From contig NZ_JACSPN010000008.1 of assembly GCF_015142735.1 (NCBI RefSeq), forward strand, positions 27,488 through 91,487: 64,000 nt of DNA, in the 5' to 3' direction. The position numbers and the translations under genes were made by a program. The notes below the pieces were generated by a model. It had not been told where the DNA came from. It saw only the letters and a list, made by a program, of their open reading frames with translations, and ran no database searches. Source of the DNA: Oerskovia douganii (lineage in GTDB: Bacteria; Actinomycetota; Actinomycetes; Actinomycetales; Cellulomonadaceae). Shown here one piece after another: positions 1 through 64,000 of this stretch (positions within the stretch are counted from its first letter, which is position 1; the number at the start of each line of letters is the position of its first letter).

Positions 1-32
<32 letters not shown>

Positions 33-47
33 CGTCTCGGCCCGGGC

Positions 48-617
48 TCAGGCCGCCCGCACGATCGTGCGCCCCGCGACCCCCGCGAGCAGCGACCAGA
101 TCGCGACCCCGATGAGCAGGTTGACGAGCCCGGACAGGGCCGCCGCGGTGAGGTCCGAGGTCCAGGCGAACGGCAGGGCCGTGATGACGACGATCACGAG
201 CGCCATGATCCAGCCGAAGAACGCGCGAGGCCGCGGTGTCGTGAGGATCAGCACGTGGAGCAGCCCTGCCGCCAGGAGGGCCAGCACCGCGCCGTCGATC
301 GCGAACGCCGCCTGGTGCGAGCCGGTCGCGAAGAGGTCCGGCGGGGGGACGAGCGAGAGCGAGAAGATCCGTTCGAGGATGATGACCGCCACGAGCCCGA
401 TCAGCGCGGCGACCAGTGCGGTGGCGGCGGCACCTGCCCAGAAGCGGCCCACCTCGACCGCGAGGCGCGGGTCCGCGGGGTTGACGGGCTCGGGCGGGAC
501 GAAGTCCGCGTGCGGGTCGGGTGGGACGACGGGCGGGATGGCCGGCGGCACCGCGGGGTATCCGGGGGTCCCGGGCGGTGGCACGTTGCTGCGGGGCGGG
601 AAGTTCGGGTCGCTCAT
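48..617 (-). CDS. Proline-rich N-terminus, four-helix membrane protein (DUF6069-like)
   Basis: A 189-residue protein. The first ~45 residues are Pro-rich and disordered (repeated PPG, PPV and PPD motifs), followed by about four hydrophobic helices from residue ~58 to the C-terminus. The ATG is preceded by a good AGGAG ribosome site, which fixes the start. The layout (soluble Pro-rich tail, four transmembrane spans, no catalytic motif) resembles actinobacterial DUF6069-type membrane proteins; I recognise the architecture rather than a signature. It is divergent from the cimA leader region. Its function is unknown. Confidence 0.75.
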   Translation of the reverse strand: MSDPNFPPRSNVPPPGTPGYPAVPPAIPPVVPPDPHADFVPPEPVNPADPRLAVEVGRFWAGAAATALVAALIGLVAVIILERIFSLSLVPPPDLFATGSHQAAFAIDGAVLALLAAGLLHVLILTTPRPRAFFGWIMALVIVVITALPFAWTSDLTAAALSGLVNLLIGVAIWSLLAGVAGRTIVRAA

Positions 618-716
618 GATGCGTCTCCTGTCGTTGCAGGCTGCCGTTCCGGGCGCTCACTGGTCGAGGTGCTCAGCCTGTGGACACCGTTCCATCCTGG
701 CAACTCCTGTGGCAGC

Positions 717-761
717 ATGTGTCCTGTGACACACCTCGTCTCCCACCTCATTATCGAGTAG
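717..761 (+). CDS. Candidate branched-chain amino acid leader peptide
   Basis: A 14-codon reading frame upstream of cimA, starting ATG at 717 or GTG at 726 and ending TAG at 759-761. It reads MCPVTHLVSHLIIE, so 5 of its last 8 residues are Leu, Val or Ile. A stable hairpin begins at its stop codon and an intrinsic terminator follows 29 nt later. A peptide rich in end-product codons, then hairpin, then terminator, is the layout of ribosome-mediated attenuation, and CimA starts isoleucine synthesis. Weak points: no strong ribosome site and no clear -10 element are visible, and I could not draw a convincing antiterminator. Confidence 0.5.
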   Translation: MCPVTHLVSHLIIE

Positions 762-788
762 CGCGCCCGGCCACCACACCGGACGCGC
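761..788 (+). promoter_or_regulatory. Hairpin at the leader-peptide stop codon
   Basis: Arms 761-770 and 779-788 pair with one mismatch around an 8-nt loop. The hairpin begins at the last base of the leader-peptide stop codon, so a translating ribosome would mask its base. It could serve as the pause or competitor structure of an attenuator. It does not overlap the terminator stem at 790-813, so it is not itself an obvious antiterminator. Confidence 0.5.
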
Positions 789-789
789 A

Positions 790-821
790 AACCTCCCGCA
801 CCCTCGGGGGGTTTTTTTGTT
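790..821 (+). terminator. Intrinsic terminator / candidate attenuator before cimA
   Basis: A 9-bp stem (790-798 with 805-813, one G.T pair) with a 6-nt loop is followed by seven T, then GTT. It is the only terminator with a real U-tract that I see in the window. It lies between the leader peptide and cimA, 179 nt before the cimA ATG, with no other gene in between, so premature termination of the cimA leader transcript is the simplest reading. Confidence 0.8.
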
Positions 822-942
822 GCCCGACCCCACCCTCGTCGGACAGCGAAGCGCCGGGCACGAGCTTCACGAGAGCGACCGCCCGGCGCGTGGGAACGAG
901 GAATCGCCGGGCGGCACGCGCAAGCGCCTCGCCCGGCCCGCC

Positions 943-948
943 TAGAGT
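943..948 (+). promoter_or_regulatory. Possible secondary -10 element for cimA
   Basis: TAGAGT fits the actinobacterial TANNNT -10 element and would give a transcript start near 955 and a ~45-nt leader for cimA that bypasses the terminator at 790-821. No good -35 is visible. A perfect 9-bp hairpin (851-859 with 881-889) lies upstream. If this promoter is active, attenuation would govern only part of cimA expression. Confidence 0.3.
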
Positions 949-999
949 GGTCCCGCCCAGGCGGCACCGCTGGACCCCGGAACCCCAGAGAGCGGCACG

Positions 1000-2664
1000 A
1001 TGACTTCCCAGGTGAACCCCCTTGCTCCTGCCACAGCGAGCGCACCCCCGACGTTCCACGTCTACGACACGACGCTGCGCGACGGCGCGCAGCAGGAGGG
1101 CATGAACCTGTCGGTCGCCGACAAGCTCGCGATCGCCCCCCTGCTGGACGAGCTGGGTGTCGGGTTCATCGAGGGCGGCTGGCCCGGGGCCATCCCCAAG
1201 GACACCGACTTCTTCTCCCGTGCGGCCAGCGAGCTCACGCTCAAGAACGCGGTGCTGGCCGCGTTCGGCGCGACCCGCAAGGCCGGGGTCCGGGCGGCCG
1301 ACGACCAGCAGGTCCGTGCCCTCCTGGCATCGCAGGCGCCCGTGATCACGCTCGTCGCCAAGTCCGACATCCGCCACGCCGAGCGGGCCCTGCGGACCAC
1401 GGGCGCCGAGAACCTCGCCATGATCACCGACACGGTCGCGTTCCTGGTGGCCGAGGGGCGCCGCGTGGTCCTCGACGCCGAGCACTTCTTCGACGGCTAC
1501 CGGTTCGACCCGGCCTACTCGCGCGCCGCGGTCGAGGCCGCGTTCGCGGCGGGGGCCGAGGTCGTCGCGCTGTGCGACACCAACGGCGGCATGCTGCCGG
1601 AGCTGGTGGGTGAGATCGTCACGGAGCTGCGCGACGTCGTCGGGATCCCGGACGGGCTCCACGCCCAGCCCGGGGACCCGCTGCTGGGGATGCACGCGCA
1701 CAACGACTCGGGCTGCGCGGTCGCCAACTCGCTCGCGGCCGTCGCCGCGGGCGCCGCGCACGTCCAGGGGACCGTCAACGGCTACGGAGAGCGCACCGGG
1801 AACGCGGACCTCATCACGGTCGTCGCGAACCTCGAGCTCAAGCAGGGGCGCTCGCTCCTCGTCGACGGCGGCCTGCAGGAGACCACGCGCATCGCGCACG
1901 CGATCAGCGAGATCACCAACATCTCCCCGTACGCCCGCCAGCCGTACGTCGGGGCGAGCGCGTTCGCGCACAAGGCCGGGCTGCACGCCTCGGCGATCAA
2001 GGTCGACCCGGACCTCTACCAGCACATCGAGCCCACGCTCGTCGGCAACGACATGCGCATGCTCATCTCCGACATGGCGGGGCGCGCCTCGATCGAGCTC
2101 AAGGGCCGGGAGATGGGCTTCGACCTGACGGACCAGGGCGACGTGCTCTCGCGCGTGACCAACCGCGTCAAGGACGACGAGGCCCGCGGCTACACGTACG
2201 AGGCCGCGGACGCGTCGTTCGATCTGCTCCTGCGCGAGGAGATCGCGGGCGAGCGGCCGCAGTACTTCCGGGTGGAGAGCTGGCGCACGATCGTCGAGCG
2301 GGCCGGGGGGCGCGGCACCGAGGCGACCGCGGAGGCCACGGTCAAGCTGCACGCCGGCGGCAAGCGCATCGTCAAGACGGGCGAGGGCAACGGGCCCGTG
2401 AACGCGCTCGACCACGCGCTGCGGCTCGCGCTGCGGCGCGTGTACCCGGAGATCGAGGCGTTCGAGCTGATCGACTTCAAGGTCCGCATCCTCGACACCG
2501 AGCAGGGCACCGACGCGATCACGCGCGTGCTCATCGAGACGACCGACGGCGCCCGGTCCTGGTCGACGGTGGGCGTGGGGCCGAACCTCATCGAGGCGGC
2601 CTGGGAGGCGCTGACGGACTCGGCGATCTACGGCCTGGTCCACGCGGGCGTCTCGGCCCGCTGA
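1000..2664 (+). CDS. cimA: (R)-citramalate synthase
   Basis: A 554-residue member of the alpha-isopropylmalate/homocitrate synthase family. It condenses acetyl-CoA with pyruvate to citramalate, the first step of the threonine-independent route to 2-oxobutyrate and isoleucine. The DRE-type start YDTTLRDGAQQEGMNLS lies at residues ~22-38, the metal-binding HAHNDSGCA at ~231-239, the GNADL region follows, and the C-terminal LeuA-type allosteric domain covers roughly 390-545. The length and the IEGGWPGAIPKD segment fit the long CimA subfamily rather than LeuA. The ATG has a modest GAGAG ribosome site. The structured leader upstream suggests attenuation by branched-chain amino acids (inference). 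The gene ends at a bidirectional hairpin shared with the convergent dehydrogenase. Confidence 0.93.
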   Translation: MTSQVNPLAPATASAPPTFHVYDTTLRDGAQQEGMNLSVADKLAIAPLLDELGVGFIEGGWPGAIPKDTDFFSRAASELTLKNAVLAAFGATRKAGVRAADDQQVRALLASQAPVITLVAKSDIRHAERALRTTGAENLAMITDTVAFLVAEGRRVVLDAEHFFDGYRFDPAYSRAAVEAAFAAGAEVVALCDTNGGMLPELVGEIVTELRDVVGIPDGLHAQPGDPLLGMHAHNDSGCAVANSLAAVAAGAAHVQGTVNGYGERTGNADLITVVANLELKQGRSLLVDGGLQETTRIAHAISEITNISPYARQPYVGASAFAHKAGLHASAIKVDPDLYQHIEPTLVGNDMRMLISDMAGRASIELKGREMGFDLTDQGDVLSRVTNRVKDDEARGYTYEAADASFDLLLREEIAGERPQYFRVESWRTIVERAGGRGTEATAEATVKLHAGGKRIVKTGEGNGPVNALDHALRLALRRVYPEIEAFELIDFKVRILDTEQGTDAITRVLIETTDGARSWSTVGVGPNLIEAAWEALTDSAIYGLVHAGVSAR

Positions 2665-2677
2665 CGATCCTGGGCGC

Positions 2678-2711
2678 GGCCCGGGCGGGACGTGCATGTC
2701 CCGGCCGGGCC
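2678..2711. terminator. Bidirectional GC hairpin between convergent genes
   Basis: 14-nt arms (2678-2691 and 2698-2711) match at 13 of 14 positions around a 6-nt loop. The hairpin lies between the cimA stop at 2664 and the convergent stop at 2720. There is no T-tract on either side, which is common for actinobacterial intergenic hairpins. Confidence 0.7.
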
Positions 2712-2719
2712 GCCGGGGT

Positions 2720-5617
2720 TCAGGGTCGCGTCGCGGCCTCGAGCAGCTCGACGACGTGGACGTAGTCCCGCCCCGTCGCCCTGCTCAGTCCCATCTCGCA
2801 CGTGCGGTTGCTCGACGCGTACGCGTCCGCGGCGCCGTGCTCGAGCGCGTGGGCCGCGACCTCGGCGGCCTCGGCGCGCGTCGCGGCGGCCGTGAGCTCG
2901 GGGTGGAGCATCCCGCGGTCGCCCGCGAAGCCGCAGCACCCCGCGTCGAGGGGGAGCACGACGTCGTCGGCCACCGCGCGTGCGACCGCCTCGAGGTCGC
3001 CGACGACCCCCAGGTGGATCGACGAGCACGTGGGGTGCAGGACGAGCGAGCCGACCGCGCGCCCCGTGGCTCGTGGATCGCGGCCGGTCGCCTCGAGCAC
3101 GGGCAGGACGTCGCGCCGCACGAACGTCACGGCGTCCAGGACCCGCAGCCGCTCGAACCGGTCGCGCGCCTCCCCGGTCAGGTGCCCGCCGACCCCCTCG
3201 AGGCCGTGCGTGCAGCTCGACGCGTCCGAGACGACGGGCAGGCGGCCGGCGTCGGTCGCGGCCCAGAGCGCGTCGAAGGTCCGCCCGGCCATCGCGGCCG
3301 CGCCGTCGGTCAGGCCCTTGGAGACCCAGGGCGTGCCGCAGCACAGGCCCTCGACGCCCGCGGGGATCGCGACCGCGATCCCCGCGCGGTCGCACAGCGC
3401 GAGGAACGCCGGACCGACGCCCCCCGGGCTGGGGGAGGAGCCGGCAGGCGAGAAGAGCGAGCCCGTGCAGGACTGGAAGAAGACGACGGATGCCGCTGGG
3501 GCGTCGTCGTCCCGGTCGGCGGCCGCGCGGCCACGGGGAGCGGGCGAGACGCGTCGCGGCCCCGGCCCTGGCAGGTCCGCCCCGACGAGCGGCACGACGT
3601 CGTCGCCCAGCACCGCGCGCCCGGCCCTGGACGCGGCGGCGACCAGGGGGGTGGGCAGCAGGTCGACCACGCCGAGCGCCCCGCGCAGGCCCGTGACCGC
3701 TCCGCCCCAGCGGTCGGCCGCGACGCGCCCGGCGCGCTGGACCACGCCGCCGTGTCGCTGCGCTCGCCGGACCTTCATGACCTTGCCCGTGTCGATCCCG
3801 ACCGGGCACGCGGTCACGCACAGCGAGTCGACGGCGCACGTGTCGACCGCCGAGTACTCGTAGGCTCGCTCGAGCTCGCGGAGCTCGCCCGGGGCGGCCG
3901 TGACCATCTCGCGCAGCAGCGCGATGCGCTGGCGTGGGGTCGTCGTGACCGTCCGCGACGGGCACGCGGGCTCGCAGTACCCGCACTCGACGCAGCGGTC
4001 GACGACGGCCGCGAGGTCTCCCGCGGCGGACGTCCCGACGGGCGGCACGAGCTTGAGGTGCTGGAGGTGCGCCTCGTCGTCGTCGCTGAGGAGCACACCG
4101 GGGTTGAGGATCCCCTCCGGGTCGCACAGGGCCTTGACCTCGCGCATCACGGCGTACAGGTCGTCGCCGAACTGGCGCCGGACGAAGGGCGCCATGATGC
4201 GGCCCGTGCCGTGCTCGGCCTTGAGGGACCCGCCCCGGCCGAGCACCAGCCCCACCATGTCCTCGGTGAAGGCCGCGAAGCGGTCGACCTCGTCGCCCAC
4301 CGACAGGTGCGGCGTGATCATGAAGTGCAGGTTGCCGTCCTTGGCGTGCCCGAACGTCACGGCGTCGTCGTAGCCGTGCTGCGCGAAGAGCCCGCCCAGG
4401 TCGCGGACCGTCGCGGTGAGGTCGGGCACCGGGACGACGAGGTCCTCCAGCAGGGCCGTGCTGCCCGGCGCCCGAGCCCCGGCGACCGCGGTGTACAGGC
4501 CCTTGCGCACGCGCCACAGGCGCTCGCGGGCCGCGGGGTCGCGCGTCAGGGCGGCTGGCGTCGCGAGGTCGAGCGAGGCGATGACGCCGCGCGCGGCCTC
4601 CTCGAACGGGTCGAGGGCGTCGGCGGTCGTGGCCTGGTACTCGACGAGCAGAGCCGTCTCGGTCGTCGCGGTCGCGAAGGCCCGCATCGACGCGTCGGCG
4701 AGCGGGTCCGCGGCCGCGACGCGCAGCGACGCCGCGTCGAGCAGCTCGATCGCGCGGGCCCCCGACCCGGTGAGGGTCGCCAGGGCGTCGGTCGCGCGCT
4801 CGAGCGCGTCGAAGACGAGGAGGGTCGTCGAGGCCGCGGGCAGCAGCGGGACGGTCCGGAACGTCACGTCGGCCACGAACGCCAGCGTCCCCTCCGAGCC
4901 GACGACCAGGTGCTCGAGGATCTTGACGGGGGACTCGTGGTCCACGAACGCGTTGACGCCGTAGCCCATGGTGTTCTTCATCGAGTACTGGTGCGCGATG
5001 GTCGCGCGCATGGACCCGCTCGCGCGCACCCGGTCGCGGAGCGCGGCCAGGCCGCGGTGCAGCGCAGGCTCGAGGGCGCGCAGGCGCTCGTCGGCGTCGG
5101 GCGCCCCCGTGTCGAGCACGGAGCCGCTCGGCAGGACCAGCGTCATCGCGTCGACCGTGCGGTACGCGGTGTCGACCGTCCCGCACGCCATGCCCGAGGA
5201 GTTGTTCGCGACGACGCCGCCGATCGTGCACGCGATCTCGCTCGCGGGGTCCGGGCCGAGACGCCGCCCGTGGCGCAGGAGCCGCGCGTTGACCGAGCGG
5301 AGCGTCACGCCCGGCTGGCAGCGCACGCGTGCGCCGTCGTCGAGCACCTCGACACGCGTGAAGCGCGTGCGCGTGTCGACGAGCAGGCCGGCGCCCGACG
5401 CCTGTCCCGACAGGCTCGTGCCGCCCGACCGGAACGTGACCGGCAGCCCGCGGCGACGGGCCTCGGCGAATGCCGCGACGACGTCGGGCACGTCCTGCGC
5501 CCGGGCCACGGCCTCGGGGCGCAGCAGGTAGTGCGACGCGTCGTGCGCGTGCGCGACCCGCGTCAGGAGATCCGTCCGGATCTCGAGAGCGCGTCGCGTC
5601 GCGGCCGAGACCGTCAT
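2720..5617 (-). CDS. FAD/Fe-S D-lactate (or glycolate) dehydrogenase, GlcD-GlcF fusion type
   Basis: A 965-residue fusion of a flavin 2-hydroxyacid dehydrogenase and an iron-sulfur subunit. Residues ~40-260 form a PCMH-type FAD domain with RSGGTSLSGQ and NNSSGMACGT, followed by the FAD-oxidase C-terminal domain up to ~480. A ferredoxin-like region carries CVECGYCEPACP (~540) and CAVDSLCVTACP (~590). Two CCG-type cysteine domains follow (CCGTPW near 757 and CCGFAGDRG near 890). Such proteins oxidise D-lactate or glycolate at the membrane and pass electrons to quinone. The ATG overlaps the regulator's stop as ATGA, so it is the third gene of the kinase-regulator-dehydrogenase operon. MurQ, encoded divergently, releases D-lactate, which makes D-lactate the likely substrate here (inference); glycolate is the main alternative. 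Confidence 0.85.
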   Translation of the reverse strand: MTVSAATRRALEIRTDLLTRVAHAHDASHYLLRPEAVARAQDVPDVVAAFAEARRRGLPVTFRSGGTSLSGQASGAGLLVDTRTRFTRVEVLDDGARVRCQPGVTLRSVNARLLRHGRRLGPDPASEIACTIGGVVANNSSGMACGTVDTAYRTVDAMTLVLPSGSVLDTGAPDADERLRALEPALHRGLAALRDRVRASGSMRATIAHQYSMKNTMGYGVNAFVDHESPVKILEHLVVGSEGTLAFVADVTFRTVPLLPAASTTLLVFDALERATDALATLTGSGARAIELLDAASLRVAAADPLADASMRAFATATTETALLVEYQATTADALDPFEEAARGVIASLDLATPAALTRDPAARERLWRVRKGLYTAVAGARAPGSTALLEDLVVPVPDLTATVRDLGGLFAQHGYDDAVTFGHAKDGNLHFMITPHLSVGDEVDRFAAFTEDMVGLVLGRGGSLKAEHGTGRIMAPFVRRQFGDDLYAVMREVKALCDPEGILNPGVLLSDDDEAHLQHLKLVPPVGTSAAGDLAAVVDRCVECGYCEPACPSRTVTTTPRQRIALLREMVTAAPGELRELERAYEYSAVDTCAVDSLCVTACPVGIDTGKVMKVRRAQRHGGVVQRAGRVAADRWGGAVTGLRGALGVVDLLPTPLVAAASRAGRAVLGDDVVPLVGADLPGPGPRRVSPAPRGRAAADRDDDAPAASVVFFQSCTGSLFSPAGSSPSPGGVGPAFLALCDRAGIAVAIPAGVEGLCCGTPWVSKGLTDGAAAMAGRTFDALWAATDAGRLPVVSDASSCTHGLEGVGGHLTGEARDRFERLRVLDAVTFVRRDVLPVLEATGRDPRATGRAVGSLVLHPTCSSIHLGVVGDLEAVARAVADDVVLPLDAGCCGFAGDRGMLHPELTAAATRAEAAEVAAHALEHGAADAYASSNRTCEMGLSRATGRDYVHVVELLEAATRP

Positions 5618-6501
5618 GCGCGCGCCTTGCGCTCCCCGTCCAGCCGGTGGGGCTGGACCGCGTCGTAGGTCGCCTTGAGGTTGGCGCTCGTCTGCTCGTA
5701 CAGGCGCTGCGCGACCCGGACGAACAGGAAGTCGACGACCGCGAGCTGGGCGATACGGCTCGACAGGGCCCCCGACCGGAACTGCGTCTCGCGCGCCGTG
5801 GTGGCCAGGACGATGCGGGCCACCTGCCCCAGCGGCGACTCGGGGAAGTTCGTGATCGCGACGGTCGTCGCACCGCGCTCGTGCGCGATGCCCAGCGCGT
5901 GGTTGGTCTCGACCGTCTGGCCGCTGTGCGAGATCCCGATCGCGACGGCCCCCGGGCCGAGGAGCGCGGCCGACTGGAGCTGGAGGTGCGGGTCGGGGGA
6001 CGCGAAGCACACGAGCCCGATGCGCTGGAGCTTCTGCGCGAGGTCCTGCCCCGTCAGCCCGCTCGACCCGACACCGAACACGTCGATCCGAGGGGCGGCA
6101 GCGACGGCCGCGGCGACCTGCTCGAGGGCCGCGAGGTCGAGCATGCGCGCGGTCTCCTCGATGGTCCGCGCCTCGTGGAACGCGATCTTCGCGACGACGT
6201 CCTCGGCGGTGTCGGTCTCGTTGATCTCGCCGTGCGCGACGTTCGACCGCTCCATCTCCATCTCGCGCCGGGACGTGGCCTGGGCGAGGTCGATCCGGAA
6301 CTCGGGGTAGCCCGCGTAGCCGATCGCCCGGCAGAAGCGCACGACCGTCGCCTGCGAGGCCCCCGCGCGCGCCGCGAGCTCGTTGATCGTGGACCCGACG
6401 ACGGCGGCCGGGTCCGCGAGCACGGCCTCCGCGATCCGGGCCTCGGCCGGGCGGAGGGTCGGTAGCGCCTGGCGGATGCGGACGAGTCCATCACCGGTCA
6501 T
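5614..6501 (-). CDS. MurR/RpiR family transcriptional regulator
   Basis: 295 residues. An N-terminal RpiR-type helix-turn-helix (~1-80, including STINELAARAGASQATVVRFC) is followed by a SIS sugar-phosphate isomerase-like domain (~115-260, with FGVGSSGLTGQDLAQKL and GISHSGQTVETNHA). SIS domains of this family sense phosphosugars; E. coli MurR senses MurNAc-6-phosphate. The ATG is preceded by CCAGGAGAA. The gene overlaps the kinase upstream and the dehydrogenase downstream by 4 nt each, a tightly coupled operon. Gene content around it suggests it controls both divergent arms of the locus and responds to MurNAc-6-P or GlcNAc-6-P (inference). Candidate operators lie at 7694-7703 and 9125-9139. 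Confidence 0.9.
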   Translation of the reverse strand: MTGDGLVRIRQALPTLRPAEARIAEAVLADPAAVVGSTINELAARAGASQATVVRFCRAIGYAGYPEFRIDLAQATSRREMEMERSNVAHGEINETDTAEDVVAKIAFHEARTIEETARMLDLAALEQVAAAVAAAPRIDVFGVGSSGLTGQDLAQKLQRIGLVCFASPDPHLQLQSAALLGPGAVAIGISHSGQTVETNHALGIAHERGATTVAITNFPESPLGQVARIVLATTARETQFRSGALSSRIAQLAVVDFLFVRVAQRLYEQTSANLKATYDAVQPHRLDGERKARA

Positions 6502-7679
6502 GTCGGTTCTCCTGGGGGTGGGGTGGGACGGCTGGGGTCGGGACGGGCAGCGGGTGCGGGACCGGCGAGGCTCAGCCACGGCGGGCGGGCGACGAGGGCG
6601 CCGGGCCCCGTCGCGAGCCGGCGGGCGAGGTGGAGCGCGCCGTCGAGCGGGGTGCCCGCGGAGGGGACGAGCTCGGCGTCGGGGCGCAGGGCCGCGAACC
6701 GGCGCGCGAGAGCGCCCGTCAGGGACGGGCCGGCCGCGAGGACCCCGCCCGTGGCGGCGGCCAGCGGCGGCAGCGCCGGGACGAGGGCCGCCGCGAGCGA
6801 CTCGGCGAGGTGCCGACCCGCCTCGGTGAGGATCTGCACGGCCGCCGGGTCTCCCGCGGCGGCCGCGGCTGCGACGTCGGGCGTGAAGGAACCGAGGACC
6901 TGGGCACGGTCGGCGCGCGTGTAGAGCTGGGCGGGCCACGTGGTGGCGGGACCGAACCTGGCCGTGGCGGCGTCCAGGAGCGCCGCGGACGCTCCTGTCG
7001 CGCGGCCGTCGTGCGCGGCGAGCGCGGCACGCAGGCCGTGCGCGCCGATCCACGTGGCCGACCCGAGGTCGCCCAGGAGGTGGCCCCAGCCGTCGACCCG
7101 CTGCCACGTCCCGGCGAGGTCGGTGCCCAGGGCGATCGTGCCGGTCCCGACCGCGACCACGGCCCCCGCGCGCCCGCCCAGTGCACCGAGGTGCGCGGTC
7201 ACGGCATCGGCGGCGACGGCCGTGCGCTCGGGCCCGAGGCTCGTCCGGAGCGCCTCGTGGACCGCGGACGGGTCCGGGACGAGGGTCGCGACGCCCGTCG
7301 CGCCGACCGCGGCGGCGGCGACCGTGGGCCGGCCGTCGACGGCTCCGGAGCACCGGGCGACGAACGCGGTCGCGAGGTCGTGCACGACGTCGGCGACGTC
7401 GCTGCCGCCCGGGCCGACCGAGACGGCGCGACCCGTGAGGGTCACCCGCTGCCCGTGATCGTCGTCCGCCGCCGCTGCCGCCCCCGCCGCAGGCGCGGGC
7501 GCGGGCGCGGGCGCGGGCGCCCCGGCTGCCGGAGCGGACGGGACCAGGGCTGCGGCGAGGCGGCTGCCGCTCCCTCCGACGTCGATCGCGACGACCCAGC
7601 GGGGGGAGGCCGGGGAAGCGGCTCGCGGGGCTGCTTGGGCCGGTGTGCGGTCCGGTGCGGCGTCGGGCGTCCTGGTCAC
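6498..7679 (-). CDS. BadF/BadG-type amino-sugar kinase (GlcNAc/MurNAc kinase-like)
   Basis: 393 residues of the ASKHA fold. The phosphate-1 motif VVAIDVGGSGSRLAAALV is near residue 30, with VGATGVATL, the GTGTIALGTDLAG loop and GWGHLLGDLGSATWIG following, as in N-acetylglucosamine kinase and bacterial MurK. It would phosphorylate free MurNAc and/or GlcNAc at C6 in the cytoplasm, supplying MurQ. A low-complexity Ala-Pro linker encoded by GCGGGC-type repeats (~7490-7530) is inserted after the first strand, which is unusual in a kinase core. GTG or later ATG starts are possible at the low-complexity N-terminus. It overlaps the RpiR gene by ATGA and is the first gene of its operon. Confidence 0.82.
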   Translation of the reverse strand: MTRTPDAAPDRTPAQAAPRAASPASPRWVVAIDVGGSGSRLAAALVPSAPAAGAPAPAPAPAPAAGAAAAADDDHGQRVTLTGRAVSVGPGGSDVADVVHDLATAFVARCSGAVDGRPTVAAAAVGATGVATLVPDPSAVHEALRTSLGPERTAVAADAVTAHLGALGGRAGAVVAVGTGTIALGTDLAGTWQRVDGWGHLLGDLGSATWIGAHGLRAALAAHDGRATGASAALLDAATARFGPATTWPAQLYTRADRAQVLGSFTPDVAAAAAAGDPAAVQILTEAGRHLAESLAAALVPALPPLAAATGGVLAAGPSLTGALARRFAALRPDAELVPSAGTPLDGALHLARRLATGPGALVARPPWLSLAGPAPAARPDPSRPTPPPGEPT

Positions 7680-7688
7680 GCCTCATTG

Positions 7689-7714
7689 TGGCATGAATTT
7701 TCAGACAGATGCCA
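7689..7714. promoter_or_regulatory. Candidate operator upstream of the kinase operon
   Basis: In an AT-rich island within GC-rich DNA, TGGCAT (7689-7694) and ATGCCA (7709-7714) form perfect inverted arms 14 bp apart. Between them lies a second palindrome, TGAATTTTCA (7694-7703), resembling the TGAA/TTCA half-sites bound by several RpiR-family regulators. The site begins 9 bp from the kinase start, where a repressor would block its transcription. Confidence 0.5.
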
Positions 7715-7908
7715 GAATATGGAGAAAAGCGCCACGGTTCACCCGGTGTCGCCGCGTCCGACGCGTCGGTCGCCCGACGCAGGGCGCGCTCCCGAGGGGG
7801 CCCGCTGCCCGGAGGCTACTCCTCGTGTGGGGTACGTCACCAGGCCTCGGTCGGACGGGCGACCGGCGGAACGGCAGCTCCCCTCGCGCGACACGTACCG
7901 TGGAGCCC

Positions 7909-8958
7909 ATGAGAGGCGAGTACAAGGTTCCCGGTGGCAAGCTCGTGGCGGTCGACGTCGAGACGGACGACGGGAGGCTGTCCCGCGTCGCGCTGAGCGG
8001 AGACTTCTTCCTCGAGCCCGACGACGCGCTCGACGACATCAACGCGGCGCTGACCGGCCTGCCCGAGACGTCGACCGTGGCCGACCTGACCCGCGCGGTC
8101 GAGGCGGTCCTCACGGACGACATCACCATGGTCGGATTCTCGCCCGAGGCCGTCGCGATCGCCGTGCGCCGGGCGCTCGGGCACGCGACCGGCTGGGACG
8201 ACCACGTGTTCGAGATCATCCACGAGGGCCCCGAGCAGCCCGCGATGCACCTCGCGCTCGACCAGGTCCTCACCGAGGAGCTCGACGCGGGTCGACGCGG
8301 TCCGACCCTGCGCATCTGGGAGTGGGGGGCGCCCGCCGTCATCATCGGGTCGTTCCAGTCCCTCAGGAACGAGGTGGACCCCGAGGGGGCCGCGAAGCAC
8401 GGCATCACCGTGGTGCGCCGGATCTCGGGCGGCGGCGCCATGTTCGTCGAGCCGGGCAACACCATCACCTACTCCTTGACGGTCCCCGCCTCGCTCGTCG
8501 AGGGCCTGAGCTTCGAGCGCTCGTACGCGTTCCTCGACGACTGGGTGCTGGGCGCGCTCGCCGACGTCGGCGTGAACGCCACGTACAAGCCGCTCAACGA
8601 CATCGCGTCCCCGGCCGGGAAGATCGCGGGCGCCGCGCAGAAGCGCCTGCGCGGGGGAGCGGTGCTGCACCACGTGACCATGGCGTACGACATCGACGCC
8701 GACAAGATGCTCGAGGTCCTGCGCATCGGCCGCGAGAAGATGAGCGACAAGGGCACCAAGAGCGCGAACAAGCGCGTCGACCCGGTGCGCTCGCAGACCG
8801 GCATGGCGCGCGAGGAGGTCATCGAGGCCTTCAAGGCGCACTTCCGCTCGCGGTACCGCACGGTCGACGGTGCGGTGACGCCCGAGGAGCGGGCACAGGC
8901 CGAGGAGCTCGTCCGGACGAAGTTCGGCACCGAGGAGTGGACCGCGCGCGTGCCGTGA
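7909..8958 (+). CDS. lplA: Lipoate-protein ligase family protein
   Basis: 349 residues in two parts. Residues ~1-85 resemble the small LplA accessory (C-terminal-like) domain placed at the N-terminus. The catalytic BPL/LplA domain spans ~105-300, with AMHLALDQVL, the RRISGGGAMF nucleotide/lipoyl-adenylate motif and the NDIASPAGKIAGAAQKR lysine loop. It should attach lipoate (or octanoate) to E2 and GcvH domains. The ATG at 7909 follows a short GGAG-like site. It lies alone between the two arms of the amino-sugar locus and ends at a strong hairpin, so it is probably its own transcription unit. A link to muramic acid use is not evident. Confidence 0.87.
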   Translation: MRGEYKVPGGKLVAVDVETDDGRLSRVALSGDFFLEPDDALDDINAALTGLPETSTVADLTRAVEAVLTDDITMVGFSPEAVAIAVRRALGHATGWDDHVFEIIHEGPEQPAMHLALDQVLTEELDAGRRGPTLRIWEWGAPAVIIGSFQSLRNEVDPEGAAKHGITVVRRISGGGAMFVEPGNTITYSLTVPASLVEGLSFERSYAFLDDWVLGALADVGVNATYKPLNDIASPAGKIAGAAQKRLRGGAVLHHVTMAYDIDADKMLEVLRIGREKMSDKGTKSANKRVDPVRSQTGMAREEVIEAFKAHFRSRYRTVDGAVTPEERAQAEELVRTKFGTEEWTARVP

Positions 8959-8968
8959 CGCGCTGAGG

Positions 8969-9006
8969 GCGCGCCCCGGCCCGCGCGGACGCGGGCCGGG
9001 GCGCGC
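8969..9006 (+). terminator. GC-rich hairpin terminator after the lipoate ligase
   Basis: A perfect 17-bp stem (8969-8985 with 8990-9006) closes a 4-nt loop 10 nt after the stop codon. There is no T-tract. It separates the ligase from the transporter operon. Confidence 0.75.
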
Positions 9007-9124
9007 TCCGGCGTGCGGCCGCACCGCGGTCCCTGGCGCGCCGAGGTCACCAACAGGTCACAACTTCTCGCCGGGCTTCCTTCTGCCCGGCCGTGGCGGT
9101 AATCTTCACGACAACCCAGCCTGA

Positions 9125-9139
9125 TGTAAGTTTGTTTCA
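9125..9139. promoter_or_regulatory. Candidate RpiR-type site upstream of the transporter operon
   Basis: An AT-rich stretch contains TGTAA and TTTCA as an imperfect inverted repeat (4 of 5) with a 5-nt spacer, about 100 nt before the binding-protein start. It shares TTTCAGA with the candidate operator region at 7694-7705 upstream of the regulator's own operon. This is the best candidate for joint control of both arms, but the match is short. Confidence 0.35.
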
Positions 9140-9242
9140 GAGTCGAAGGGTGCCGACTGTCCGGCGCCCGTGCGAACGATCAGGTCCGCAGGGACGAACG
9201 GCTGGCCGCGACGCGGCCGCCGACCAGAAAGGAAGTCACGGC

Positions 9243-10550
9243 ATGCAGCGACGCAGCACGGTGGCCGTCACGGGCACACTCCTCCTGGCGCTCGGCCTCA
9301 CCGCGTGTGGCGGCGGGGACAACGGCGGCGGCGAGGCCGCGGGGGACGCAGCCTCCGCCGACCACTCCGGCGAGACCCTCACGGTCTGGATCATGGAGGG
9401 CACCAACCCCGACAGGGACGCGTTCTTCGACGAGGTCACCACCGCTTTCAAGGAAGAGACCGGTGCAGACCTCCAGATCGAGTTCCAGCCGTGGGCCAGC
9501 GCCCACGACAAGTTCACGACCTCCATCGCGGGCAACACCACCCCGGACGTCGCGGAGCTCGGCACCACGTGGACCGGAGAGTTCGCCGACGTCGGCGCAC
9601 TGACCGACCTGTCCGACAAGATCAAGGAAGCGGGCCTCGAGGAGGACCTCGTCCCCGGTCTGGTCGAGTCCGCGACGCTCGACGGAGCCCAGTACGGCAT
9701 GCCCTGGTACGCCGGGGTGCGCTCGGTGGTCTACCGCAAGGACCTCTTCGAGGCGGCGGGCATCGAGGTCCCGACCACCTGGGCCGAGCTCCAGGCCGCG
9801 GGCGAGGCCCTCAAGGCCGCGAACCCCGGCCTGATCCCCTTCCCCGTCGCGGGCGACAGCCAGTACGGCGCCATGCCCTTCGTCTGGGGCGCCGGCGGCG
9901 ACCTGGCCGCCAAGGACGGCGACACCTGGACGTCCGAGATCGCCTCTGCCGACTCCGTCAAGGGGCTCGAGTTCTACACGGGCCTCGCGACCAGCGCGGG
10001 ACTGTCGACCGCGGCTGCCACGACGTGGAAGGAGACGGATCTCCTGTCCAACTTCGAGCAGGGCAACGTCGGCATGATGATCTCCGGCAGCTGGACCCCC
10101 GGCAAGATCGTCGCGGACGTCCCGGACATGGCCGACAAGATCGGCGCGTTCCCCATCCCGGGCGAGACCGAGGGCCTCTCGGACTCCTTCCTGGGAGGGT
10201 CGCACCTGGGTGTCTTCGCGGCCAGCGAGAAGCAGGACCTCGCGTGGGAGTTCGTCGAGATGATGACGACGGGCGAGTTCGCCGAGGCGTGGGGTGAGCA
10301 GTCGGGCTACTTCCCGGGGCAGACCTCGCTCCTGGAGAAGGTCATCGAGGCGAACGACCCGCTCGTCGCACCGTTCGCCCAGCAGATGGTCGAGGCCGGC
10401 GCCTCCGTCCCCGTGACGCCGCTCTACGGTCAGATCCAGGGCAAGAAGACGGTCGAGACCATGCTGCAGTCGATCCTCTCGGGCAGCGCCACGGTGCAGG
10501 AGGCCGCCGACACCGCGGCCGCCGACATGAACGAGACCTTCGGGTCCTGA
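9243..10550 (+). CDS. Sugar ABC transporter substrate-binding lipoprotein
   Basis: 435 residues of the extracellular solute-binding protein family 1. A lipoprotein signal peptide (MQRRSTVAVTGTLLLALGL then TAC, acylated Cys22) is followed by a Gly/Glu-rich linker and a periplasmic-binding fold from ~45 (TLTVWIMEGTNPDRDAFF, then FKEETGADLQIEFQPW). A longer in-frame start at 9093 is rejected because the ATG at 9243 has a strong GAAAGGAAG site and an N-terminal signal. It is first of six genes with spacings of 7 nt or overlaps. The downstream NagZ, AnmK and MurQ suggest the ligand is a MurNAc- or GlcNAc-MurNAc-containing sugar (inference). Confidence 0.92.
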   Translation: MQRRSTVAVTGTLLLALGLTACGGGDNGGGEAAGDAASADHSGETLTVWIMEGTNPDRDAFFDEVTTAFKEETGADLQIEFQPWASAHDKFTTSIAGNTTPDVAELGTTWTGEFADVGALTDLSDKIKEAGLEEDLVPGLVESATLDGAQYGMPWYAGVRSVVYRKDLFEAAGIEVPTTWAELQAAGEALKAANPGLIPFPVAGDSQYGAMPFVWGAGGDLAAKDGDTWTSEIASADSVKGLEFYTGLATSAGLSTAAATTWKETDLLSNFEQGNVGMMISGSWTPGKIVADVPDMADKIGAFPIPGETEGLSDSFLGGSHLGVFAASEKQDLAWEFVEMMTTGEFAEAWGEQSGYFPGQTSLLEKVIEANDPLVAPFAQQMVEAGASVPVTPLYGQIQGKKTVETMLQSILSGSATVQEAADTAAADMNETFGS

Positions 10551-10557
10551 CGAGCCC

Positions 10558-11595
10558 ATGGCAGATCTGCACCCGGTTCCCGGTGCGTCGGCCGACCAGC
10601 TGACGCGCCGGGACCCGGCCCCGCCCCCCTCGTCCACCGCCGGCCCCACCGCCGGCGGCCCGCGCCGCGGCGCAGGCCTGCACGGCATGCACGGCGTGCT
10701 CGGCCACAGGTCGCCGATCCGACCGTGGCTGCTCCTCGCTCCCGCGCTCGCCGTCCTCGGCGTCCTGCTCCTGTGGCCGCTCGCCCGCGTCGTGATGATC
10801 TCGCTGCAGGACTACGGCCTGCGCCAGATCGCCTCGGGAGAGTCGAACTACATCGGGTTCGACAACTACGCCGCGATCTTCGGCGACTCGTTCCTGTGGA
10901 CCGTCGTCCTGCCCAACACGATCGGCTTCGCGGTCGCGTGCGTGGTGCTGACCGTCGTCCTGGGGACGGCCGTCGCACTGTTCCTCAACAACCTGGGGAC
11001 GTTCTGGCGCACGATCTGCTCGACCGCGATCATGGTCGCCTGGGCCGTGCCCGCCATCACGGGCACCTACGTGTGGATCTGGATCTTCGACCCGCTCAAC
11101 GGCCTGGTCTCCTCGGTGCTCGACTCGGTCGGGCTGATCGACCCGGCGACCACGAACTGGTTCACCGAGCGCCTGAGCTTCTACGCGATCGCGACCCTCA
11201 ACGTCGTGCACCACGGGTTCCCGTTCGTCGCCATCACGGTCCTCGCGGGCCTGCTGACGATCCCCAAGGAGCTGCACGAGGCCGCGATGATGGACGGTGC
11301 CACGCCCTGGCGCCGGTTCTGGACCATCACCGCGCCGATCCTGCGCCCCGTCTTCGCGGTCGTCACGATCCTGTCGACCATCTGGGACTTCAAGGTCTTC
11401 ACGCAGATCTACCTCATGCCGGGGGGCAACGGCGGCAACAAGGACGTCTTCAACCTCGGCGTGTGGTCGTACATCCAGTCCTTCGCGCAGGGCAAGTACG
11501 GGATGGGCTCGGCGATCGCCGTGCTGCTCACCCTGATCCTGCTCGGGATCACCGTCGTGTACATGCGCACCCTGTTCAAGGAGGAGGAGCTGTGA
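10558..11595 (+). CDS. Sugar ABC transporter permease, MalF type
   Basis: 345 residues. A variable, Pro/Gly-rich cytoplasmic N-terminus of ~45 residues precedes six transmembrane helices. The ATPase-docking EAA loop is seen as ELHEAAMMDGATPWRRFW near residue 240. The ATG at 10558 lies 7 nt after the binding-protein stop, and the gene overlaps the next permease by GTGA. No ATP-binding subunit is encoded nearby, so energy presumably comes from a shared MsiK-like ATPase elsewhere, a known arrangement for actinobacterial sugar importers. Confidence 0.93.
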   Translation: MADLHPVPGASADQLTRRDPAPPPSSTAGPTAGGPRRGAGLHGMHGVLGHRSPIRPWLLLAPALAVLGVLLLWPLARVVMISLQDYGLRQIASGESNYIGFDNYAAIFGDSFLWTVVLPNTIGFAVACVVLTVVLGTAVALFLNNLGTFWRTICSTAIMVAWAVPAITGTYVWIWIFDPLNGLVSSVLDSVGLIDPATTNWFTERLSFYAIATLNVVHHGFPFVAITVLAGLLTIPKELHEAAMMDGATPWRRFWTITAPILRPVFAVVTILSTIWDFKVFTQIYLMPGGNGGNKDVFNLGVWSYIQSFAQGKYGMGSAIAVLLTLILLGITVVYMRTLFKEEEL

Positions 11596-12521
11596 GCGCC
11601 CTGACCGGCACCCCGTCCAGCACCCCGCGGTCGGCCGCCCGCACGCCCGGGTCCGGGGCGCCCGGCGACCGCGTACCCCAGGTCCTGCGCGTCAAGGCGC
11701 GCAAGCGCCCCCTGCCCACCGCGGGCAAGGTCGTCGGCATCGTCGCGCTGCTCGTCTTCGCGCTGTTCCCGGCCTACTGGATGTTCTCCTCGGCGATCGA
11801 CCCGGAGGCCCCGACGCGCGGCGCCCGGCTCCTGCCCGCGGGTGTCACGTGGGACAACTTCGTGACCGTGATCGACGACGGCGGGTTCGGCGCCTACCTG
11901 CGCAACTCGATCGTCGTCGCGGTCGGCGCGGTCGTGTTCTCGTCGGTGCTCGCGCTGCTCGCGGCCGTCGCGGTGAGCCGCTTCAGGTTCCGGTTCCGCA
12001 AGGCGATCCTCGTGCTCGTCCTCATGGTGCAGATGGTGCCGCTCGAGGCGCTCGTCATCCCGCTGTTCCTGCAGATGCGCACCCTCGGCATGCTCAACTC
12101 GCTCCTGGGCCTGACGATCGTGTACATCGCCTTCTCGCTGTCGTTCGCGATCTGGATGCTGCGCGGCTTCGTCGCGGCCGTCCCGGTCGAGCTCGAGGAG
12201 GCCGCGTACCTCGACGGCGCGTCGTGGGGTCGCATGTTCTGGAAGATCTTGCTTCCCCTGGTCGCTCCCGGCGTCGTCGCCACGAGCGTCTTCTCGTTCA
12301 TCACGGCGTGGAACGAGTTCATCTTCGCCCTGACGTTCCTCCAGCAGTCGGCCAAGTACACCGTGCCGATCGGACTGCAGAAGTTCTTCGGCGAGAACAC
12401 GACCGACTGGGGCGCCGTCATGGCCGCCTCGACCCTCATCACGCTGCCCGTGATCGTCTTCTTCGTCCTCGTGCAGCGCAACCTGTCCTCCGGCCTGACC
12501 GCCGGGTCGGTGAAGGGATGA
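11592..12521 (+). CDS. Sugar ABC transporter permease, MalG type
   Basis: 309 residues, six predicted helices. The EAA loop appears as ELEEAAYLDGASWGRMFWK (~residues 198-216), typical of MalG-type permeases, which also end with a polar C-terminal tail as here (SSGLTAGSVKG). The GTG start overlaps the MalF-type stop as GTGA, and its own stop overlaps the nagZ ATG as ATGA, so translation is coupled on both sides. Confidence 0.93.
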   Translation: MSALTGTPSSTPRSAARTPGSGAPGDRVPQVLRVKARKRPLPTAGKVVGIVALLVFALFPAYWMFSSAIDPEAPTRGARLLPAGVTWDNFVTVIDDGGFGAYLRNSIVVAVGAVVFSSVLALLAAVAVSRFRFRFRKAILVLVLMVQMVPLEALVIPLFLQMRTLGMLNSLLGLTIVYIAFSLSFAIWMLRGFVAAVPVELEEAAYLDGASWGRMFWKILLPLVAPGVVATSVFSFITAWNEFIFALTFLQQSAKYTVPIGLQKFFGENTTDWGAVMAASTLITLPVIVFFVLVQRNLSSGLTAGSVKG

Positions 12522-14068
12522 CCACCGTGCACCACGACGCGCTGCGCGCCGTCAACGGCGTCCTGCTCCCCGGTTTCACGGGGACGGACGCCCCCGCCTG
12601 GCTGCTCTCGGCCTGCGAGCAGGGGCTCGCCGGCGTCATCTACTTCGCGCAGAACACGCCCGACGTCGCCACGACCGCCCGGCTCTCGGCGCACCTCCAC
12701 GAGGTCTCGCCCGACCTCCTGGTCGCGGTCGACGAGGAGGGCGGGGACGTGAGCCGGCTCGAGGCCGGCACGGGCTCGAGCATCCCGGGGGCTGCGGCCC
12801 TGGGGGTCGTCGACGACGAGGACCTGACCGAGCGCGTCGCGCTCGCCCTCGGGCGCCTGCTCGCCGCGACCGGCGTGGACCTCGACCTCGCGCCCGTGCT
12901 CGACGTCAACTCCCGCACCGAGAACCCCGTCGTGGGCGTCCGTGCGTTCGGCGCGACTCCCGAGCGCGTGGCGCGGCACGGGGCCGCGTTCACGCGCGGC
13001 CTCCACCGGGCCGGCGTCGGGGCCTGCGGCAAGCACTTCCCGGGCCACGGGGCGACCGACGTCGACTCCCACCTGTCGCTGCCCGTGGTCGACGACCCGC
13101 TCGCCACGATCCGCGAGCGCGACCTGCCGCCGTTCGTGCGGGCCTTCGAGCCCGACGTCGACCTCGACTCGATCATGACCGCGCACCTGCTGGTCCCCGC
13201 GATCGGTCCGCGCCCGGTGTCGCTCGAGCCGGCCGCGGCGGCCCTCGCCCGCGAGCTGGGCTTCGACGGCCCGATCATCACGGACGCGCTCGACATGGGT
13301 GCGGTCACGGGCGACGACGGGATCGGGGAGGTCGCGGTCCAGGCCGTCGAGGCCGGGGCCGACCTGCTGTGCCTCGGCACCACGGTCGGCCGCGACGACG
13401 AGGCCCTGTTCCGCCAGGCGCAGGCCGCGCTCCTCGCGGCCGTCGAGCAGGGCCGGGTCACGATCGAGCGCCTGCGCGAGTCCGGCGCCCGCACCGCCCG
13501 CATGCTGCGCCGGGTGCGCGACCGCCAGGTCGCCGCGGGCTTGACCTGCGGTCCCGCCGAGGCGACGGCCGCGCTCGAGGCGCTCGCCGCCGTCGGGCAG
13601 GAGGCGGCCGAGCGGGCCGTGCGCACCCACGGGCCGGCCGCGCACCTCGACCCGTCGGGCCCCGCGCCCGACGTCGTCGACCTGCGCCAGCGGTTCGACC
13701 ACGCTGCCGGGCGCACCGCGCAGCACGTCCAGACCGCGCTCCTCGCAGCCTTCCCCGACGCGAGGGTCCACGCGCTCAGCGACCCGGCGGGGTGGGAGAC
13801 CGTGCTCGTCGAGGTCGCGACGAGCGTGGGCCGCCCTCTGGTCGCCATCACGCGCGAACCCGTCCCCGGCAGCGGGGAGGCGGCGACGCTCGACGTCCTG
13901 CGCGCCGCGCGCCCCGACCTCGTCGTGGTGCACACCGGCTTCCCCGACGCGGTCCCCGCCTGGTTCGACGACCGGACCACCGTGGTCGTGGCGTGCGGCA
14001 CGGGGCGCGCCAACGCACGCGCCGCCGTCGGGCAGCTGACCGCGCTCACCTCGGAGGTGTCCCGATGA
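12518..14068 (+). CDS. nagZ: Beta-N-acetylhexosaminidase, glycoside hydrolase family 3
   Basis: 516 residues. The GH3 TIM barrel (~1-340) carries the NagZ signature KHFPGHGATDVDSH, whose Asp-His pair is the general acid/base, and the nucleophile region ITDALDMGAV. A second alpha/beta domain (~380-516) makes this the long two-domain form, unlike the ~340-residue E. coli enzyme. No signal peptide is present, so it acts in the cytoplasm, splitting imported GlcNAc-MurNAc or GlcNAc-anhydroMurNAc. That fits its place between the importer and AnmK/MurQ. It is coupled by ATGA overlaps to both neighbours. Confidence 0.92.
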   Translation: MTTVHHDALRAVNGVLLPGFTGTDAPAWLLSACEQGLAGVIYFAQNTPDVATTARLSAHLHEVSPDLLVAVDEEGGDVSRLEAGTGSSIPGAAALGVVDDEDLTERVALALGRLLAATGVDLDLAPVLDVNSRTENPVVGVRAFGATPERVARHGAAFTRGLHRAGVGACGKHFPGHGATDVDSHLSLPVVDDPLATIRERDLPPFVRAFEPDVDLDSIMTAHLLVPAIGPRPVSLEPAAAALARELGFDGPIITDALDMGAVTGDDGIGEVAVQAVEAGADLLCLGTTVGRDDEALFRQAQAALLAAVEQGRVTIERLRESGARTARMLRRVRDRQVAAGLTCGPAEATAALEALAAVGQEAAERAVRTHGPAAHLDPSGPAPDVVDLRQRFDHAAGRTAQHVQTALLAAFPDARVHALSDPAGWETVLVEVATSVGRPLVAITREPVPGSGEAATLDVLRAARPDLVVVHTGFPDAVPAWFDDRTTVVVACGTGRANARAAVGQLTALTSEVSR

Positions 14069-15345
14069 TCGTCCTCGGCCTGTCCTCCGGCACCTCCGTC
14101 GACGCGATCGACGCCGCCGCCGCGGACTTCCACCTCGGCCCCGACGGGGTGCTGCGCATGCGGCCCCTCGGGCACACCGAGTACGAGTGGCCCGCCGCGC
14201 TGCGCGAACGCATCCTCAAGGCCTTGCCACCCGCCGCGGTCGACATGGGCGAGGTCACGCAGCTCGACACGCTCATCGGGCAGGAGTTCGGCAAGGCCGG
14301 ACGCCAGGCCGTCGACGACGTCGCGGGCGGTGACGTCGACCTCGTCGCGTCGCACGGGCAGACGCTCTACCACTGGGTCGTCGGAGCCCGCGCGCACGGC
14401 AGCCTCCAGCTCGGCAACGCCGCCTGGATCGCCGAGCGCACCCGGCGCCCCGTCATCAGCGACTTCCGCGTCGCCGACATCGCCGCGGGCGGCCAGGGCG
14501 CGCCCCTCGTGAGCGTGCTCGACGCGCTGTGGCTCGGCCGCGACCCGCAGTCGCCCGACGGCGCGCCCGCCGGGCTCAGCGCCGCGCTCAACATCGGCGG
14601 GATCGCGAACGTCACGCTCGTCGGCGAGGTCGAGGCGCCCGTGACCGGGTGGGACACCGGCCCCGGCAACTGCCTCGTCGACCTCGCCGCGCACGCCCTC
14701 ACCGGCGAGCCCTTCGACCGCGACGGCGTCCTGGGCGCCGCCGGGACCGTGGACCAGGTCGCGCTGCGCGCCCTGCTCGACGACCCCTACTTCGCGGCCA
14801 GGGCCCCCAAGTCGACCGGTCGCGAGCTGTTCGACGCGACCTACGTGCCGCGCAAGCTCGCGTCGGTGCGTCCCGACCTCACGGGGCCCGACCTCGTCGC
14901 GACCCTCACCGAGCTGACCGCCGTCACCGTCGTGGAGGGGCTGCTCGCCGTCGCCGGTGCACAGCAGGGTGCCGCCGACCAGCGCGTGCGCCGCGTCGTC
15001 GTCTCCGGAGGTGGCGCCCACAACCCGACGCTGATCGCCCGGCTGCGCACCCACCTGCCCGACGGCTGCGAGCTCCTCACGGCCGACCAGCTCGGCATGC
15101 CGATCGACGCCAAGGAGGCGTACCTGTTCGCGCTCCTGGGCTTCCTCTCGGCCCACGGCGTCGCCGGGACCGCCCAGGGCGCGCAGCGTCGTCGCTCGAC
15201 CGGGGCCCGCCGCGCCGCGGTCCTCGGATCGCTCACCCCGCCCACCCCGCTCGTCTGGCCCGCGTCCTCCGGACCCATCCGCCGGCTCGTGCTGGCCAAC
15301 ACCCCGTTCGGGCTCGCCCCGATGCCGAAGGGAACGCACCGATGA
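14065..15345 (+). CDS. anmK: Anhydro-N-acetylmuramic acid kinase
   Basis: 426 residues (E. coli AnmK about 370). GLSSGTSVDAIDAAAADF at the N-terminus is the ATP phosphate motif. SHGQT, LNIGGIANVT, DTGPGNCLVD and VVSGGGAHNPTL are all in family order. The enzyme hydrolyses the 1,6-anhydro bond and phosphorylates C6, giving MurNAc-6-phosphate for MurQ. A ~35-residue extra tail follows the kinase core. Overlaps nagZ and murQ by ATGA. Confidence 0.94.
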   Translation: MIVLGLSSGTSVDAIDAAAADFHLGPDGVLRMRPLGHTEYEWPAALRERILKALPPAAVDMGEVTQLDTLIGQEFGKAGRQAVDDVAGGDVDLVASHGQTLYHWVVGARAHGSLQLGNAAWIAERTRRPVISDFRVADIAAGGQGAPLVSVLDALWLGRDPQSPDGAPAGLSAALNIGGIANVTLVGEVEAPVTGWDTGPGNCLVDLAAHALTGEPFDRDGVLGAAGTVDQVALRALLDDPYFAARAPKSTGRELFDATYVPRKLASVRPDLTGPDLVATLTELTAVTVVEGLLAVAGAQQGAADQRVRRVVVSGGGAHNPTLIARLRTHLPDGCELLTADQLGMPIDAKEAYLFALLGFLSAHGVAGTAQGAQRRRSTGARRAAVLGSLTPPTPLVWPASSGPIRRLVLANTPFGLAPMPKGTHR

Positions 15346-16316
15346 CCGACACCCGCCCCGCCACCCAGGCAGGACGACCGGCCGGACTCGCCTCCGCCGA
15401 CGACGAGTGGCAGGAGGTGCTCCGGCTCGCGTCACCCACCGAGGAGCGCAACCCGCGCACGACCGACATCGACCTGCTGCCCACGGCCGAGGTCGTGCGC
15501 CGCATCACCGACGAGGACGCGGGCGTCGCCGACGCCGTGCGCGCCCAGGCCGACCGCATCACCGCGGCCGTCGACCTCGCCGTGGCCGCCCTGCGCGGCG
15601 GAGGCAAGGTCCACTACTTCGGGTCCGGCACGTCCGGCCGGCTGGGAGTCCTCGACGCGGTCGAGCTCCTGCCCACGTACGGGGTCGGGGCCGAGTGGTT
15701 CGAGGCGCACCTCGCGGGCGGCGCGGGCGCCATGATGCTCGCGGTCGAAGGGGCCGAGGACGACGTCGAGCGCGGCCGGCGCGACGCCGACCAGGTGCGT
15801 GCGGGCGACCTGGTCGTCGGTCTCGCCGCCAGCGGCCGCACGCCCTACGTGGGCGGAGCGCTCGACGTCGCCCGCGAGCGGGGCGCCGCGACCGTGCTCG
15901 TGAGCGCCAACCCGCAGGCGCGCCTCGCCGCACGCGTCGACGTCGCGATCCTGCTCGACACGGGCCCCGAGGTCGTCACGGGCTCGACCCGCATGAAGGC
16001 CGCCACGGCGCAGAAGCTCGTGCTCAACACCTTCTCCACCGCGACCATGATCCGGCTCGGCAAGACGTACTCGAACCTCATGATCGACGTGCGCCCCACC
16101 AACCAGAAGCTCCGGGCGCGCATCGTGCGCATGCTCGTCCAGGCCACGGGTCTCGGCACGGACGAGTGCGAGCAGGTCCTGCACCGCGCGGACGGCGAGA
16201 TCCAGGTCGCGCTCGTCATGCTGCTCGCGGGGGTCGGGGTCGAGCGGGCGCGCGAGGCCCTGCGCGGGGCCGGAGCGCCCGGCGTGCGCCGCGCGCTCGA
16301 GGCGCTCGGGGCCTGA
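15342..16316 (+). CDS. murQ: N-acetylmuramic acid 6-phosphate etherase
   Basis: 324 residues, normal length for MurQ. The SIS domain shows FGSGTSGRLGVLDAVEL (residues ~89-105), and the family's conserved SPTEERNPRT start and the TGSTRMKAATAQKLVLN motif are present. MurQ cleaves the lactyl ether of MurNAc-6-P to GlcNAc-6-P plus D-lactate. It is last in the six-gene operon; its stop lies 10 nt from the convergent yggS stop with no hairpin between. GlcNAc-6-P deacetylase (nagA) and nagB are not in the window. Confidence 0.95.
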   Translation: MTDTRPATQAGRPAGLASADDEWQEVLRLASPTEERNPRTTDIDLLPTAEVVRRITDEDAGVADAVRAQADRITAAVDLAVAALRGGGKVHYFGSGTSGRLGVLDAVELLPTYGVGAEWFEAHLAGGAGAMMLAVEGAEDDVERGRRDADQVRAGDLVVGLAASGRTPYVGGALDVARERGAATVLVSANPQARLAARVDVAILLDTGPEVVTGSTRMKAATAQKLVLNTFSTATMIRLGKTYSNLMIDVRPTNQKLRARIVRMLVQATGLGTDECEQVLHRADGEIQVALVMLLAGVGVERAREALRGAGAPGVRRALEALGA

Positions 16317-16326
16317 ACGGCGCCGG

Positions 16327-17076
16327 TCAGCCGACGGGAGGGCGGGCCCCGAACACCGCGGTCCCCACGCGCACGACCGTCGCGCCCTCGGCGATCGCCG
16401 CCTCGAGGTCCCCGCTCATGCCCATCGACAGCTCGCGCGCCTCTCCCGTCCCCGGGGCGCCGCTCGCGAGCACCTCGTCACGGATCCGGCGCAGCCGCTC
16501 GAACCCTGCGCGCACGAGCGCCGTGTCGGGGGAGTTCGCGCCGATCGTCATGAAGCCCGTGAGGCGAAGACCCTCCAGGGCCGCGACCTGACGGGAGAGG
16601 TGCGCGGCGCCGTCGGGCCCGACGCCCGCCTTGGACTCCTCGCCCGACACGTTGACCTGGACCATGACGTCGAGCGTGCGGCCCTCGCGTGCGCAACGGC
16701 TCGCGAGCGCCTCGGCCAGCGCGAGCGAGTCGACCGACTCGACGCCCGAGGCCGTGGCCAGGACCTGGTTGACCTTGTTGCGCTGCAGGTGCCCGATCAT
16801 GTGGACCCGGACGCTGCCGTCGGCGACCAGGTCGGCGAGGTCGGGGGCCTTGGCGACGAGCTCCTGGACGCGGTTCTCGCCGATCAGGGTCGCACCCGCG
16901 GCGACGACCTCACGGACCGCCGCGGCGTCCTGAGTCTTGGTCGCGACGAGCAGCTGCACGTCCGTCGGCGCGCGCCCCGCGGCGAGGGCTGCGGCGTCGA
17001 TCCGGGCACGGACCGCGGCGTACCGGTCGGCGATGGTGCGGGGCGGGTCGAGGGGGGTGTCGTGGGGGGAGGGCAC
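16327..17076 (-). CDS. yggS: YggS family pyridoxal-phosphate homeostasis protein
   Basis: 249 residues, the usual length. The PLP-lysine motif is VATKTQ near residue 45, followed by GENRVQEL, MIGHLQRNK, VNVSGEESKAG, GFMTIG and the C-terminal LSMGMSGDLEAAIAEGATVVRVGTAVFG split around the phosphate site. The protein binds PLP without known catalysis and affects amino-acid and B6 balance. The GTG start lies 6 nt after a TAGACT -10 element, so the transcript may be leaderless. Confidence 0.93.
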   Translation of the reverse strand: MPSPHDTPLDPPRTIADRYAAVRARIDAAALAAGRAPTDVQLLVATKTQDAAAVREVVAAGATLIGENRVQELVAKAPDLADLVADGSVRVHMIGHLQRNKVNQVLATASGVESVDSLALAEALASRCAREGRTLDVMVQVNVSGEESKAGVGPDGAAHLSRQVAALEGLRLTGFMTIGANSPDTALVRAGFERLRRIRDEVLASGAPGTGEARELSMGMSGDLEAAIAEGATVVRVGTAVFGARPPVG

Positions 17077-17082
17077 AGCAGC

Positions 17083-17088
17083 AGTCTA
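17083..17088 (-). promoter_or_regulatory. -10 element of a leaderless yggS promoter
   Basis: On the minus strand TAGACT ends 6 nt before the yggS GTG. A transcript starting at the usual distance would begin at the start codon, and no ribosome site is visible, consistent with leaderless translation common in actinobacteria. Confidence 0.45.
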
Positions 17089-17206
17089 GTTTCGGGGCCC
17101 GTCGCCCGGGTGGGGGCGTCCGCTGCCCGACGTCGCAGCGCACCACGGGTGGGCGCCGCGCCTGCGGGGCTGGGCCGCGAGGTCGGCCGTGGGGGAGAAT
17201 CAGGGC

Positions 17207-17596
17207 ATGAACGCGATCCTGAACGTCATCTGGCTGATCTTCGCGGGCCTGTGGCTCGCGCTCGGGTACGTCGCCGCAGGGATCGTCTGCTGCGTCCTCA
17301 TCGTGACCATCCCGTTCGGGATCGCGAGCTTCCGCATCGCGGGCTACGCGCTGTGGCCGTTCGGGCGCACGGTCGTCGACAAGCCCACGGCCGGGGCGTT
17401 CTCCACGATCGGCAACGTGATCTGGGTGATCGTCGCGGGGATCTGGCTCGCGATCGGGCACGTCGTGACCTCGATCCCGCTGTTCGTCTCGATCATCGGC
17501 ATCCCGCTGGGCATCGCCAACCTCAAGATGGTCCCCGTCTCGCTGCTGCCCCTCGGCAAGCAGATCGTGCCGACGAACGCGCGCCTCGGCGCCTGA
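17207..17596 (+). CDS. YccF domain inner-membrane protein
   Basis: 129 residues with two copies of the YccF repeat: a hydrophobic helix pair followed by IPFGIASFRIAGYALWPFGR, then a second with IPLGIANLKM. The half-repeats (NVIWLIFAGLWLALGY and NVIWVIVAGIWLAIGH) clearly derive from duplication. Function is unknown; members are small integral membrane proteins. The ATG follows a GGGGGAGAATC stretch. Apparently monocistronic. Confidence 0.9.
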   Translation: MNAILNVIWLIFAGLWLALGYVAAGIVCCVLIVTIPFGIASFRIAGYALWPFGRTVVDKPTAGAFSTIGNVIWVIVAGIWLAIGHVVTSIPLFVSIIGIPLGIANLKMVPVSLLPLGKQIVPTNARLGA

Positions 17597-17716
17597 CGCG
17601 CCAGGATCGGGTGGGGCCCGGGGAGTCCGGGCGGCCGCGGAGCACGGAGCAGCCGTGGGTGGCCGACGGTGACCACGGGCCGCCGAGCCCCGGTCCGGCG
17701 ACGACGGGAGCGAGAC

Positions 17717-18460
17717 ATGGGCGACGATCGACAGGGCCAGGTGCCGTACCTGGGACGAGCCCTGCGACGCACGTGGTGGCGCGCGCTCGACTACGCGTGC
17801 GTGCTCCGCTGGCAGGTGGCCGGTCTGCTGTCCCGCACGGGACCCGACGAGCTGCGCCGACCGGACCACCCGGTCGGCCCGCCCGTGGTGCTCGTCCCCG
17901 GGGTCTACGAGTCCTGGCGGTTCCTCCTGCCGCTCGCCACGCTGCTCCACGACCACGGGGTCGCGGTCCACGTGCTCCCGGACCTGCGCGACAACCGTCG
18001 ACCGGTCGCCGACGGAGCAGCGCTCCTGGGCCGCTACCTCCGGGAACAGGACCTGCACGACGTGGTCGTCGTCGCGCACAGCAAGGGCGGGCTCATCGGC
18101 AAGCTCGCCATGGTGCGCGAGGACCCCGGCGCCCGCATCGACGCGATGATCGCGATCAACACGCCGTTCGCCGGCTCCGCCTACGCGCGCTGGTTCCTCG
18201 CCCCCGCGGTCCGCGCGTTCGTCCCGAACGACGCCACGATCGTCGCGCTGTCCGCCGAGCGGGCCGTCAACGAACGCATCACGTCGGTGCACAGCCGGTG
18301 GGACCCGCACATCCCCGGCGGCAGCGCCCTCGACGGTGCGCAGGACGTCGTGCTCGACACCCCGGGGCACTTCCGGCCCCTCGCCGACCCGAGGCTGCAC
18401 GCGCTCCTGGTCGAACGCCTCGTCGGCACGCCCCCGCAGCGGACGCCGCCGACGGGGTGA
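17717..18460 (+). CDS. Lipase/esterase-like alpha/beta hydrolase
   Basis: 247 residues. VVLVPGVYESW is the oxyanion strand, VVVAHSKGGLIGKL holds the nucleophile Ser (~120) in a GxSxG-like AHSKGG elbow, and a C-terminal His lies in DTPGHFRPL. The pattern resembles actinobacterial triacylglycerol-lipase-like proteins. The ATG at 17717 follows GGGAGCGAG; an upstream in-frame ATG at 17669 lacks one. No signal peptide, so cytoplasmic. Its stop lies within a perfect 18-bp palindrome shared with the convergent hydrolase. Confidence 0.78.
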   Translation: MGDDRQGQVPYLGRALRRTWWRALDYACVLRWQVAGLLSRTGPDELRRPDHPVGPPVVLVPGVYESWRFLLPLATLLHDHGVAVHVLPDLRDNRRPVADGAALLGRYLREQDLHDVVVVAHSKGGLIGKLAMVREDPGARIDAMIAINTPFAGSAYARWFLAPAVRAFVPNDATIVALSAERAVNERITSVHSRWDPHIPGGSALDGAQDVVLDTPGHFRPLADPRLHALLVERLVGTPPQRTPPTG

Positions 18461-18471
18461 CCGGTCACCCC
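18454..18471. repeat. Perfect 18-bp palindrome over two convergent stops
   Basis: A self-complementary 18-mer contains both the TGA of the upstream lipase and the TGA (minus strand) of the next hydrolase, which end 4 nt apart. It could act as a minimal overlapping transcript end, though a hairpin here would need to open a loop. Confidence 0.5.
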
Positions 18472-19292
18472 CGAGGAAGCTGCAGCACGCGCGTCAGACC
18501 GGGGGAGCCGGGGTCGTCGACGATCTCGATCCCGTCGAGCCAGGAGCCGATCACGTGCGCGAGCTCGCCCGGGTGGCTGAAGTTGATCGCGTGCGCCGCG
18601 CCCTCGATGAGGGCGACCGTGGTCAGGTCCCCCGCGAGACGGCCCACCTCCCGGACCCGTGCGGGCGGCGGCATGAGCGGGTCCCTGCTCCCGACGACGG
18701 CGAGCGTCGGCACCGTCGAGGTGATGATGCGCTCCAAGGACGGGAAGCGGGTCAGCTCGCTGAACAGGTTGAACGTGTTGACGGGCCCGAACCGCAGGTA
18801 GTCCGGGACCGCGAGCCGTGCCATCCGGGGGCTCTCGCGCGGACCGTCGAGCGCGAGCTGGCCGATGGCGCGCGCGAGCCCCTGGTTGTGACGGCCCCCG
18901 GCAGGGGACACGAGCACCATGCGGTCCACCCGGTCCGGCGCGCTGTGCGCCACCTCGAGGCTGACCGGGCAGCCCATCGAGTTGCCGACCAGCACGACCC
19001 TCTCGAGCCCCAGGGCGTCGAGGATGCGGATCAGGGCGTGCGCGAGCCCAGGGATGGCGAGGGTGCGGTCCCACCGTTCGCTCCGGCCGTGCCCCGGCAG
19101 GTCGGGGACGAGGTTCGTGGCCCGTGCTGCCAGGACCTCGGCCGTCGGCAGGAGGGACGAGCCGGAGATCCCGAAGCCGTGCACGTGGACGATCGGCAGG
19201 GCGTCGGGGACCTCGGGACTGCGCCGGTAGAACACGCGGTGCCCGTCGATCTCCGCCGTGTCCTCGGTCCATCCGGCGGTGTTCGCGGCCAT
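18465..19292 (-). CDS. Alpha/beta hydrolase
   Basis: 275 residues of the alpha/beta-hydrolase-1 fold: VHVHGFGISGSS (oxyanion), LVPDLPGHGRS, nucleophile elbow VLVGNSMGCPVS, acid region VVGSRDPLMPP, and His in EGAAHAINFSHP. The order and spacing match small soluble C-C hydrolases and esterases; the substrate is not predictable. The ATG at 19292 begins MAANTAGWTEDT; longer in-frame versions run through a palindromic repeat and are unlikely. Confidence 0.85.
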   Translation of the reverse strand: MAANTAGWTEDTAEIDGHRVFYRRSPEVPDALPIVHVHGFGISGSSLLPTAEVLAARATNLVPDLPGHGRSERWDRTLAIPGLAHALIRILDALGLERVVLVGNSMGCPVSLEVAHSAPDRVDRMVLVSPAGGRHNQGLARAIGQLALDGPRESPRMARLAVPDYLRFGPVNTFNLFSELTRFPSLERIITSTVPTLAVVGSRDPLMPPPARVREVGRLAGDLTTVALIEGAAHAINFSHPGELAHVIGSWLDGIEIVDDPGSPGLTRVLQLPRG

Positions 19293-19387
19293 GAGCCGAT
19301 CGTGGCAGAGCGGGTCGGCGAGGGCCAGCGGTGCGGTTCGGTTCCTGGGCGCGGCCGGGCGTGTTGCCGAGCACGGCCTCGTGGGTT

Positions 19388-19446
19388 GCCGAGCATGAGG
19401 TTGCGGTCGTCCTGGCGCCCAGAACGACCGTAACCTCGTGCTCGGC
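19388..19446. repeat. Dispersed palindromic element, family I, copy 1
   Basis: 23-nt arms (19388-19410 and 19424-19446) match at 21 of 23 positions, the two differences being G.U-compatible, around a 13-nt loop. The core GAGGTTG.GGTCG recurs at 33370-33428 and 45791-45845. It lies in the gap between two minus-strand genes, and a partial GCCGAGCAC copy lies just upstream (~19368). Confidence 0.8.
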
Positions 19447-19483
19447 GAGACAGTGCCCCCTCCCGACCCGTCGAGCCGCGCGG

Positions 19484-20155
19484 TCAGCGGGCCGTGAAGA
19501 AGGTCGGGTCGCCCCACCCGGTGGTCGCGGTCCAGAGCCCCGGGGCACCGGCGGGCACCGCGACACACACGTTGCCCTCGGCGACACCACCGGCGTAGAG
19601 CTCGCCGACCTCGTCGAGGTCGCCCGGGATGACACCGCAGTAGTCCTCGTAGGTGACCGAGTCGTCGCCGACGAACTTCACCGTGATGTCGAGCCACGGA
19701 GTGCCCGAGGTCGCGCCCTGGTAGGTCGCCGTCACCGGGACGATCCAGAACTCGAACCCGGCCTCGGGCGGAGAGTTGAACTGGTTCTCGGCGCTGATCT
19801 CCCCCCAGGCCTCGCGCGGGGTGCCGAGGACGAGGGACCAGTCCTCGTTCCCGACCGTGGTCCCGACGGGGTGCGGGTTGGCGCGCGTACCTGCCTCGGC
19901 AGCGGGCGATTCCGGCGGGGTGGCGGGTTCGACGGGAGCGGCACCGGTGTCCGGGGTGGTCGTCGAGGGTGGCTGGATGGCGGTCTCGCTGGACGCGGTC
20001 AGGTCGTCTGAGCTCAGACTGCAGCCGGTCAGCCCGGCGGCGAGACCGAGGGCCGCAGCGGTCAGAGCAAGGCGGCGGCATCTCGTTGTCGTGGACCTGG
20101 CCGAGGGGCGGCCCGGCAGGGGCGCGGGTGGGGTGGAGCGATCGACGGTGTTCAT
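19484..20155 (-). CDS. Secreted lipoprotein sharing a domain with the 44.5-kb protein
   Basis: 223 residues. A long positively charged N-region (28 residues) leads to a lipoprotein signal ending LTGC, acylated Cys45. A Thr/Pro/Glu-rich linker (~50-90) and a beta-rich domain (~95-223) follow. That domain contains NEDWSLVLGTP, FEFWIVPVTATYQG, DYCGVIPGDLDEVG and GNVCVAVPAGAPGLW. The same blocks occur in the protein at 44520-45587, including both Cys, which likely form a disulfide. The fold may be DUF4352-like (immunoprotective extracellular Ig-like); this is inference. Function unknown, anchored outside the membrane. Confidence 0.82.
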   Translation of the reverse strand: MNTVDRSTPPAPLPGRPSARSTTTRCRRLALTAAALGLAAGLTGCSLSSDDLTASSETAIQPPSTTTPDTGAAPVEPATPPESPAAEAGTRANPHPVGTTVGNEDWSLVLGTPREAWGEISAENQFNSPPEAGFEFWIVPVTATYQGATSGTPWLDITVKFVGDDSVTYEDYCGVIPGDLDEVGELYAGGVAEGNVCVAVPAGAPGLWTATTGWGDPTFFTAR

Positions 20156-20227
20156 GGGATGTCCTTCGTGGAGGCCCGACGGCGTTCATGCCGTCGAGCG
20201 GTTCTTACCTGGCCGGGCGGCTGCCGG

Positions 20228-20539
20228 TCAGAAGCGCGGGAGGCGCCACAAGTGGTCGCTCGTGCGACCGTCGACAGCTGTAGAGAGCGTGCGGCGCCCG
20301 TGGTGATCGGTCCGGGCGACGACGTCGGCCTGGTGGTGGTTGCGTTCGTCGAAGGTCCGGAAGCGTTCGCCGGACCTGATACGTCGGTGGACTGCGACGA
20401 CGCTCGTGGCTGTCGTCGGACCCGTGGTCGTCACCGAGTGGAGGACGGCGACGAGGTGCTCGACCTGCGGTCCCACGGCGCACACGCCGTCGCCGTCGGG
20501 GTCGAGCGGCATGGTGCGGATCGCACGAATGAACGGCAT
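20228..20539 (-). CDS. DUF3892-like small protein, copy 2
   Basis: 103 residues. The C-terminal half has QADVVARTDHHGRR and VDGRTSDHLWRLPRF, matching the upstream copy (QADVVAKISTAGTR and ADGRETNNLLNLPRS) and the DUF3892 pattern ending in an L-P motif. It is more diverged than copy 1. It starts 6 nt after copy 1 stops, so both form one operon divergent from the restriction-modification genes. Function unknown; DUF3892 proteins are small, cytoplasmic and often found near accessory genes. Confidence 0.7.
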   Translation of the reverse strand: MPFIRAIRTMPLDPDGDGVCAVGPQVEHLVAVLHSVTTTGPTTATSVVAVHRRIRSGERFRTFDERNHHQADVVARTDHHGRRTLSTAVDGRTSDHLWRLPRF

Positions 20540-20545
20540 GCGCGG

Positions 20546-20824
20546 TCAGGAGCGAGGGAGGTTCAGGAGATTGTTGGTCTCCCGGCCGTCGGCGACGGTG
20601 GCGATGTAGCGGGTCCCCGCCGTCGAGATCTTGGCGACGACGTCGGCCTGTGTCTGCTGGGGGCTGAGGGACCGGAACGTGTGTCCCTCGGTGATCCATG
20701 CGTGGACCTGTTCACGCGTGGTCGTCGTGAGGGGGCCGGCAGATGTCGTGGACCACCCGACGTGGGTGATGTGCTGGTTCGAGGTGCCAGGGTCGGCGAC
20801 GTAGACGGAGCGGATGTAGTTCAT
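20546..20824 (-). CDS. DUF3892-like small protein, copy 1
   Basis: 92 residues, close to the usual ~90 for the family. It starts with ATG behind a good AGAGGAA site. The chain runs from YIRSVYVADPG through VHAWITEGHTFR to ADGRETNNLLNLPRS. It is the first gene of the pair, reading away from the restriction-modification operon, with the palindrome at 20903-20920 in the shared 194-bp upstream region. No membrane segment, no signal peptide, no Cys. Confidence 0.8.
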   Translation of the reverse strand: MNYIRSVYVADPGTSNQHITHVGWSTTSAGPLTTTTREQVHAWITEGHTFRSLSPQQTQADVVAKISTAGTRYIATVADGRETNNLLNLPRS

Positions 20825-20902
20825 GGTCGTTCCTCTCGTGGTTGGCGGTGATCGAATGAGAGGAGCGTGGCCGAGTTGAGGGCGCATCGGCCACGACCGG
20901 CG

Positions 20903-20920
20903 TGATAAGGCTGCTTATCA
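20903..20920. promoter_or_regulatory. Perfect 7-bp inverted repeat, candidate operator
   Basis: TGATAAG and CTTATCA face each other across GCTG in the divergent region between the DUF3892 pair and the HTH/pseudo-methyltransferase gene. It is an AT-rich island within GC-rich DNA. Position and symmetry fit a dimeric regulator site, and the next gene downstream encodes a helix-turn-helix. Confidence 0.5.
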
Positions 20921-21018
20921 AAGGACGCCGGTCGAAAGGAGAGATCCGCGCTACTGTCTTTCCAGCGAGCTCGCCCGACGAGCTCGCTCACCTACCGGTC
21001 CTGACGAAGGGAGCTGCT

Positions 21019-23058
21019 GTGCCGTCGGTCCTCGACTCCCTCACGCTGTCCCTGCCGGACATCGCCGAGCTGGCGCACGTGCAGCGCCCCGTGGTCTCCA
21101 TGTGGCGCCGGCGGTACGCGACGGCGGCCTCGCCGTTCCCGGAGGCGGTCGCTACCCGTCGTGACCAGCAGCGGTTCCGAGCCTCCGAGGTGACGGCGTG
21201 GATCGAGCGCAGCGGACTCGGCCGAAACCCCTCGTTCGCGGCCGACGTCGCGATGAGGGCCGCGCTGGACGAGGTCCCCGGCCTCGACGCGGACGTTGCG
21301 CTCGACGGCCTCACGTCGCTGCTCTACGTCAAGGCGCAGACGGGTGAGCTCCTCGGTGCGCTCGGTCGTGCAGAGGTGCTCGACCTCGCCGACGAGGTGG
21401 ACCCCGACGACCACCTGGCCTACTCGGAGATCGAGGCGCTGGGCGACCGGCTGGGCGACCTGTGCGAGCTGGCCGACACGGCGGCCGACGCCGCCTACAC
21501 ACCGGCGGGCGCACTGGAGGCCGTCCTGCTCGACCGGCACCGGGCCGGACGCAGGACGCTCACCGAGTCGGCAGCATCCGAGGGAGCCCTCGACGTCGTG
21601 GGCAGGATCGTCCTGGCGCTCACGTCCGGGCGCGGGCCGCTCACGCTCGCCAACCCGCATGCCGACTGCGGCGACCTGCTGGTGGCAGCGGTCCGGGCAG
21701 GGAGCGACGCGAACGGTGACCACGACGCCCCGGCCTGCGCCGTGCCCGACGCGCGGACGGATCCCGCGACCCGGCTCGCGCGCAGGCGCCTGGGTGTCCT
21801 CGGCGTCCGTGTGCTGGACCTCGACGCCGACGACGCCGTGGGCCACGCCGTCTCGCCCGGCGCGACGATCGTGGCACAGCTCCCTCCCGTCGGCAGCCCC
21901 CCGTGGTCCGACGACGACGTCCTGCGCGCGGTCGAGACCCTCGCCGTGCAGCGCGAGCCCGGCCGGTTCGCCGTCGTGCTGGGGCCCGCGAGCGCGCTCG
22001 TGGGAGCGGTCGACGGCGAGGCGGAGAAGCTCCGGTCCAGCCTGCTGCGCAACGACCAGGTGCGGAGCGTCGTCGAGCTCCCTGCGGGGCTCCTCCCCGG
22101 GCGTTCGCGCGAGCGCCTCGCGATCTGGGTCCTGGGCGACCCGCCCGCCGACGTCGGGCTCGCCGAGCAGTGGACGACCGTCTCGGACCTCGCGGGCGAG
22201 CGCGTCACCGGGGGAGCGCTCGACGAGGGCGTGATCGACGACCTCGTGACCGACGTCGTCGCCGCTCAAGGGACTCGCAGGGACGTCCAGGGGCACGCCT
22301 TCCGCTTCACGCGTTTCGCCTACACGTCCTCGCTCGTCGCCTCACGGAGCGACCTCTCGGTGGACTTCCGTCGGCTCCGGGTGGGCCGGCGCGACGACGG
22401 CGGTCGTGCGGCCGTGCGTGCGCACGAGCTCGCCACGGGGCTCGGGCTCGCGGGGGCGGAGTCCGTCGTCCCCGGCCCGGGGCGAGACCCGCGCCGCGAG
22501 ACGCTCCGGTCGGTCGAGGCTCGCGGTGGCGTGCGCAGGATCTCCGGGAACCGGCTGGACCCGCGTGCCATCGGTACGGTCGGCGAGGTGCCGGTCGTCG
22601 GCCCGGCCGAGCTGACCGGTGACGTGATCCTCGGCGAGCGGCGCATGGACCGGCTCGCATTCTCGACGCTCCCCGCCGCCCGGTACACCGAGCCTGGCGA
22701 CGTGATCTTCTGCACCGCGCCCTACCCGGCCGCGGTGGTCGACCACGTCGGACTGTCCGTGGTGGAGTTCCCGGCGCAGGTGCTGCGCATCGACCGGGCG
22801 CGAGCCCCTGGCCTCGTCCCGCACGTCCTCGCCGAGGACATCTCGTCCCAGCGTGCGACCGCCAAGCGGTGGCGCACGTGGGAAGTGCGCGAGGTCCCCG
22901 AGGACCAGGTGAGCGCTCTCGAAGAGCTGCTCGCCGCCGTCGGGCAGCGCGAAACCCTGGTGCTCGACGAGGCCCGACGCCTCGCCGAGCTCCGCACGAC
23001 CCTGACCCGGGGCGTCGCCGACGCCCTCATCCAGCTCCGAACGGTGGACAATGCCTGA
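21019..23058 (+). CDS. HTH / degenerate HsdM-like / specificity-like fusion protein
   Basis: 679 residues. (1) ~8-66: an AlpA/MerR-like DNA-binding helix-turn-helix (LPDIAELAHVQRPVVSMWRRR, closing with RFRASEVTAWIE, shown as two blocks). (2) ~90-420: a fold following HsdM order, with a YTP element at 160 and a region equivalent to the SAM motif at 210-221 reading LANPHADCGDLL where active enzymes have DPACGSGG. The catalytic NPPF/Y position reads QLPP at 287-290, and VVELPAGLLPGRSRERLAIWVLG matches the HsdM C-terminal strand (in parts). (3) ~500-679: like one HsdS target-recognition domain and helix. Key catalytic residues are absent, so methylation is unlikely. The GTG at 21019 has a GAAGGGAG site; the open frame from 20902 runs through the operator. 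It overlaps hsdM by 8 nt. It may be a regulator or an extra specificity subunit. Confidence 0.75.
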   Translation: MPSVLDSLTLSLPDIAELAHVQRPVVSMWRRRYATAASPFPEAVATRRDQQRFRASEVTAWIERSGLGRNPSFAADVAMRAALDEVPGLDADVALDGLTSLLYVKAQTGELLGALGRAEVLDLADEVDPDDHLAYSEIEALGDRLGDLCELADTAADAAYTPAGALEAVLLDRHRAGRRTLTESAASEGALDVVGRIVLALTSGRGPLTLANPHADCGDLLVAAVRAGSDANGDHDAPACAVPDARTDPATRLARRRLGVLGVRVLDLDADDAVGHAVSPGATIVAQLPPVGSPPWSDDDVLRAVETLAVQREPGRFAVVLGPASALVGAVDGEAEKLRSSLLRNDQVRSVVELPAGLLPGRSRERLAIWVLGDPPADVGLAEQWTTVSDLAGERVTGGALDEGVIDDLVTDVVAAQGTRRDVQGHAFRFTRFAYTSSLVASRSDLSVDFRRLRVGRRDDGGRAAVRAHELATGLGLAGAESVVPGPGRDPRRETLRSVEARGGVRRISGNRLDPRAIGTVGEVPVVGPAELTGDVILGERRMDRLAFSTLPAARYTEPGDVIFCTAPYPAAVVDHVGLSVVEFPAQVLRIDRARAPGLVPHVLAEDISSQRATAKRWRTWEVREVPEDQVSALEELLAAVGQRETLVLDEARRLAELRTTLTRGVADALIQLRTVDNA

Positions 23059-24748
23059 CGACGCCCCGACCCTGTTCGACGTCCCCACGACCCCGAAGAA
23101 AGCAGGACCAGTGCCTCCCCGCACCAAGGCAGCAGCCACGAGCAAGGCGGCTCCCTCAGCTCCTTCGTCAATGAAGGAGCTCAAGGACACGCTGTGGAAG
23201 GCCGCGGACAAGCTCCGCGGCTCCATGGACGCCTCGCAGTACAAGGACGTGATCCTGGGGCTCGTGTTCCTCAAGTACGTCTCGGACGCGTTCGAGGAGC
23301 GTCGCGGCGAGATCCTCGCGGAGCTCGCCGCCGACGGCCTGAGCGAGGAGCAGAGCCAGCAGTTCCTCGAGGACATCGACGAGTACACGAGCCGCGGGGT
23401 CTTCTGGATCCCCCTCCAGGCGCGCTGGGGCTACCTCGCGGAGAACGCGAAGGGCCGGCCGGCGGCCATAGGCGAGCCGTTCGCACCGATCGGGCAGCTG
23501 ATCGACGATGCCATGGTCCACATCATGGAGTCCAACCCGTCGCTCGCGGCCACGCTGCCGCGCATCTTCAACCGTGACAACGTGGACCAGCGACGCCTGG
23601 GCGAGCTGCTCGACCTGTTCAACTCGACGCGCTTCACGGGCGAGGGCGCGTCCAAGGCGCGCGACCTGCTGGGCGAGGTGTACGAGTACTTCCTGGAGAA
23701 GTTCGCGCGTGCCGAGGGCAAGCGCGGCGGCGAGTTCTACACGCCCGCCGGCGTGGTGCAGGTCCTCGTGGAGGTCCTCGAGCCGTACAGCGGGCGCGTG
23801 TACGACCCGGCGTGCGGGTCGGGCGGCATGTTCGTGCAGGCCGAGAAGTTCATCGAGAAGCACGGCGGCAGCCCGCAGGAGATCTCGGTCTACGGCCAGG
23901 AGCTCAACGAGCGCACGTGGCGCCTCGCGAAGATGAACCTCGCGATCCACGGTCTCACGGGTAACCTGGGGCCCCGCTGGGGTGACACGTTCGCGCGCGA
24001 CCAGCACGCGGACACCCAGATGGACTACGTCATGTCCAACCCGCCGTTCAACATCAAGGACTGGTCGCGCTCGAAGTCGGACCCGCGCTGGCGCTTCGGT
24101 GTTCCGCCCGTGGGCAATGCGAACTACGCGTGGATCCAGCACATCCTCTCCAAGCTGACGCCTACCGGGTCTGCGGCCGTGGTCATGGCCAACGGGTCCA
24201 TGTCGTCCAACTCGGGCGGCGAGGGCGAGATCCGCGCGCAGATCGTCGAGGCCGACCTCGTGAGCTGTATGGTCGCGCTGCCGACCCAGCTCTTCCGCTC
24301 CACGGGCATCCCCGTGTGCGTCTGGTTCTTCGCCAAGGACAAGACGGCAGGCGCTCGCGGATCGGTCGACCGCACCGGGCAGGTGCTGTTCATCGACGCA
24401 CGCAACCTCGGCTACATGGTCGACCGCGCCGAGCGTGCGCTGTCCGACGAGGACATCGCGAAGATCGCGGGGACCTACCACGCGTGGCGCGGCACGCCCT
24501 CGGCGGTTGCCGCGGGCCTGGAGTACGACGACGAGCTGGGCTTCGCCCGCTCCGTGAGCCTGGCCGAGATCAAGGACGCGGGATACGCGCTCACGCCCGG
24601 ACGCTACGTCGGGGCCGCCGAGGTCGAGGACGACGGCGAGCCCATCGAGGACAAGATCGCGCGGCTGACGGGCGAGCTCTTCGAGCAGTTCGAGGAGTCG
24701 GCACGGCTCGAGGCCGTGGTGCGGGAGCAGCTGGGGAGGGTTCAGTGA
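23051..24748 (+). CDS. hsdM: Type I restriction-modification N6-adenine methyltransferase
   Basis: 565 residues. After a Lys/Ala/Pro-rich leader (~1-40), the HsdM helical N-domain (~41-180) is followed by the methyltransferase core. The core has GGEFYTPAGVV at ~227, motif I DPACGSGG at 252-259 and catalytic NPPF at 330-333. All expected catalytic residues are present, unlike the preceding protein. It methylates adenine in the bipartite site read by HsdS and is also a core part of the restriction complex. ATG overlaps the preceding stop by 8 nt; its own stop overlaps the hsdS GTG by GTGA. Confidence 0.96.
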   Translation: MPDDAPTLFDVPTTPKKAGPVPPRTKAAATSKAAPSAPSSMKELKDTLWKAADKLRGSMDASQYKDVILGLVFLKYVSDAFEERRGEILAELAADGLSEEQSQQFLEDIDEYTSRGVFWIPLQARWGYLAENAKGRPAAIGEPFAPIGQLIDDAMVHIMESNPSLAATLPRIFNRDNVDQRRLGELLDLFNSTRFTGEGASKARDLLGEVYEYFLEKFARAEGKRGGEFYTPAGVVQVLVEVLEPYSGRVYDPACGSGGMFVQAEKFIEKHGGSPQEISVYGQELNERTWRLAKMNLAIHGLTGNLGPRWGDTFARDQHADTQMDYVMSNPPFNIKDWSRSKSDPRWRFGVPPVGNANYAWIQHILSKLTPTGSAAVVMANGSMSSNSGGEGEIRAQIVEADLVSCMVALPTQLFRSTGIPVCVWFFAKDKTAGARGSVDRTGQVLFIDARNLGYMVDRAERALSDEDIAKIAGTYHAWRGTPSAVAAGLEYDDELGFARSVSLAEIKDAGYALTPGRYVGAAEVEDDGEPIEDKIARLTGELFEQFEESARLEAVVREQLGRVQ

Positions 24749-25887
24749 TCGTCGAGTTGCAATCGGTCAGCCTGGGCGAGTTGGTCGACAACTTCGATTC
24801 ACGTAGACGCCCGGTCAAGTCCTCCGAGCGTACGGCAGGGCCATATCCATACTATGGTGCTTCTGGGGTGGTCGACCACGTAGCGGATTTCATTTTCGAT
24901 GGCGAGTACTTGCTGGTCTCGGAGGATGGCGAGAACCTTCGCTCGCGCGCCCAGCCAATTGCTTTTGTTGTTGATGGCAAGTTCTGGCCCAACAACCATG
25001 CGCACGTACTTCGGGGGCGCGAGAGGTTCGACACTCGCTTTCTTTCATACCTGCTCGCGACAACTGATATAACTGGCTACCTCACTGGCTCGGCGCAGCC
25101 AAAGCTCACGCGAGGCTCAATGGACTCGATTATGTTGTCGGTTCCGCCTCCCAGGGATCGCCAAGCGATCGCCGAGGTGCTGGGAGCGCTCGACGACAAG
25201 ATCGCGGCCAACACCAAGCTTGCTTCGAAGGTTGATTCACTGTCGACGCTTATATTCGAGGCGAAAAGTGCGGAAACTGAGGGCGATGCTTCCTTGGGTG
25301 ACGTGGCAACGCTTGTCCTGGGGGGCACCCCAAGCCGTTCACGTGGTGACTACTGGGCCGAGGGGACGATCGCATGGCTTGCATCTGGCAAGGCCAATGA
25401 GTCGCGCGTGTTTGCACCAACGGCATTCATTACGGAAGAGGCATACCGCGCAAGCGCGACGAAGATGATGCCGCGCGGCGCTACGGTGCTTGCGATCACC
25501 GGGGCAACGCTTGGTCAGATTGCGCGACTCGAGATTGAGGCGTGTGGCAATCAGTCGCTGGTTGGAATTTGGGGGGATGGGCCGGAGCTCACTGATTGGC
25601 TCCATTTTGCTGTTCGGTCGCGAGTTGGCGTCTTGCTTCAAGGGGCGACGGGAGCGGCGCAGCAGCACGTAAACAAGAATGACGTGGCGGCGCTTCGAGT
25701 GCCGCTTATCCCTCGACGTGAACTCCTGGCATGGGCTGCCCAAGTCTCGCCACTGCTGGCGGTCGCGAGTATGGCTGGTGAGGAGAATCGCTCCCTCGCC
25801 GCCACCCGCGACACCCTGCTCCCGCAGCTCATGTCCGGCAAGCTCCGCGTCAAGGAGGCCGAGCGCATCGTCTCCGAGGTCGCCTGA
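24745..25887 (+). CDS. hsdS: Type I restriction-modification specificity subunit
   Basis: 380 residues with two target-recognition domains, TRD1 (~5-130) and TRD2 (~175-330), each followed by a conserved helix (DRQAIAEVLGALDDKIAANTK; C-terminal TRDTLLPQLMSGKLRVKEAE, both shown in part). It sets the sequence recognised by methylation and cleavage. GTG overlaps hsdM. From about 24780 to 25720 the DNA is visibly AT-richer than its surroundings, with codons otherwise rare here (TTT, ATA, ACA), while both ends return to high GC. This suggests a TRD region exchanged by recombination. The recognition sequence cannot be predicted by eye. Confidence 0.93.
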   Translation: MIVELQSVSLGELVDNFDSRRRPVKSSERTAGPYPYYGASGVVDHVADFIFDGEYLLVSEDGENLRSRAQPIAFVVDGKFWPNNHAHVLRGRERFDTRFLSYLLATTDITGYLTGSAQPKLTRGSMDSIMLSVPPPRDRQAIAEVLGALDDKIAANTKLASKVDSLSTLIFEAKSAETEGDASLGDVATLVLGGTPSRSRGDYWAEGTIAWLASGKANESRVFAPTAFITEEAYRASATKMMPRGATVLAITGATLGQIARLEIEACGNQSLVGIWGDGPELTDWLHFAVRSRVGVLLQGATGAAQQHVNKNDVAALRVPLIPRRELLAWAAQVSPLLAVASMAGEENRSLAATRDTLLPQLMSGKLRVKEAERIVSEVA

Positions 25888-25918
25888 CCGCGATCCGCGA
25901 CGCCGCCGCGATCCTGTG

Positions 25919-25983
25919 TGATCGAGATACGGCCAACGGGGGTCGTAGCGCCTGATCAGCCCCCGTTGGCCGCATCTCGATCA
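25919..25983. repeat. Long palindrome after hsdS
   Basis: 24-nt arms (25919-25942 and 25960-25983) match at all but one position around a 17-nt loop, beginning 32 nt after the hsdS stop. It lacks a T-tract. It could end the hsdXMS transcript or mark a boundary between that operon and the small cargo genes before hsdR. Confidence 0.8.
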
Positions 25984-26076
25984 CCGCTCATCTCGACCGA
26001 CCCTCCCGGAGGCGGCGATGTCGTCGTCGCCCGATCTCCCCTGCCCGCCGCACCCTTCACCCGACAGCAGGAAGTC

Positions 26077-26760
26077 ATGAACCATCACGCCGGCGTCACT
26101 GACGTGGCGCCCGAGGCGGGTGCCGCCCCCGCCGGACCCGATCCACGAACGTGCCCGGCGCCGTCGGGCCGGAAGCGGTGGCTGCTGCTGGTCGTCGTCC
26201 TCCCGATTGGCGCCCTCGGACTCCTCGGAGGACCCGCCGTGGCGGTCGCCCTGCTCTCGAGCCTCGTCTGGTTCGTGGTGAGCGCTGTCCTCTTCGGCCG
26301 ACACCTGGACTACCGTCGCCCACGCCGGCCGCATCGCACGGTCGCGAAGCTGGGACACGTCCGGCGCGAGCCTCCGCGGCAGATCCCGCTGCTCTCGCGG
26401 GTGTGCGTGATCTGTGGCCGGCAGCTTACCAACGGCGAGAGCATGCGAGCCCGGGTCGGCTCGACGTGCATCAAGCGCTACGGCCCGCGCTACGCCCACC
26501 AGGTGAACCCGGACCACGGCGTCTGGGTCGCCGAGATGGTTCGCGCGCGGGCCGATCAGGCGGAACGCCAGGCTCGTCTCAACGTCGAGTTCGACCGCGC
26601 GACCGCCGCGTACCCGGGGCTCGTCGCGGCCTGGGAGGCCGAGAGAGCATCGGAGACCGGGCGCCTCCGACGGGATGCCCGTCGGCGAGCCGCCCCGATG
26701 CTCGTCTCGTCGATCGCGGCGTGTCTCGCCTCTGTCGTGGTCGCGGAATTCTTCGGATAG
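26077..26760 (+). CDS. DUF6011-type zinc-knuckle membrane protein
   Basis: 227 residues. Two hydrophobic helices (~35-75) follow a 33-residue polar N-terminus. A Cys module RVCVICGRQLTNGESMRARV with a further Cys in GSTCIKRYG (shown in parts, ~110-140) matches the DUF6011 pattern, probably binding zinc. A basic Ala/Arg-rich helix and a final hydrophobic segment (~200-225) follow. The ATG has a CAGGAAG site. It lies between hsdS and hsdR; a functional link is not shown. An open frame from 25918 is rejected because it reads through the palindrome. Confidence 0.72.
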   Translation: MNHHAGVTDVAPEAGAAPAGPDPRTCPAPSGRKRWLLLVVVLPIGALGLLGGPAVAVALLSSLVWFVVSAVLFGRHLDYRRPRRPHRTVAKLGHVRREPPRQIPLLSRVCVICGRQLTNGESMRARVGSTCIKRYGPRYAHQVNPDHGVWVAEMVRARADQAERQARLNVEFDRATAAYPGLVAAWEAERASETGRLRRDARRRAAPMLVSSIAACLASVVVAEFFG

Positions 26761-26854
26761 TTCACCCGGCCGACCCTGTCCGACGGTGACGGAGGTGACT
26801 AATATCGGGCCCGCTGAGCACAAGACGATCGAAGCGTAGAAGGAGCGGAACGCG

Positions 26855-27253
26855 GTGCGGAGAACAGCTGGGCTCGTCGCCTTGTCATTCCTGGGACTCC
26901 TGACGACGGGCTGCGCCGCCTACGTGCCGGGCGGAAGCGGGTCCCATGGAATCTGGGCCGACGACACTGACGACTTCGGAAACTACGAAGAGCCTGCGAT
27001 CTACGTACCAGAAGAGGGTGTCCCGGACGAGTACGACCTGGAATACCAGTGGGAACAGATGGCGCCCGAACAGCCGGCAGCCTGGTCGTGCTATCTCTCG
27101 ATCACCTTCAACGAGGACTGGCACGACGACGTCGAGTGCAGCAACGGAATCGACTTCGACAGGCCGTACCTGCGTGAGTGGGACGGCTTCGTGACCGAGG
27201 ACGAGCTCATGCAGTCCGCCCTGGAGTACGAGAACGCGCTCAACGGGGGCTGA
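26855..27253 (+). CDS. Small acidic lipoprotein, unknown
   Basis: 132 residues. A signal peptide MRRTAGLVALSFLGLLTTGC gives acylated Cys20. The mature part is very acidic and Tyr/Trp-rich (EEPAIYVPEEGVPDEYDLEY), with two Cys (in WSCYLSIT and VECSNG) likely paired. GTG start behind AAGGAGCGGAA. No family recognised. Codon use is less biased than the neighbours. Converges on the DUF2510 gene 35 nt away. Confidence 0.75.
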   Translation: MRRTAGLVALSFLGLLTTGCAAYVPGGSGSHGIWADDTDDFGNYEEPAIYVPEEGVPDEYDLEYQWEQMAPEQPAAWSCYLSITFNEDWHDDVECSNGIDFDRPYLREWDGFVTEDELMQSALEYENALNGG

Positions 27254-27288
27254 ACATGTCTTCGGTGAGCGCCTCCGACCGGAACCTG

Positions 27289-27573
27289 CTACGTGCAGTA
27301 GTGCGGGCTCTCTCCGCAGACGACTCCCTGAGCGATATTCGCGAAGAACGCAACGAGGGCGACGACGCCGAGGATCATCGCGACGATCACGCACAGGAGG
27401 AGGATCGCGCCCACCACGATCAGCACGATCGAAACCGTGCTCAGCTTCCGGGGGCTTGGAGACGGCACGCTGGTCTGGACGGCCCGTGAGTGCTGGGTCC
27501 ACTGCTGCCCGTCGAACCAGCGCACCAGCCGCGGGTCGTACGGGTCGGGGTACCAGCCGGGCTGGTGGGTCAC
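27289..27573 (-). CDS. DUF2510 domain membrane protein
   Basis: 94 residues. The N-terminal DUF2510 motif QPGWYPDPYDPRLVRWFDGQQW precedes a Ser/Pro linker and one transmembrane helix (~47-80), with two Cys in the short C-tail (CGESPHYC). DUF2510 is a short WYPDP-type domain at the N-terminus of many actinobacterial membrane proteins, role unknown. ATG start. A 231-bp gap separates it from the next, divergent gene. Confidence 0.88.
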   Translation of the reverse strand: MTHQPGWYPDPYDPRLVRWFDGQQWTQHSRAVQTSVPSPSPRKLSTVSIVLIVVGAILLLCVIVAMILGVVALVAFFANIAQGVVCGESPHYCT

Positions 27574-27804
27574 GGTGTTCTCCTCGGCTGTGATGGCGAC
27601 TTCCGTGCTCAGGTGCTCGGCGTCGACGGCTGGGATGCGGCTCGCCGGGCACCGCCGACTGTCACCTGCAGACGCTACCGGCCATCGCGATCTATCTGAT
27701 CATCCCCTTATCGCAGCACTCGTCGCGCCCCACCCCTGCGCCGCAGAGACTGAGCACGGGGGCGATCCCCTGAACCCCGTTCCACCCTGATCCCAGGAGA
27801 AGCC

Positions 27805-28362
27805 ATGACTGACCAGCCCACCCCGCCCGTCCCGGACAGCGGCGAACCCGCTGCCGACGTTCCGCCGCCCCCGTCGCCAACCGACGCACAGGTCTGGGCG
27901 GCGTCGACGGGAGAGGGGAGCCCCGCCGTCGGGCCGGGGAAGCGACCCACATGGGTGCTGCCCGTCGTGACGGGAGTGATCGGACTCGTCGTCGGTGCCG
28001 GCGGCATGGCCGCGATCGGCGCGGGGCAGGCTGCGGCAGCGAGGACGGCTCAGAGCGCGGTGCTCACGGACGCTGTCGAGACCTGCGACCTCGCAGGCGA
28101 TCCGTGGTTCGTCGTGGCCGACGAAGGATCCACCCTGACGTTCGACAACAAGGGGGAGGACCAGCTCACCGGCGGCGCGCTCGAGGATCTCGTCTGTGTG
28201 CTCGACGCGCTCGAGGCGCCGTCCAGCGTGCTCTCCCACATGGGGCAGACGACGTCCATGGACGGGCGCCAGGAGGAGAGCTGGGACGGCATCACGGTCG
28301 CCTGGTCATATCACCCGGACCGGGGGATGGACGGGGTCGTGACGGTGGAGGCGGCGTTGTGA
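27805..28362 (+). CDS. Single-pass membrane protein, unknown
   Basis: 185 residues. A Pro/Asp-rich N-terminus (~1-48), one transmembrane helix (~49-75, VLPVVTGVIGLVVGAGG) and an extracytoplasmic domain (~80-185). The domain has two Cys (ETCDLAG and DLVCVLDAL) and a Thr/Ser/Asp surface. The ATG follows CCCAGGAGAAGCC, a strong site. It overlaps the next small gene by 1 nt (TGATG). No family recognised. Confidence 0.75.
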   Translation: MTDQPTPPVPDSGEPAADVPPPPSPTDAQVWAASTGEGSPAVGPGKRPTWVLPVVTGVIGLVVGAGGMAAIGAGQAAAARTAQSAVLTDAVETCDLAGDPWFVVADEGSTLTFDNKGEDQLTGGALEDLVCVLDALEAPSSVLSHMGQTTSMDGRQEESWDGITVAWSYHPDRGMDGVVTVEAAL

Positions 28363-28580
28363 TGAGCGACCGGACGAGCAGGAGCAGGTCCACGAGCGCG
28401 ACCACGAGCAAGGCCCAGCGCAAGGCGGACGCCGAGCGGGCAGAGCGCGAGGAGATGTTCTCCTTTGCCCCCGAGATCCTGGGTATGGCGGCGCCGCTGC
28501 CACGGAAGGTGGCCGGCAGTGAGCACGTCGAGCCGGCGACAGCCACTCGAAGGCCGGCCGCGCGGGGCACACGCCGATAA
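28362..28580 (+). CDS. Small basic protein, unknown
   Basis: 72 residues, Ser/Arg/Lys-rich and probably disordered, with a charged helix (KAQRKADAERAEREEMFSF). Start ATG at 28362 shares a base with the preceding TGA. No recognisable family. Because it lies in an overlapping arrangement and is low-complexity, it could be a chance frame, but the TGATG coupling supports it. Confidence 0.5.
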   Translation: MSDRTSRSRSTSATTSKAQRKADAERAEREEMFSFAPEILGMAAPLPRKVAGSEHVEPATATRRPAARGTRR

Positions 28581-28718
28581 CCCCCATATCACTTCACCCA
28601 CCGCGCCCCGCCACGAGACCACCAAGAATGAGTCATGGCGCCGATAGGCTCCGGACCAGCACCGCAGCACCCCAGCACCCCAGCGCAGCAGTCGCCGCAC
28701 CGACATCACGGAGGATCC

Positions 28719-31700
28719 ATGAAGCTCACCGAGGACGCCTGGGAACACCTGGCCCTCGACGACCTGGGCGAGCTCTTCTGGACCGTGAAGCACGGCAAGG
28801 AGATCGCGCCCGGGGCGAGCGCCGCCGTCGGGCCGGACGGGCACCCCGTCCCCGAGCGCGAGTCGTGGGACGAGCTCCTCATCCCCACCCGCCTACGCAC
28901 CGCGCTGCGCGCTCTCAACCCGGACGTGCCGCGCGAGTACCTCGACCAGGCGCTCGCCGCGATCGTCGCCCCGACGTCGAACGACGCGATCGCCGAGAAT
29001 AAGCGCGTCCACGACTTCCTGACCGACGGGTTCCGTGGCATCAGCTACATCGACGTCGAGGGCATTGAGCAGAACCCGACCATCCGCCTCGTGAGCAGCG
29101 AACCGTCGGAGAACGACTGGCTCGCGGCGAACCAGGTCACGGTCGTGCGCGGCGACGTCGAACGGCGCTTCGACGTGGTCCTGTACCTCAACGGGATGCC
29201 CGTCAGCGTGATCGAGCTCAAGAACGCGGGCACCAGGGCAGCCGACCTCGCCGCGGCCCACGCCCAGGTCGCGACCTACGTCCGTGAGCTGCCGCTGGTC
29301 TTCCGTTTCGTCGTGCTGACCGTCCTCTCCGACGGCATCACCGCGCGCTACGGCACGCCCTTCACGCCGTTCAACCACTTCTCGCCGTGGAACGTCGACG
29401 ACGACGGCCGCCCCGTCGGGCCGTCCGGCCGTCCGGAAGGCGTGCAGGGGCCCGACGGCGACACGCCCGCCGAGGACGAGCCCGTCACCGCGCTGCGGCT
29501 CGCCCTCTACGGGTTGTTCGACCAGCTCCGCTTCCTCCAGCTGCTGCACGGATACGTCGCGTTCGACGAGGGGAGCGAAGGGCTCAGCAAGCGCGTCGCC
29601 AAGCCTCACCAGTACTTCGCGGTCTCCAAGGCGATCGAGAAGACCATCACCGCGGTCGCGTCCGACGGCAAGGCGGGCGTCGTCTGGCACACCCAGGGCT
29701 CGGGCAAGTCCATGGAGATGGAGCTCTACACCAACCAGGTCATGCGGCACCCTCGGTTGCGCAACCCCACGGTCGTCGTCGTGACCGACCGCACCGAGCT
29801 CGACGGCCAGCTCTACGAGACCTTCCGGCGCAGCCAGCTGCTGCCCGAGGAACCCCGTCAGATCCGCCGTCGCGAGGAGCTGCGGACCGAGCTCGCCGGC
29901 CGGGTGACCGGCGGCATCTACTTCACGACCCTGCAGAAGTTCGGGCTCTCGCCCGCCGAGAAGCAGGCAGGCACCAAGCACCCGCTGCTGTCCGACCGGC
30001 GCAACATCGTCGTCGTCGTCGACGAGGCCCACCGCAGCCACTACGACGACCTCGACGGCTACGCCTGGCACCTCAAGAGCGCCCTCCCGCACGCCACGCT
30101 CATCGCGTTCACCGGGACACCCATCAGCACCGCCGAACGTGACACGCGCGCGGTGTTCGGCGAGGACATCGACGTCTACGACCTCTCGCGCGCAGTGCAC
30201 GACGGCGCCACGGTCCCCGTGTACTTCGACTCCCGTCTCGTGAAGGTCGACTTCGTCGACGGCGCCGACGAGTCCACGATCGACGCGGCCGCCGACGAGA
30301 TGACCACGGGGCTCGACGACGCCGAGCGCCGCCGCATCGAGTCGAGCGTCGCGGTCGTCAACGCGATCTACGGTGCCCCGGCCCGACTGGAGGCGCTCGC
30401 GGCCGACCTCGTCGCGCACTGGGAAGGGCGCCGGGCCGCGATGTTCGAGTCGCTTGGCCGCGCCGGTCACGAACGCACCCCGGGCAAGGCGCTGGTCGTC
30501 GGCGCGACCCGCGAGATCTGTGCACGGCTCTACAGCGAGATCGTCACCCTGCGCCCCGACTGGCACTCCGACGACCTGGCCACCGGAAAGATCAAGGTCG
30601 TCTACTCGGGGACGCCGTCGGATCCCGCGCCCATCAGCGATCACGTGCGGCGCGACAGCGAGAACGCGGCCATCAAGCAGCGGCTCAAGGACCCCGACGA
30701 CGAGCTCGAGATCGTGATCGTCAAGGACATGATGCTCACGGGGTTCGACTCCCCGCCCCTGCACACCCTCTACCTCGACCGGCCCATCAAGGGCGCTCTG
30801 CTCATGCAGACGCTCGCCCGCGTCAACCGCACGTTCCGCGGCAAGACCGCAGGCCTGCTGGTCGCCTACGCCCCCGTCGCGGAGAACCTCGCCGCCGCGC
30901 TGCGCGAGTACTCGCCCCAGGACCAGAAGACCCGACCCCTCGGACGCCGGGTCGAGGAAGCCGTCGCGCTGGCCGAGCTGCTCGTGACCCAGGTGCGTGC
31001 GACGCTCTCCGGGTTCGACTGGCGCGCACGGCTCGCCGTGGACGACAAGCGCGCGTACGTCCTGGCCGTCCACGCGACCGTGAACCACCTGCGCGACCCG
31101 GGCACGGTCGGCAACCGGCCGCAGGACGTCGAGGACGGCAGCGACACGCTCGGCGCGACCTTCCGCCGTCAGGCGGGTCAGCTGCACAGGGCCTGGGCCC
31201 TCGCCGGGGGAGCGGACCACCTCACCGACATCGCCGACGACGTGCGGTTCTTCGAGGAGGTGCGCGTCTGGATGGGGAAGTTCGACGCCGAGGACCGCCA
31301 GGCGCGGGGCGAGGCGATCCCCGACGACGTCCAGCGCATGCTGAACCAGCTCGTCGCCGAGAGCGTCGACTCGGGCGAGGTGCTCGACATCTACCAGGCG
31401 GCCGGCATGGAGTCGCCGCGCATCGACGAGATCGACACGTCCTTCCTCGCGACGGCCACGCACGCCGAGAACCCGCACCTCGCGATCGAGGCGCTCCGCA
31501 AGGTGATCCAGGAGGAGTCGCGCGCCGCGACCCGTAACAACCTGGTGCGCCAGCGCGCGTTCTCCGACCGGCTCAACGAGCTCATGACGCGGTACACCAA
31601 CTCCAACCTCACGTCCGCCGAGGTGATCGCAGCACTCATCGAGATGGCGCACGAGGTCTCGGCCGAAGGTGACCGCGGTGCCCGGTTCTCCCCGCCCCTC

Positions 31701-32000
31701 ACGAGCGACGAGCTCGCGTTCTACGACGCGGTCCGGGCCAACGAGTCGGCCGTCGAGGTCCAGGGGGACGGGGTCCTCGCCGACATCGCCCGCGAGCTCC
31801 TCACAGTCCTGCGGCGCGACGTGCGCACCGACTGGACCGTGCGCGAGGACGTGCGTGCCAAGCTGCGCTCCTCGATCAAGCGGCTCCTCGTCAAGCACGG
31901 CTACCCGCCGGACAAGCAGCCCGGAGCGATCAAGCTCGTCATGGAACAGATGGAGTCGATGGCCCCGCGCTACGCGGAGCGCGAGGAGGGGGCGGCGTGA
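28719..32000 (+). CDS. hsdR: Type I restriction enzyme R subunit
   Basis: 1093 residues. The PD-(D/E)xK nuclease domain (~1-240) shows FDVVLYLNGMPVSVIELKN at ~150-168. A superfamily-2 helicase motor follows, with HTQGSGKSMEMELY (Walker A, ~325), VVVDEAHRSHYDD (DEAH box, ~433) and FTGTPIS (motif III). Motif VI reads ARVNRTFRGK. A helical C-domain contacts HsdM/HsdS. The enzyme translocates DNA from an unmethylated site and cuts at a distance. The ATG at 28719 has a GGAGG site; the longer frame from 28635 has a Ser/His/Pro-rich extension and no site. Unlike the usual compact hsdRMS, ~2.8 kb of cargo separates it from hsdS. Confidence 0.95.
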   Translation: MKLTEDAWEHLALDDLGELFWTVKHGKEIAPGASAAVGPDGHPVPERESWDELLIPTRLRTALRALNPDVPREYLDQALAAIVAPTSNDAIAENKRVHDFLTDGFRGISYIDVEGIEQNPTIRLVSSEPSENDWLAANQVTVVRGDVERRFDVVLYLNGMPVSVIELKNAGTRAADLAAAHAQVATYVRELPLVFRFVVLTVLSDGITARYGTPFTPFNHFSPWNVDDDGRPVGPSGRPEGVQGPDGDTPAEDEPVTALRLALYGLFDQLRFLQLLHGYVAFDEGSEGLSKRVAKPHQYFAVSKAIEKTITAVASDGKAGVVWHTQGSGKSMEMELYTNQVMRHPRLRNPTVVVVTDRTELDGQLYETFRRSQLLPEEPRQIRRREELRTELAGRVTGGIYFTTLQKFGLSPAEKQAGTKHPLLSDRRNIVVVVDEAHRSHYDDLDGYAWHLKSALPHATLIAFTGTPISTAERDTRAVFGEDIDVYDLSRAVHDGATVPVYFDSRLVKVDFVDGADESTIDAAADEMTTGLDDAERRRIESSVAVVNAIYGAPARLEALAADLVAHWEGRRAAMFESLGRAGHERTPGKALVVGATREICARLYSEIVTLRPDWHSDDLATGKIKVVYSGTPSDPAPISDHVRRDSENAAIKQRLKDPDDELEIVIVKDMMLTGFDSPPLHTLYLDRPIKGALLMQTLARVNRTFRGKTAGLLVAYAPVAENLAAALREYSPQDQKTRPLGRRVEEAVALAELLVTQVRATLSGFDWRARLAVDDKRAYVLAVHATVNHLRDPGTVGNRPQDVEDGSDTLGATFRRQAGQLHRAWALAGGADHLTDIADDVRFFEEVRVWMGKFDAEDRQARGEAIPDDVQRMLNQLVAESVDSGEVLDIYQAAGMESPRIDEIDTSFLATATHAENPHLAIEALRKVIQEESRAATRNNLVRQRAFSDRLNELMTRYTNSNLTSAEVIAALIEMAHEVSAEGDRGARFSPPLTSDELAFYDAVRANESAVEVQGDGVLADIARELLTVLRRDVRTDWTVREDVRAKLRSSIKRLLVKHGYPPDKQPGAIKLVMEQMESMAPRYAEREEGAA

Positions 32001-32044
32001 TCGAGCTCGACGTCCCGCAGTTCACCTCCCAGGTGGTGGGGTGA
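31997..32044 (+). CDS. Micro-ORF bridging hsdR and the next gene
   Basis: A 15-codon frame (VIELDVPQFTSQVVG) whose GTG overlaps the hsdR stop as GTGA and whose TGA overlaps the next ATG as TGATG. It could be a coupling device, or the 5' remnant of a gene truncated when the following gene was placed here. No homologue recognised at this length. Confidence 0.35.
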   Translation: MIELDVPQFTSQVVG

Positions 32045-32664
32045 TGACCCCGTGGATTCCCTTGATGGTCGCCGGAGTCTCGCTGCTCTCGAGCGTGAAC
32101 ATTGTGGGCATACTCAGCTACGAAGCCCGACGGCGCCGACGGATCGCTACATATCTGGCACTAGCGCGTGAGTTTCCAGCGGAGTCCTATGAAGCGAGGG
32201 CCTTTGCTGTGGTAGCACGAGACACGGCGGCTGATCTCGCGACGTTTCGACTTGTGCGGCCCTTGTCCGGGGGCCGGCTGCTTCTGTGGATCAGCCTCTT
32301 GATACTCGTCCTCGTCGAGGCGTTCAATGTCGTCACCGACATGCGTGAGGGACGGCCAGCTCCGGCTGAAAGCCTCCTGGTGGTGGGGATGAGTGTCGTG
32401 GCGGTCTTCCTTGAGGTTCTCCTCGCGTCTGTGCATCGACGGGTGCGTGCTTCTCTCGTCGAGGACGGTTGGTATCTCGATATCGCCGACACGACCTACC
32501 TCACGACCAGCCGCACTCGCGCGTTCTTCGACGGTCCGAGGATGATCCACCTGGACGAGCGACGGAAGGAAATTGCGAGACAGCAGGCCGCGGGTGGGGT
32601 GTCGCGGACGACAGAACGCGCCGAGTCATGGCAGACGTTGTTACGCCGCATGCTCCTCGGCTGA
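32044..32664 (+). CDS. Multi-helix membrane protein, unknown
   Basis: 206 residues. An N-terminal signal-anchor (~5-27), helices near ~75-97 and ~108-130, then a soluble C-terminal half ending in an Arg/Gln/Ser-rich tail. The DNA is visibly less GC-rich than the neighbours, a sign of transfer. It is translationally linked to hsdR through the micro-ORF. A membrane effector linked to the restriction system is one guess; nothing in the sequence shows this. Confidence 0.65.
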   Translation: MTPWIPLMVAGVSLLSSVNIVGILSYEARRRRRIATYLALAREFPAESYEARAFAVVARDTAADLATFRLVRPLSGGRLLLWISLLILVLVEAFNVVTDMREGRPAPAESLLVVGMSVVAVFLEVLLASVHRRVRASLVEDGWYLDIADTTYLTTSRTRAFFDGPRMIHLDERRKEIARQQAAGGVSRTTERAESWQTLLRRMLLG

Positions 32665-32696
32665 GCTTGAGGTCGGGTTCGCGCTCCGTCGTCGGT

Positions 32697-32725
32697 CTGA
32701 AGGGCCCTGGAACGGGGCCCTTCAG
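32697..32725. terminator. Perfect 11-bp hairpin between convergent genes
   Basis: Arms 32697-32707 and 32715-32725 pair perfectly around a 7-nt loop, downstream of the membrane protein and overlapping the stop codon of the minus-strand SNF2 remnant. Acts on both strands; no T-tract. Confidence 0.75.
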
Positions 32726-33378
32726 CCCGCGAGCCCCAGCGCAACCACGACCTCTTGCTCTCCCACGGCCTCGGGCACGACGATCGCGTCCCGCAGCGTC
32801 GACTTCTGCTGCAGCAACCGGTCCAGGTTGAGGTCGAACGACGTCGTGTCCGGGTGGAGGGCCATCGGGAGGTAGACGTGCACGGGGCGCGTCTGACCGA
32901 TCCGGTCGATGCGGTCCGTCGCCTGGGCCTCCTTGGCAGGGTTCCAGTGCCGCTCCAGGTGGATCGCATGGTTGGCCCCGACGATCGTCAGCCCCACCCC
33001 GACCGCGAGCGGCGACATGATGATGACGTTGAAGCCCGGCGCTCGCTCGAACTCCCCGATGATCCCCTTGCGCGTCGCGCCCGCCCCCACCGCGGCGGTG
33101 TCGCCGTTGACGACACGAACCCGCAGCCGGTAGCGCTCCTGCAACCACAGGGCCAGCCGAGCCTGGACCTTCTTGTTGATGACGAACACGATGCCTCGAT
33201 CGCGACGTTGTCGGGAGGCTCGCGAAATGGTCCCATGTGAGCGCGAACCGGAGAGAATCCGTCCGGGTGAAATTGCCGGACTCCGGAACTCTGTGGGCGC
33301 CTTCCGCAGCGCTCGCTCTGGCGACGACTCATCACGGGACGTCAACGGGGTTGCTCGCACGACACTGCTGCCGAGCAC
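32722..33378 (-). pseudogene. Truncated SNF2-family helicase, C-terminal remnant
   Basis: Only the C-terminal helicase lobe remains. Motifs visible are IVFVINKKVQARLALWL, then IIMSPLAVGVGLTIVGANHA (motif V), then EAQATDRIDRIGQTRPVHVY (motif VI), in separate blocks. The Walker A/DEAD half is missing. The recognisable part begins near 33190; the ~60 residues before it (33191-33378) resemble no helicase and run through unrelated sequence. The C-terminal stop is intact. The full-length relatives are ~900-residue DNA-translocase-type proteins of defence islands (and RapA-like proteins), so this looks like the scar of a lost gene beside the type I system. Confidence 0.8.
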
Positions 33379-33428
33379 GAGGTTGCGGCCGTTCTGGGCG
33401 CCCTAGCGACCGCAACCTCGTGCTCGGC
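33370..33428. repeat. Dispersed palindromic element, family I, copy 2
   Basis: Arms start GCCGAGCACGAGGTTGCGG at 33370 and the complementary arm ends at 33428; 21 of 23 arm positions pair. Sequence is nearly identical to copy 1 (19388-19446) including the GGCGCC-containing loop. Confidence 0.8.
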
Positions 33429-33538
33429 TGAGCTGGTCGTCAGTTGATCGGCAGGTTGCGGAGTGGGGGTGGTGAGAGATCGCGGGAGTCGTGGCGGTCA
33501 GGTAACGCCGCCCGGAGTGCATGCCCCACACCGGCCAA

Positions 33539-33584
33539 GTTGTCAGAAGAGCACCGGGGCATACCCCGGTGTGCTTCTGACAAC
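33539..33584. repeat. Near-perfect 21-bp palindrome
   Basis: Arms 33539-33559 and 33564-33584 match at 19 of 21 positions with a 4-nt loop, 11 nt beyond the stop of the hemerythrin-like gene. Likely terminator of that gene, or another dispersed palindrome. Confidence 0.75.
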
Positions 33585-33594
33585 CAAGCAGAGG

Positions 33595-34584
33595 TCAGCG
33601 CGTGAACGCCAGCGCCCAGGTCTCGGGCCCGCGCTCGAGGTAGTCGACCGTGAACGTGCCCGGCCACCGGGCGTCGACCTGCGCCAGGAGGGGCAGCGGG
33701 TCGTGCGGGGCGAGGAGCACCATGCCCGCGCCGGGCGCGACGCCGTCGAGAGCCCCGAAGATGGTCGCGTGCCGGATCGCGTGGGGGACCGCGCGGGCGT
33801 CGAGCACCGGGAGGTTGCCGGCGTCGTCGTGCCCGCCGCAGCCGCACGAGTGGCCTGCGGCCGCGGGGGCCGCGGCCTGGGCGGGAGTGCCGGCGGCCGA
33901 GCCCCCGGCCGTCGACGCCGCGTCCCCGGTCTCCGCCGCGGCAGCCGGGCCTGCGACGGCCGTGCCCGCCGCAGGAGGCGCCCCCTCCGGGGTGCCACCA
34001 CCGCAGCCGCCCCCCGCGCCGTCGCCGCAACCGCAGCCACCGGCGCCACCCGGCACGGCATCCGCGGAAGCCTCCCCGGTCACTCCGCCTTCCCCGTGCG
34101 AGTGCCCGCCGAGCAGCTCGTGCATCCCGTCGAGGACGCCGGCGAGCGAGACGTCGGAGGACAGTGCGAGCAGCGGCAGGATCTGCTCGTTCTCCTTGGT
34201 CATGTGGGTCTCGAAGAGCACCTGGAGCGCGCGGGCGTGGGCTGCTGCGCGGACGGGGGTGGCCGCCTCGTCGAGGGCGTCGACCAGCTCGCCGATCACC
34301 CCGTGCTCGGCGATCATGGCGTCGACCAGGAGCCGGGCGTGCTCGTCGCGGTGCGCGTGGGGGTACATCGCGGCTTCCTCGGCCTGCGCGTGGGGCAGGA
34401 GGTCGGAGCGGGTCCAGTCGACGAGCCGTCGGTGGGCGACGGCTGCCGGCGCACCCGACTCCACGGCCTGGACCAGAGCCTCGACCAGCAGCCCGAGGGT
34501 CCCGTTCATCTCGGTGTGGTGGGCGACGACGGCCTCGACGGCGCGTGAGTCTGCGGCCGACGCGGCCAGGACGATGCTGCTCAT
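33595..34584 (-). CDS. Hemerythrin-like / DUF2249 fusion protein
   Basis: 329 residues. An HHE-type hemerythrin four-helix bundle (~1-150; metal-ligand-like EAVVAHHTEMNG, LLPHAQAEEAAMYP, DAMIAEHGVIGE and FETHMTKENEQILP) is followed by a low-complexity Gly/Ala/Cys linker. The linker carries GGCGCGDGAGGGCGGG and GHSCGCGGH. A C-terminal DUF2249 domain (~245-329, LDARAVPHAIRHATIFGALD) closes the protein. Hemerythrin domains bind a di-iron centre that reacts with O2 or NO. Divergent from a nitrite/NO module, so NO sensing or scavenging is plausible (inference). The ATG has a GGAGG site at a rather long spacing. Confidence 0.82.
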   Translation of the reverse strand: MSSIVLAASAADSRAVEAVVAHHTEMNGTLGLLVEALVQAVESGAPAAVAHRRLVDWTRSDLLPHAQAEEAAMYPHAHRDEHARLLVDAMIAEHGVIGELVDALDEAATPVRAAAHARALQVLFETHMTKENEQILPLLALSSDVSLAGVLDGMHELLGGHSHGEGGVTGEASADAVPGGAGGCGCGDGAGGGCGGGTPEGAPPAAGTAVAGPAAAAETGDAASTAGGSAAGTPAQAAAPAAAGHSCGCGGHDDAGNLPVLDARAVPHAIRHATIFGALDGVAPGAGMVLLAPHDPLPLLAQVDARWPGTFTVDYLERGPETWALAFTR

Positions 34585-34637
34585 GACGTGAGACCTCCGA
34601 GGACGGGCGAGTGGTTCTCCAACGCGCCAAACATTAG

Positions 34638-34643
34638 TACACT
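34638..34643 (+). promoter_or_regulatory. -10 element of a candidate leaderless promoter
   Basis: TACACT ends 7 nt before the GTG of the divergent regulator, giving a transcript that would begin at the start codon. A TTCC-GT-GGAA inverted repeat (34647-34656) overlaps that start codon and could bind the regulator. The 66-bp gap is AT-rich and carries promoters for both genes. Confidence 0.4.
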
Positions 34644-34650
34644 TTATTCC

Positions 34651-35646
34651 GTGGAAAATACGCAGGCTGTCGGACGGGCAGAGCGCGCAGCGCCCCCGCG
34701 CCCCGGGTTCGGCCCGCCCCTCGTGCGGCGCGCGGTCCGCCCGGCCCGGCTCTCGAAGGCCCGGCTCGCCGTCCTGGACGTCCTCGCGTCCCAGCCCGAG
34801 CCCTGCTCGGTCAGCTCGGTCGCGACCGCGCTCGACCAGCACACCAACACCGTGCGCGAGCACCTCGAGGGACTGGTCGAGACCGGGCTCGCGACCAGCG
34901 AGAGCGCCCCGGCACACGGCCGGGGCCGCCCGGCCCGGCTCTACGCCGCGGTCACCGAGTCGCCGACGACCGCGGGAGCCGCCGAGTACGCGGGCCTGGC
35001 CTCGGCGCTCGCGGCCCAGATCGCCCGGTCGAGCGCCGACCCCGTGGGCGACGCGCTCGCCGCAGGTCGCGCCTGGGGCGCGGAGCTCGTCGGAGACGTC
35101 GAGATCCTCTCGGGTCCGGGCACGGTTCCCGACGGCGTCGCGCACCCGGCGAACGTCGGCGGCACCAGGAGCGACGAGGGCGCGCCGGGCGCGCGCCGTG
35201 GGCCCAGCGGGGGACCCGACGTCGTCGGGCACCCGGGCAGCGCGGGTGACGGTTCGAGGGTGCAGGAGAAGAAGACACCCGGCAGGGGCGATGACAACGT
35301 CGCGAGCGCCGCGCGCCACGAGGTCGTCGACCTGCTCGACCGCCTGGGGTTCGCACCCCAGGCCGACGACGACGCGGCCTCGGTCGCGCTGACCCGGTGC
35401 CCTCTGCTCGAGGCCGCGTACCGCAACCCCGAGGTCGTGTGCGCGGTGCACCTCGGCCTGGCCCAGGGGGCCCTCGAACGTCTCGGCGCGCCGCGAGAGG
35501 GCACGTCGCTGCTGCCCTTCGCCGAGCCGGGCGCGTGCCGCCTGCACCTGCGCCCCGCGGACGGACCCCCGGAAGGAGCCCCGGACTGGCCCACGCCGGA
35601 GGCCGAGGCCACCAGCACACCCGGCCCGTCCGACGGCCACCGCTGA
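34651..35646 (+). CDS. Winged-helix regulator with Cys cluster (candidate NO/Fe-S sensor)
   Basis: 331 residues. A winged HTH (~25-95: VLDVLASQPEPCSVSSVATALDQ, then TVREHLEGLVETGLATSE, given in two blocks) resembles ArsR/MarR and SufR-type regulators. The C-terminal half (~220-290) has TRCPLLEAAYRNPEVVCAV and GACRLHL, three Cys spaced as in Fe-S-binding regulators of the SufR kind. GTG start; the long frame from 34588 adds ~21 residues that cross the promoter. It is the first gene of the nitrite-reductase operon and probably its regulator, sensing NO or redox (inference). Confidence 0.72.
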   Translation: MENTQAVGRAERAAPPRPGFGPPLVRRAVRPARLSKARLAVLDVLASQPEPCSVSSVATALDQHTNTVREHLEGLVETGLATSESAPAHGRGRPARLYAAVTESPTTAGAAEYAGLASALAAQIARSSADPVGDALAAGRAWGAELVGDVEILSGPGTVPDGVAHPANVGGTRSDEGAPGARRGPSGGPDVVGHPGSAGDGSRVQEKKTPGRGDDNVASAARHEVVDLLDRLGFAPQADDDAASVALTRCPLLEAAYRNPEVVCAVHLGLAQGALERLGAPREGTSLLPFAEPGACRLHLRPADGPPEGAPDWPTPEAEATSTPGPSDGHR

Positions 35647-36773
35647 TGCGACGCGTCATCTTCGTGCTGCCCGCGGGCCTCGCGCTCCTCGCCGGGCTCG
35701 ACGCGGCGCTCCTGCTGCTCGGCCTGCCGGCCCCGCTCACGACCGAGCGCCTGCCCCAGATCCACGGCGTGCTGCTCGTCCTGGGATTCGTCGGCACCGT
35801 GATCGCGCTTGAACGTGCCGTCGCGCTGCGCACCCGGTGGGGCTTCGCCGCCCCGGCGCTGCTGGGCGCGGGCGCGCTGGCCCTGCTCAGCCCGGCCCCG
35901 CTCGTGGTGGGCCAGGTGCTCCTCGTCGCGGGCTGCGGCGCGCTGTGCCTGGTCTACGTCCCGCTGTGGCGGCGCCAGCGCGACGACGCGGTCCTGGTCC
36001 AGCTCATCGGCGCCCTGCTCGCGACGGGCGGCGCGCTCCTGTGGCTCGGCGGCGTGGGCGTCGCCGACGTGCTGCCGTGGCTCGCGTGCTTCGTGGTGGC
36101 CACGATCGCGGGCGAGCGGCTCGAGCTGGCCCGGATCGCGTTCCTCGGTCGCGGCGCGGCGCTGATCCTCTGGGTCTGCTGGGCGCTCGCGGTCGGGTGC
36201 GTGGCCACCCTGCTGTGGCCCGCGGTCGGCTACGCCCTGCTGGGAGCGGCCGTCCTGGTGCTGTGCGGCTGGCTCGCGGTGCACGACGTCGCCCGGCGCA
36301 CCATCCGGTCGACCGGCCTGGCGCGGTACATGGCGGCGTGCCTGCTCGCGGCGTACGTCTGGCTCGCGGTCGCGGGGACGATCTGGCTCCTCGCGGGTCG
36401 GCAGGTCACGGGGCCCGGGTACGACGCCGTGATCCACGCGATCTTCCTCGGTTTCACGATCTCGATGATCATGGCCCACGCGCCCGTGATCCTGCCCGCG
36501 GTGCTGCGCGTGCGGCTGCCGTACACGCCACTGATGTACGGCCCGGCGGTCCTCCTGCACCTGGGTCTGCTGGTCCGCCTGGGTCTGGGCGACGCCCGGG
36601 ACCTGCCCGTGGCCCACCAGGTCGGCGGCATCCTCAACGTCGCCGCGCTGCTCGCGTTCGTGGTGCTCATGCTCGGGGTCGGGATCCGCGCGCGCCTCGC
36701 GCCGGCGCCCGGGGCGCGGCCGCGCGACGCCGTCGGGCCTTCGCCTTCCCTGCTCGAGGAGACCGCTCCGTGA
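35646..36773 (+). CDS. NnrS-like polytopic membrane protein
   Basis: 375 residues, about 11-12 hydrophobic helices almost end to end, with loop residues typical of NnrS/heme-copper-like membrane proteins (PQIHGVLLVLGFVGTVIALERAVAL near the N-terminus shown in part; HAIFLGFTISMIMAHAPVILP). Its ATG overlaps the regulator's stop (TGATG), and its own stop overlaps the next GTG. NnrS proteins protect against or respond to NO during nitrite reduction. Family assignment is by topology and context. Confidence 0.72.
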   Translation: MRRVIFVLPAGLALLAGLDAALLLLGLPAPLTTERLPQIHGVLLVLGFVGTVIALERAVALRTRWGFAAPALLGAGALALLSPAPLVVGQVLLVAGCGALCLVYVPLWRRQRDDAVLVQLIGALLATGGALLWLGGVGVADVLPWLACFVVATIAGERLELARIAFLGRGAALILWVCWALAVGCVATLLWPAVGYALLGAAVLVLCGWLAVHDVARRTIRSTGLARYMAACLLAAYVWLAVAGTIWLLAGRQVTGPGYDAVIHAIFLGFTISMIMAHAPVILPAVLRVRLPYTPLMYGPAVLLHLGLLVRLGLGDARDLPVAHQVGGILNVAALLAFVVLMLGVGIRARLAPAPGARPRDAVGPSPSLLEETAP

Positions 36774-39583
36774 AGCTCGACCTGTCCGCCCAGCCCGCTC
36801 CGCTCAAGCCCCTGACCGACCGCTCCGCCTGGCACCTGCGCGCCAACGCCCCCGTGGTCGGCTGGCTCGTGGCGACCGTGGTCGTCGCGGTCGGCCACCG
36901 GTGGATCCCCGCGTCGCCCTGGCTGCTCGTGCACCTGCTCCTGCTCGGCGCGGTGACCAACGCGATCTGCGTGTGGAGCCAGCACTTCACCGACGCGCTG
37001 CTCAGCCGACGGGTCACGCCCGCCTCGCGGCGCTGGCAGGTCGCGCGCCTGGTGCTGCTCAACGTCGCGGTCGCCGCGACGGTCGCGGGGATGGTCACCG
37101 CGACGTGGGTCGTGACGCTCGTCGGGGCCGTGGGGGTGGGCGTCGCGGTCGCGGCCCACGGCACCGCCCTGTGGCTCCAGTCGCGCCGTGCGCTCACCGC
37201 CCGCTTCGCGATCTGCGTCGGGTTCTACGTCGCGGCGGCCTGGCTCCTGCCGTTCGGTGCGGGGCTCGGTGCGACGCTCGCCCGCGGCCTCGACGAGGGG
37301 TGGCACACGCGCGTCGTGCTCGCGCACGCGGGCTTCAACCTGCTGGGCTTCGTGGGCCTCACGGTCATGGGCACGCTCGTGACGCTGTGGCCGACCATGC
37401 TGCGGACCAAGATGGCCGACGACGCGCCCCGCGCCGCGCGCACGACCCTCGTCCTCATGCTGGTCGGCCTGGCGGGCGGGGTCGCCGCGGTCCTGGCGTC
37501 CGCGCCGCCCGTCGCGGCCGTGGGCCTCGCGACGTACCTCGCGGGCGTCCTGGTCTCGGTGCGGCCGCTGGTCACCGCGGCCCGACGGCGTCCGCCCGCG
37601 ACCTTCGCGACGTGGTCGGCGGCGTGCGCGCTGGTCTGGCTCGTGGGGTCGCTCGCGACGCTGGTCGGGGTCCTGGCGCTGAGCGGGACGTGGGCCGAGG
37701 CGGCTGCCCGCGTCGGGATCGTGACCGTGCCGCTCGTCGCCGGCTTCGCGGCCCAGATCCTGCTCGGCGCGCTCACCTACCTCGTGCCCGTGGTGCTGGG
37801 CGGGGGCCCCGCGGCCGTGCGCTCGACCGCGGCCGTGCTCGAGCGCGGGGCCGTGCTGCGGGTCGTGCTGTTCGACGGGGCCCTCGTGCTGTTCGTCCTG
37901 CCCGCGCCGAGCCTGGTCCACGTGCTCGCCTCGCTCGTCGCGCTGGCCGCCCTCGTCGCGTTCCTGCCCCTGCTCGTCGGGGCCCTGCGCGCCCGTCGTC
38001 GCGCGCGCCGCACGCCTTCCGTCCCGCCCGCGCCCGACGACGTCGCCGCGGCCCACGCGCTCGGCCGCGAGACGCGCGAGAGGTCCGGCGGGCGCCAGGC
38101 GCCGCCCGTCGAGGCCGTGACGGGGCCGCGCCGCAAGGGGCTGGCCGTGGCCGCGCTGAGCGTGCTGCTGCTCGTCGCGGCCGGGGGAGTGGCCCTCGAC
38201 CCGGCCGCGCTCGGCACCGGGGCGACGTCCGCCGCCGGCGCGTCCGGGACCGTGGCTGCCACGGGCCGCACCACGACCGTCGAGGTCGAGGCCGCGGACA
38301 TGCGCTTCGTGCCGAGCGAGATCGAGGTCCCCGCCGGGGACCGGCTCGTCCTGGTCGTGACCAACACCGACACCACGGTCCACGACCTCGCGCTCGACAC
38401 CGGGCAGACGAGCGGGCGGATCGCGCCCGGGAAGACCGAGACGTTCGAGGTCGGGGTCGTGGGGCGGTCGATCGACGGCTGGTGCACGGTCGTGGGCCAC
38501 CGGCAGATGGGCATGGTGCTCTCGATCGAGCCGACGGGCGGGTCGGCGGACGCGACGAGCCTGGCCGACGAGGAGACAGAGACTGCCACGGGCTCAGGCT
38601 CGGCCGGGCACGACGGCATGGCGGGCATGGACCACGGTGCGGGCGGCTCGGACGACGGGTCCGGCGCCGCGAGCGCCGCGACCGACCTGGACTTCATGGC
38701 GACGCCGGGCGACGACTTCACGGCGCACCCGGCAGAGCTCGCGCCCGCGAGCGCCGAGACCGTGCACCGCGTGCGGCTGCCCGTCTCCGAGCTCGTGACC
38801 GAGGTCGCGCCCGGGGTCACGCAGAAGCTCTGGACCTTCGGCGGCAGCGCGCCGGGGCCGACGCTGCGCGGGAAGGTCGGGGACCGCTTCGAGATCACCC
38901 TCGTCAACGACGGCACGATCGGGCACTCGATCGACTTCCACGCGGGGGCGCTCGCCCCTGACGGTCCCATGCGCACCATCGCACCGGGGGAGGAGCTGAC
39001 GTACACGTTCACGGCGACGATGTCCGGGGTGTGGATGTACCACTGCTCGACCATGCCCATGTCCGCGCACATCGCGAACGGCATGTTCGGGGCGGTCGTG
39101 ATCGACCCGCCGGGCCTCGCGCCGGTCGACCGCGAGTACCTGCTGGTCCAGTCGGAGTACTACCTCGGTCCGCAGGGCGGCGAGGTCGACGTGGACCGGC
39201 TCGCGACGGGCGACCCCGACGTCGTGGCCTTCAACGGCTACGCCAACCAGTACGACGCGGAGCCCCTGCCGGCCCGGGTGGGCGAGCGCGTGCGCGTGTG
39301 GGTCCTCGCGGCGGGGCCCAACCGGGGGACGTCGTTCCACGTGGTCGGTGGCCAGTTCGACACGGTCTTCAGCGAGGGCGCCTACCGGCTGCGTCCCGGC
39401 AACGCCGAGGCGGGCGGCTCGCAGGTGCTGGGGCTCGCGGTCGCGCAGGGCGGGTTCGTCGAGATGACCTTCCCCGAGGCCGGCCGGTACCCGTTCGTGA
39501 GCCACGCGATGATCGACGCCGAGCGCGGCGCGCACGGGACCTTCGCGGTCACGGAGGCCGACGCGTCGGGCGAGGACGGGTAG
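36770..39583 (+). CDS. nirK: Membrane-anchored copper nitrite reductase fusion
   Basis: 937 residues. (1) ~1-420: about 10 transmembrane helices, NnrS-like. (2) ~480-570: a plastocyanin-like cupredoxin (FVPSEIEVPAGDRLVLVV, and WCTVVGHRQMGM with Cys, His and Met for a copper site). (3) ~640-937: the two-cupredoxin NirK core. There GHSIDFHAG provides type-2 His and Asp, VWMYHCSTMPMSAHIANGM provides type-1 Cys/His/Met and a type-2 His, and FVSHAMIDAERGAHG provides the interdomain His. All NirK ligands are present, so nitrite to NO reduction at the outer face is predicted. A Met/His-rich linker (HDGMAGMDHGAGG) may bind copper. GTG behind GAGGAG, GTGA overlap with the preceding gene. Confidence 0.9.
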   Translation: MKLDLSAQPAPLKPLTDRSAWHLRANAPVVGWLVATVVVAVGHRWIPASPWLLVHLLLLGAVTNAICVWSQHFTDALLSRRVTPASRRWQVARLVLLNVAVAATVAGMVTATWVVTLVGAVGVGVAVAAHGTALWLQSRRALTARFAICVGFYVAAAWLLPFGAGLGATLARGLDEGWHTRVVLAHAGFNLLGFVGLTVMGTLVTLWPTMLRTKMADDAPRAARTTLVLMLVGLAGGVAAVLASAPPVAAVGLATYLAGVLVSVRPLVTAARRRPPATFATWSAACALVWLVGSLATLVGVLALSGTWAEAAARVGIVTVPLVAGFAAQILLGALTYLVPVVLGGGPAAVRSTAAVLERGAVLRVVLFDGALVLFVLPAPSLVHVLASLVALAALVAFLPLLVGALRARRRARRTPSVPPAPDDVAAAHALGRETRERSGGRQAPPVEAVTGPRRKGLAVAALSVLLLVAAGGVALDPAALGTGATSAAGASGTVAATGRTTTVEVEAADMRFVPSEIEVPAGDRLVLVVTNTDTTVHDLALDTGQTSGRIAPGKTETFEVGVVGRSIDGWCTVVGHRQMGMVLSIEPTGGSADATSLADEETETATGSGSAGHDGMAGMDHGAGGSDDGSGAASAATDLDFMATPGDDFTAHPAELAPASAETVHRVRLPVSELVTEVAPGVTQKLWTFGGSAPGPTLRGKVGDRFEITLVNDGTIGHSIDFHAGALAPDGPMRTIAPGEELTYTFTATMSGVWMYHCSTMPMSAHIANGMFGAVVIDPPGLAPVDREYLLVQSEYYLGPQGGEVDVDRLATGDPDVVAFNGYANQYDAEPLPARVGERVRVWVLAAGPNRGTSFHVVGGQFDTVFSEGAYRLRPGNAEAGGSQVLGLAVAQGGFVEMTFPEAGRYPFVSHAMIDAERGAHGTFAVTEADASGEDG

Positions 39584-39768
39584 CCGACGTGCCCGCCCGG
39601 CGCCGGCAGCAGACGTACAGTGTCCTGGGCCGCCATCGATCGCGCCGCACCACCCGTCCCGACCACCTGCCGGAGGAGTCCGTTGCGCACCTGCCCGCCA
39701 GGCACCCCCGTCGTCCTGCCGCCCGTGCCGGTGGCCGTCGCACCGTCGCTCCGCGCCGGGGGCCCCGC

Positions 39769-40314
39769 ATGAGCGACGTCCGCCTGGGTCGCTGCGAGCA
39801 GTGCGGCGGCGACGTGCAGTGGTTGCCGTGCTACGACGGGCGCCGTCGGGCGTTCGCGCTCGACGAGGTCCGCAGCGTGCACGCGGGCGACGAGGTGCGC
39901 TGGTTCCTGACGTCGAACCGGGGAGCCGTGCCGGGGACCCAGCTCGCGTACAGGCCGACCATGCCGTTCCGGGTCCGGCACGTGTGCCAGCGGCAGCCCC
40001 AGGGGTACGGGGCGGGGGGTGAGGACGGCATCGACAAGGCCAAGGCGCTGCGCTCGGCGCCGCAGGTGCGGGAGTTCCAGGTCCGCCCGCCGTACCGGTT
40101 CGGGTACCGGTGGGAGTCGGAGTGGGGGCACATCGTGCACCCTGACCGCGGGCTGTGCGGCGCCAAGGTCATCGGGGAGATGACGCCGCGCGAGGCCGCG
40201 CGCCTGCCGACCATGCCCATGTGCAAGGAGTGCGTCGTGCGGTACCGTCGCCGCCACCCGCAGGACCCGGTGTTCCGGCCCGTCGAGCCCGCCGGCCCGG
40301 CCGAGCCGACCTGA
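39769..40314 (+). CDS. Cys-rich zinc-finger-like protein, unknown
   Basis: 181 residues. Cys pairs at CEQCGGDVQWLPC (~9-21), plus HVCQRQ, GLCGAK and MCKECV. This suggests two or three zinc-binding clusters. The middle has Tyr/Arg-rich PPYRFGYRWESEWGHI. No membrane segment or catalytic motif. ATG start. It may read through into an operon with the nucleotidase, whose GTG follows 23 nt later behind AAGGAG. No family recognised. Confidence 0.65.
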   Translation: MSDVRLGRCEQCGGDVQWLPCYDGRRRAFALDEVRSVHAGDEVRWFLTSNRGAVPGTQLAYRPTMPFRVRHVCQRQPQGYGAGGEDGIDKAKALRSAPQVREFQVRPPYRFGYRWESEWGHIVHPDRGLCGAKVIGEMTPREAARLPTMPMCKECVVRYRRRHPQDPVFRPVEPAGPAEPT

Positions 40315-40337
40315 CCGCCGCTGAACCAAGGAGCCCC

Positions 40338-41435
40338 GTGCCGCCCTACGACCTCGACCACCGGCTCGTCGTCGGTGTCTCCTCGAGCGCCTTGTTCGAC
40401 CTGTCCGACTCGCAGCGCGTCTTCGACGAGCAGGGGATCGACGCGTACCGCGCCTACCAGGACGAGCACCTGGACCGGACGCTGCGCCCCGGCGTCGCGT
40501 TCGAGTTCGTCCAGCGTCTCCTGAGCCTCAACGACCTGTCGCCGAGCCCGCAGGACCCGCTCGTCGAGGTCTTCGTCCTGTCGAAGAACGACCCGACGAC
40601 GGGGCTGCGCGTCATGAGCTCGGTCGCGGCGCACGGGTTGCCGATCAGCCGGTCGATCTTCACGCAGGGGGTCGCGCCGTACGCGTACATCCCGGCGCTC
40701 AACATCTCGCTCTTCCTCTCGGGGGACGCCCGCGACGTCCGCACGGCGACCCTGCTGGGACACCCGGCCGGTCAGGTCCTGGGGAGCGCCGCCGTCGGGC
40801 AGGGCGCCTCGTCCGGCCCGACGGCGGAGCGCACCCCCGGAGCGTCCGTCACCCCGGGCGGGACGCCCGGGGCGCGCGACGACACGGCTGACACCGAGCT
40901 GCGCGTCGCCTTCGACTTCGACGGCGTGCTCGCCGACGACAGCGCCGAGCGCATCTTCCAGTCGGACGGGCTCGAGCAGTTCCACGAGTACGAGAGCGCA
41001 CGCAAGGTCACCCAGCACCATGCCGGGCCGATCCTGCCGTTCCTGCGGGCGCTGAGCACGATCCAGCGCCGTGAGGAGGAGCGTGCGGTCGAGGACCCCA
41101 CGTACCGCCCCCGCGTGCGCGTCTCGATCGTCACCGCGCGCAGCGCGCCCTCGCACGAGCGGGCCGTGAACACGCTGCGCTCGTGGGGCGTCACGGTCAA
41201 CGACGCGTTCTTCATGGGCGGTGCCGACAAGGGGCGCGTGCTGCGCGTCCTGCGCCCGCACATCTTCTTCGACGACCAGCGCGGGCACCTCGACCCGGTC
41301 GCGCGCGAGGTCGCGAGCGTCCTGGTGCCGTACGGCGTGACGAACGAGGAGGTGCCGGTGGCGGCCGTCCCCGTCGAGCCCGACCCCGACGGCGAGGCAC
41401 TCGTGCCTGTCGTCGTCGCGGGCCCGGTCGGCTGA
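40338..41435 (+). CDS. 5'-nucleotidase (cN-I / NT5C1-like)
   Basis: 365 residues of the HAD fold as in cytosolic 5'-nucleotidase I: VVGVSSSALFDLSDSQRVF at the start, DPTTGLRVM, the HAD motif VAFDFDGVLADDSAERIF (nucleophile Asp, ~200), SIVTARSAPSHERA (motif II Thr) and IFFDDQRGHL (motif IV Asp pair). Hydrolyses nucleoside 5'-monophosphates. An insertion of ~30 residues (~150-180, Gly/Ser/Pro/Thr-rich) occurs between the substrate lobe and the HAD core. It contains the 26-bp repeat shared with aceB, apparently a low-complexity linker acquired by repeat insertion. GTG start behind AAGGAG. Confidence 0.9.
   Translation: MPPYDLDHRLVVGVSSSALFDLSDSQRVFDEQGIDAYRAYQDEHLDRTLRPGVAFEFVQRLLSLNDLSPSPQDPLVEVFVLSKNDPTTGLRVMSSVAAHGLPISRSIFTQGVAPYAYIPALNISLFLSGDARDVRTATLLGHPAGQVLGSAAVGQGASSGPTAERTPGASVTPGGTPGARDDTADTELRVAFDFDGVLADDSAERIFQSDGLEQFHEYESARKVTQHHAGPILPFLRALSTIQRREEERAVEDPTYRPRVRVSIVTARSAPSHERAVNTLRSWGVTVNDAFFMGGADKGRVLRVLRPHIFFDDQRGHLDPVAREVASVLVPYGVTNEEVPVAAVPVEPDPDGEALVPVVVAGPVG
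40812..40837 (+). repeat. 26-bp repeat arm, family II, inside the 5'-nucleotidase
   Basis: 26 bases identical, in inverse orientation, to 47620-47645 in aceB; 23 of them also form one arm of the hairpin at 55027-55083. In both genes it encodes SGPTAERTP in frame. Confidence 0.85.
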
Positions 41436-41445
41436 GGCGCCCGCC

Positions 41446-42348
41446 GTGCCGTTCCTCGCGCCGCTGCCCTCGCCCGACCCCGGGACGCCGGAGCGCTGGG
41501 TCCCGGCGGCGACGGTCGACCTGCGTCAGCTGCCCGTGACGAGCCGCTGGAAGGTGTGGTTCGAGGTCCTGACCCCGTTCGGCCACAGCTCGCACCCGGC
41601 CGACGAGCAGTCGGCCGACGGGCCGGTCTGGTTCCGGGCGTCGGTCGAGCAGACCGTCCCGGTGGGACTCGTGACCGACCTCGCGTCGGTGCCCATGCCG
41701 TTGTGGGGCGTGATCGCGAGCTACGGCCGCCAGACGCTGCCCGCGATCCTGCACGACGCGGCGTCGCGGGCGCTCGCGGACCCCGACCGGCCGGCGAGCA
41801 GTCGACGGGCTGCGCGCCGCGACGCCGACCACCTCTTCCGCGGCACCCTGCGGGAGACCGGCACGGGTCCTGTCCGGCGGTGGCTCATGTGGGCCGCGGT
41901 CCGGATCTTCGGGAGCCTGCCGGTCGCGGTCGTGTTCCTGCTCGCGGTCGTCGCGGGCGTCGTCGCGCTCTGCCTGGCGGCGACCGGCGCGGGGACCGGG
42001 GGGACGGCCGGTGCCTGGCTCGTCGGAGCGCTGGTCGTGACCGCGGCCGCGCTGACCGTGCTGATCGCCCTGGCCGCCGGGGCGGGGATCGAGAGCCGCC
42101 CGGCAGCGGACGGGGCCGAGCGTGCCCGGTGGGTGCCGGCGGCGACCGGCAGCCTGCTCGGCGCGGTCGGGACCGGGCTCGTCGCGCTGCCTCTGCTGCT
42201 CCCGCTGATCGTGCTCACGTTCGTGACCGAGCTCGTCGTGGGCGCGGGGGAGGGGCGCCGCGTCGTGCGGGCGCAGGGTGTCCCGACGGGCGGGCTCACG
42301 GCGCAGGAGGCTCCGACCGTGCGCATCTCCTACGCGCAGCCCGGGTGA
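41446..42348 (+). CDS. DUF1353 domain protein with membrane tail
   Basis: 300 residues. DUF1353 (~10-145) has the TDLASVP motif and an Asp/His-containing AILHDAASRAL segment, family hallmarks of unknown role, often in phage-derived genes. Three hydrophobic segments follow (~150-175, 185-215, 240-270). GTG start 10 nt after the nucleotidase stop, so probably cotranscribed. The combination with transmembrane helices is unlike the short phage forms. Confidence 0.75.
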   Translation: MPFLAPLPSPDPGTPERWVPAATVDLRQLPVTSRWKVWFEVLTPFGHSSHPADEQSADGPVWFRASVEQTVPVGLVTDLASVPMPLWGVIASYGRQTLPAILHDAASRALADPDRPASSRRAARRDADHLFRGTLRETGTGPVRRWLMWAAVRIFGSLPVAVVFLLAVVAGVVALCLAATGAGTGGTAGAWLVGALVVTAAALTVLIALAAGAGIESRPAADGAERARWVPAATGSLLGAVGTGLVALPLLLPLIVLTFVTELVVGAGEGRRVVRAQGVPTGGLTAQEAPTVRISYAQPG

Positions 42349-42410
42349 AGTCAGCCGCGCAGGCGGTCCGGGGTAGGGACGGCACACCCGTCCGACCGTA
42401 GGCTTCGGGC

Positions 42411-44495
42411 GTGCCCCGAGCCGCCCGCCCGACCACGCCCCGCGCCACCCCCGCACGTCCGGGCGTGCCGCGCCCCGGCGCGGGCCGCCCGCGACGCCCT
42501 GCCGTCGAGCGACCGCCGCGCACGGCCCTGCTCGGACCCGCCGCCCGCACGGTGCGTGCGCACCTGCCGACCTACCTGCGGGCGGTGCTGCTCCTGCAGG
42601 GCGCAGCGGTGCTCGTCGCGGTGCCGCTCATGGTGTGGCTGTTCGACGTGGCGCTCGCGGCGGCGGGGGTCGGCGCGCTCACGCACCTCAACGTGCTGCG
42701 GGTCCTGTCGAGCCCGGTCGCGGTGGTCCTCCTGCTGGTCGTGGCGTTCGTCGCGTCGGTCGTGGTCCTGTGCCAGCAGGGCGCGTTCCTCGCGATCGGT
42801 GCCCGGCTGCGCGCGGGGGAGCCGGTCTCGGTGCGGGCCGTGGGCGCCGACCTCGCGCGCACGAGCCGCAAGCTCCTCGGCCCGCAGCTCCTGCTGTTCG
42901 TGGGCTACTTCTTCGTGCTCGTGCCCGTGGGCAACTTCGGGACGGCGGCGTTCCTGGTGCGCGGCATCGCGATCCCGGAGTTCGTCGTCGGGGAGCTCCT
43001 CAAGTTCGACGGCGGCCTCTCCGTCTACGTCGCGTTCCTCGCGGGGGTCCTGTTCCTCAACGTGCGGCTGGTCCTGACGCTCGCGTTCCTGCTGACGTCC
43101 GACGACTCGGTGTCGGGCGCGATGGCCGCGAGCTGGCGCGCGACGCGCGGGCTCTGGCCCCGCCTCCTGGGCACGTTCGCGGTGGTCGTGCTGGGTGTCG
43201 TCGTGGTCGCGGCAGGGATCGTGACGCTCGCCCTGGTCCCCACGCGCGTCGCGGACGTGGCAGCGCCCGGCGCCGCGCCGGTGGTCGCGGGTGTGACGCT
43301 CACGCTCGTGCAGGTGGTCGGGTTCGTGCTCGTCGGAGTCGTCGCGGCGCTGCTCACGCTGGTCGTCGTCGCGGTCGCGGGGGAGCGCCGGGCGTCGCTG
43401 CCCGACGGCGCAGCTCACGTCGGCGACGCCTCCTCGCCCGGGCCGGTGGCCGGGTCCGCGGGGCCGCCGGTGTCCGGGGACGCGGATCTGCGGGACGGCG
43501 AGGAAGGTCCGATCGGGGAGGCCGCGGTCGGTTCGGCGATCGGGGTCGTGACTGCGGCCGTGGGCTCGTCGCGCACGCCGGGCTCGTCGGGCCGGGTGCC
43601 GCCCGTCCTCGGACGCGGCTGGGCGAGCCGACCTCGCGGGGTCCGTGCCGCCGTCGGGCTGGTGGCCGTGCTGGTGCTCGTGGCGGTCACCGTCGCGAAC
43701 ACGCGCGCCATGACGACCCTCGCGCGCGAGGAACCCGGCGCGGTCGTCGCGCACCGCGGGGACCCGGGCGGCGGCGTCGAGAACTCGATCGCGTCGCTCG
43801 AGTCCGCCGCGGCGCTCGGGGCGGACTACGTCGAGCTCGACGTGCTCCAGGCCGCCGACGGCGGGCTCGTCGTCTTCCACGACCTGACCCTGCGACGCCT
43901 CGCGGGCTCCGACCGTGCCGTGCACACCATGACGCTCGACGAGCTGACGTCGACGACCGTCCGCCAGGGCGGGTTCGAGGCGACCATCCCCTCGCTCGCG
44001 GAGTTCGTCGAGCGCGCCCAGGAGCTCGACGTGCCGCTCCTGGTCGAGCTCAAGGCGCACGGCCACGAGACGCCGACGTTCGTCGCGGACGTCGTCGCGC
44101 TCCTGCGGGCCCACGGCGTCGCGGACCAGTACCTCGTCCAGTCGATCTACCCCGAGCAGGCCGACGAGGTGCACGCGCTCGGCCCGGAGATCGCGGTCGG
44201 CTACGTGATCCCGTTCCTGCGCGGACCGCTCGGGACGCCGCCCGTCGACTTCGTCGCGATCGAGCAGTCGTCGGACTCCTCGCGTGTGCGGGCCGAGGCA
44301 CGTGCGGCCGGGATCGACGTCTTCGTGTGGACCGTCAACGACCCGGCCGCGATGCGGGCCCAGCTCCGCGGCGGCGTCGACGGCATCATCACGAGCAGCC
44401 CACGCCGTGCCGTGACCGAGCGTGCCGCGGTGCGCGACGACCTGGCCCTGTCGGCACGCCTCGAGGACGAGCTGCGCGACGCGCTCGCGTGGTGA
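42411..44495 (+). CDS. Membrane glycerophosphodiester phosphodiesterase
   Basis: 694 residues. A Pro/Ala/Arg-rich N-terminus (~1-50), then the GPDPase membrane domain with ~8 helices (~50-340), a low-complexity loop (~350-400), one helix (~410-435) and the GDPD TIM barrel from ~445. The barrel shows VVAHRGDPGGGVENSIAS (~446-463), ELDVLQAADGGLVVFHD and VFVWTVND, with the catalytic His/Glu/Asp set. It cleaves glycerophosphodiesters to glycerol-3-phosphate and an alcohol, probably at the membrane. GTG start chosen 19 nt after a GGGTAGGG stretch; the exact start is uncertain. Confidence 0.87.
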   Translation: MPRAARPTTPRATPARPGVPRPGAGRPRRPAVERPPRTALLGPAARTVRAHLPTYLRAVLLLQGAAVLVAVPLMVWLFDVALAAAGVGALTHLNVLRVLSSPVAVVLLLVVAFVASVVVLCQQGAFLAIGARLRAGEPVSVRAVGADLARTSRKLLGPQLLLFVGYFFVLVPVGNFGTAAFLVRGIAIPEFVVGELLKFDGGLSVYVAFLAGVLFLNVRLVLTLAFLLTSDDSVSGAMAASWRATRGLWPRLLGTFAVVVLGVVVVAAGIVTLALVPTRVADVAAPGAAPVVAGVTLTLVQVVGFVLVGVVAALLTLVVVAVAGERRASLPDGAAHVGDASSPGPVAGSAGPPVSGDADLRDGEEGPIGEAAVGSAIGVVTAAVGSSRTPGSSGRVPPVLGRGWASRPRGVRAAVGLVAVLVLVAVTVANTRAMTTLAREEPGAVVAHRGDPGGGVENSIASLESAAALGADYVELDVLQAADGGLVVFHDLTLRRLAGSDRAVHTMTLDELTSTTVRQGGFEATIPSLAEFVERAQELDVPLLVELKAHGHETPTFVADVVALLRAHGVADQYLVQSIYPEQADEVHALGPEIAVGYVIPFLRGPLGTPPVDFVAIEQSSDSSRVRAEARAAGIDVFVWTVNDPAAMRAQLRGGVDGIITSSPRRAVTERAAVRDDLALSARLEDELRDALAW

Positions 44496-44522
44496 GGCGC
44501 CGTCGAGGAGCGCGCTGCCTCA
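44493..44522. terminator. Small inverted repeat over convergent stops
   Basis: TGAGGC at 44493 and GCCTCA at 44517 are the two stop regions of convergent genes; the arms can pair around an 18-nt loop. Weak but consistent with the paired convergent stops elsewhere. Confidence 0.35.
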
Positions 44523-45587
44523 GGACTCGGTGATCGCCACGTCGGTGGACAGGTGGACCGGCATGTAGTCGTCGACCGCGAGGACCCACAGGCCGTCCGC
44601 CCCCGCGGGGACCTCGAGGCAGACGTTGCCCCGGGCCGAGTCGTCCGTGCCGATCAGGCCCGTGCCGACGAGGGAGTCGGGGACGTCGCCGCAGCCCTCG
44701 TCGTACTCGGTGCCGTCCCGGTCCACGAACCAGAGGTCGATCGACCCGTGGGCGGTCACGGTGCTCGACGGCCCGACGTACATCGCGTCGACCGGGACGA
44801 TCCAGTACTCCATGCCCTCGGCCGGTGCCACGTTGACGTCGTTGTGCGCGAGGATCTCGGCGGTCGCCTCGTGCGGGAGCTCGAGCAGGACCGACCACTC
44901 GTCGGTGTACACCTCGCCCTCGAGCGCCCACGGGTCGTCGAAGGTCCCTCCGTCCTCGCCCGCGACCTGGTCGTCGCCGTGTCCGTCCCACGCCTCGTCG
45001 GGGACCGGGCCAGCAGGCCGCGGCTCGGCCGCGGCGTCCGCGAAGAGCTCGCTGCCCGCCACGACCGCCAGGGTCACCGCGGTCGCGCCGACGCCCCCGA
45101 CGACCAGGCCCGCGACCCCCGCGAGCACCCCGACGAGGACGCGCGAGGGACCCGGCGGCCTCGCCCCGTACGCCGGGGCACCCGCAGGGCGGCCCTGCCC
45201 CGGGGCGTGGGGGCGTGGGGGACCGTACGGGTGGGGCGTGCCCGGTGCGGCCGGGGGTGGTGACGGCTGACCAGGGTGCGGGCTGCTGCCGGCCGGAGGG
45301 AACCCCCGGGCGACGCCTGGCGTGACGGGCAGGACGTTCGCCGGAAGCCGGGCAGTGCTGCTCGGCGCGCCGGGGCCGCTGCTCTGCAGGCCAGGGCCAG
45401 GGGCGGAGCCGTCGTCAGGACCAGGGGCCGACGCCAGCTGCGGGAGGGGCTGGTGCGGTGCGGGCGGCTGGTGCGGTGCGGGCAGCACCGCGTCGACGGG
45501 CGTGCCCGGCGATGGGGTCGGCGACGGGATCGGCGACGAGGGCGGCGTCGGGATCGGCGACGAGGGCGGGGCGAACAGATCACTCAC
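44520..45587 (-). CDS. Single-pass membrane protein, paralogue of the 19.5-kb lipoprotein
   Basis: 355 residues. A long Pro/Ser/Gly-rich cytoplasmic N-terminus (~1-150), one transmembrane helix (~155-178, VLVGVLAGVAGLVVGG), then a linker and an extracytoplasmic domain (~220-355). The domain has DEWSVLLELPHEATAE, EYWIVPVDAMYV, DEGCGDVPDSLVG and GNVCLEVPAGADGLW. Those blocks and both Cys match the lipoprotein at 19484-20155: same domain, different anchor. ATG start. Role unknown. Confidence 0.82.
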   Translation of the reverse strand: MSDLFAPPSSPIPTPPSSPIPSPTPSPGTPVDAVLPAPHQPPAPHQPLPQLASAPGPDDGSAPGPGLQSSGPGAPSSTARLPANVLPVTPGVARGFPPAGSSPHPGQPSPPPAAPGTPHPYGPPRPHAPGQGRPAGAPAYGARPPGPSRVLVGVLAGVAGLVVGGVGATAVTLAVVAGSELFADAAAEPRPAGPVPDEAWDGHGDDQVAGEDGGTFDDPWALEGEVYTDEWSVLLELPHEATAEILAHNDVNVAPAEGMEYWIVPVDAMYVGPSSTVTAHGSIDLWFVDRDGTEYDEGCGDVPDSLVGTGLIGTDDSARGNVCLEVPAGADGLWVLAVDDYMPVHLSTDVAITES

Positions 45588-45790
45588 GGGTGCTCCACGG
45601 TGCGACGGGACCGGCTGGTCCGGGAAGGGTGTCGCTCGGCAGCTCGCGCGCCGCGCGCCCGGATCATCCCACCGGAGAGCGGCCGCGCGCCAGGGGCATC
45701 AGTGCAGGCCAGGGCGTCGGACCGGCCAGGCGCCGCGGCCGCGGCCGCTGCCCTCCTGCTGCCGCTGCCGAGCACGAGGTTCCGCGCACG

Positions 45791-45845
45791 CGAGAACGAG
45801 GTTGTGGTCGCTATCCCCTCGATAACGACCACAACCTCGTTCTCG
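45791..45845. repeat. Dispersed palindromic element, family I, copy 3 (variant)
   Basis: 20-nt arms (45791-45810 and 45826-45845) are perfectly complementary, with ATA/TAT extensions and a short loop. The core GAGGTTG.GGTCG is shared with copies 1 and 2, but the flank reads CGAGAAC instead of CGAGCAC. A half arm of the standard type (GCCGAGCACGAGGTT) lies at 45767-45781, so two units have met here. Confidence 0.8.
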
Positions 45846-45846
45846 G

Positions 45847-45904
45847 CACCGGCACCGGCACCGGCACCGGCACCGGCACCGGCACCGGCACCGGCACCGG
45901 CACC
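45847..45904. repeat. CACCGG hexamer tandem repeat
   Basis: Nine perfect CACCGG units with a partial tenth, directly after the family I palindrome and 29 nt downstream of the aceB stop (minus strand). Likely length-variable by slippage. No coding role. Confidence 0.9.
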
Positions 45905-45932
45905 CGCCGGCCGGCCAGCCGCCCCAGGGTGG

Positions 45933-47672
45933 TCAGCCCTCGCGCGGCCCGTCCACGGCCGACCCGACCAGGAACTGCGAGTACGCCCCGATGGTCAGGA
46001 ACGTCGGGAAGTCCTCCGCGAGGGCCACGGCCCGGAACACGTGCGCGGCGTCGTCGACCCGGTTCCCCTCGCCGCGCGGCAGGTCGTCGACGACCTCGGC
46101 GAGCAGCGCCTCGACGCGGGCCCGGGTGATGGGCACCCCGTTCTCGGTGCGCGTGCCGGACGCGATCCACTGCCAGATCTGCGAGCGGGAGATCTCGGCC
46201 GTCGCGGCGTCCTCCATGAGGTGGTCGATCGCCGCGGCGCCCACGCCACGCAGCCAGGACTCGACGTACCGCACGCCGACCGAGACGTTGGACCGCAGCC
46301 CGGCGGCCGTGACGGTGGCGCCCGCGCGGCGGACCGACCCGATGTCGAGCAGCTCGTGCTGCCCCACGGTCACGTCGTCGCGCAGGCGCGAGACCTGGTT
46401 CGGCCGGTCTCCGAGCACGGCGTCGAGCTCGGCGCGCGCCACGGGGATGAGGTCGGGGTGCGCGACCCACGTGCCGTCGAACCCGTCGCCGGCCTCGCGC
46501 CGCTTGTCGGTGCGGACCTGCTCGAACGCCTTCTCGGTCACGTCGGGGCGGCGGCGGTCGGGGATGAACGCGCTCATGCCGCCGATCGCGTGCGCCCCGC
46601 GCTTGTGGCACGTCGCGACGAGCAGGTCGGTGTAGGCGCGCATGAACGGGGCGGTCATGGGCACCTGCGAGCGGTCGGGCAGGACGTACTGGTCGCCGCG
46701 CGTGCGGAACGACTTGATGACCGAGAACAGGTAGTCCCACCGGCCTGCGTTGAGCCCTGCGCAGTGGTCGCGCAGCTCGTACAGGATCTCCTCCATCTCG
46801 AACGCGGCGGGCAGGGTCTCGACGAGCACGGTCGCGCGGATCGTGCCCTGCTCGATCCCCAGGTACTCCTGCGCGAACACGAACACGTCGTTCCAGACGC
46901 GCGCCTCGCGGTAGCCCTCGAGCTTGGGCAGGTAGAAGTACGGTCCGCGGCCGCGCTCGACGAGCTCGCGCGCGTTGTGGAAGAAGTACAGCCCGAAGTC
47001 GACGAGCGACGCCGAGGCCGAGACGGCCACGCCCGCGCGGTCGACGTAGCGCAGGTGCTTCTCGATCAGGTGCCAGCCGCGGGGCCGGAACACGATGGTC
47101 GGCAGGTCGGTCAGCTCGGTCGAGCGCAGCGCGTACTGCTTGCCCTCGGGGGACGTGAACGCGAGCGTCCCGCGGATCGCGTCGTGGAGTGCGAGCTGGC
47201 CCTCGATGACGTTGCGCCACGTGGGGGACGACGCGTCCTCCTGGTCGGCGAGCCACACCTTGGCGCCCGAGTTGAGGGCGTTGATCGCCATCTTGGGGTC
47301 GGTCGGGCCGGTGATCTCGACGCGGCGGTCCTCCAGGCCGGGGGCACCGTGCGAGCCGGCGACGCGCCACGACGGGTCGTCGCGCACGGGCCGGGTCGCG
47401 GCGGGGAAGTCGGGGTCGATCCCGTCGGCGACGTCCTGGCGGCGCTGCTGGCGGTCCATGAGCAGCCCGTGGCGGGCGGCGAGGAACCGGTCGTGCAGCG
47501 CGGTGAGGAAGCCGAGGGCGTCCGGGGTCAGGATCTCGCGGTAGCGCTCGCCGAGGGGTCCGGTGACGTCCAGGGTGCCCGACGGCGTCGCGCGCCGCGC
47601 GGAGGTGGGCCGACCGGACGGGGTGCGCTCCGCCGTCGGGCCGGAGGGGTGCGTGGTGAGGGTGATGGGCAT
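45933..47672 (-). CDS. aceB: Malate synthase A
   Basis: 579 residues, somewhat longer than E. coli AceB (533). RVEITGPTDPKMAINALNSGA and FRPRGWHLIEKHLRYVDRAG (each in part; catalytic Arg in RPRGWH) fall in the TIM barrel. SRSQIWQWIASGT is in the C-terminal helical domain. The enzyme condenses glyoxylate and acetyl-CoA to malate for growth on C2 compounds. The extra length is an N-terminal extension of ~35 residues (Thr/Ser/Pro/Arg) that includes the 26-bp family II repeat. It lies downstream of aceA, separated by a hairpin. ATG start. Confidence 0.95.
   Translation of the reverse strand: MPITLTTHPSGPTAERTPSGRPTSARRATPSGTLDVTGPLGERYREILTPDALGFLTALHDRFLAARHGLLMDRQQRRQDVADGIDPDFPAATRPVRDDPSWRVAGSHGAPGLEDRRVEITGPTDPKMAINALNSGAKVWLADQEDASSPTWRNVIEGQLALHDAIRGTLAFTSPEGKQYALRSTELTDLPTIVFRPRGWHLIEKHLRYVDRAGVAVSASASLVDFGLYFFHNARELVERGRGPYFYLPKLEGYREARVWNDVFVFAQEYLGIEQGTIRATVLVETLPAAFEMEEILYELRDHCAGLNAGRWDYLFSVIKSFRTRGDQYVLPDRSQVPMTAPFMRAYTDLLVATCHKRGAHAIGGMSAFIPDRRRPDVTEKAFEQVRTDKRREAGDGFDGTWVAHPDLIPVARAELDAVLGDRPNQVSRLRDDVTVGQHELLDIGSVRRAGATVTAAGLRSNVSVGVRYVESWLRGVGAAAIDHLMEDAATAEISRSQIWQWIASGTRTENGVPITRARVEALLAEVVDDLPRGEGNRVDDAAHVFRAVALAEDFPTFLTIGAYSQFLVGSAVDGPREG
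47620..47645 (-). repeat. 26-bp repeat arm, family II, inside aceB
   Basis: Exact reverse complement of 40812-40837. It encodes SGPTAERTP near residues 10-18 of the aceB N-terminal extension, outside the conserved malate synthase core. Confidence 0.85.
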
Positions 47673-47712
47673 GGCGTGCTCCGATGGTCTGTGCCGCGAG
47701 GTGGAGGCGGGG

Positions 47713-47748
47713 CGTCGAGGGAGAGGGCCGGGGCGCTCTCCCTCGACG
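47713..47748 (-). terminator. Hairpin between aceA and aceB
   Basis: A perfect 13-bp stem (47713-47725 with 47736-47748) with a 10-nt loop, 33 nt after the aceA stop on the minus strand. It suggests aceA ends mostly before aceB, or that aceB depends on read-through. Confidence 0.75.
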
Positions 47749-47780
47749 ACGAGACCTCTACGTCGGCGAGGCGGCGAGGC

Positions 47781-49214
47781 TTAGTGGAACTGGGCGGTCT
47801 CGGTGGAGCCGGCGAGCGCGAGGGTGGCGCTGTCGGGGTTGAGTGCCGTGGCGACCCGGTCGAAGTAGCCGGTGCCGACCTCCCGCTGGTGGCGGGTGGC
47901 CGTGTATCCGTCGGACTCGGAGGCGAACTCGGCCTCCTGCAGCTCGACGTAGGCGCTCATCGCGCGGTCGTTGTACCCGCGGGCGAGCTCGAACATGGAG
48001 TGGGACACGGCGTGGAAGCCGGCCAGGGTGATGAACTGGAACGCGTAGCCCATCGCGGCGAGCTCCTTCTGGAAGCTCGCGATCTGGGCGTCGTCGAGGT
48101 GCTTCTTCCAGTTGAACGACGGCGAGCAGTTGTACGCGAGCTTCTTGTCGGGGTGCTGCGCGTGGATGGTCTCGGCGAACCGGCGGGCCAGCTCGAGGTC
48201 CGGCTCGCCCGTCTCGACCCAGATGAGGTCGGCGTAGGGGGCGTAGGCCAGGCCGCGCGAGACGACGGTGTCGATGCCCGGGCGCGTGCGGTAGAAGCCC
48301 TCGGCCGTGCGCTCGCCCGTGAGGAACTCCTGGTCGCGGGGGTCGACGTCGGACGTGATGAGGTCCGCGGCGAGCGCGTCGGTGCGGGCGATGATGACGG
48401 TCGGGACGCCCGCGACGTCCGCGGCGAGGCGGGCCGCGTTGAGGGTACGGATGTGCTGCGAGGTCGGGACGAGGACCTTGCCGCCCAGGTGGCCGCACTT
48501 CTTCTCGGACGCGAGCTGGTCCTCCCAGTGCACGCCCGCCGCGCCGGCCTCGATCATCGAGTGCATGAGCTCGTAGGCGTTGAGGGGACCGCCGAAGCCT
48601 GCCTCGGCGTCGGCGACGACGGGGGCGAGCCAGTCGCGCTCGGGCGTGGCGCCCGCGGAGGAGCCGGCGCGCTCGGCCGTCTCGATCTGGTCGGCGCGCA
48701 GGAGGGCGTTGTTGATGCGGCGCACGACGGCCGGGACCGAGTTCGCGGGGTAGAGCGACTGGTCGGGGTACGTCTGGCCCGACAGGTTGGCGTCGGCCGC
48801 GACCTGCCAGCCCGAGAGGTAGATGGCCTTGAGACCTGCGCGCACCTGCTGCACGGCCTGGTTGCCGGTCATGGCGCCGAGCGCGGCGACCCACTCCTCG
48901 GTGTGGATGAGGTCCCACAGCTTCTCCGCGCCGCGGCGGGCCAGGGTGCGCTCCTCGCGCACCGAGCCGCGCAGGGCCACGACGTCCTCGGCCGTGTAGT
49001 CGCGCTGCACGTCGGCCCAGCGGGGGTCGGTCGACCAGGACAGGGCGAGGTCGGCGGCGGACTGACGCTGGTCGCCGGGGCGTGTCGGTGCGTGCCCGGG
49101 GGTGTGGCCAGAGGGCGCGACGGGGGTCGTGACGGACTCTGCCCGGGCGGACGCGGTGCGCGGCGTCGCGTACTCGTTCTCGGAGCGGCGGCTGATGATG
49201 GGCGGGGTGGTCAC
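47781..49214 (-). CDS. aceA: Isocitrate lyase
   Basis: 477 residues, slightly longer than E. coli AceA (434) because of a Thr/Ser/Pro N-terminal extension (~1-48). ICL signatures: [39 protein letters not shown] (in parts; KKCGH holds the catalytic Cys), [10 protein letters not shown]. It cleaves isocitrate to glyoxylate and succinate, the first step of the glyoxylate shunt. The GTG start is at 49214 behind CTGGAGGC on the minus strand. Upstream, the divergent RamB gene and candidate operators at 49321-49357 point to control by acetate/acyl-CoA status. Confidence 0.96.
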
Positions 49215-49320
49215 GGGGTGCCTCCAGAGCTTCGTTGCGTGCGGTGGTACTCGATCCGGCGTCCCGCTCGGGAGGAGCGGTGGCCGTGGAACGACCTTCC
49301 TTCGCCACGCAAGGGGTCCA

Positions 49321-49357
49321 CAAGGACTTCCTTGGCAGAAGAACTCCACTTCTTCTG
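49321..49357. promoter_or_regulatory. Two adjacent palindromes, candidate RamB operators
   Basis: CAAGGA/TCCTTG (49321-49334, 2-nt loop) and CAGAAGAA/TTCTTCTG (49336-49357, perfect 8-bp arms, 6-nt spacer) lie back to back in the aceA-ramB divergent gap. AT-rich motif in GC-rich DNA. RamB is known in Corynebacterium to bind AT-rich repeats near its own and ace genes; this site's sequence differs from that consensus (inference). Confidence 0.5.
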
Positions 49358-49377
49358 TTGTGCGCAAGGAGTGACGT

Positions 49378-50913
49378 GTGTCACCCTCAGTCATGGCAAC
49401 TGACCCCCGGTCGGCTCGGAAGATCCCCGTACGGCTCGGCGAGGCGCCGCCCGTCGGCACGCTGCCCGTCGAGGAGGAGGCCGACGCCCTCACGATCGGG
49501 CGCCGCGTCCGGCACCTGCGGACCGAGCGCGGCATGACCCTCGACGAGCTCGGCGCCGCGATCGGCCGCGCGCCCTCGCAGGTGTCCGTGATCGAGAACG
49601 GCCGTCGCGAACCCAAGTTCTCCCAGCTCCAGGCCATCGCCCGGGCCCTCGGCGCGAGCGTCGAGGACCTGCTCTCGGCCGAGCCGCCCACCCGCCGCGC
49701 AGCCCTCGAGATCGAGCTCGAGCGCGCACAGCGCGGCCCCCTGTTCGCCTCGCTCGGGCTGGGAGCGGTGCGGGTCGGCAAGTCGCTCCCGAGCGACGCG
49801 CTCGAGGCCATCGTGGGCCTCCAGCGCGAGCTCGAGCGCCTGCACACCGAGCGGGCCGCCACCCCCGAGGAGGCTCGCCGCGCCAACACCGAGCTCCGTG
49901 CGACCATGCGCGCCCAGGACAACCACTTCCCCGAGCTGGAGACGACCGCGCGCGAGCTGCTCGACGGCGTCGGGCACGCCCGCGGACCCATGTCGCAGCG
50001 CGTGGCCGCGGACCTCGCGACCCACCTGGGCTTCTCGCTGCACTACGTGCACGACCTGCCGCACTCGACCCGCTCGGTCATCGACCTGCGCCACCACCGC
50101 GTCTACCTGCCGAGCACGGGCACGCGCGCGTCGAGCGACCCGCGCTCGGCCCTGCTCCAGGCGCTCGCCTCGCACGTCCTGGGACACCACGAGCCGCGCG
50201 ACTACGGCGAGTTCCTGCGCCAGCGCGTCGAGGCCAACTACCTGTCGGCCGCGCTCCTGCTGCCCGAGCGCGACGCCGTCAAGCTCCTCAAGGAGGCCAA
50301 GGACGACCGGTCGATCTCGGTCGAGGACCTGCGCGACGCGTTCTCGGTGTCCTACGAGACCGCGGCCCACCGCTTCACGAACCTCGCCACGACCCACCTG
50401 GGCGTGCCCGTGCACTTCATGAAGATCCACGAGTCGGGGATCATCCACAAGGCCTACGAGAACGACGGCGTGCGCTTCCCCGCGGACCCGCTCGGCGCGG
50501 TCGAGGGCCAGTACGTGTGCCGGAACTGGACCGCCCGCACGGTCTTCGCGGTCGAGGACCGCCTGAGCCCGTTCAGCCAGTACACCGACACCCCGACCGG
50601 CACGTACTGGTGCACCTCGCGCGTCCAGGACTCCGACGACGGCCAGTTCTCGGTGAGCGTGGGCGTGCCGTTCGGGCACGTCAAGTGGTTCCGCGGGCGT
50701 GAGACGACCGAGCGGACGGTCTCGCGCTGCCCCGACGAGTCGTGCTGCCGACGCCCGCCCGCCGCGCTGACCGAGCGCTGGGCGGACCGGTCGTGGCCGA
50801 GCGCTCGCCCGCACGCGAGCATGCTCGCCGCGATGCCCGTGGGGGCGTTCCCGGGCGTGGACCAGACCGAGGTGTTCCGGTTCCTGGAGGCGCACGCGCC
50901 GGCCCTGCGGTGA
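49378..50913 (+). CDS. ramB: RamB-type acetate metabolism regulator
   Basis: 511 residues. An XRE HTH (~40-100: [19 protein letters not shown], then [14 protein letters not shown]) is followed by a linker and an IrrE-like domain (~250-330, [18 protein letters not shown] carrying HxxxxHH-like residues). The C-terminal short-chain-fatty-acyl-CoA-regulator domain follows (~330-511, with [15 protein letters not shown] and [11 protein letters not shown]). This is the RamB/ScfR arrangement that controls aceA, aceB and acetate genes. The GTG at 49378 has AAGGAG at 6-nt spacing; an internal ATG at 49393 lacks a site. Confidence 0.92.
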
Positions 50914-50926
50914 GTCGGGACGCGGG

Positions 50927-52513
50927 TCAGGCCAGGCGGGGGAAGGTCGGCACGGGCGGGCCCACGCGGTCACGCCCGGCCGCCTGCCTGTCTGCCGTCG
51001 CGGCCGGGAAGAGCTGCTCGCGCAGGCGCGCGGCGCCATCGGGCACGAACGGCGAGAGCTCGGCGGCCACCACGCGGCACGCCTCGACGAGCCGCGCGAG
51101 GACCTCGTCGAGCCGCTCGCCCGCGCCGGGCTCCCCGGCCCGCTCGCGCACCGCGAGCTCCCACGGCTTCTCGGCGTTCAGGTACCGGTTGGCCGCGTCG
51201 ACGATGCGCCGCACGGCCCCGGTCGCGGCCCGCAGGTCGGCATCGGCGAGGGCGGCGTCCACGGTCTCCTGCACCTGCCCGACGGCGGAGCCCAGCTCGC
51301 CGGGTCCCGTCGCCAGGGCGTGGGGCAGCGCGGGCACGACGCCGTCCCGGGACCGGTGCACGAGCGTGAGCGTGCGGTTGACCAGGTTGCCCACGCCGTT
51401 CGAGAGCTCGTCGTCGTGCCGGGCCACGAGACGCTCGATCGTGAACTCGGCGTCGCCCAGGAGCGGGACCTCGCGCGCGAACCACCAGCGCAGCGCGTCG
51501 GTGCCGTAAGCGTCCACGAGCCTGACGGGGTGCACCGCGGTGCCTGCGGACTTGGCGAGCTTGGCGCCCCCGGCCGTGACGTAGTCGTGCACGTGGATCG
51601 TGGTGGGCAGCGGCTCGCCCGCCGAGAGCAGGAGCGCGAGCCAGTAGACCGCGTGGAAGCGCGTGATGCCCTTGCCGATCACGTGCACGCGTTCGTCGCC
51701 ACCGGACCACCAGGCGCGGTAGTCGTCCGCGGCGCCCGGATCGGCCGGGTCGGAGCCGTAGCCCAGCGCGGTGACGTAGTTGGTCAGCGCGTCCCACCAC
51801 ACGTAGACCACCTGCGACGGGTCGCCCGGGACGGGGACGCCCCACCCGTCCGAGCGGGTCGCGGGCCGCGAGACGCTGAAGTCCTCGAGCCCGGCATCGA
51901 GGAACGCGAGGACCTCGTTGCGCTTGGCGGCCGGGTTGACGCGCACGCGCCCCGACGCGATCTCGTCGCGGACCCGGGCGGCGTGGCGCGAGAGACGGAA
52001 GAACCAGTTCTCCTCGACGACGTGCTCGGGCAGAGGTGCGTGCTCGCCGCAGCGGCCCGAGGCGTCGAGCTCCTCGGGGGCGTAGAACTGCTCGCAGCCC
52101 GCGCAGTACAGGCCGTCGTAGGAGCGGCGGTAGAAGTCGCCCGCCTCGGCGCAGCGCCGCCACAGTGCCTCGACGCCCGGTCGGTGGCGGGGGTCGGCCG
52201 ACGTCGACAGGAAGTCGTCCGTGGACAGCGACAGCGCGGAGCGCAGGTCCCGGAAGTCCTGGACGCGCTCGGTGACGAACTCCCCGACGGTGCGGCCTGC
52301 GGCCCGGGCGGCCGCCACGTTCTTCAGGGCGTGGTCGTCGGTGCCGGTCAGGAATCGGGTCGGGCGCCCGCGCAGTCGCGCGTGGCGGGCCAGGACATCG
52401 GTCTGGACGAGCTCGAGCGCATGGCCGAGGTGCGGGTCGCCGTTGACGTAGGGGATCGCCGTCGTGACGTAGAAGGTGGGGCGGCTGGTTGCCTGGGCGG
52501 TCGAGGTGGGCAT
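50927..52513 (-). CDS. metG: Methionyl-tRNA synthetase
   Basis: 528 residues. Class I synthetase: YVTTAIPYVNGDPHLGHALE with the HIGH-like HLGH, a zinc knuckle CAGCEQFYAPEELDASGRC (~148-166) with CGEH, and WWDALTNYVTALGYG. The KMSKS element reads KLAKS in TAGGAKLAKSAGT, an atypical but Lys/Ser-retaining variant. The anticodon-binding helical domain (~390-510) is present; the C-terminal tRNA-binding extension of some MetRS is absent. ATG at 52513 behind GAGGAA; a GTG 15 nt upstream is less likely. A leader peptide with Met-Met and a hairpin lie upstream. Confidence 0.9.
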   Translation of the reverse strand: MPTSTAQATSRPTFYVTTAIPYVNGDPHLGHALELVQTDVLARHARLRGRPTRFLTGTDDHALKNVAAARAAGRTVGEFVTERVQDFRDLRSALSLSTDDFLSTSADPRHRPGVEALWRRCAEAGDFYRRSYDGLYCAGCEQFYAPEELDASGRCGEHAPLPEHVVEENWFFRLSRHAARVRDEIASGRVRVNPAAKRNEVLAFLDAGLEDFSVSRPATRSDGWGVPVPGDPSQVVYVWWDALTNYVTALGYGSDPADPGAADDYRAWWSGGDERVHVIGKGITRFHAVYWLALLLSAGEPLPTTIHVHDYVTAGGAKLAKSAGTAVHPVRLVDAYGTDALRWWFAREVPLLGDAEFTIERLVARHDDELSNGVGNLVNRTLTLVHRSRDGVVPALPHALATGPGELGSAVGQVQETVDAALADADLRAATGAVRRIVDAANRYLNAEKPWELAVRERAGEPGAGERLDEVLARLVEACRVVAAELSPFVPDGAARLREQLFPAATADRQAAGRDRVGPPVPTFPRLA

Positions 52514-52580
52514 GGGAAGGTTCCTCACTGCGGTGCGTGTCTGCTGTGGTACCTCGACCGCACCGGGCCCGGACGCACGA

Positions 52581-52604
52581 AAGGCCTCGCTGCAGCGAGG
52601 CCTT
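52581..52604. terminator. Perfect 24-bp palindromic hairpin in the metG leader
   Basis: A self-complementary 24-mer forms a 10-bp stem with a 4-nt loop, followed on the minus strand by TTTCG. It lies between the candidate uORF and metG, so it could act as an attenuator. The T-run is short, so the call is moderate. Confidence 0.6.
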
Positions 52605-52630
52605 GGGTGGTGGAGCGCGTGGTCAGCGCA

Positions 52631-52681
52631 TCACGAGGGGCCCCGGGTGGGGCGCATCATGACGGTCGACGAGCAGCTCAT
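52631..52681 (-). CDS. Candidate leaderless uORF with Met-Met upstream of metG
   Basis: A 16-residue frame, MSCSSTVMMRPTRGPS, begins at the position expected for a transcript started by the TAGGGT element at 52688-52693 (6 nt before the ATG). It ends upstream of a perfect 10-bp hairpin. Two adjacent Met codons in front of a hairpin before a methionyl-tRNA synthetase are suggestive of charging control. Short and not conserved-checked. Confidence 0.4.
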   Translation of the reverse strand: MSCSSTVMMRPTRGPS

Positions 52682-52687
52682 GGCCCG

Positions 52688-52693
52688 ACCCTA
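52688..52693 (-). promoter_or_regulatory. -10 element of the metG leader transcript
   Basis: TAGGGT on the minus strand, ending 6 nt before the uORF ATG. The actinobacterial TAGNNT type. No clear -35 is visible. Confidence 0.45.
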
Positions 52694-52845
52694 GCAGGGT
52701 CCGGGAGCGGGGGAGGGGCTCCCGGCGCCCGCGTGCGAGCAGTCGAGGGCCGTGCCTACGGTGGCGGGCCCGAGGGTGCCGGGCGCCACGAGCGACCGGC
52801 GGTCCCCGGGTCGACGAGCCGATGCCCCGACCGAAGGGAATTTCC

Positions 52846-55005
52846 ATGAGTGCGCGACGAACCCCCGACCAGGCACCTCCGGCGGACGTGAGCCCCACGG
52901 GCGTCCCGGCCGACCAGCGGGACCCGGACCCCCGCGCCCAGCAGGGCGACCGGCTGACCACGGCCCAGGGGCTGCGCGTCCACGACACGGACCACTCGCT
53001 CAAGGCCGGGCCTCGCGGCCCGGTGCTGCTCGAGGACCATCATCTGCGCGAGAAGATCACGCACTTCGACCACGAGCGCATCCCGGAGCGGGTCGTGCAC
53101 GCACGGGGAGCTGCCGCGCACGGCGTCTTCACGTCGTACGGGAACGCCTCGGCGGTCACCAAGGCGGGTTTCCTCGCGCAGGAGGGCACGGAGACCGAGG
53201 TCTTCGTGCGCTTCTCGACGGTCGCGGGGTCGCGGGGCTCGGCGGACACGGTGCGTGACGTCCGGGGCTTCTCGACGAAGTTCTACACCGACGAGGGCGT
53301 GTACGACCTGGTCGGCAACGTGATCCCCGTGTTCTTCGTCCAGGACGCGATCAAGTTTCCGGACCTGATCCACGCGGTCAAGCCCGAGCCGGACCGTGAG
53401 ATCCCGCAGGCGCAGAGCGCGCACGACACGTTCTGGGACTTCGTGTCCCGGCACACCGAGGCCCAGCACACGACCATGTGGGTCATGTCGCCGCGCGGGC
53501 TCGCGGCGTCGTACCGGACGACCGAGGGGTTCGGGGTCCACACCTTCCGCATGGAGAACGCGGCGGGCGAGACCTCGCTCGTGAAGTTCCACTGGAAGCC
53601 CGTGGCAGGCGTGCACAACATGGTCTGGGAGGAGGCGCAGCTCGCGGCGGGCTTCGACCCCGACTTCCACCGGCGCGACCTGGCCGACGCGATCGAGGCG
53701 GGCGCGTTCCCCGAGTGGGAGCTGGGCCTGCAGGTCATGCCCGACACCCCGGACGAGACGTTCATGGGCATCGACCTCCTGGACCCGACCAAGATCGTGC
53801 CCGAGGAGCTGTGCCCGGTGCAGAAGGTCGGGCGGCTGCGGCTCACCGCGAACCCGTCGAACTACTTCGCCGAGACGGAGCAGGTCGCGTTCCACCCGGG
53901 CCACCTGGTGCCCGGGATCCAGGTCACCAACGACCCCTTGCTCCAGGGGCGCCTGTTCTCCTACCTGGACACGCAGATCAGCCGCCTGGGCGGACCGAAC
54001 TTCGCGCAGCTCCCTATCAACCGCCCGCACGCCCCCGTCGACGACATGCTGCGTGACGGGATGCACCAGACCGCGGTCCACGAGGGACTCGGGACGTACC
54101 AGCCGAACAGCCTGGCCGGCGGCCTCCCGGCGGTGTGCCCCGTGAGCGACCCGGGGGTGTTCGTGACGCTCCCGACCCCGGTGGCGGGCGAGAAGGTCCG
54201 GGAGAACCCCGTGTCGTTCGCCGACCACTTCACGCAGCCGCGCATGTTCTGGAACTCGCTCACGCCGATCGAGCAGACGCAGACCGTGGCCGCCTACACG
54301 TTCGAGCTCGGCAAGTGCGAGAGCGAGGACGTCCGGGTGCACCAGCTGCGGGCCCTGGCGAAGATCGACGCCGACCTGGTCGCGCGCGTCGCCGCAGGCC
54401 TGGGCCTGGCGGTCCCCGAGGGCGAGCCGGGCGACGGTCGCGAGGGTGCGGGCGAGGGCCCGGGGGCGGGCGAGCCCGACGGCGTCACGCGAACGGCCGC
54501 GATCTCGGAGGTCAGCGACGTGCCCGGGCCGATCGCGGGGAGGAACGTCGGCGTCTTCGTGGGTGACGGCGCGGGCGACGGGTTCGGGGCCCTGCGGGAG
54601 CGTGTCGAGGCCACGCAGGCCCTGCTCAAGGTGGTCGCGTCGCACGGCGGGACGGTAGGGGCCGGGGACGGCGCGCTCGCGGTGGACCGCACTCCCGCGA
54701 CGGTCCGCTCGATCGAGCTCGACGCCGTGGTGATCGCCGACGGGGCCGCCGGGTCGGCGCTCGCGGCGCACCCGCGGACGCGGACGGTGCTGGAGGAGGC
54801 CTTCCGCCACGGCAAGGCGATCGCGGCCTGGGGTGACGGGGTGGACGTCCTGGTCGCCGCCGGGATCGACACCGAGGCCGAGGGTGTCCTGACGTCCGTG
54901 GCGCTGACCGACGACCTCCTCGACCGCCTGGTCGAGGCCGTGGGTCTGCACCGCGCGTGGGGCAGGCTCTCGGCGCTCGAGGCCGCTGGCACGCAGGCCT
55001 GGTAG
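52846..55005 (+). CDS. katE: Large-subunit catalase (KatE/HPII type) with DJ-1/PfpI domain
   Basis: 719 residues. The catalase core has the distal His segment (ERIPERVVHARGAAAHGVF), Asn in LVGNVIPVFF, and the haem-ligand Tyr in RLFSYLDTQ. A C-terminal flavodoxin-like DJ-1/PfpI domain (~545-719) characterises the large HPII class. It degrades H2O2. ATG at 52846 behind GAAGGGA; an in-frame ATG at 52822 (MPRPKGIS) is less likely. A Gly/Glu/Asp linker (~530) joins core and DJ-1 domain. Ends at the family II hairpin. Confidence 0.95.
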   Translation: MSARRTPDQAPPADVSPTGVPADQRDPDPRAQQGDRLTTAQGLRVHDTDHSLKAGPRGPVLLEDHHLREKITHFDHERIPERVVHARGAAAHGVFTSYGNASAVTKAGFLAQEGTETEVFVRFSTVAGSRGSADTVRDVRGFSTKFYTDEGVYDLVGNVIPVFFVQDAIKFPDLIHAVKPEPDREIPQAQSAHDTFWDFVSRHTEAQHTTMWVMSPRGLAASYRTTEGFGVHTFRMENAAGETSLVKFHWKPVAGVHNMVWEEAQLAAGFDPDFHRRDLADAIEAGAFPEWELGLQVMPDTPDETFMGIDLLDPTKIVPEELCPVQKVGRLRLTANPSNYFAETEQVAFHPGHLVPGIQVTNDPLLQGRLFSYLDTQISRLGGPNFAQLPINRPHAPVDDMLRDGMHQTAVHEGLGTYQPNSLAGGLPAVCPVSDPGVFVTLPTPVAGEKVRENPVSFADHFTQPRMFWNSLTPIEQTQTVAAYTFELGKCESEDVRVHQLRALAKIDADLVARVAAGLGLAVPEGEPGDGREGAGEGPGAGEPDGVTRTAAISEVSDVPGPIAGRNVGVFVGDGAGDGFGALRERVEATQALLKVVASHGGTVGAGDGALAVDRTPATVRSIELDAVVIADGAAGSALAAHPRTRTVLEEAFRHGKAIAAWGDGVDVLVAAGIDTEAEGVLTSVALTDDLLDRLVEAVGLHRAWGRLSALEAAGTQAW

Positions 55006-55026
55006 CGGCCTCGGGCCACGCCCCAC

Positions 55027-55083
55027 CCGGCCCGACGACGGAGCGCGCCTTCCTGCGGGAGGTGCGCTCCGCCGTCGGGCCGG
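55027..55083. terminator. Family II complete palindrome between katE and the next gene
   Basis: 23-nt arms (55027-55049 and 55061-55083) match at 21 of 23 positions around an 11-nt loop. It lies in the 88-bp convergent gap between the katE stop and the next gene's stop. One arm is the same sequence found within aceB and the nucleotidase, so the element may act as terminator here and as inserted coding sequence elsewhere. Confidence 0.8.
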
Positions 55084-55093
55084 GAGGGGCTGC

Positions 55094-56971
55094 TCAGCTC
55101 GTCGAGCTCTCGACCGTCGTCTGCTCGGCCCGCATCAGGTCCTTGAGCCGTGCGGTGTCGGCGTCGTCCCACCCGTCGGGGGCGTTGAGCGCCGACCAGC
55201 CGTCCGCGTACTCGAGGTAGTAGACGTGCCCGTGGCCGGGCGGGATGTCGGAGGCGGCGGCGACGAAGAGGTCGCCCGTGAGCTGCCAGAACGTGACGAA
55301 CGGCCGCCACTCGACGGCGTCGAGCACGTCGGGGCCGCGGGGTTCGCGCATCCAGTCGGGCTCGGACCAGAGGGTCGTGGGGGACCACCACGTGACCCCG
55401 TCGGACGCGTGCTGGACGTACACGACGCGTGGGGTCTCCCACGTGCCCGGCACGTCCCAGACGTTGGCAGCGCTCGACACCTCGGTGCCCCAGCGGACCT
55501 GGCGTCCCTCCTCGTACACGGGCGAGTACTCGAGCGAGCCGGGGTCGCGGTTCGTCGTGAAGTACGTCCAGTTGGGCGTGAAGTTGGGCGTGCCCACGAA
55601 CATCGCGCCGTCGGTGCGGGTCGTCATGTCCTGCAGCCCGCTGAACGCGCCCTGCGCGCCGAACGAGCCGAGCGAGATGCCGAACGCCATGAGCTGCGGC
55701 CGTGAGTCCGCGGGCTGGGCGGACCACGCCTGGTACACGGCCTCGTAGAGGGCCTTGCCGGCGTCGGGCGGGGTGCTGCGGTCGCCCACGAAGCTGATCC
55801 AGCTCGGCAGGTAGGAGTACTGCATCGAGGCGATCGCGGTGTCGCCGCCGTGCATGAGCTCGAGCGAGCTGCTCATGCCGGGGTCCACCCAGCCGGTGCC
55901 CGTCGTGGTGGCCACGACCAGGACCGAGCGGTCCCAGGCGTTCGTGCGGTCGAGCTCGTCGACCACGCGCTGCGCGGTCGCCTCGAGGTCGCCCGCGGGG
56001 TCGAGGCCCGCGTACACGCGGATGGGCTCGCGGACGTCGGCCGGGTCGATCACGTCGCCGCCCGCGGCGAACTCGGTCAGCTCGGCCTGCGTCGGGCCCA
56101 GCGCCACGAACCGGCGCCCCTCGGCGCCGAGCGACTCCCAGGACGAGCCGGACCCGGGCGAGCCCGAGCGGTCGGGGGACGTGGGCGGCGTGAGGTCGGG
56201 GTCGATCTTCTCGTTGGCGGTCGCGTAGACGTTGTTGAGCATGTGCAGCACGCCGGCCCAGATGACGCCGTTGAACAGCAGCACCACGACGACCGCGACG
56301 ATCAGGCCGCTCAGGAACCGGGCGACGGGCTTGGGCACGACGTTGTCGACGAGCAGGCTGACCCACTGCGCGACGCGGCGCAGCGCTCGGGCGACCTGGA
56401 GCACGGCGAGCGCGACGAGGACCGCGACGAACACGACGACGACGTCGTTGGCGGGCGCCTGCTCGGGCATGCCGAACAGGGCGCGCAGCTCGTGCTGCCA
56501 GCGCGCGCCGAGGACCAGGAAGAGCGGCACCAGGACGAGGGTCGCGGCGCCGAGGACCCACCAGGCGATGCGGCTCACGCGCGGGCTCCAGCGGATCCGC
56601 AGCCCCACCTTGAGGGCGAACCACTCGACGAACGCGCCGATCCCGTACCCGCCGACCATGCTCATGCCCGTGATGAGCGCCTGGTAGTACCAGGCGCGGG
56701 GGATGAGCGAGGGCGTGAGCGAGTAGCAGAAGAACAGCAGGGCGAGCACGAGCCCGGTCGTGGAGAAACGTCGGAGGTAGTGCTGGAGCCACGCCCAGGC
56801 CCGACGGCGCAGCGGCGGCCGGGCGCTCGGGTCCGCGCCGGGGGGCGGGCCTGCGGTCGCTGGGGCGGGGTCGGGTGTGGTCGTCGCCAGGGGGCGGACC
56901 GTGGTCCGGGCGGCGCTCGCCGCCCGGTCGCTCGGGGCGTCCTCGGACCGGCGCGTGGCGTCTGGCTGCAC
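55094..56971 (-). CDS. Membrane alpha/beta-hydrolase-9 family protein
   Basis: 625 residues. A Pro/Ala/Arg-rich start (~1-50), then N-terminal hydrophobic helices (~70-240), then an extracytoplasmic alpha/beta-hydrolase domain. The catalytic Ser elbow is FGISLGSFGAQ, with supporting TGTGWVDPGM and WSEPDWMREPRGPDVL. The order matches the actinobacterial alpha/beta-hydrolase-9 pair (N- and C-terminal regions). Role unknown; possibly cell-envelope esterase. GTG start at 56971 upstream of MQPDATRR, with no ribosome site, so probably leaderless or coupled. Confidence 0.8.
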   Translation of the reverse strand: MQPDATRRSEDAPSDRAASAARTTVRPLATTTPDPAPATAGPPPGADPSARPPLRRRAWAWLQHYLRRFSTTGLVLALLFFCYSLTPSLIPRAWYYQALITGMSMVGGYGIGAFVEWFALKVGLRIRWSPRVSRIAWWVLGAATLVLVPLFLVLGARWQHELRALFGMPEQAPANDVVVVFVAVLVALAVLQVARALRRVAQWVSLLVDNVVPKPVARFLSGLIVAVVVVLLFNGVIWAGVLHMLNNVYATANEKIDPDLTPPTSPDRSGSPGSGSSWESLGAEGRRFVALGPTQAELTEFAAGGDVIDPADVREPIRVYAGLDPAGDLEATAQRVVDELDRTNAWDRSVLVVATTTGTGWVDPGMSSSLELMHGGDTAIASMQYSYLPSWISFVGDRSTPPDAGKALYEAVYQAWSAQPADSRPQLMAFGISLGSFGAQGAFSGLQDMTTRTDGAMFVGTPNFTPNWTYFTTNRDPGSLEYSPVYEEGRQVRWGTEVSSAANVWDVPGTWETPRVVYVQHASDGVTWWSPTTLWSEPDWMREPRGPDVLDAVEWRPFVTFWQLTGDLFVAAASDIPPGHGHVYYLEYADGWSALNAPDGWDDADTARLKDLMRAEQTTVESSTS

Positions 56972-57042
56972 GGTTGCGATCGTACGGGGCTGGGGGGATC
57001 GCGCCACCGCGAGCGAGGCGGGCCCCGCGGGGCCCGCGACGC

Positions 57043-58203
57043 TCACGGCAGGTAGCCGCCGATGAGGCCGTCGACCCATGCCTGCTTGTCGGCGCCCGAG
57101 CAGTCGCTCGTGTAGTTGACCCACGAGGCGCCGAAGCGGAGCGCGACGCAGTCGGCGACCTTCTCGCTCGCGTTGCTGCCGAACGCCCCTGCCATGAGGC
57201 CGTCGATCTGCGACCACGACATCCCGTGCGCCGCCATGAGGCGACCCTGGTAGATGTGCGCCATCTCGTGGCGGATCACGTCCTTGGTCTTCGACGTCTG
57301 GTCGCCCAGCCGGGTCGCGTTGACCAGGATGGTCGACGTGTTGCCCTTCCACACGCCGCCGAGGTGGCCGGCGAGGCCGGGGTCGTCCCACGAGAGCGAG
57401 ACCCCGCCGTTGCCGGGGAGCCCGCGCAGGGTCGCCTCGCCGACCTCACGGATCGAGCGGGCCGGGGCAGCCGGTGCCGCGGGCGTGGCAGCCTGTTCCG
57501 CGACCGCGGCGCGGGCGGCCTGCTCGTCGGCGGCGCGCTTCGCCGCTGCGGCCTGCTCCGCCGCCACCTTCTCGGCCGCGACGCGCGCGGCCTCCGCCGC
57601 GGCTGCCTCGGCTGCTGCGGCCTGCTCGGCGGCGAGCCGCTCGGCCTCGAGCCGTTCCGCCTCGATCCGCGCGGCCTCCGCGGCGGCGGCCTCTGCCTGC
57701 TCGACGTCGTACCGGGTGGCCGCCTGGCGGACCTGGGCGTCGAGGCGCTCGGTGCGCTCGACGGCGGCACGGAGCCGCACGAGGCTCCGGACGAGGAGGG
57801 GGCGCGGTGCCTGTGCCGTGCTCGCGGCCTGGGCGGTCACATCGCCGGTCGCGCGGTCCAGGGCGCTGCGCAGGACCTCGTCGACCTTGCCGGCGGACCG
57901 CTCGTGGGTGAGCACCGCGCGCTCGACGAGCCGGGTGGCCCGGGCGTGCGCCTGCGCACGCTCTGCGTCCCGGGTGTCGACGGCGACCGCCGCGGTGCCG
58001 TCGGTCGCGGACGCCGGGGAGTCGCCGCCGCGGACGGTCGCCGTCGCGCTCACGAGCGTCACGACGAGGGCGACACCCACGAGCCGCCACCCGACGGATC
58101 GGCTGCGGGGTCGCCTGGCGGCCGAGGTCGAGCAGCGGCAGGTGTCCCCGTCGCACGTGGCCTCGCACGAGCGGGCGTCGGTCGGGTCGAGGGAGTCGCG
58201 CAT
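57043..58203 (-). CDS. Coiled-coil envelope protein with HExxH motif
   Basis: 386 residues. Cys-rich start (CEATCDGDTCRC), a transmembrane helix (~38-58), an Ala/Glu coiled coil (~150-250) and a C-terminal domain with RHEMAHIYQ (~320), the zinc-metallopeptidase HExxH pattern. EKVADCVALRFG 40 residues later could supply the third ligand. It resembles secreted Ala-rich proteins of actinobacteria with a zincin-like end. Activity is inferred only. Two Cys near the C-terminus (DCVALR, SDCSGAD) may form a disulfide. Confidence 0.72.
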   Translation of the reverse strand: MRDSLDPTDARSCEATCDGDTCRCSTSAARRPRSRSVGWRLVGVALVVTLVSATATVRGGDSPASATDGTAAVAVDTRDAERAQAHARATRLVERAVLTHERSAGKVDEVLRSALDRATGDVTAQAASTAQAPRPLLVRSLVRLRAAVERTERLDAQVRQAATRYDVEQAEAAAAEAARIEAERLEAERLAAEQAAAAEAAAAEAARVAAEKVAAEQAAAAKRAADEQAARAAVAEQAATPAAPAAPARSIREVGEATLRGLPGNGGVSLSWDDPGLAGHLGGVWKGNTSTILVNATRLGDQTSKTKDVIRHEMAHIYQGRLMAAHGMSWSQIDGLMAGAFGSNASEKVADCVALRFGASWVNYTSDCSGADKQAWVDGLIGGYLP

Positions 58204-58250
58204 GACTCCTCAATGCAGGAACGGTCGCGCTCAGCAGGTCCCGTCCGCGT

Positions 58251-58287
58251 CGGTGCCCGTCGGTGCCCGTCGGTGCCCGTCGGTGCC
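58251..58287. repeat. Short decamer tandem repeat
   Basis: CGGTGCCCGT occurs three times exactly (58251-58280), with partial units before and after, in the gap between two genes (58204-58300). Likely slippage-prone; no other structure here. Confidence 0.8.
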
Positions 58288-58300
58288 GGCGGACCCGTGG

Positions 58301-59698
58301 TCAGCGCTCGTCGTCCGTGGTGTCGCCGATGTACGTCGTGACGTCGTCGGGCAGACCGTCCTCGTTCATGTCGTCCGACCGCTTGCGCCGGGCGTCCCAC
58401 CGCAGCGCGGTCGCGGCGAGCAGGGCCGAGGCGACCGACGCGAGGAGCACCGCGGCCTTGGCCGACTCGGTGTGCGCGGTGTCGGGGAACGACAGCTCGG
58501 CGATGAGGAGCGAGACCGTGAAGCCGATGCCCGCGAGCAGGCCCACGGGCAGCAGGTCGCGCACCCCGATGCCGGGGGCCAGGCGCAGGGGCGTGAGCCT
58601 CGTGACGAGCGCGGTGACGCCGAGCACGCCGATGCCCTTGCCGATCACGAGCCCGGCGATGATGCCGATCGCGACGGGCTGGCCGATCATCTCCCCGATC
58701 CCGCCGCCGTCGACGAGCGAGACGCCCGCCGCGAAGAACGCGAAGATCGGCAGCGCGATCCCGGCGGAGATCGGCTTGATGCGGTGCTCGTACCGGTGGG
58801 TCCGGGAGGTCCGCTCGCCGTGGATCGCGAGGGCGGGGACCGTGAAACCGAGGAGGACGCCCGCGACGGTCGCGTGGATGCCGGACGCGTGGACGAGCGC
58901 CCACACGACGACCGCGAGGGGCAGCAGGAGCCACCAGTGCGTGCGGCGGCGGCGCACCAGGACGGCGAACAGCGCGACGCCCACGAGCGCGACGCCCAGC
59001 GGCGCCCAGTGCAGGGTGTCGGTGTAGAACACGGCGATGACGACGATCGCGAGCAGGTCGTCGACCACGGCGAGCGTCAGGAGGAAGGTGCGGATCGCCG
59101 TCGGGAGCCCGCGGCCGAACACCGCGAGGACAGCGAGCGCGAACGCGATGTCGGTCGCGGTCGGGATCGCCCAGCCGTGCACGGCGTCCGCGCCCCCGCC
59201 CCACAGGGCGACGCTCACGAAGATGATCGCGGGCACGACCATGCCGCCCACGGCCGCGAGCATGGGCACGCCCGCCTCGCGCGGGTTGCGCAGCGAGCCG
59301 GCGACGAACTCCTGCTTGAGCTCGACGCCCACGACGAAGAAGAAGATCGCGAGCAGGCCGTCGGCGGCCCACGTGGACAGCGAGAGGTCCAGGTGCAGCG
59401 CCTCGGGGCCGATCGTGAAGGCCGCGAGGTCGAAGTACGCCGCACGCCAGGGCGAGTTGGCCCACAGCAGCGCGAGGACCGCGGCGCCGATCAGCAGCGC
59501 CCCACCCGTGGTCTCGCGGGTCACCCAGCGCTTCCAGCGGCGTGCGGCGCTCGGCCGGGTGGTCGCGGGAGGGACGGCGCCCGACGCCGTCGCGCCCGTC
59601 GGGGCACCCGTGCCGCCCTGCGGGTGGGCCGGGACGGGCGACGGGGAGGCCTCGCGGGGGGTCTCGTCCGGGGTGGGGGTGTGCTCGTGCGTGCTCAC
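58301..59698 (-). CDS. nhaA: Na+/H+ antiporter NhaA
   Basis: 465 residues, about 11-12 helices. TATDIAFALAVL and VVDDLLAIVVIA carry the paired Asp (E. coli Asp163/Asp164-like) that bind Na+/H+. GVELKQEFVAGSLRNP and PLRLAPGIGVRDLLPVGLL fit the family. It exports Na+ in exchange for H+ at alkaline pH. A Thr/Pro/Glu-rich N-terminus (~1-50) and a 35-residue C-terminal tail (acidic, DDER end) are extra. GTG start. Confidence 0.95.
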   Translation of the reverse strand: MSTHEHTPTPDETPREASPSPVPAHPQGGTGAPTGATASGAVPPATTRPSAARRWKRWVTRETTGGALLIGAAVLALLWANSPWRAAYFDLAAFTIGPEALHLDLSLSTWAADGLLAIFFFVVGVELKQEFVAGSLRNPREAGVPMLAAVGGMVVPAIIFVSVALWGGGADAVHGWAIPTATDIAFALAVLAVFGRGLPTAIRTFLLTLAVVDDLLAIVVIAVFYTDTLHWAPLGVALVGVALFAVLVRRRRTHWWLLLPLAVVVWALVHASGIHATVAGVLLGFTVPALAIHGERTSRTHRYEHRIKPISAGIALPIFAFFAAGVSLVDGGGIGEMIGQPVAIGIIAGLVIGKGIGVLGVTALVTRLTPLRLAPGIGVRDLLPVGLLAGIGFTVSLLIAELSFPDTAHTESAKAAVLLASVASALLAATALRWDARRKRSDDMNEDGLPDDVTTYIGDTTDDER

Positions 59699-59826
59699 AG
59701 GTCTCCTGCGGTTGAGGGGTCGTCGACGTCACGCCGACCAGACTTCCCGGCACACCAGCGTCCCATCGTACGGGGTGCGTGGCTCGGCGGGTGAGCCCGT
59801 GGCGCACGGCGGGCCGACCGGCTCGG

Positions 59827-60387
59827 TCAGCCCGGATCCTCCACCAGTGCGGCCAGCCGGGTCACGGTGTTCCAGTTCCTCGCCGTGCCCCACACCCCGA
59901 GCGTCCGGAGCAGCACCGCGGGCGTCAGCCTCGAGGTCCCGACCCCGCCCTCGTACCAGGTGTAGCTCACGCGCCCCGACCACGCCATGTGCTCGACGCC
60001 GTACCGCGCCGGGTCCAGGGCGGCGAGCCGGTCCGGCGTGGGCGCGTGGGGGTGGAAGGCCAGCAGCAGGTGGGAGGGATCCGCCCGGGCCGCCTCGGGG
60101 AACGGGTTGTCCGCGACCGCCGCCGCCAGCTCCGCAGCGGTCAGCGTGAGCACGTCGACGTCCAGACCCAGCCGCTCGCGCAGGCCTGCGCGGACGAGGT
60201 GCGTGACGTCGTCGGGCCCCGTGATCCCCGACGTCCCCGGCGCGACGACGAGGTTCCCGCTCGCGAGGAGCGTGCGCGCTCCCGCGAACCCCGCGTCCTG
60301 CGCGACCGCGCGCAGGTCCGCCGACGGGACCTTGCGGCCCCCGCCCACGTTGACGCCCCGCAGGAGCACGGCGAACCCCGACGTCAT
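59827..60387 (-). CDS. DUF1697 domain protein
   Basis: 186 residues, normal size. FAVLLRGVNVGGGRKV at the start, LLASGNLVV, and the C-terminal WNTVTRLAAL match DUF1697. Soluble, function unknown. ATG start 4 nt downstream of the FGE stop, so likely cotranscribed. Confidence 0.9.
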   Translation of the reverse strand: MTSGFAVLLRGVNVGGGRKVPSADLRAVAQDAGFAGARTLLASGNLVVAPGTSGITGPDDVTHLVRAGLRERLGLDVDVLTLTAAELAAAVADNPFPEAARADPSHLLLAFHPHAPTPDRLAALDPARYGVEHMAWSGRVSYTWYEGGVGTSRLTPAVLLRTLGVWGTARNWNTVTRLAALVEDPG

Positions 60388-60391
60388 GGGC

Positions 60392-61552
60392 TCAGCCCAG
60401 CAGGTCGCGCGCGGACACGGGCGCCACGGCGGGGGCCACCGCGACCGGAGGGCGCACCACGCAGCGGAAGCCGATGTGGCTCGTCGCGGTGTCGACCGCC
60501 TGCGGCGACCGGGCCGCGGGGCGGTAGCGCAGGCAGTACTCCGGCGCGCACAGGTGCGAGCCGCCCTTGAGCACCATGCGGGGGATCGTCGAGCCGGGCT
60601 CGGCGCTCGCGGCCGCACGCGGGTCCGGTGCGTCGCCGGACCCGGCGCTCGTGCGGTCGGGGTGCTCGCCGGGCCCGTCCTGCGCCGCGCCCGTCAGGAC
60701 GTACGCGGGGATCTCGACCGTGAGGGCGGCGCGGGCCGCCGCGACCTCGGCGGCCGAGCGTGCCCGTCCGGCGTGGTCGGGCGTGTAGTACGACGTGGTC
60801 CACTCCCAGACGTTGCCCGTCATGTCGACCAGGCCGTACCCGTTCGCGGGGAACGTCCCGACGGGGCTCGTCCCGACCCACCCCTGCGCGCCCGTGTTGC
60901 GGTGGGGGAACGAGCCCTGCCAGTGGTTCGCGAGCAGCTCGCCGTCCGGGCGGTGCTCGTCGCCCCACGCGAACCGGGCGCCGTCGAGCCCACCGCGGGC
61001 CGCGTACTCCCACTCGGCCTCGGTCGGCAGCGACCGTCCTGCCCACGTCGCGTACGCCTGGGCGTCCTCGAACGAGACCTGCACGACCGGGTGGTCCTCG
61101 CGGCCCTCGACCGACGTGCCCGGCCCGTGCGGCGCGTCCCACCGTGCGCCGGGTCGCCACCGCCACCACTGCTGCGAGTCCGCGAGGTCGACGGGGCCGG
61201 TCGTGGGCGTGAACACGAGCGCTCCGGGCACGAGGTCCTCGGTCGCGACGCCGGGGTAGTCGGCGGGGTCGAGCGCGCGCTCGGCGACGGTCACGTACCC
61301 CGTCGCGGCGACGAACGCGGCGAACTGCGCGTTGGTCACGGGGTGCGCCTCGATCTCGAACGCGGCGACCGTCGCCTCGTGGGCCGGCGCCTCGTCGGGG
61401 TAGAACTCGGTCGAGCCCATGCGGAACGAGCCGCCCGGCAGGGGGACCAGGGGCGAGAGCCCGGCCGGGGCGTCGGCGTGCGCGAGCGTCGTCTCACCCT
61501 TCGGTCCACCTGTCGTGCGCGCTGCCTGCGCCGTGCCCGCTGTCCTGTCCAT
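60392..61552 (-). CDS. Formylglycine-generating enzyme
   Basis: 386 residues. Begins MDRTAGT behind GGAGACGC, no signal peptide (cytoplasmic). FGE hallmarks: GGSFRMGS, HPVTNAQFAAFV, LPTEAEWEYAARGG, GNVWEWTTSYY, and GGSHLCAPEYCLRYRPAAR with the copper-binding catalytic Cys pair. It oxidises a sulfatase Cys to formylglycine. A ~55-residue low-complexity insertion (~275-330, Ala/Asp/Ser/Pro) interrupts the core before the Cys pair. No sulfatase is encoded in the window, so its client is elsewhere. Confidence 0.93.
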   Translation of the reverse strand: MDRTAGTAQAARTTGGPKGETTLAHADAPAGLSPLVPLPGGSFRMGSTEFYPDEAPAHEATVAAFEIEAHPVTNAQFAAFVAATGYVTVAERALDPADYPGVATEDLVPGALVFTPTTGPVDLADSQQWWRWRPGARWDAPHGPGTSVEGREDHPVVQVSFEDAQAYATWAGRSLPTEAEWEYAARGGLDGARFAWGDEHRPDGELLANHWQGSFPHRNTGAQGWVGTSPVGTFPANGYGLVDMTGNVWEWTTSYYTPDHAGRARSAAEVAAARAALTVEIPAYVLTGAAQDGPGEHPDRTSAGSGDAPDPRAAASAEPGSTIPRMVLKGGSHLCAPEYCLRYRPAARSPQAVDTATSHIGFRCVVRPPVAVAPAVAPVSARDLLG

Positions 61553-61885
61553 GCGTCTCCTCGTGTCGAGCTCGTCCTCGATGCCGTCCCGGTGTCGTCG
61601 GCGGCCGGGACCCGGCGTGCGCAAGGCCTCCCCAGGATGGTGCAGTCGTCGCTCTGACCTGCGACGACACCCGTCCGACAGGGGAGCCCCGGGCTGCTTC
61701 CCCCGACCCTAGCGCCGGGCACGTGCGTCCGTCAGCCCCGGACCTCCGGGGGACGCGCAGCCCGGGCGGTCCGGGTGCTCGCCGTGATGCCGCTCACGGG
61801 AGGGCGAACCCCCTCGACCAGACCGTTGCCCGAGGCGTATATTCCAGCCGGAGTATTCCGTCAGGGGTGAGCACGAGGAGGCGAC
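61553..61885. other. Divergent control region of FGE and PadR genes
   Basis: 333 bases without a gene. A minus-strand -10 (TAGGGT, 61706-61711) with a CTGACG -35-like element 18 nt upstream (61730-61735) would drive FGE. A plus-strand -10 (TATATT, 61838-61843) and operator (61840-61855) belong to padR. The rest has no visible structure. Confidence 0.6.
61838..61855 (+). promoter_or_regulatory. padR -10 element overlapping a candidate operator
   Basis: TATATT (61838-61843) fits a -10; TCGACC at 61814-61819 could be the -35 with an 18-nt spacer. TATTCC-AGCC-GGAGTA (61840-61855) is a near-perfect inverted repeat over the -10, as expected for autorepression by a PadR dimer. Confidence 0.45.
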
Positions 61886-62521
61886 ATGGCACGCAAGGAG
61901 CTCTCCGCTGCCGCCCTGCTCCTCCTCGGGCTGCTCCACGAGCAGCCCATGCACCCCTACCAGGTCCACCAGACGCTCAAGCAGCGGGGCGACGACCGGC
62001 TCGCGAGCATCACCCCGGGCTCGGTCTACCACGCCATGGAACGGCTCGAGTCCGACGGGCTCGTCGAGGTCGTCGGCACCGACCGCGAGGGCAACCGGCC
62101 CCAGCGGACCACCTACCGCCTGACCGATGCAGGACGCGAGGTCTTCGCGGCCCGCACGGCCCGGCTGCTCGGTGAGCCGCGGCGCGAGCACCCCTGGTTC
62201 CCGCTCGCACTGTCCCAGGCCCACGCGATCGACCGGGCGAGCGCCCTCACGGCGCTGCGTGCCCGTCGCGCCGCGCTGGCCGACGAGCTCACCGCCTGGA
62301 CCCGCAGGTACGACGACGTGCGGAGCCACGGGCTGCCCCGTCGCCTCCTGCTCGACGTCGAGCACGACCTCCACCGGATCGAGTCGGAGCTCACCTGGCT
62401 CGACGGCCTGCTGGCCGACCTCGACTCCGGCGCCCTGGACTGGGACGAACCCGTCCCGCAGTCCTTCCGCGACTTCGTCGCCGCCCGCTCGCGGGCCCAG
62501 GCCACGGACCACGTGCCCTGA
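61886..62521 (+). CDS. PadR family transcriptional regulator
   Basis: 211 residues. PadR winged helix (~1-95: LLGLLHEQPMHPYQVHQTLKQ, then SITPGSVYHAMERLE, in two blocks) plus the VR-type helical C-terminal dimer domain (~100-200). ATG behind GAGGAGG. It represses the MFS exporter downstream in such pairs and is relieved by drugs or phenolics (inference). Confidence 0.92.
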   Translation: MARKELSAAALLLLGLLHEQPMHPYQVHQTLKQRGDDRLASITPGSVYHAMERLESDGLVEVVGTDREGNRPQRTTYRLTDAGREVFAARTARLLGEPRREHPWFPLALSQAHAIDRASALTALRARRAALADELTAWTRRYDDVRSHGLPRRLLLDVEHDLHRIESELTWLDGLLADLDSGALDWDEPVPQSFRDFVAARSRAQATDHVP

Positions 62522-62599
62522 CCTTCCGCCGGGATCGCGCCCGGCGAGCGGCTGCTCGCGCAGCCTCCCGAACACACTTCTCCGACCTCAGAGGACCCC

Positions 62600-64000
62600 A
62601 TGACCACGACCCCTCCCTCAGGGAGCCTGCCCGCGACCGGTGACCCGGCGTCGAGCGCTGCGGCGCCGTCGGCCACGGCCACCGCTCCCGCGGGCCCCGC
62701 GTCGGGCGCTCCCGCCGGACCCCCGCTCGTCGACCTCGGCGGGCGCAGCCCGTGGAGCATCCTCCCGGCCCTGTGCCTGGGCTTCTTCATGATCATGGTC
62801 GACACCACGATCGTGAACATCGCGGTGCCCACGCTCGTCGACACGTTCGACACGACCCTGACCGCGGTGGGCTGGGTCAACAGCGCCTACCTGCTCACGT
62901 ACGCGGTGCTGCTCCTGCTGGCCGGTCGCCTGGGCGACCGGTTCGGCCCCAGGCCCGTGTTCGTCCTGGGGCTCGTCGTCTTCACGCTCTCCTCGCTGTG
63001 GTGCGGGCTCTCCGGGTCCGTCGAGATGCTCATCGTGGCCCGCGCGGTCCAGGGCGTGGGTGCCGCGCTCATGACCCCGCAGACCATGTCGATGATCACG
63101 CGCGTCTTCCCGCCGCGTCAGCGCGGTGCGGCGATGGGGCTGTGGGGCGCGGTCGCGGGCGTCGCGACCATCGCGGGCCCGCTGCTCGGCGGCGTGTTCG
63201 TCGAGACCTGGGGCTGGGAGTGGATCTTCTTCGTCAACATCCCCGTGGGGGTCGTGGCCCTGGTCCTGGCCCTGCGCAGCCTGCCGTCCCTGCCGACCAG
63301 CAAGCGCAGCTTCGACATGATCGGCGTCGCGCTCTCGATCGTGGGGCTGTTCCTGTTCGTGTTCGGCCTGCAGGAGGGCGAGACGTACCACTGGGGCACG
63401 GTCGTGGGCCCGCTGAGCATCTGGACGATCATCGGCCTGGGCGTCCTGGTGCTCGCGGCGTTCGTGCTGTGGCAGCGGCACCTCGGTGAGCGCGCGCTCC
63501 TGCCGCTCACGCTGTTCCACTCGCGCAACTTCTCGCTCGCGAACGTGTCCGGCATGGCCGTGTCGTTCGGCATGATCGGGATCTTCTTCCCGCTGACGAT
63601 CTTCCTGCAGTCGATCCTGGGTCTCTCTCCCCTCGAGGCAGCGCTCATCAACCTGCCCGGCTCGCTCGTGTCCGGCGTCGTGGCGCCGTTCGCGGGCCGC
63701 CTCTCGGACCGGGTCCCGGGCAAGTGGGTCGTGGCCTCGGGCTTCGCGCTGCTCTCGGCCTCGGTCGTGTGGCTGAGCGTCGCGGCGACGCCCGACGCGA
63801 GCGTCTGGGCGATCGTCGCGCCCATGACCCTGTTCGGGATCGGGACGGGCGCGCTGTTCTCGCCGCTCGCGAACCTCGCGACCTCGGGGCTCGACCACCG
63901 CACGGCCGGGGCGGGCGCGGGCGCGTTCAACACGTTCCGCCAGGTGGGCGGCGTGATCGGCTCGGCCGCGATCGTCGCGACGCTCACGAGCAGGCTCTCG
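62600..64000 (+). CDS. MFS drug exporter, DHA2 type (truncated by window)
   Basis: 467 residues visible with no stop; the C-terminal end lies outside the window. A Pro/Ala N-terminus (~1-50) precedes the 14-helix DHA2 core: motif A LLLAGRLGDRFGPRP, the motif-C-like AGVATIAGPLLGGVFVE, and LDHRTAGAGAGAFNTFRQVGG. DHA2 exporters expel drugs by proton exchange. The ATG at 62600 follows AGAGGAC, 78 nt after padR. Confidence 0.9.
   Translation, partial: MTTTPPSGSLPATGDPASSAAAPSATATAPAGPASGAPAGPPLVDLGGRSPWSILPALCLGFFMIMVDTTIVNIAVPTLVDTFDTTLTAVGWVNSAYLLTYAVLLLLAGRLGDRFGPRPVFVLGLVVFTLSSLWCGLSGSVEMLIVARAVQGVGAALMTPQTMSMITRVFPPRQRGAAMGLWGAVAGVATIAGPLLGGVFVETWGWEWIFFVNIPVGVVALVLALRSLPSLPTSKRSFDMIGVALSIVGLFLFVFGLQEGETYHWGTVVGPLSIWTIIGLGVLVLAAFVLWQRHLGERALLPLTLFHSRNFSLANVSGMAVSFGMIGIFFPLTIFLQSILGLSPLEAALINLPGSLVSGVVAPFAGRLSDRVPGKWVVASGFALLSASVVWLSVAATPDASVWAIVAPMTLFGIGTGALFSPLANLATSGLDHRTAGAGAGAFNTFRQVGGVIGSAAIVATLTSRLS

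Follow-up and report, generated by a model that had tools for sequence, protein, structure and literature searches.

Gene X, the subject of this study, most probably encodes a dedicated transcription (auto)regulator of the type I restriction-modification (RM) operon to which it belongs, and which would resemble the C proteins in its logic. All regulatory claims made here for its product, X, are computational. The reason for regarding X as the very probable switch of its operon is an 18-bp site that matches it and is present in front of the gene, usually once per genome, phylum-wide. The features assigned in and around the gene are listed in Table 1, with positions counted in the whole 64,000-nucleotide stretch of Oerskovia douganii DNA that was analysed (the window).

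Table 1. Features of gene X and its operon, with positions in the window
Feature	Position	Strand	Basis
Predicted operator TGATAAGGCTGCTTATCA, consensus YGATAA-N6-TTATCR	20903..20920	.	Present in 84/86 loci; sole perfect copy in the genome
Predicted -10 hexamer (TACTGT), beginning 31 bp past the operator	20952..20957	+	TANNNT spacing in 69/81 loci
Gene X, 679 aa: HTH, then an inactive HsdM fold, then half an HsdS	21019..23058	+	ORF call, alignment, AlphaFold model
MerR/excisionase-type winged HTH (residues 9-65), the best-conserved part of X	21043..21213	+	AlphaFold model, alignment
HsdM-fold domain, residues 70-455, predicted catalytically dead	21226..22383	+	3khk superposition, motif loss in 69/69
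Degenerate SAM motif I, LANPHADCGDLL	21646..21681	+	Family alignment, profile-profile alignment
Motif IV position, QLPP where NPPF/Y is expected	21877..21888	+	Family alignment, profile-profile alignment
Single target-recognition domain (TRD), residues ~490-600	22486..22818	+	Model, 7eew alignment, HsdS profile
Conserved-region (CR) helix of HsdS type, residues ~622-667, probable dimerisation element	22882..23019	+	Modelled helix 628-667; aligned to HsdS C-terminal helix
hsdM, intact (DPACGSGG, NPPF)	23051..24748	+	Profile search
hsdS, two specificity-domain stretches	24745..25887	+	Profile search
Variable cargo that separates hsdS from hsdR: small ORFs, mostly membrane/lipoprotein-like	25918..28362	+	ORF list
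hsdR	28719..32000	+	Profile search

Gene X starts with GTG, with the ribosome site GGGAG ahead of it, and its end is overlapped by 8 nt by the ATG-initiated hsdM; the intact hsdM reported next to it in the initial annotation is present. The hsdM, hsdS and hsdR genes were full length and scored as ordinary type I subunits in profile searches, which together make up a type I RM operon. The spacing between hsdS and hsdR differed from locus to locus among the named loci compared, and in plasmid records X is labelled 'hypothetical protein'. On the other side of gene X, two similar small ORFs of ~90-105 aa (20231-20824, minus strand) run divergently from it and look DUF3892-like by eye; relatives of one of them (20549-20824) were also seen ahead of X in several loci.

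Searched alone against Pfam, NCBIfam, PADLOC and PDB sequences, X gave no family above cut-off, the best family match being N6_Mtase (PF02384) with E=0.044 and 13.5 bits, below the Pfam gathering threshold of 20.4. Profile comparison with alignments, in turn, related X to HsdM with E 8e-6. The comparison of structures that had been suggested for this gene was carried out with an AlphaFold model of good confidence (mean pLDDT 91.6, pTM 0.80, input alignment of 69 sequences), and the model matched an HsdM fold followed by half an HsdS. Residues 69-455 superposed on solved HsdM structures with Z of ~23 (3khk in the VIA comparison: Z 23.8, rmsd 3.9, 357 residues), in agreement with the HsdM order proposed earlier. 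The top-ranked Foldseek hit was 7eew, the HsdM-S1/2 protein of Vibrio vulnificus YJ016 (E 4.7e-16, residues 76-674 aligned), in which, as in X, an HsdM fold continues into a single TRD and a single CR helix, and which we take to have no HTH. The tail of X also matched the operon's own HsdS family in a profile-profile comparison (E 9e-5 over residues 492-678). The C-terminus is therefore HsdS-like, as the initial annotation had it, but it corresponds to half of an HsdS and not to a whole one, with a single TRD and a single helix where HsdS (PF01420) has two of each. The N-terminal HTH was recovered as well: residues 1-73 modelled alone formed a helix-turn-helix, a hairpin wing and a further helix, i.e., the winged-HTH topology of the MerR/excisionase type. 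The nearest folds were those of BldC, NmlR, RacA, CarH and excisionases, with Z of ~6, which is modest and expected for ~55 residues. A PDB search with the HTH alone gave no match with E below 0.001, and the class was assigned from the topology and from the consistent identity of the top matches.

Both signatures of HsdM were reported as lost in the initial annotation, and our alignments agree with this. In the profile-profile alignment with catalytically intact relatives, NPHADCGDLL of X stood opposite DPACGTGHLL, and QLPP stood opposite NPPF. None of the 69 aligned family members had [NDSH]PP[FYW] at the motif IV position, and motif I was degenerate family-wide, with only a relic (ANPHADCGDLL) in X and no DPACGSGG-type motif of PF02384. 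We found no intact catalytic site elsewhere in the chain, nor the active SAM site and catalytic motif of the 7eew type; the Vibrio enzyme, according to the title of its PDB entry, was solved with its SAM product, whereas X is devoid of the catalytic motifs. Catalysis is thus predicted to be lost throughout the X family, which is a phylum-wide family and not a decaying pseudogene.

Active HTH-MTase-half-HsdS proteins with DPACG and NPPF or NPPY exist in Streptomyces-like genomes and others, where they match the PADLOC model PDLC03037 ('Type I methyltransferase'). Comparison with their profile extended over nearly the full length of X, at a probability of 99.8 and with E 2e-30, and their domain order is the same. 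In contrast to X, they keep DPACG and mostly NPPF/Y, and most of them are not followed by hsdM. We rejected a shared operator for these proteins, since the GATAA site was absent from the promoters of those checked. In our best reading, X was derived from active proteins of this kind. One operon (L169:1-6698, minus strand) has at its head an intact HTH-MTase with DPPY but without the tail, then a separate, probable half-HsdS ORF, followed by hsdM, hsdS and hsdR; it resembles the X operon in an unfused and active state and may represent an ancestral arrangement. In another locus, L167, an intact hsdM (8399-10489) stands directly after an active HTH-MTase-half-HsdS gene (6140-8374), with only weak HsdR similarity further on, and this pair is possibly a two-methyltransferase system.

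The search for the same gene beside hsdM in other actinobacteria, recommended by the initial annotation, found X in ~80 named loci or genomes, nearly all of them Actinomycetota, a recurrence that far exceeds chance. In these loci X was placed directly before hsdM wherever the contig allowed it, with few exceptions (L064 without hsdM, L060 and L115 with hsdM separated). These loci were partly picked by an HTH peptide pattern, so the conservation of the HTH among them is inflated, while that of the operator is unaffected; the protein searches in the genome samples were free of this selection. In the sample of 200 genomes of the host's family, X was present in 28. All 27 genomes with an hsdM of at least 67% identity had X beside it, and X was missing from the 6 genomes in which the closest hsdM reached no more than 58% identity. 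In the class-wide sample, an intact X adjoined 12 of 16 full-length hsdM genes of at least 60% identity, tail-like remnants were seen in two cases and nothing in the other two; relatives of this hsdM subfamily without an intact X were also without an intact operator. The linkage of X and hsdM is strong, though not absolute, and we rejected the notion that X is obligate for this hsdM subfamily, which held for the family sample but not for the class sample. In one locus (L218:14-1552) the place of X before hsdM was taken by an apparent HsdS-like ORF and a remnant of the X tail, and the intact operator was absent. A scan of viral contigs found nothing. The one hit in a phage record, MT835479 (L034), is an unannotated and unverified 'Bacteriophage sp.' scaffold obtained from human faecal material that carries all of X, hsdM, hsdS and hsdR along with the operator; we did not count it as phage carriage, and it is probably bacterial sequence. 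A record named Sporosarcina (L067) contains an Arthrobacter-like X operon of 64% GC, either by transfer or as a mislabelled or contaminant contig.

With up to two mismatches to TGATAAN6TTATCA allowed, 84 of 86 loci had the predicted operator upstream of X, in comparison to 6 of 1720 control windows taken from those loci. The 6-bp spacer hardly varied: exact copies with it numbered 78 in front of X and 9 elsewhere in 1.7 Mb, and spacers of 5 and 13 bp were seen in one copy each in front of X. A search of the host genome (4.25 Mb) gave one perfect copy, directly upstream of X. Among the 200 genomes, the exact motif occurred in 21 of the 28 with X (in 20 of them directly upstream of X) and in 2 of the 172 without it, with a Fisher p of 2e-20 that overstates the certainty because related genomes are not independent. 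Of the genomes with X but without the exact motif, G005, G141 and G151 carried versions with one or two mismatches and the -10 in place, G135 and G143 had a different palindrome, and in G127 no operator was found within the stretch searched.

The position of the palindrome relative to a predicted promoter was also conserved. A TANNNT hexamer started 31-33 bp beyond the palindrome in 69 of 81 loci, against a mean of ~0.7 loci per offset, and no conserved -35 element was seen. This fixed distance would centre the palindrome near -53. Several X start codons were located only 6-8 nt past the predicted -10, suggesting leaderless transcripts. On the divergent side, a mirrored -10 was present at 32-33 bp in 31 of the 81 loci. 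Genes that had been separated from X carried their own copy of the operator in front, namely hsdM in L115 and L060 (the latter with a 5-bp spacer at both operator sites) and hsdR in L046. An SMC/RecF-like AAA ATPase gene after hsdR had its own operator and -10 in five Streptomyces (L069, L076, L077, L079 and L086). The secondary copies with the six-base spacer keep the predicted -10 33 bp beyond, and as sequence features they support the predicted promoter geometry. In L206 and L207 no -10 stood at the usual distance from the palindrome. In 30 loci (e.g., L031:11092-11751) a divergent gene for a TM/coiled-coil protein shares the operator region, often with the mirrored -10; its product is possibly a co-regulated accessory.

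The recognition helix of the HTH and the operator varied together. About 98 X genes with an xRxV recognition helix had GATAA half-sites, a few of them with one change, whereas the two with an SRQAV helix had GTTAA and the two with a TRQAV helix had GTTTA; i.e., where the helix went from RPVV to RQAV, the half-site shifted too. TGTTTA-N6-TAAACA was found once in each TRQAV genome, before X. In the tree, the four variant genes were nested within the genes with GATAA, which calls for a minimum of two concordant changes of helix and half-site; the covariation is based on these four genes, perhaps two events. The identity of the TRD did not follow the half-site, being 0.59 between L206 and L207 (same half-site) and 0.57 between L206 and L208 (different half-site). 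This bears on a variant of the regulator reading, in which the palindrome would be read by dimeric TRD tails and not by the HTH domains. The TRD of X is well conserved and half-HsdS dimers do recognise interrupted palindromes, such as GAAN7TTC in the case of EcoR124INT (PMC3320862); the operator changes, in turn, track residues of the HTH, and we consider reading by the TRD improbable.

Among pairs whose hsdM were more than 80% identical (184 pairs), the median identities were 0.59 for the HTH, 0.51 for the TRD and 0.47 for the HsdM fold of X, as compared with 0.76 for HsdR and 0.27 for HsdS. The target of the enzyme seems to change and the DNA-reading parts of X to stay fixed, as one would expect if X regulates through a site that does not change. 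Of the functions offered in the initial annotation, that of a C-protein-like controller gained strong computational support from the operator, the -10 spacing and the covariation, while that of an additional specificity subunit is disfavoured, because the HTH and TRD are the most conserved parts of X and the HsdS of the operon is hypervariable. The role of a further subunit, structural or for specificity, that joins HsdM and HsdS and adds to or alters the DNA recognition of the enzyme would suit a protein with an HsdM fold and half an HsdS that is strictly linked to one hsdM subfamily in the family sample, and PacII shows that one S can serve two different M subunits (PMC9613975). It would leave the operator and its covariation with the HTH unexplained, and we regard it as unlikely. 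Binding of X to the palindrome is deduced, so another host regulator might occupy the site while X does something else. This is very unlikely, given that the site is essentially confined to genomes with X and to the X locus, and that HsdS varies too much to recognise a constant site; the divergent gene was rejected as the regulator, since it is found in 30 loci only and its product is membrane/coiled-coil-like and not DNA-binding-like. Cryptic methyltransferase activity of X is less probable still, to the point of being hardly credible: the HsdM fold is kept and Asp occupies position 212 in 51 of 69 family members, but along with the missing and degenerate motifs, X lacks the residues just past motif IV that active relatives have.

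For X as the regulator of its operon, we propose that the protein forms a two-fold dimer via its half-HsdS tail, like the Vibrio enzyme, and that the two HTH domains of the dimer would read the two half-sites of the palindrome. The dimer bound near -53 would more likely recruit RNA polymerase than obstruct it; with the site centred there and without a conserved -35, X is somewhat more likely to be an activator, and repression or dual action is the less probable but still substantial alternative. Such a feedback loop would couple the expression of X, HsdM, HsdS and HsdR, a role played by C proteins in type II systems. An enzyme-sized body of 679 aa exceeds the needs of regulation, so an additional role is likely, and we speculate that the dead body may contact HsdM or HsdS. 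It is conceivable, although we would not favour it, that the dead HsdM/half-HsdS body acts as a gauge of free HsdM or HsdS, or of the state of assembly or methylation of the restriction enzyme, with the HTH setting operon transcription in response.

C proteins carry an XRE-type HTH and activate their promoter before they repress it, and M.Ecl18kI, M.SsoII and M.EcoRII are active type II m5C enzymes. As in the case of type II C proteins, gene X heads its operon and has a conserved predicted operator upstream, the arrangement used for autoregulation (PMC12707154), but C proteins are small and stand-alone, whereas X is a 679-aa protein with a MerR/excisionase-type HTH. In M.Ecl18kI, M.SsoII and M.EcoRII a transcription factor is likewise fused to a methyltransferase body and regulates the RM genes (PMC12707154); the body of X is instead an apparently inactive one of N6 type, with half an HsdS. 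Dedicated regulators are on record for type I operons, namely RptR (PMC12255303) and, in Mycoplasma, a C-family gene (PMC12707154), and their architectures differ from X. RptR also stands at the operon head and has a conserved site, but it is a small helical repressor whose TAGCTA repeats lie over the -10, so size, site and position all differ (PMC12255303). In the Vibrio vulnificus protein, two copies of M-S1/2 assemble like M2S1 (described in PMC12429846). PacII (M1M2S) is a type I system which, like the X operon, has a second HsdM-like protein, but M1 and M2 are catalytic m6A and m4C modification subunits and the abstract of that report mentions no regulatory role (PMC9613975). For MADS (mad1 HTH, mad2 MTase, mad5 S), the mad1 profile weakly matched the HTH of X-like proteins, but the operon differs, X had no match to the MADS models, and the hsdM and hsdS of the X operon were far below the equivalog cut-offs (hsdM 47 bits vs 720 for MAD2).

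In the open literature that we searched, with incomplete coverage, no published description of X was found, and X is apparently an undescribed but common fourth component of actinobacterial type I RM systems. On present evidence it would be a clear case of a methyltransferase-specificity fusion that lost catalysis and became a dedicated regulator. There is 'surprisingly little information' on the transcriptional control of type I systems (PMC12707154); X brings an operator and a promoter geometry, both predicted, along with naturally occurring specificity variants, which make this question directly testable. The operator sequence is also a usable marker that flags neighbouring genes as probable members of the regulon, such as the AAA ATPase gene in Streptomyces and the divergent membrane protein elsewhere.
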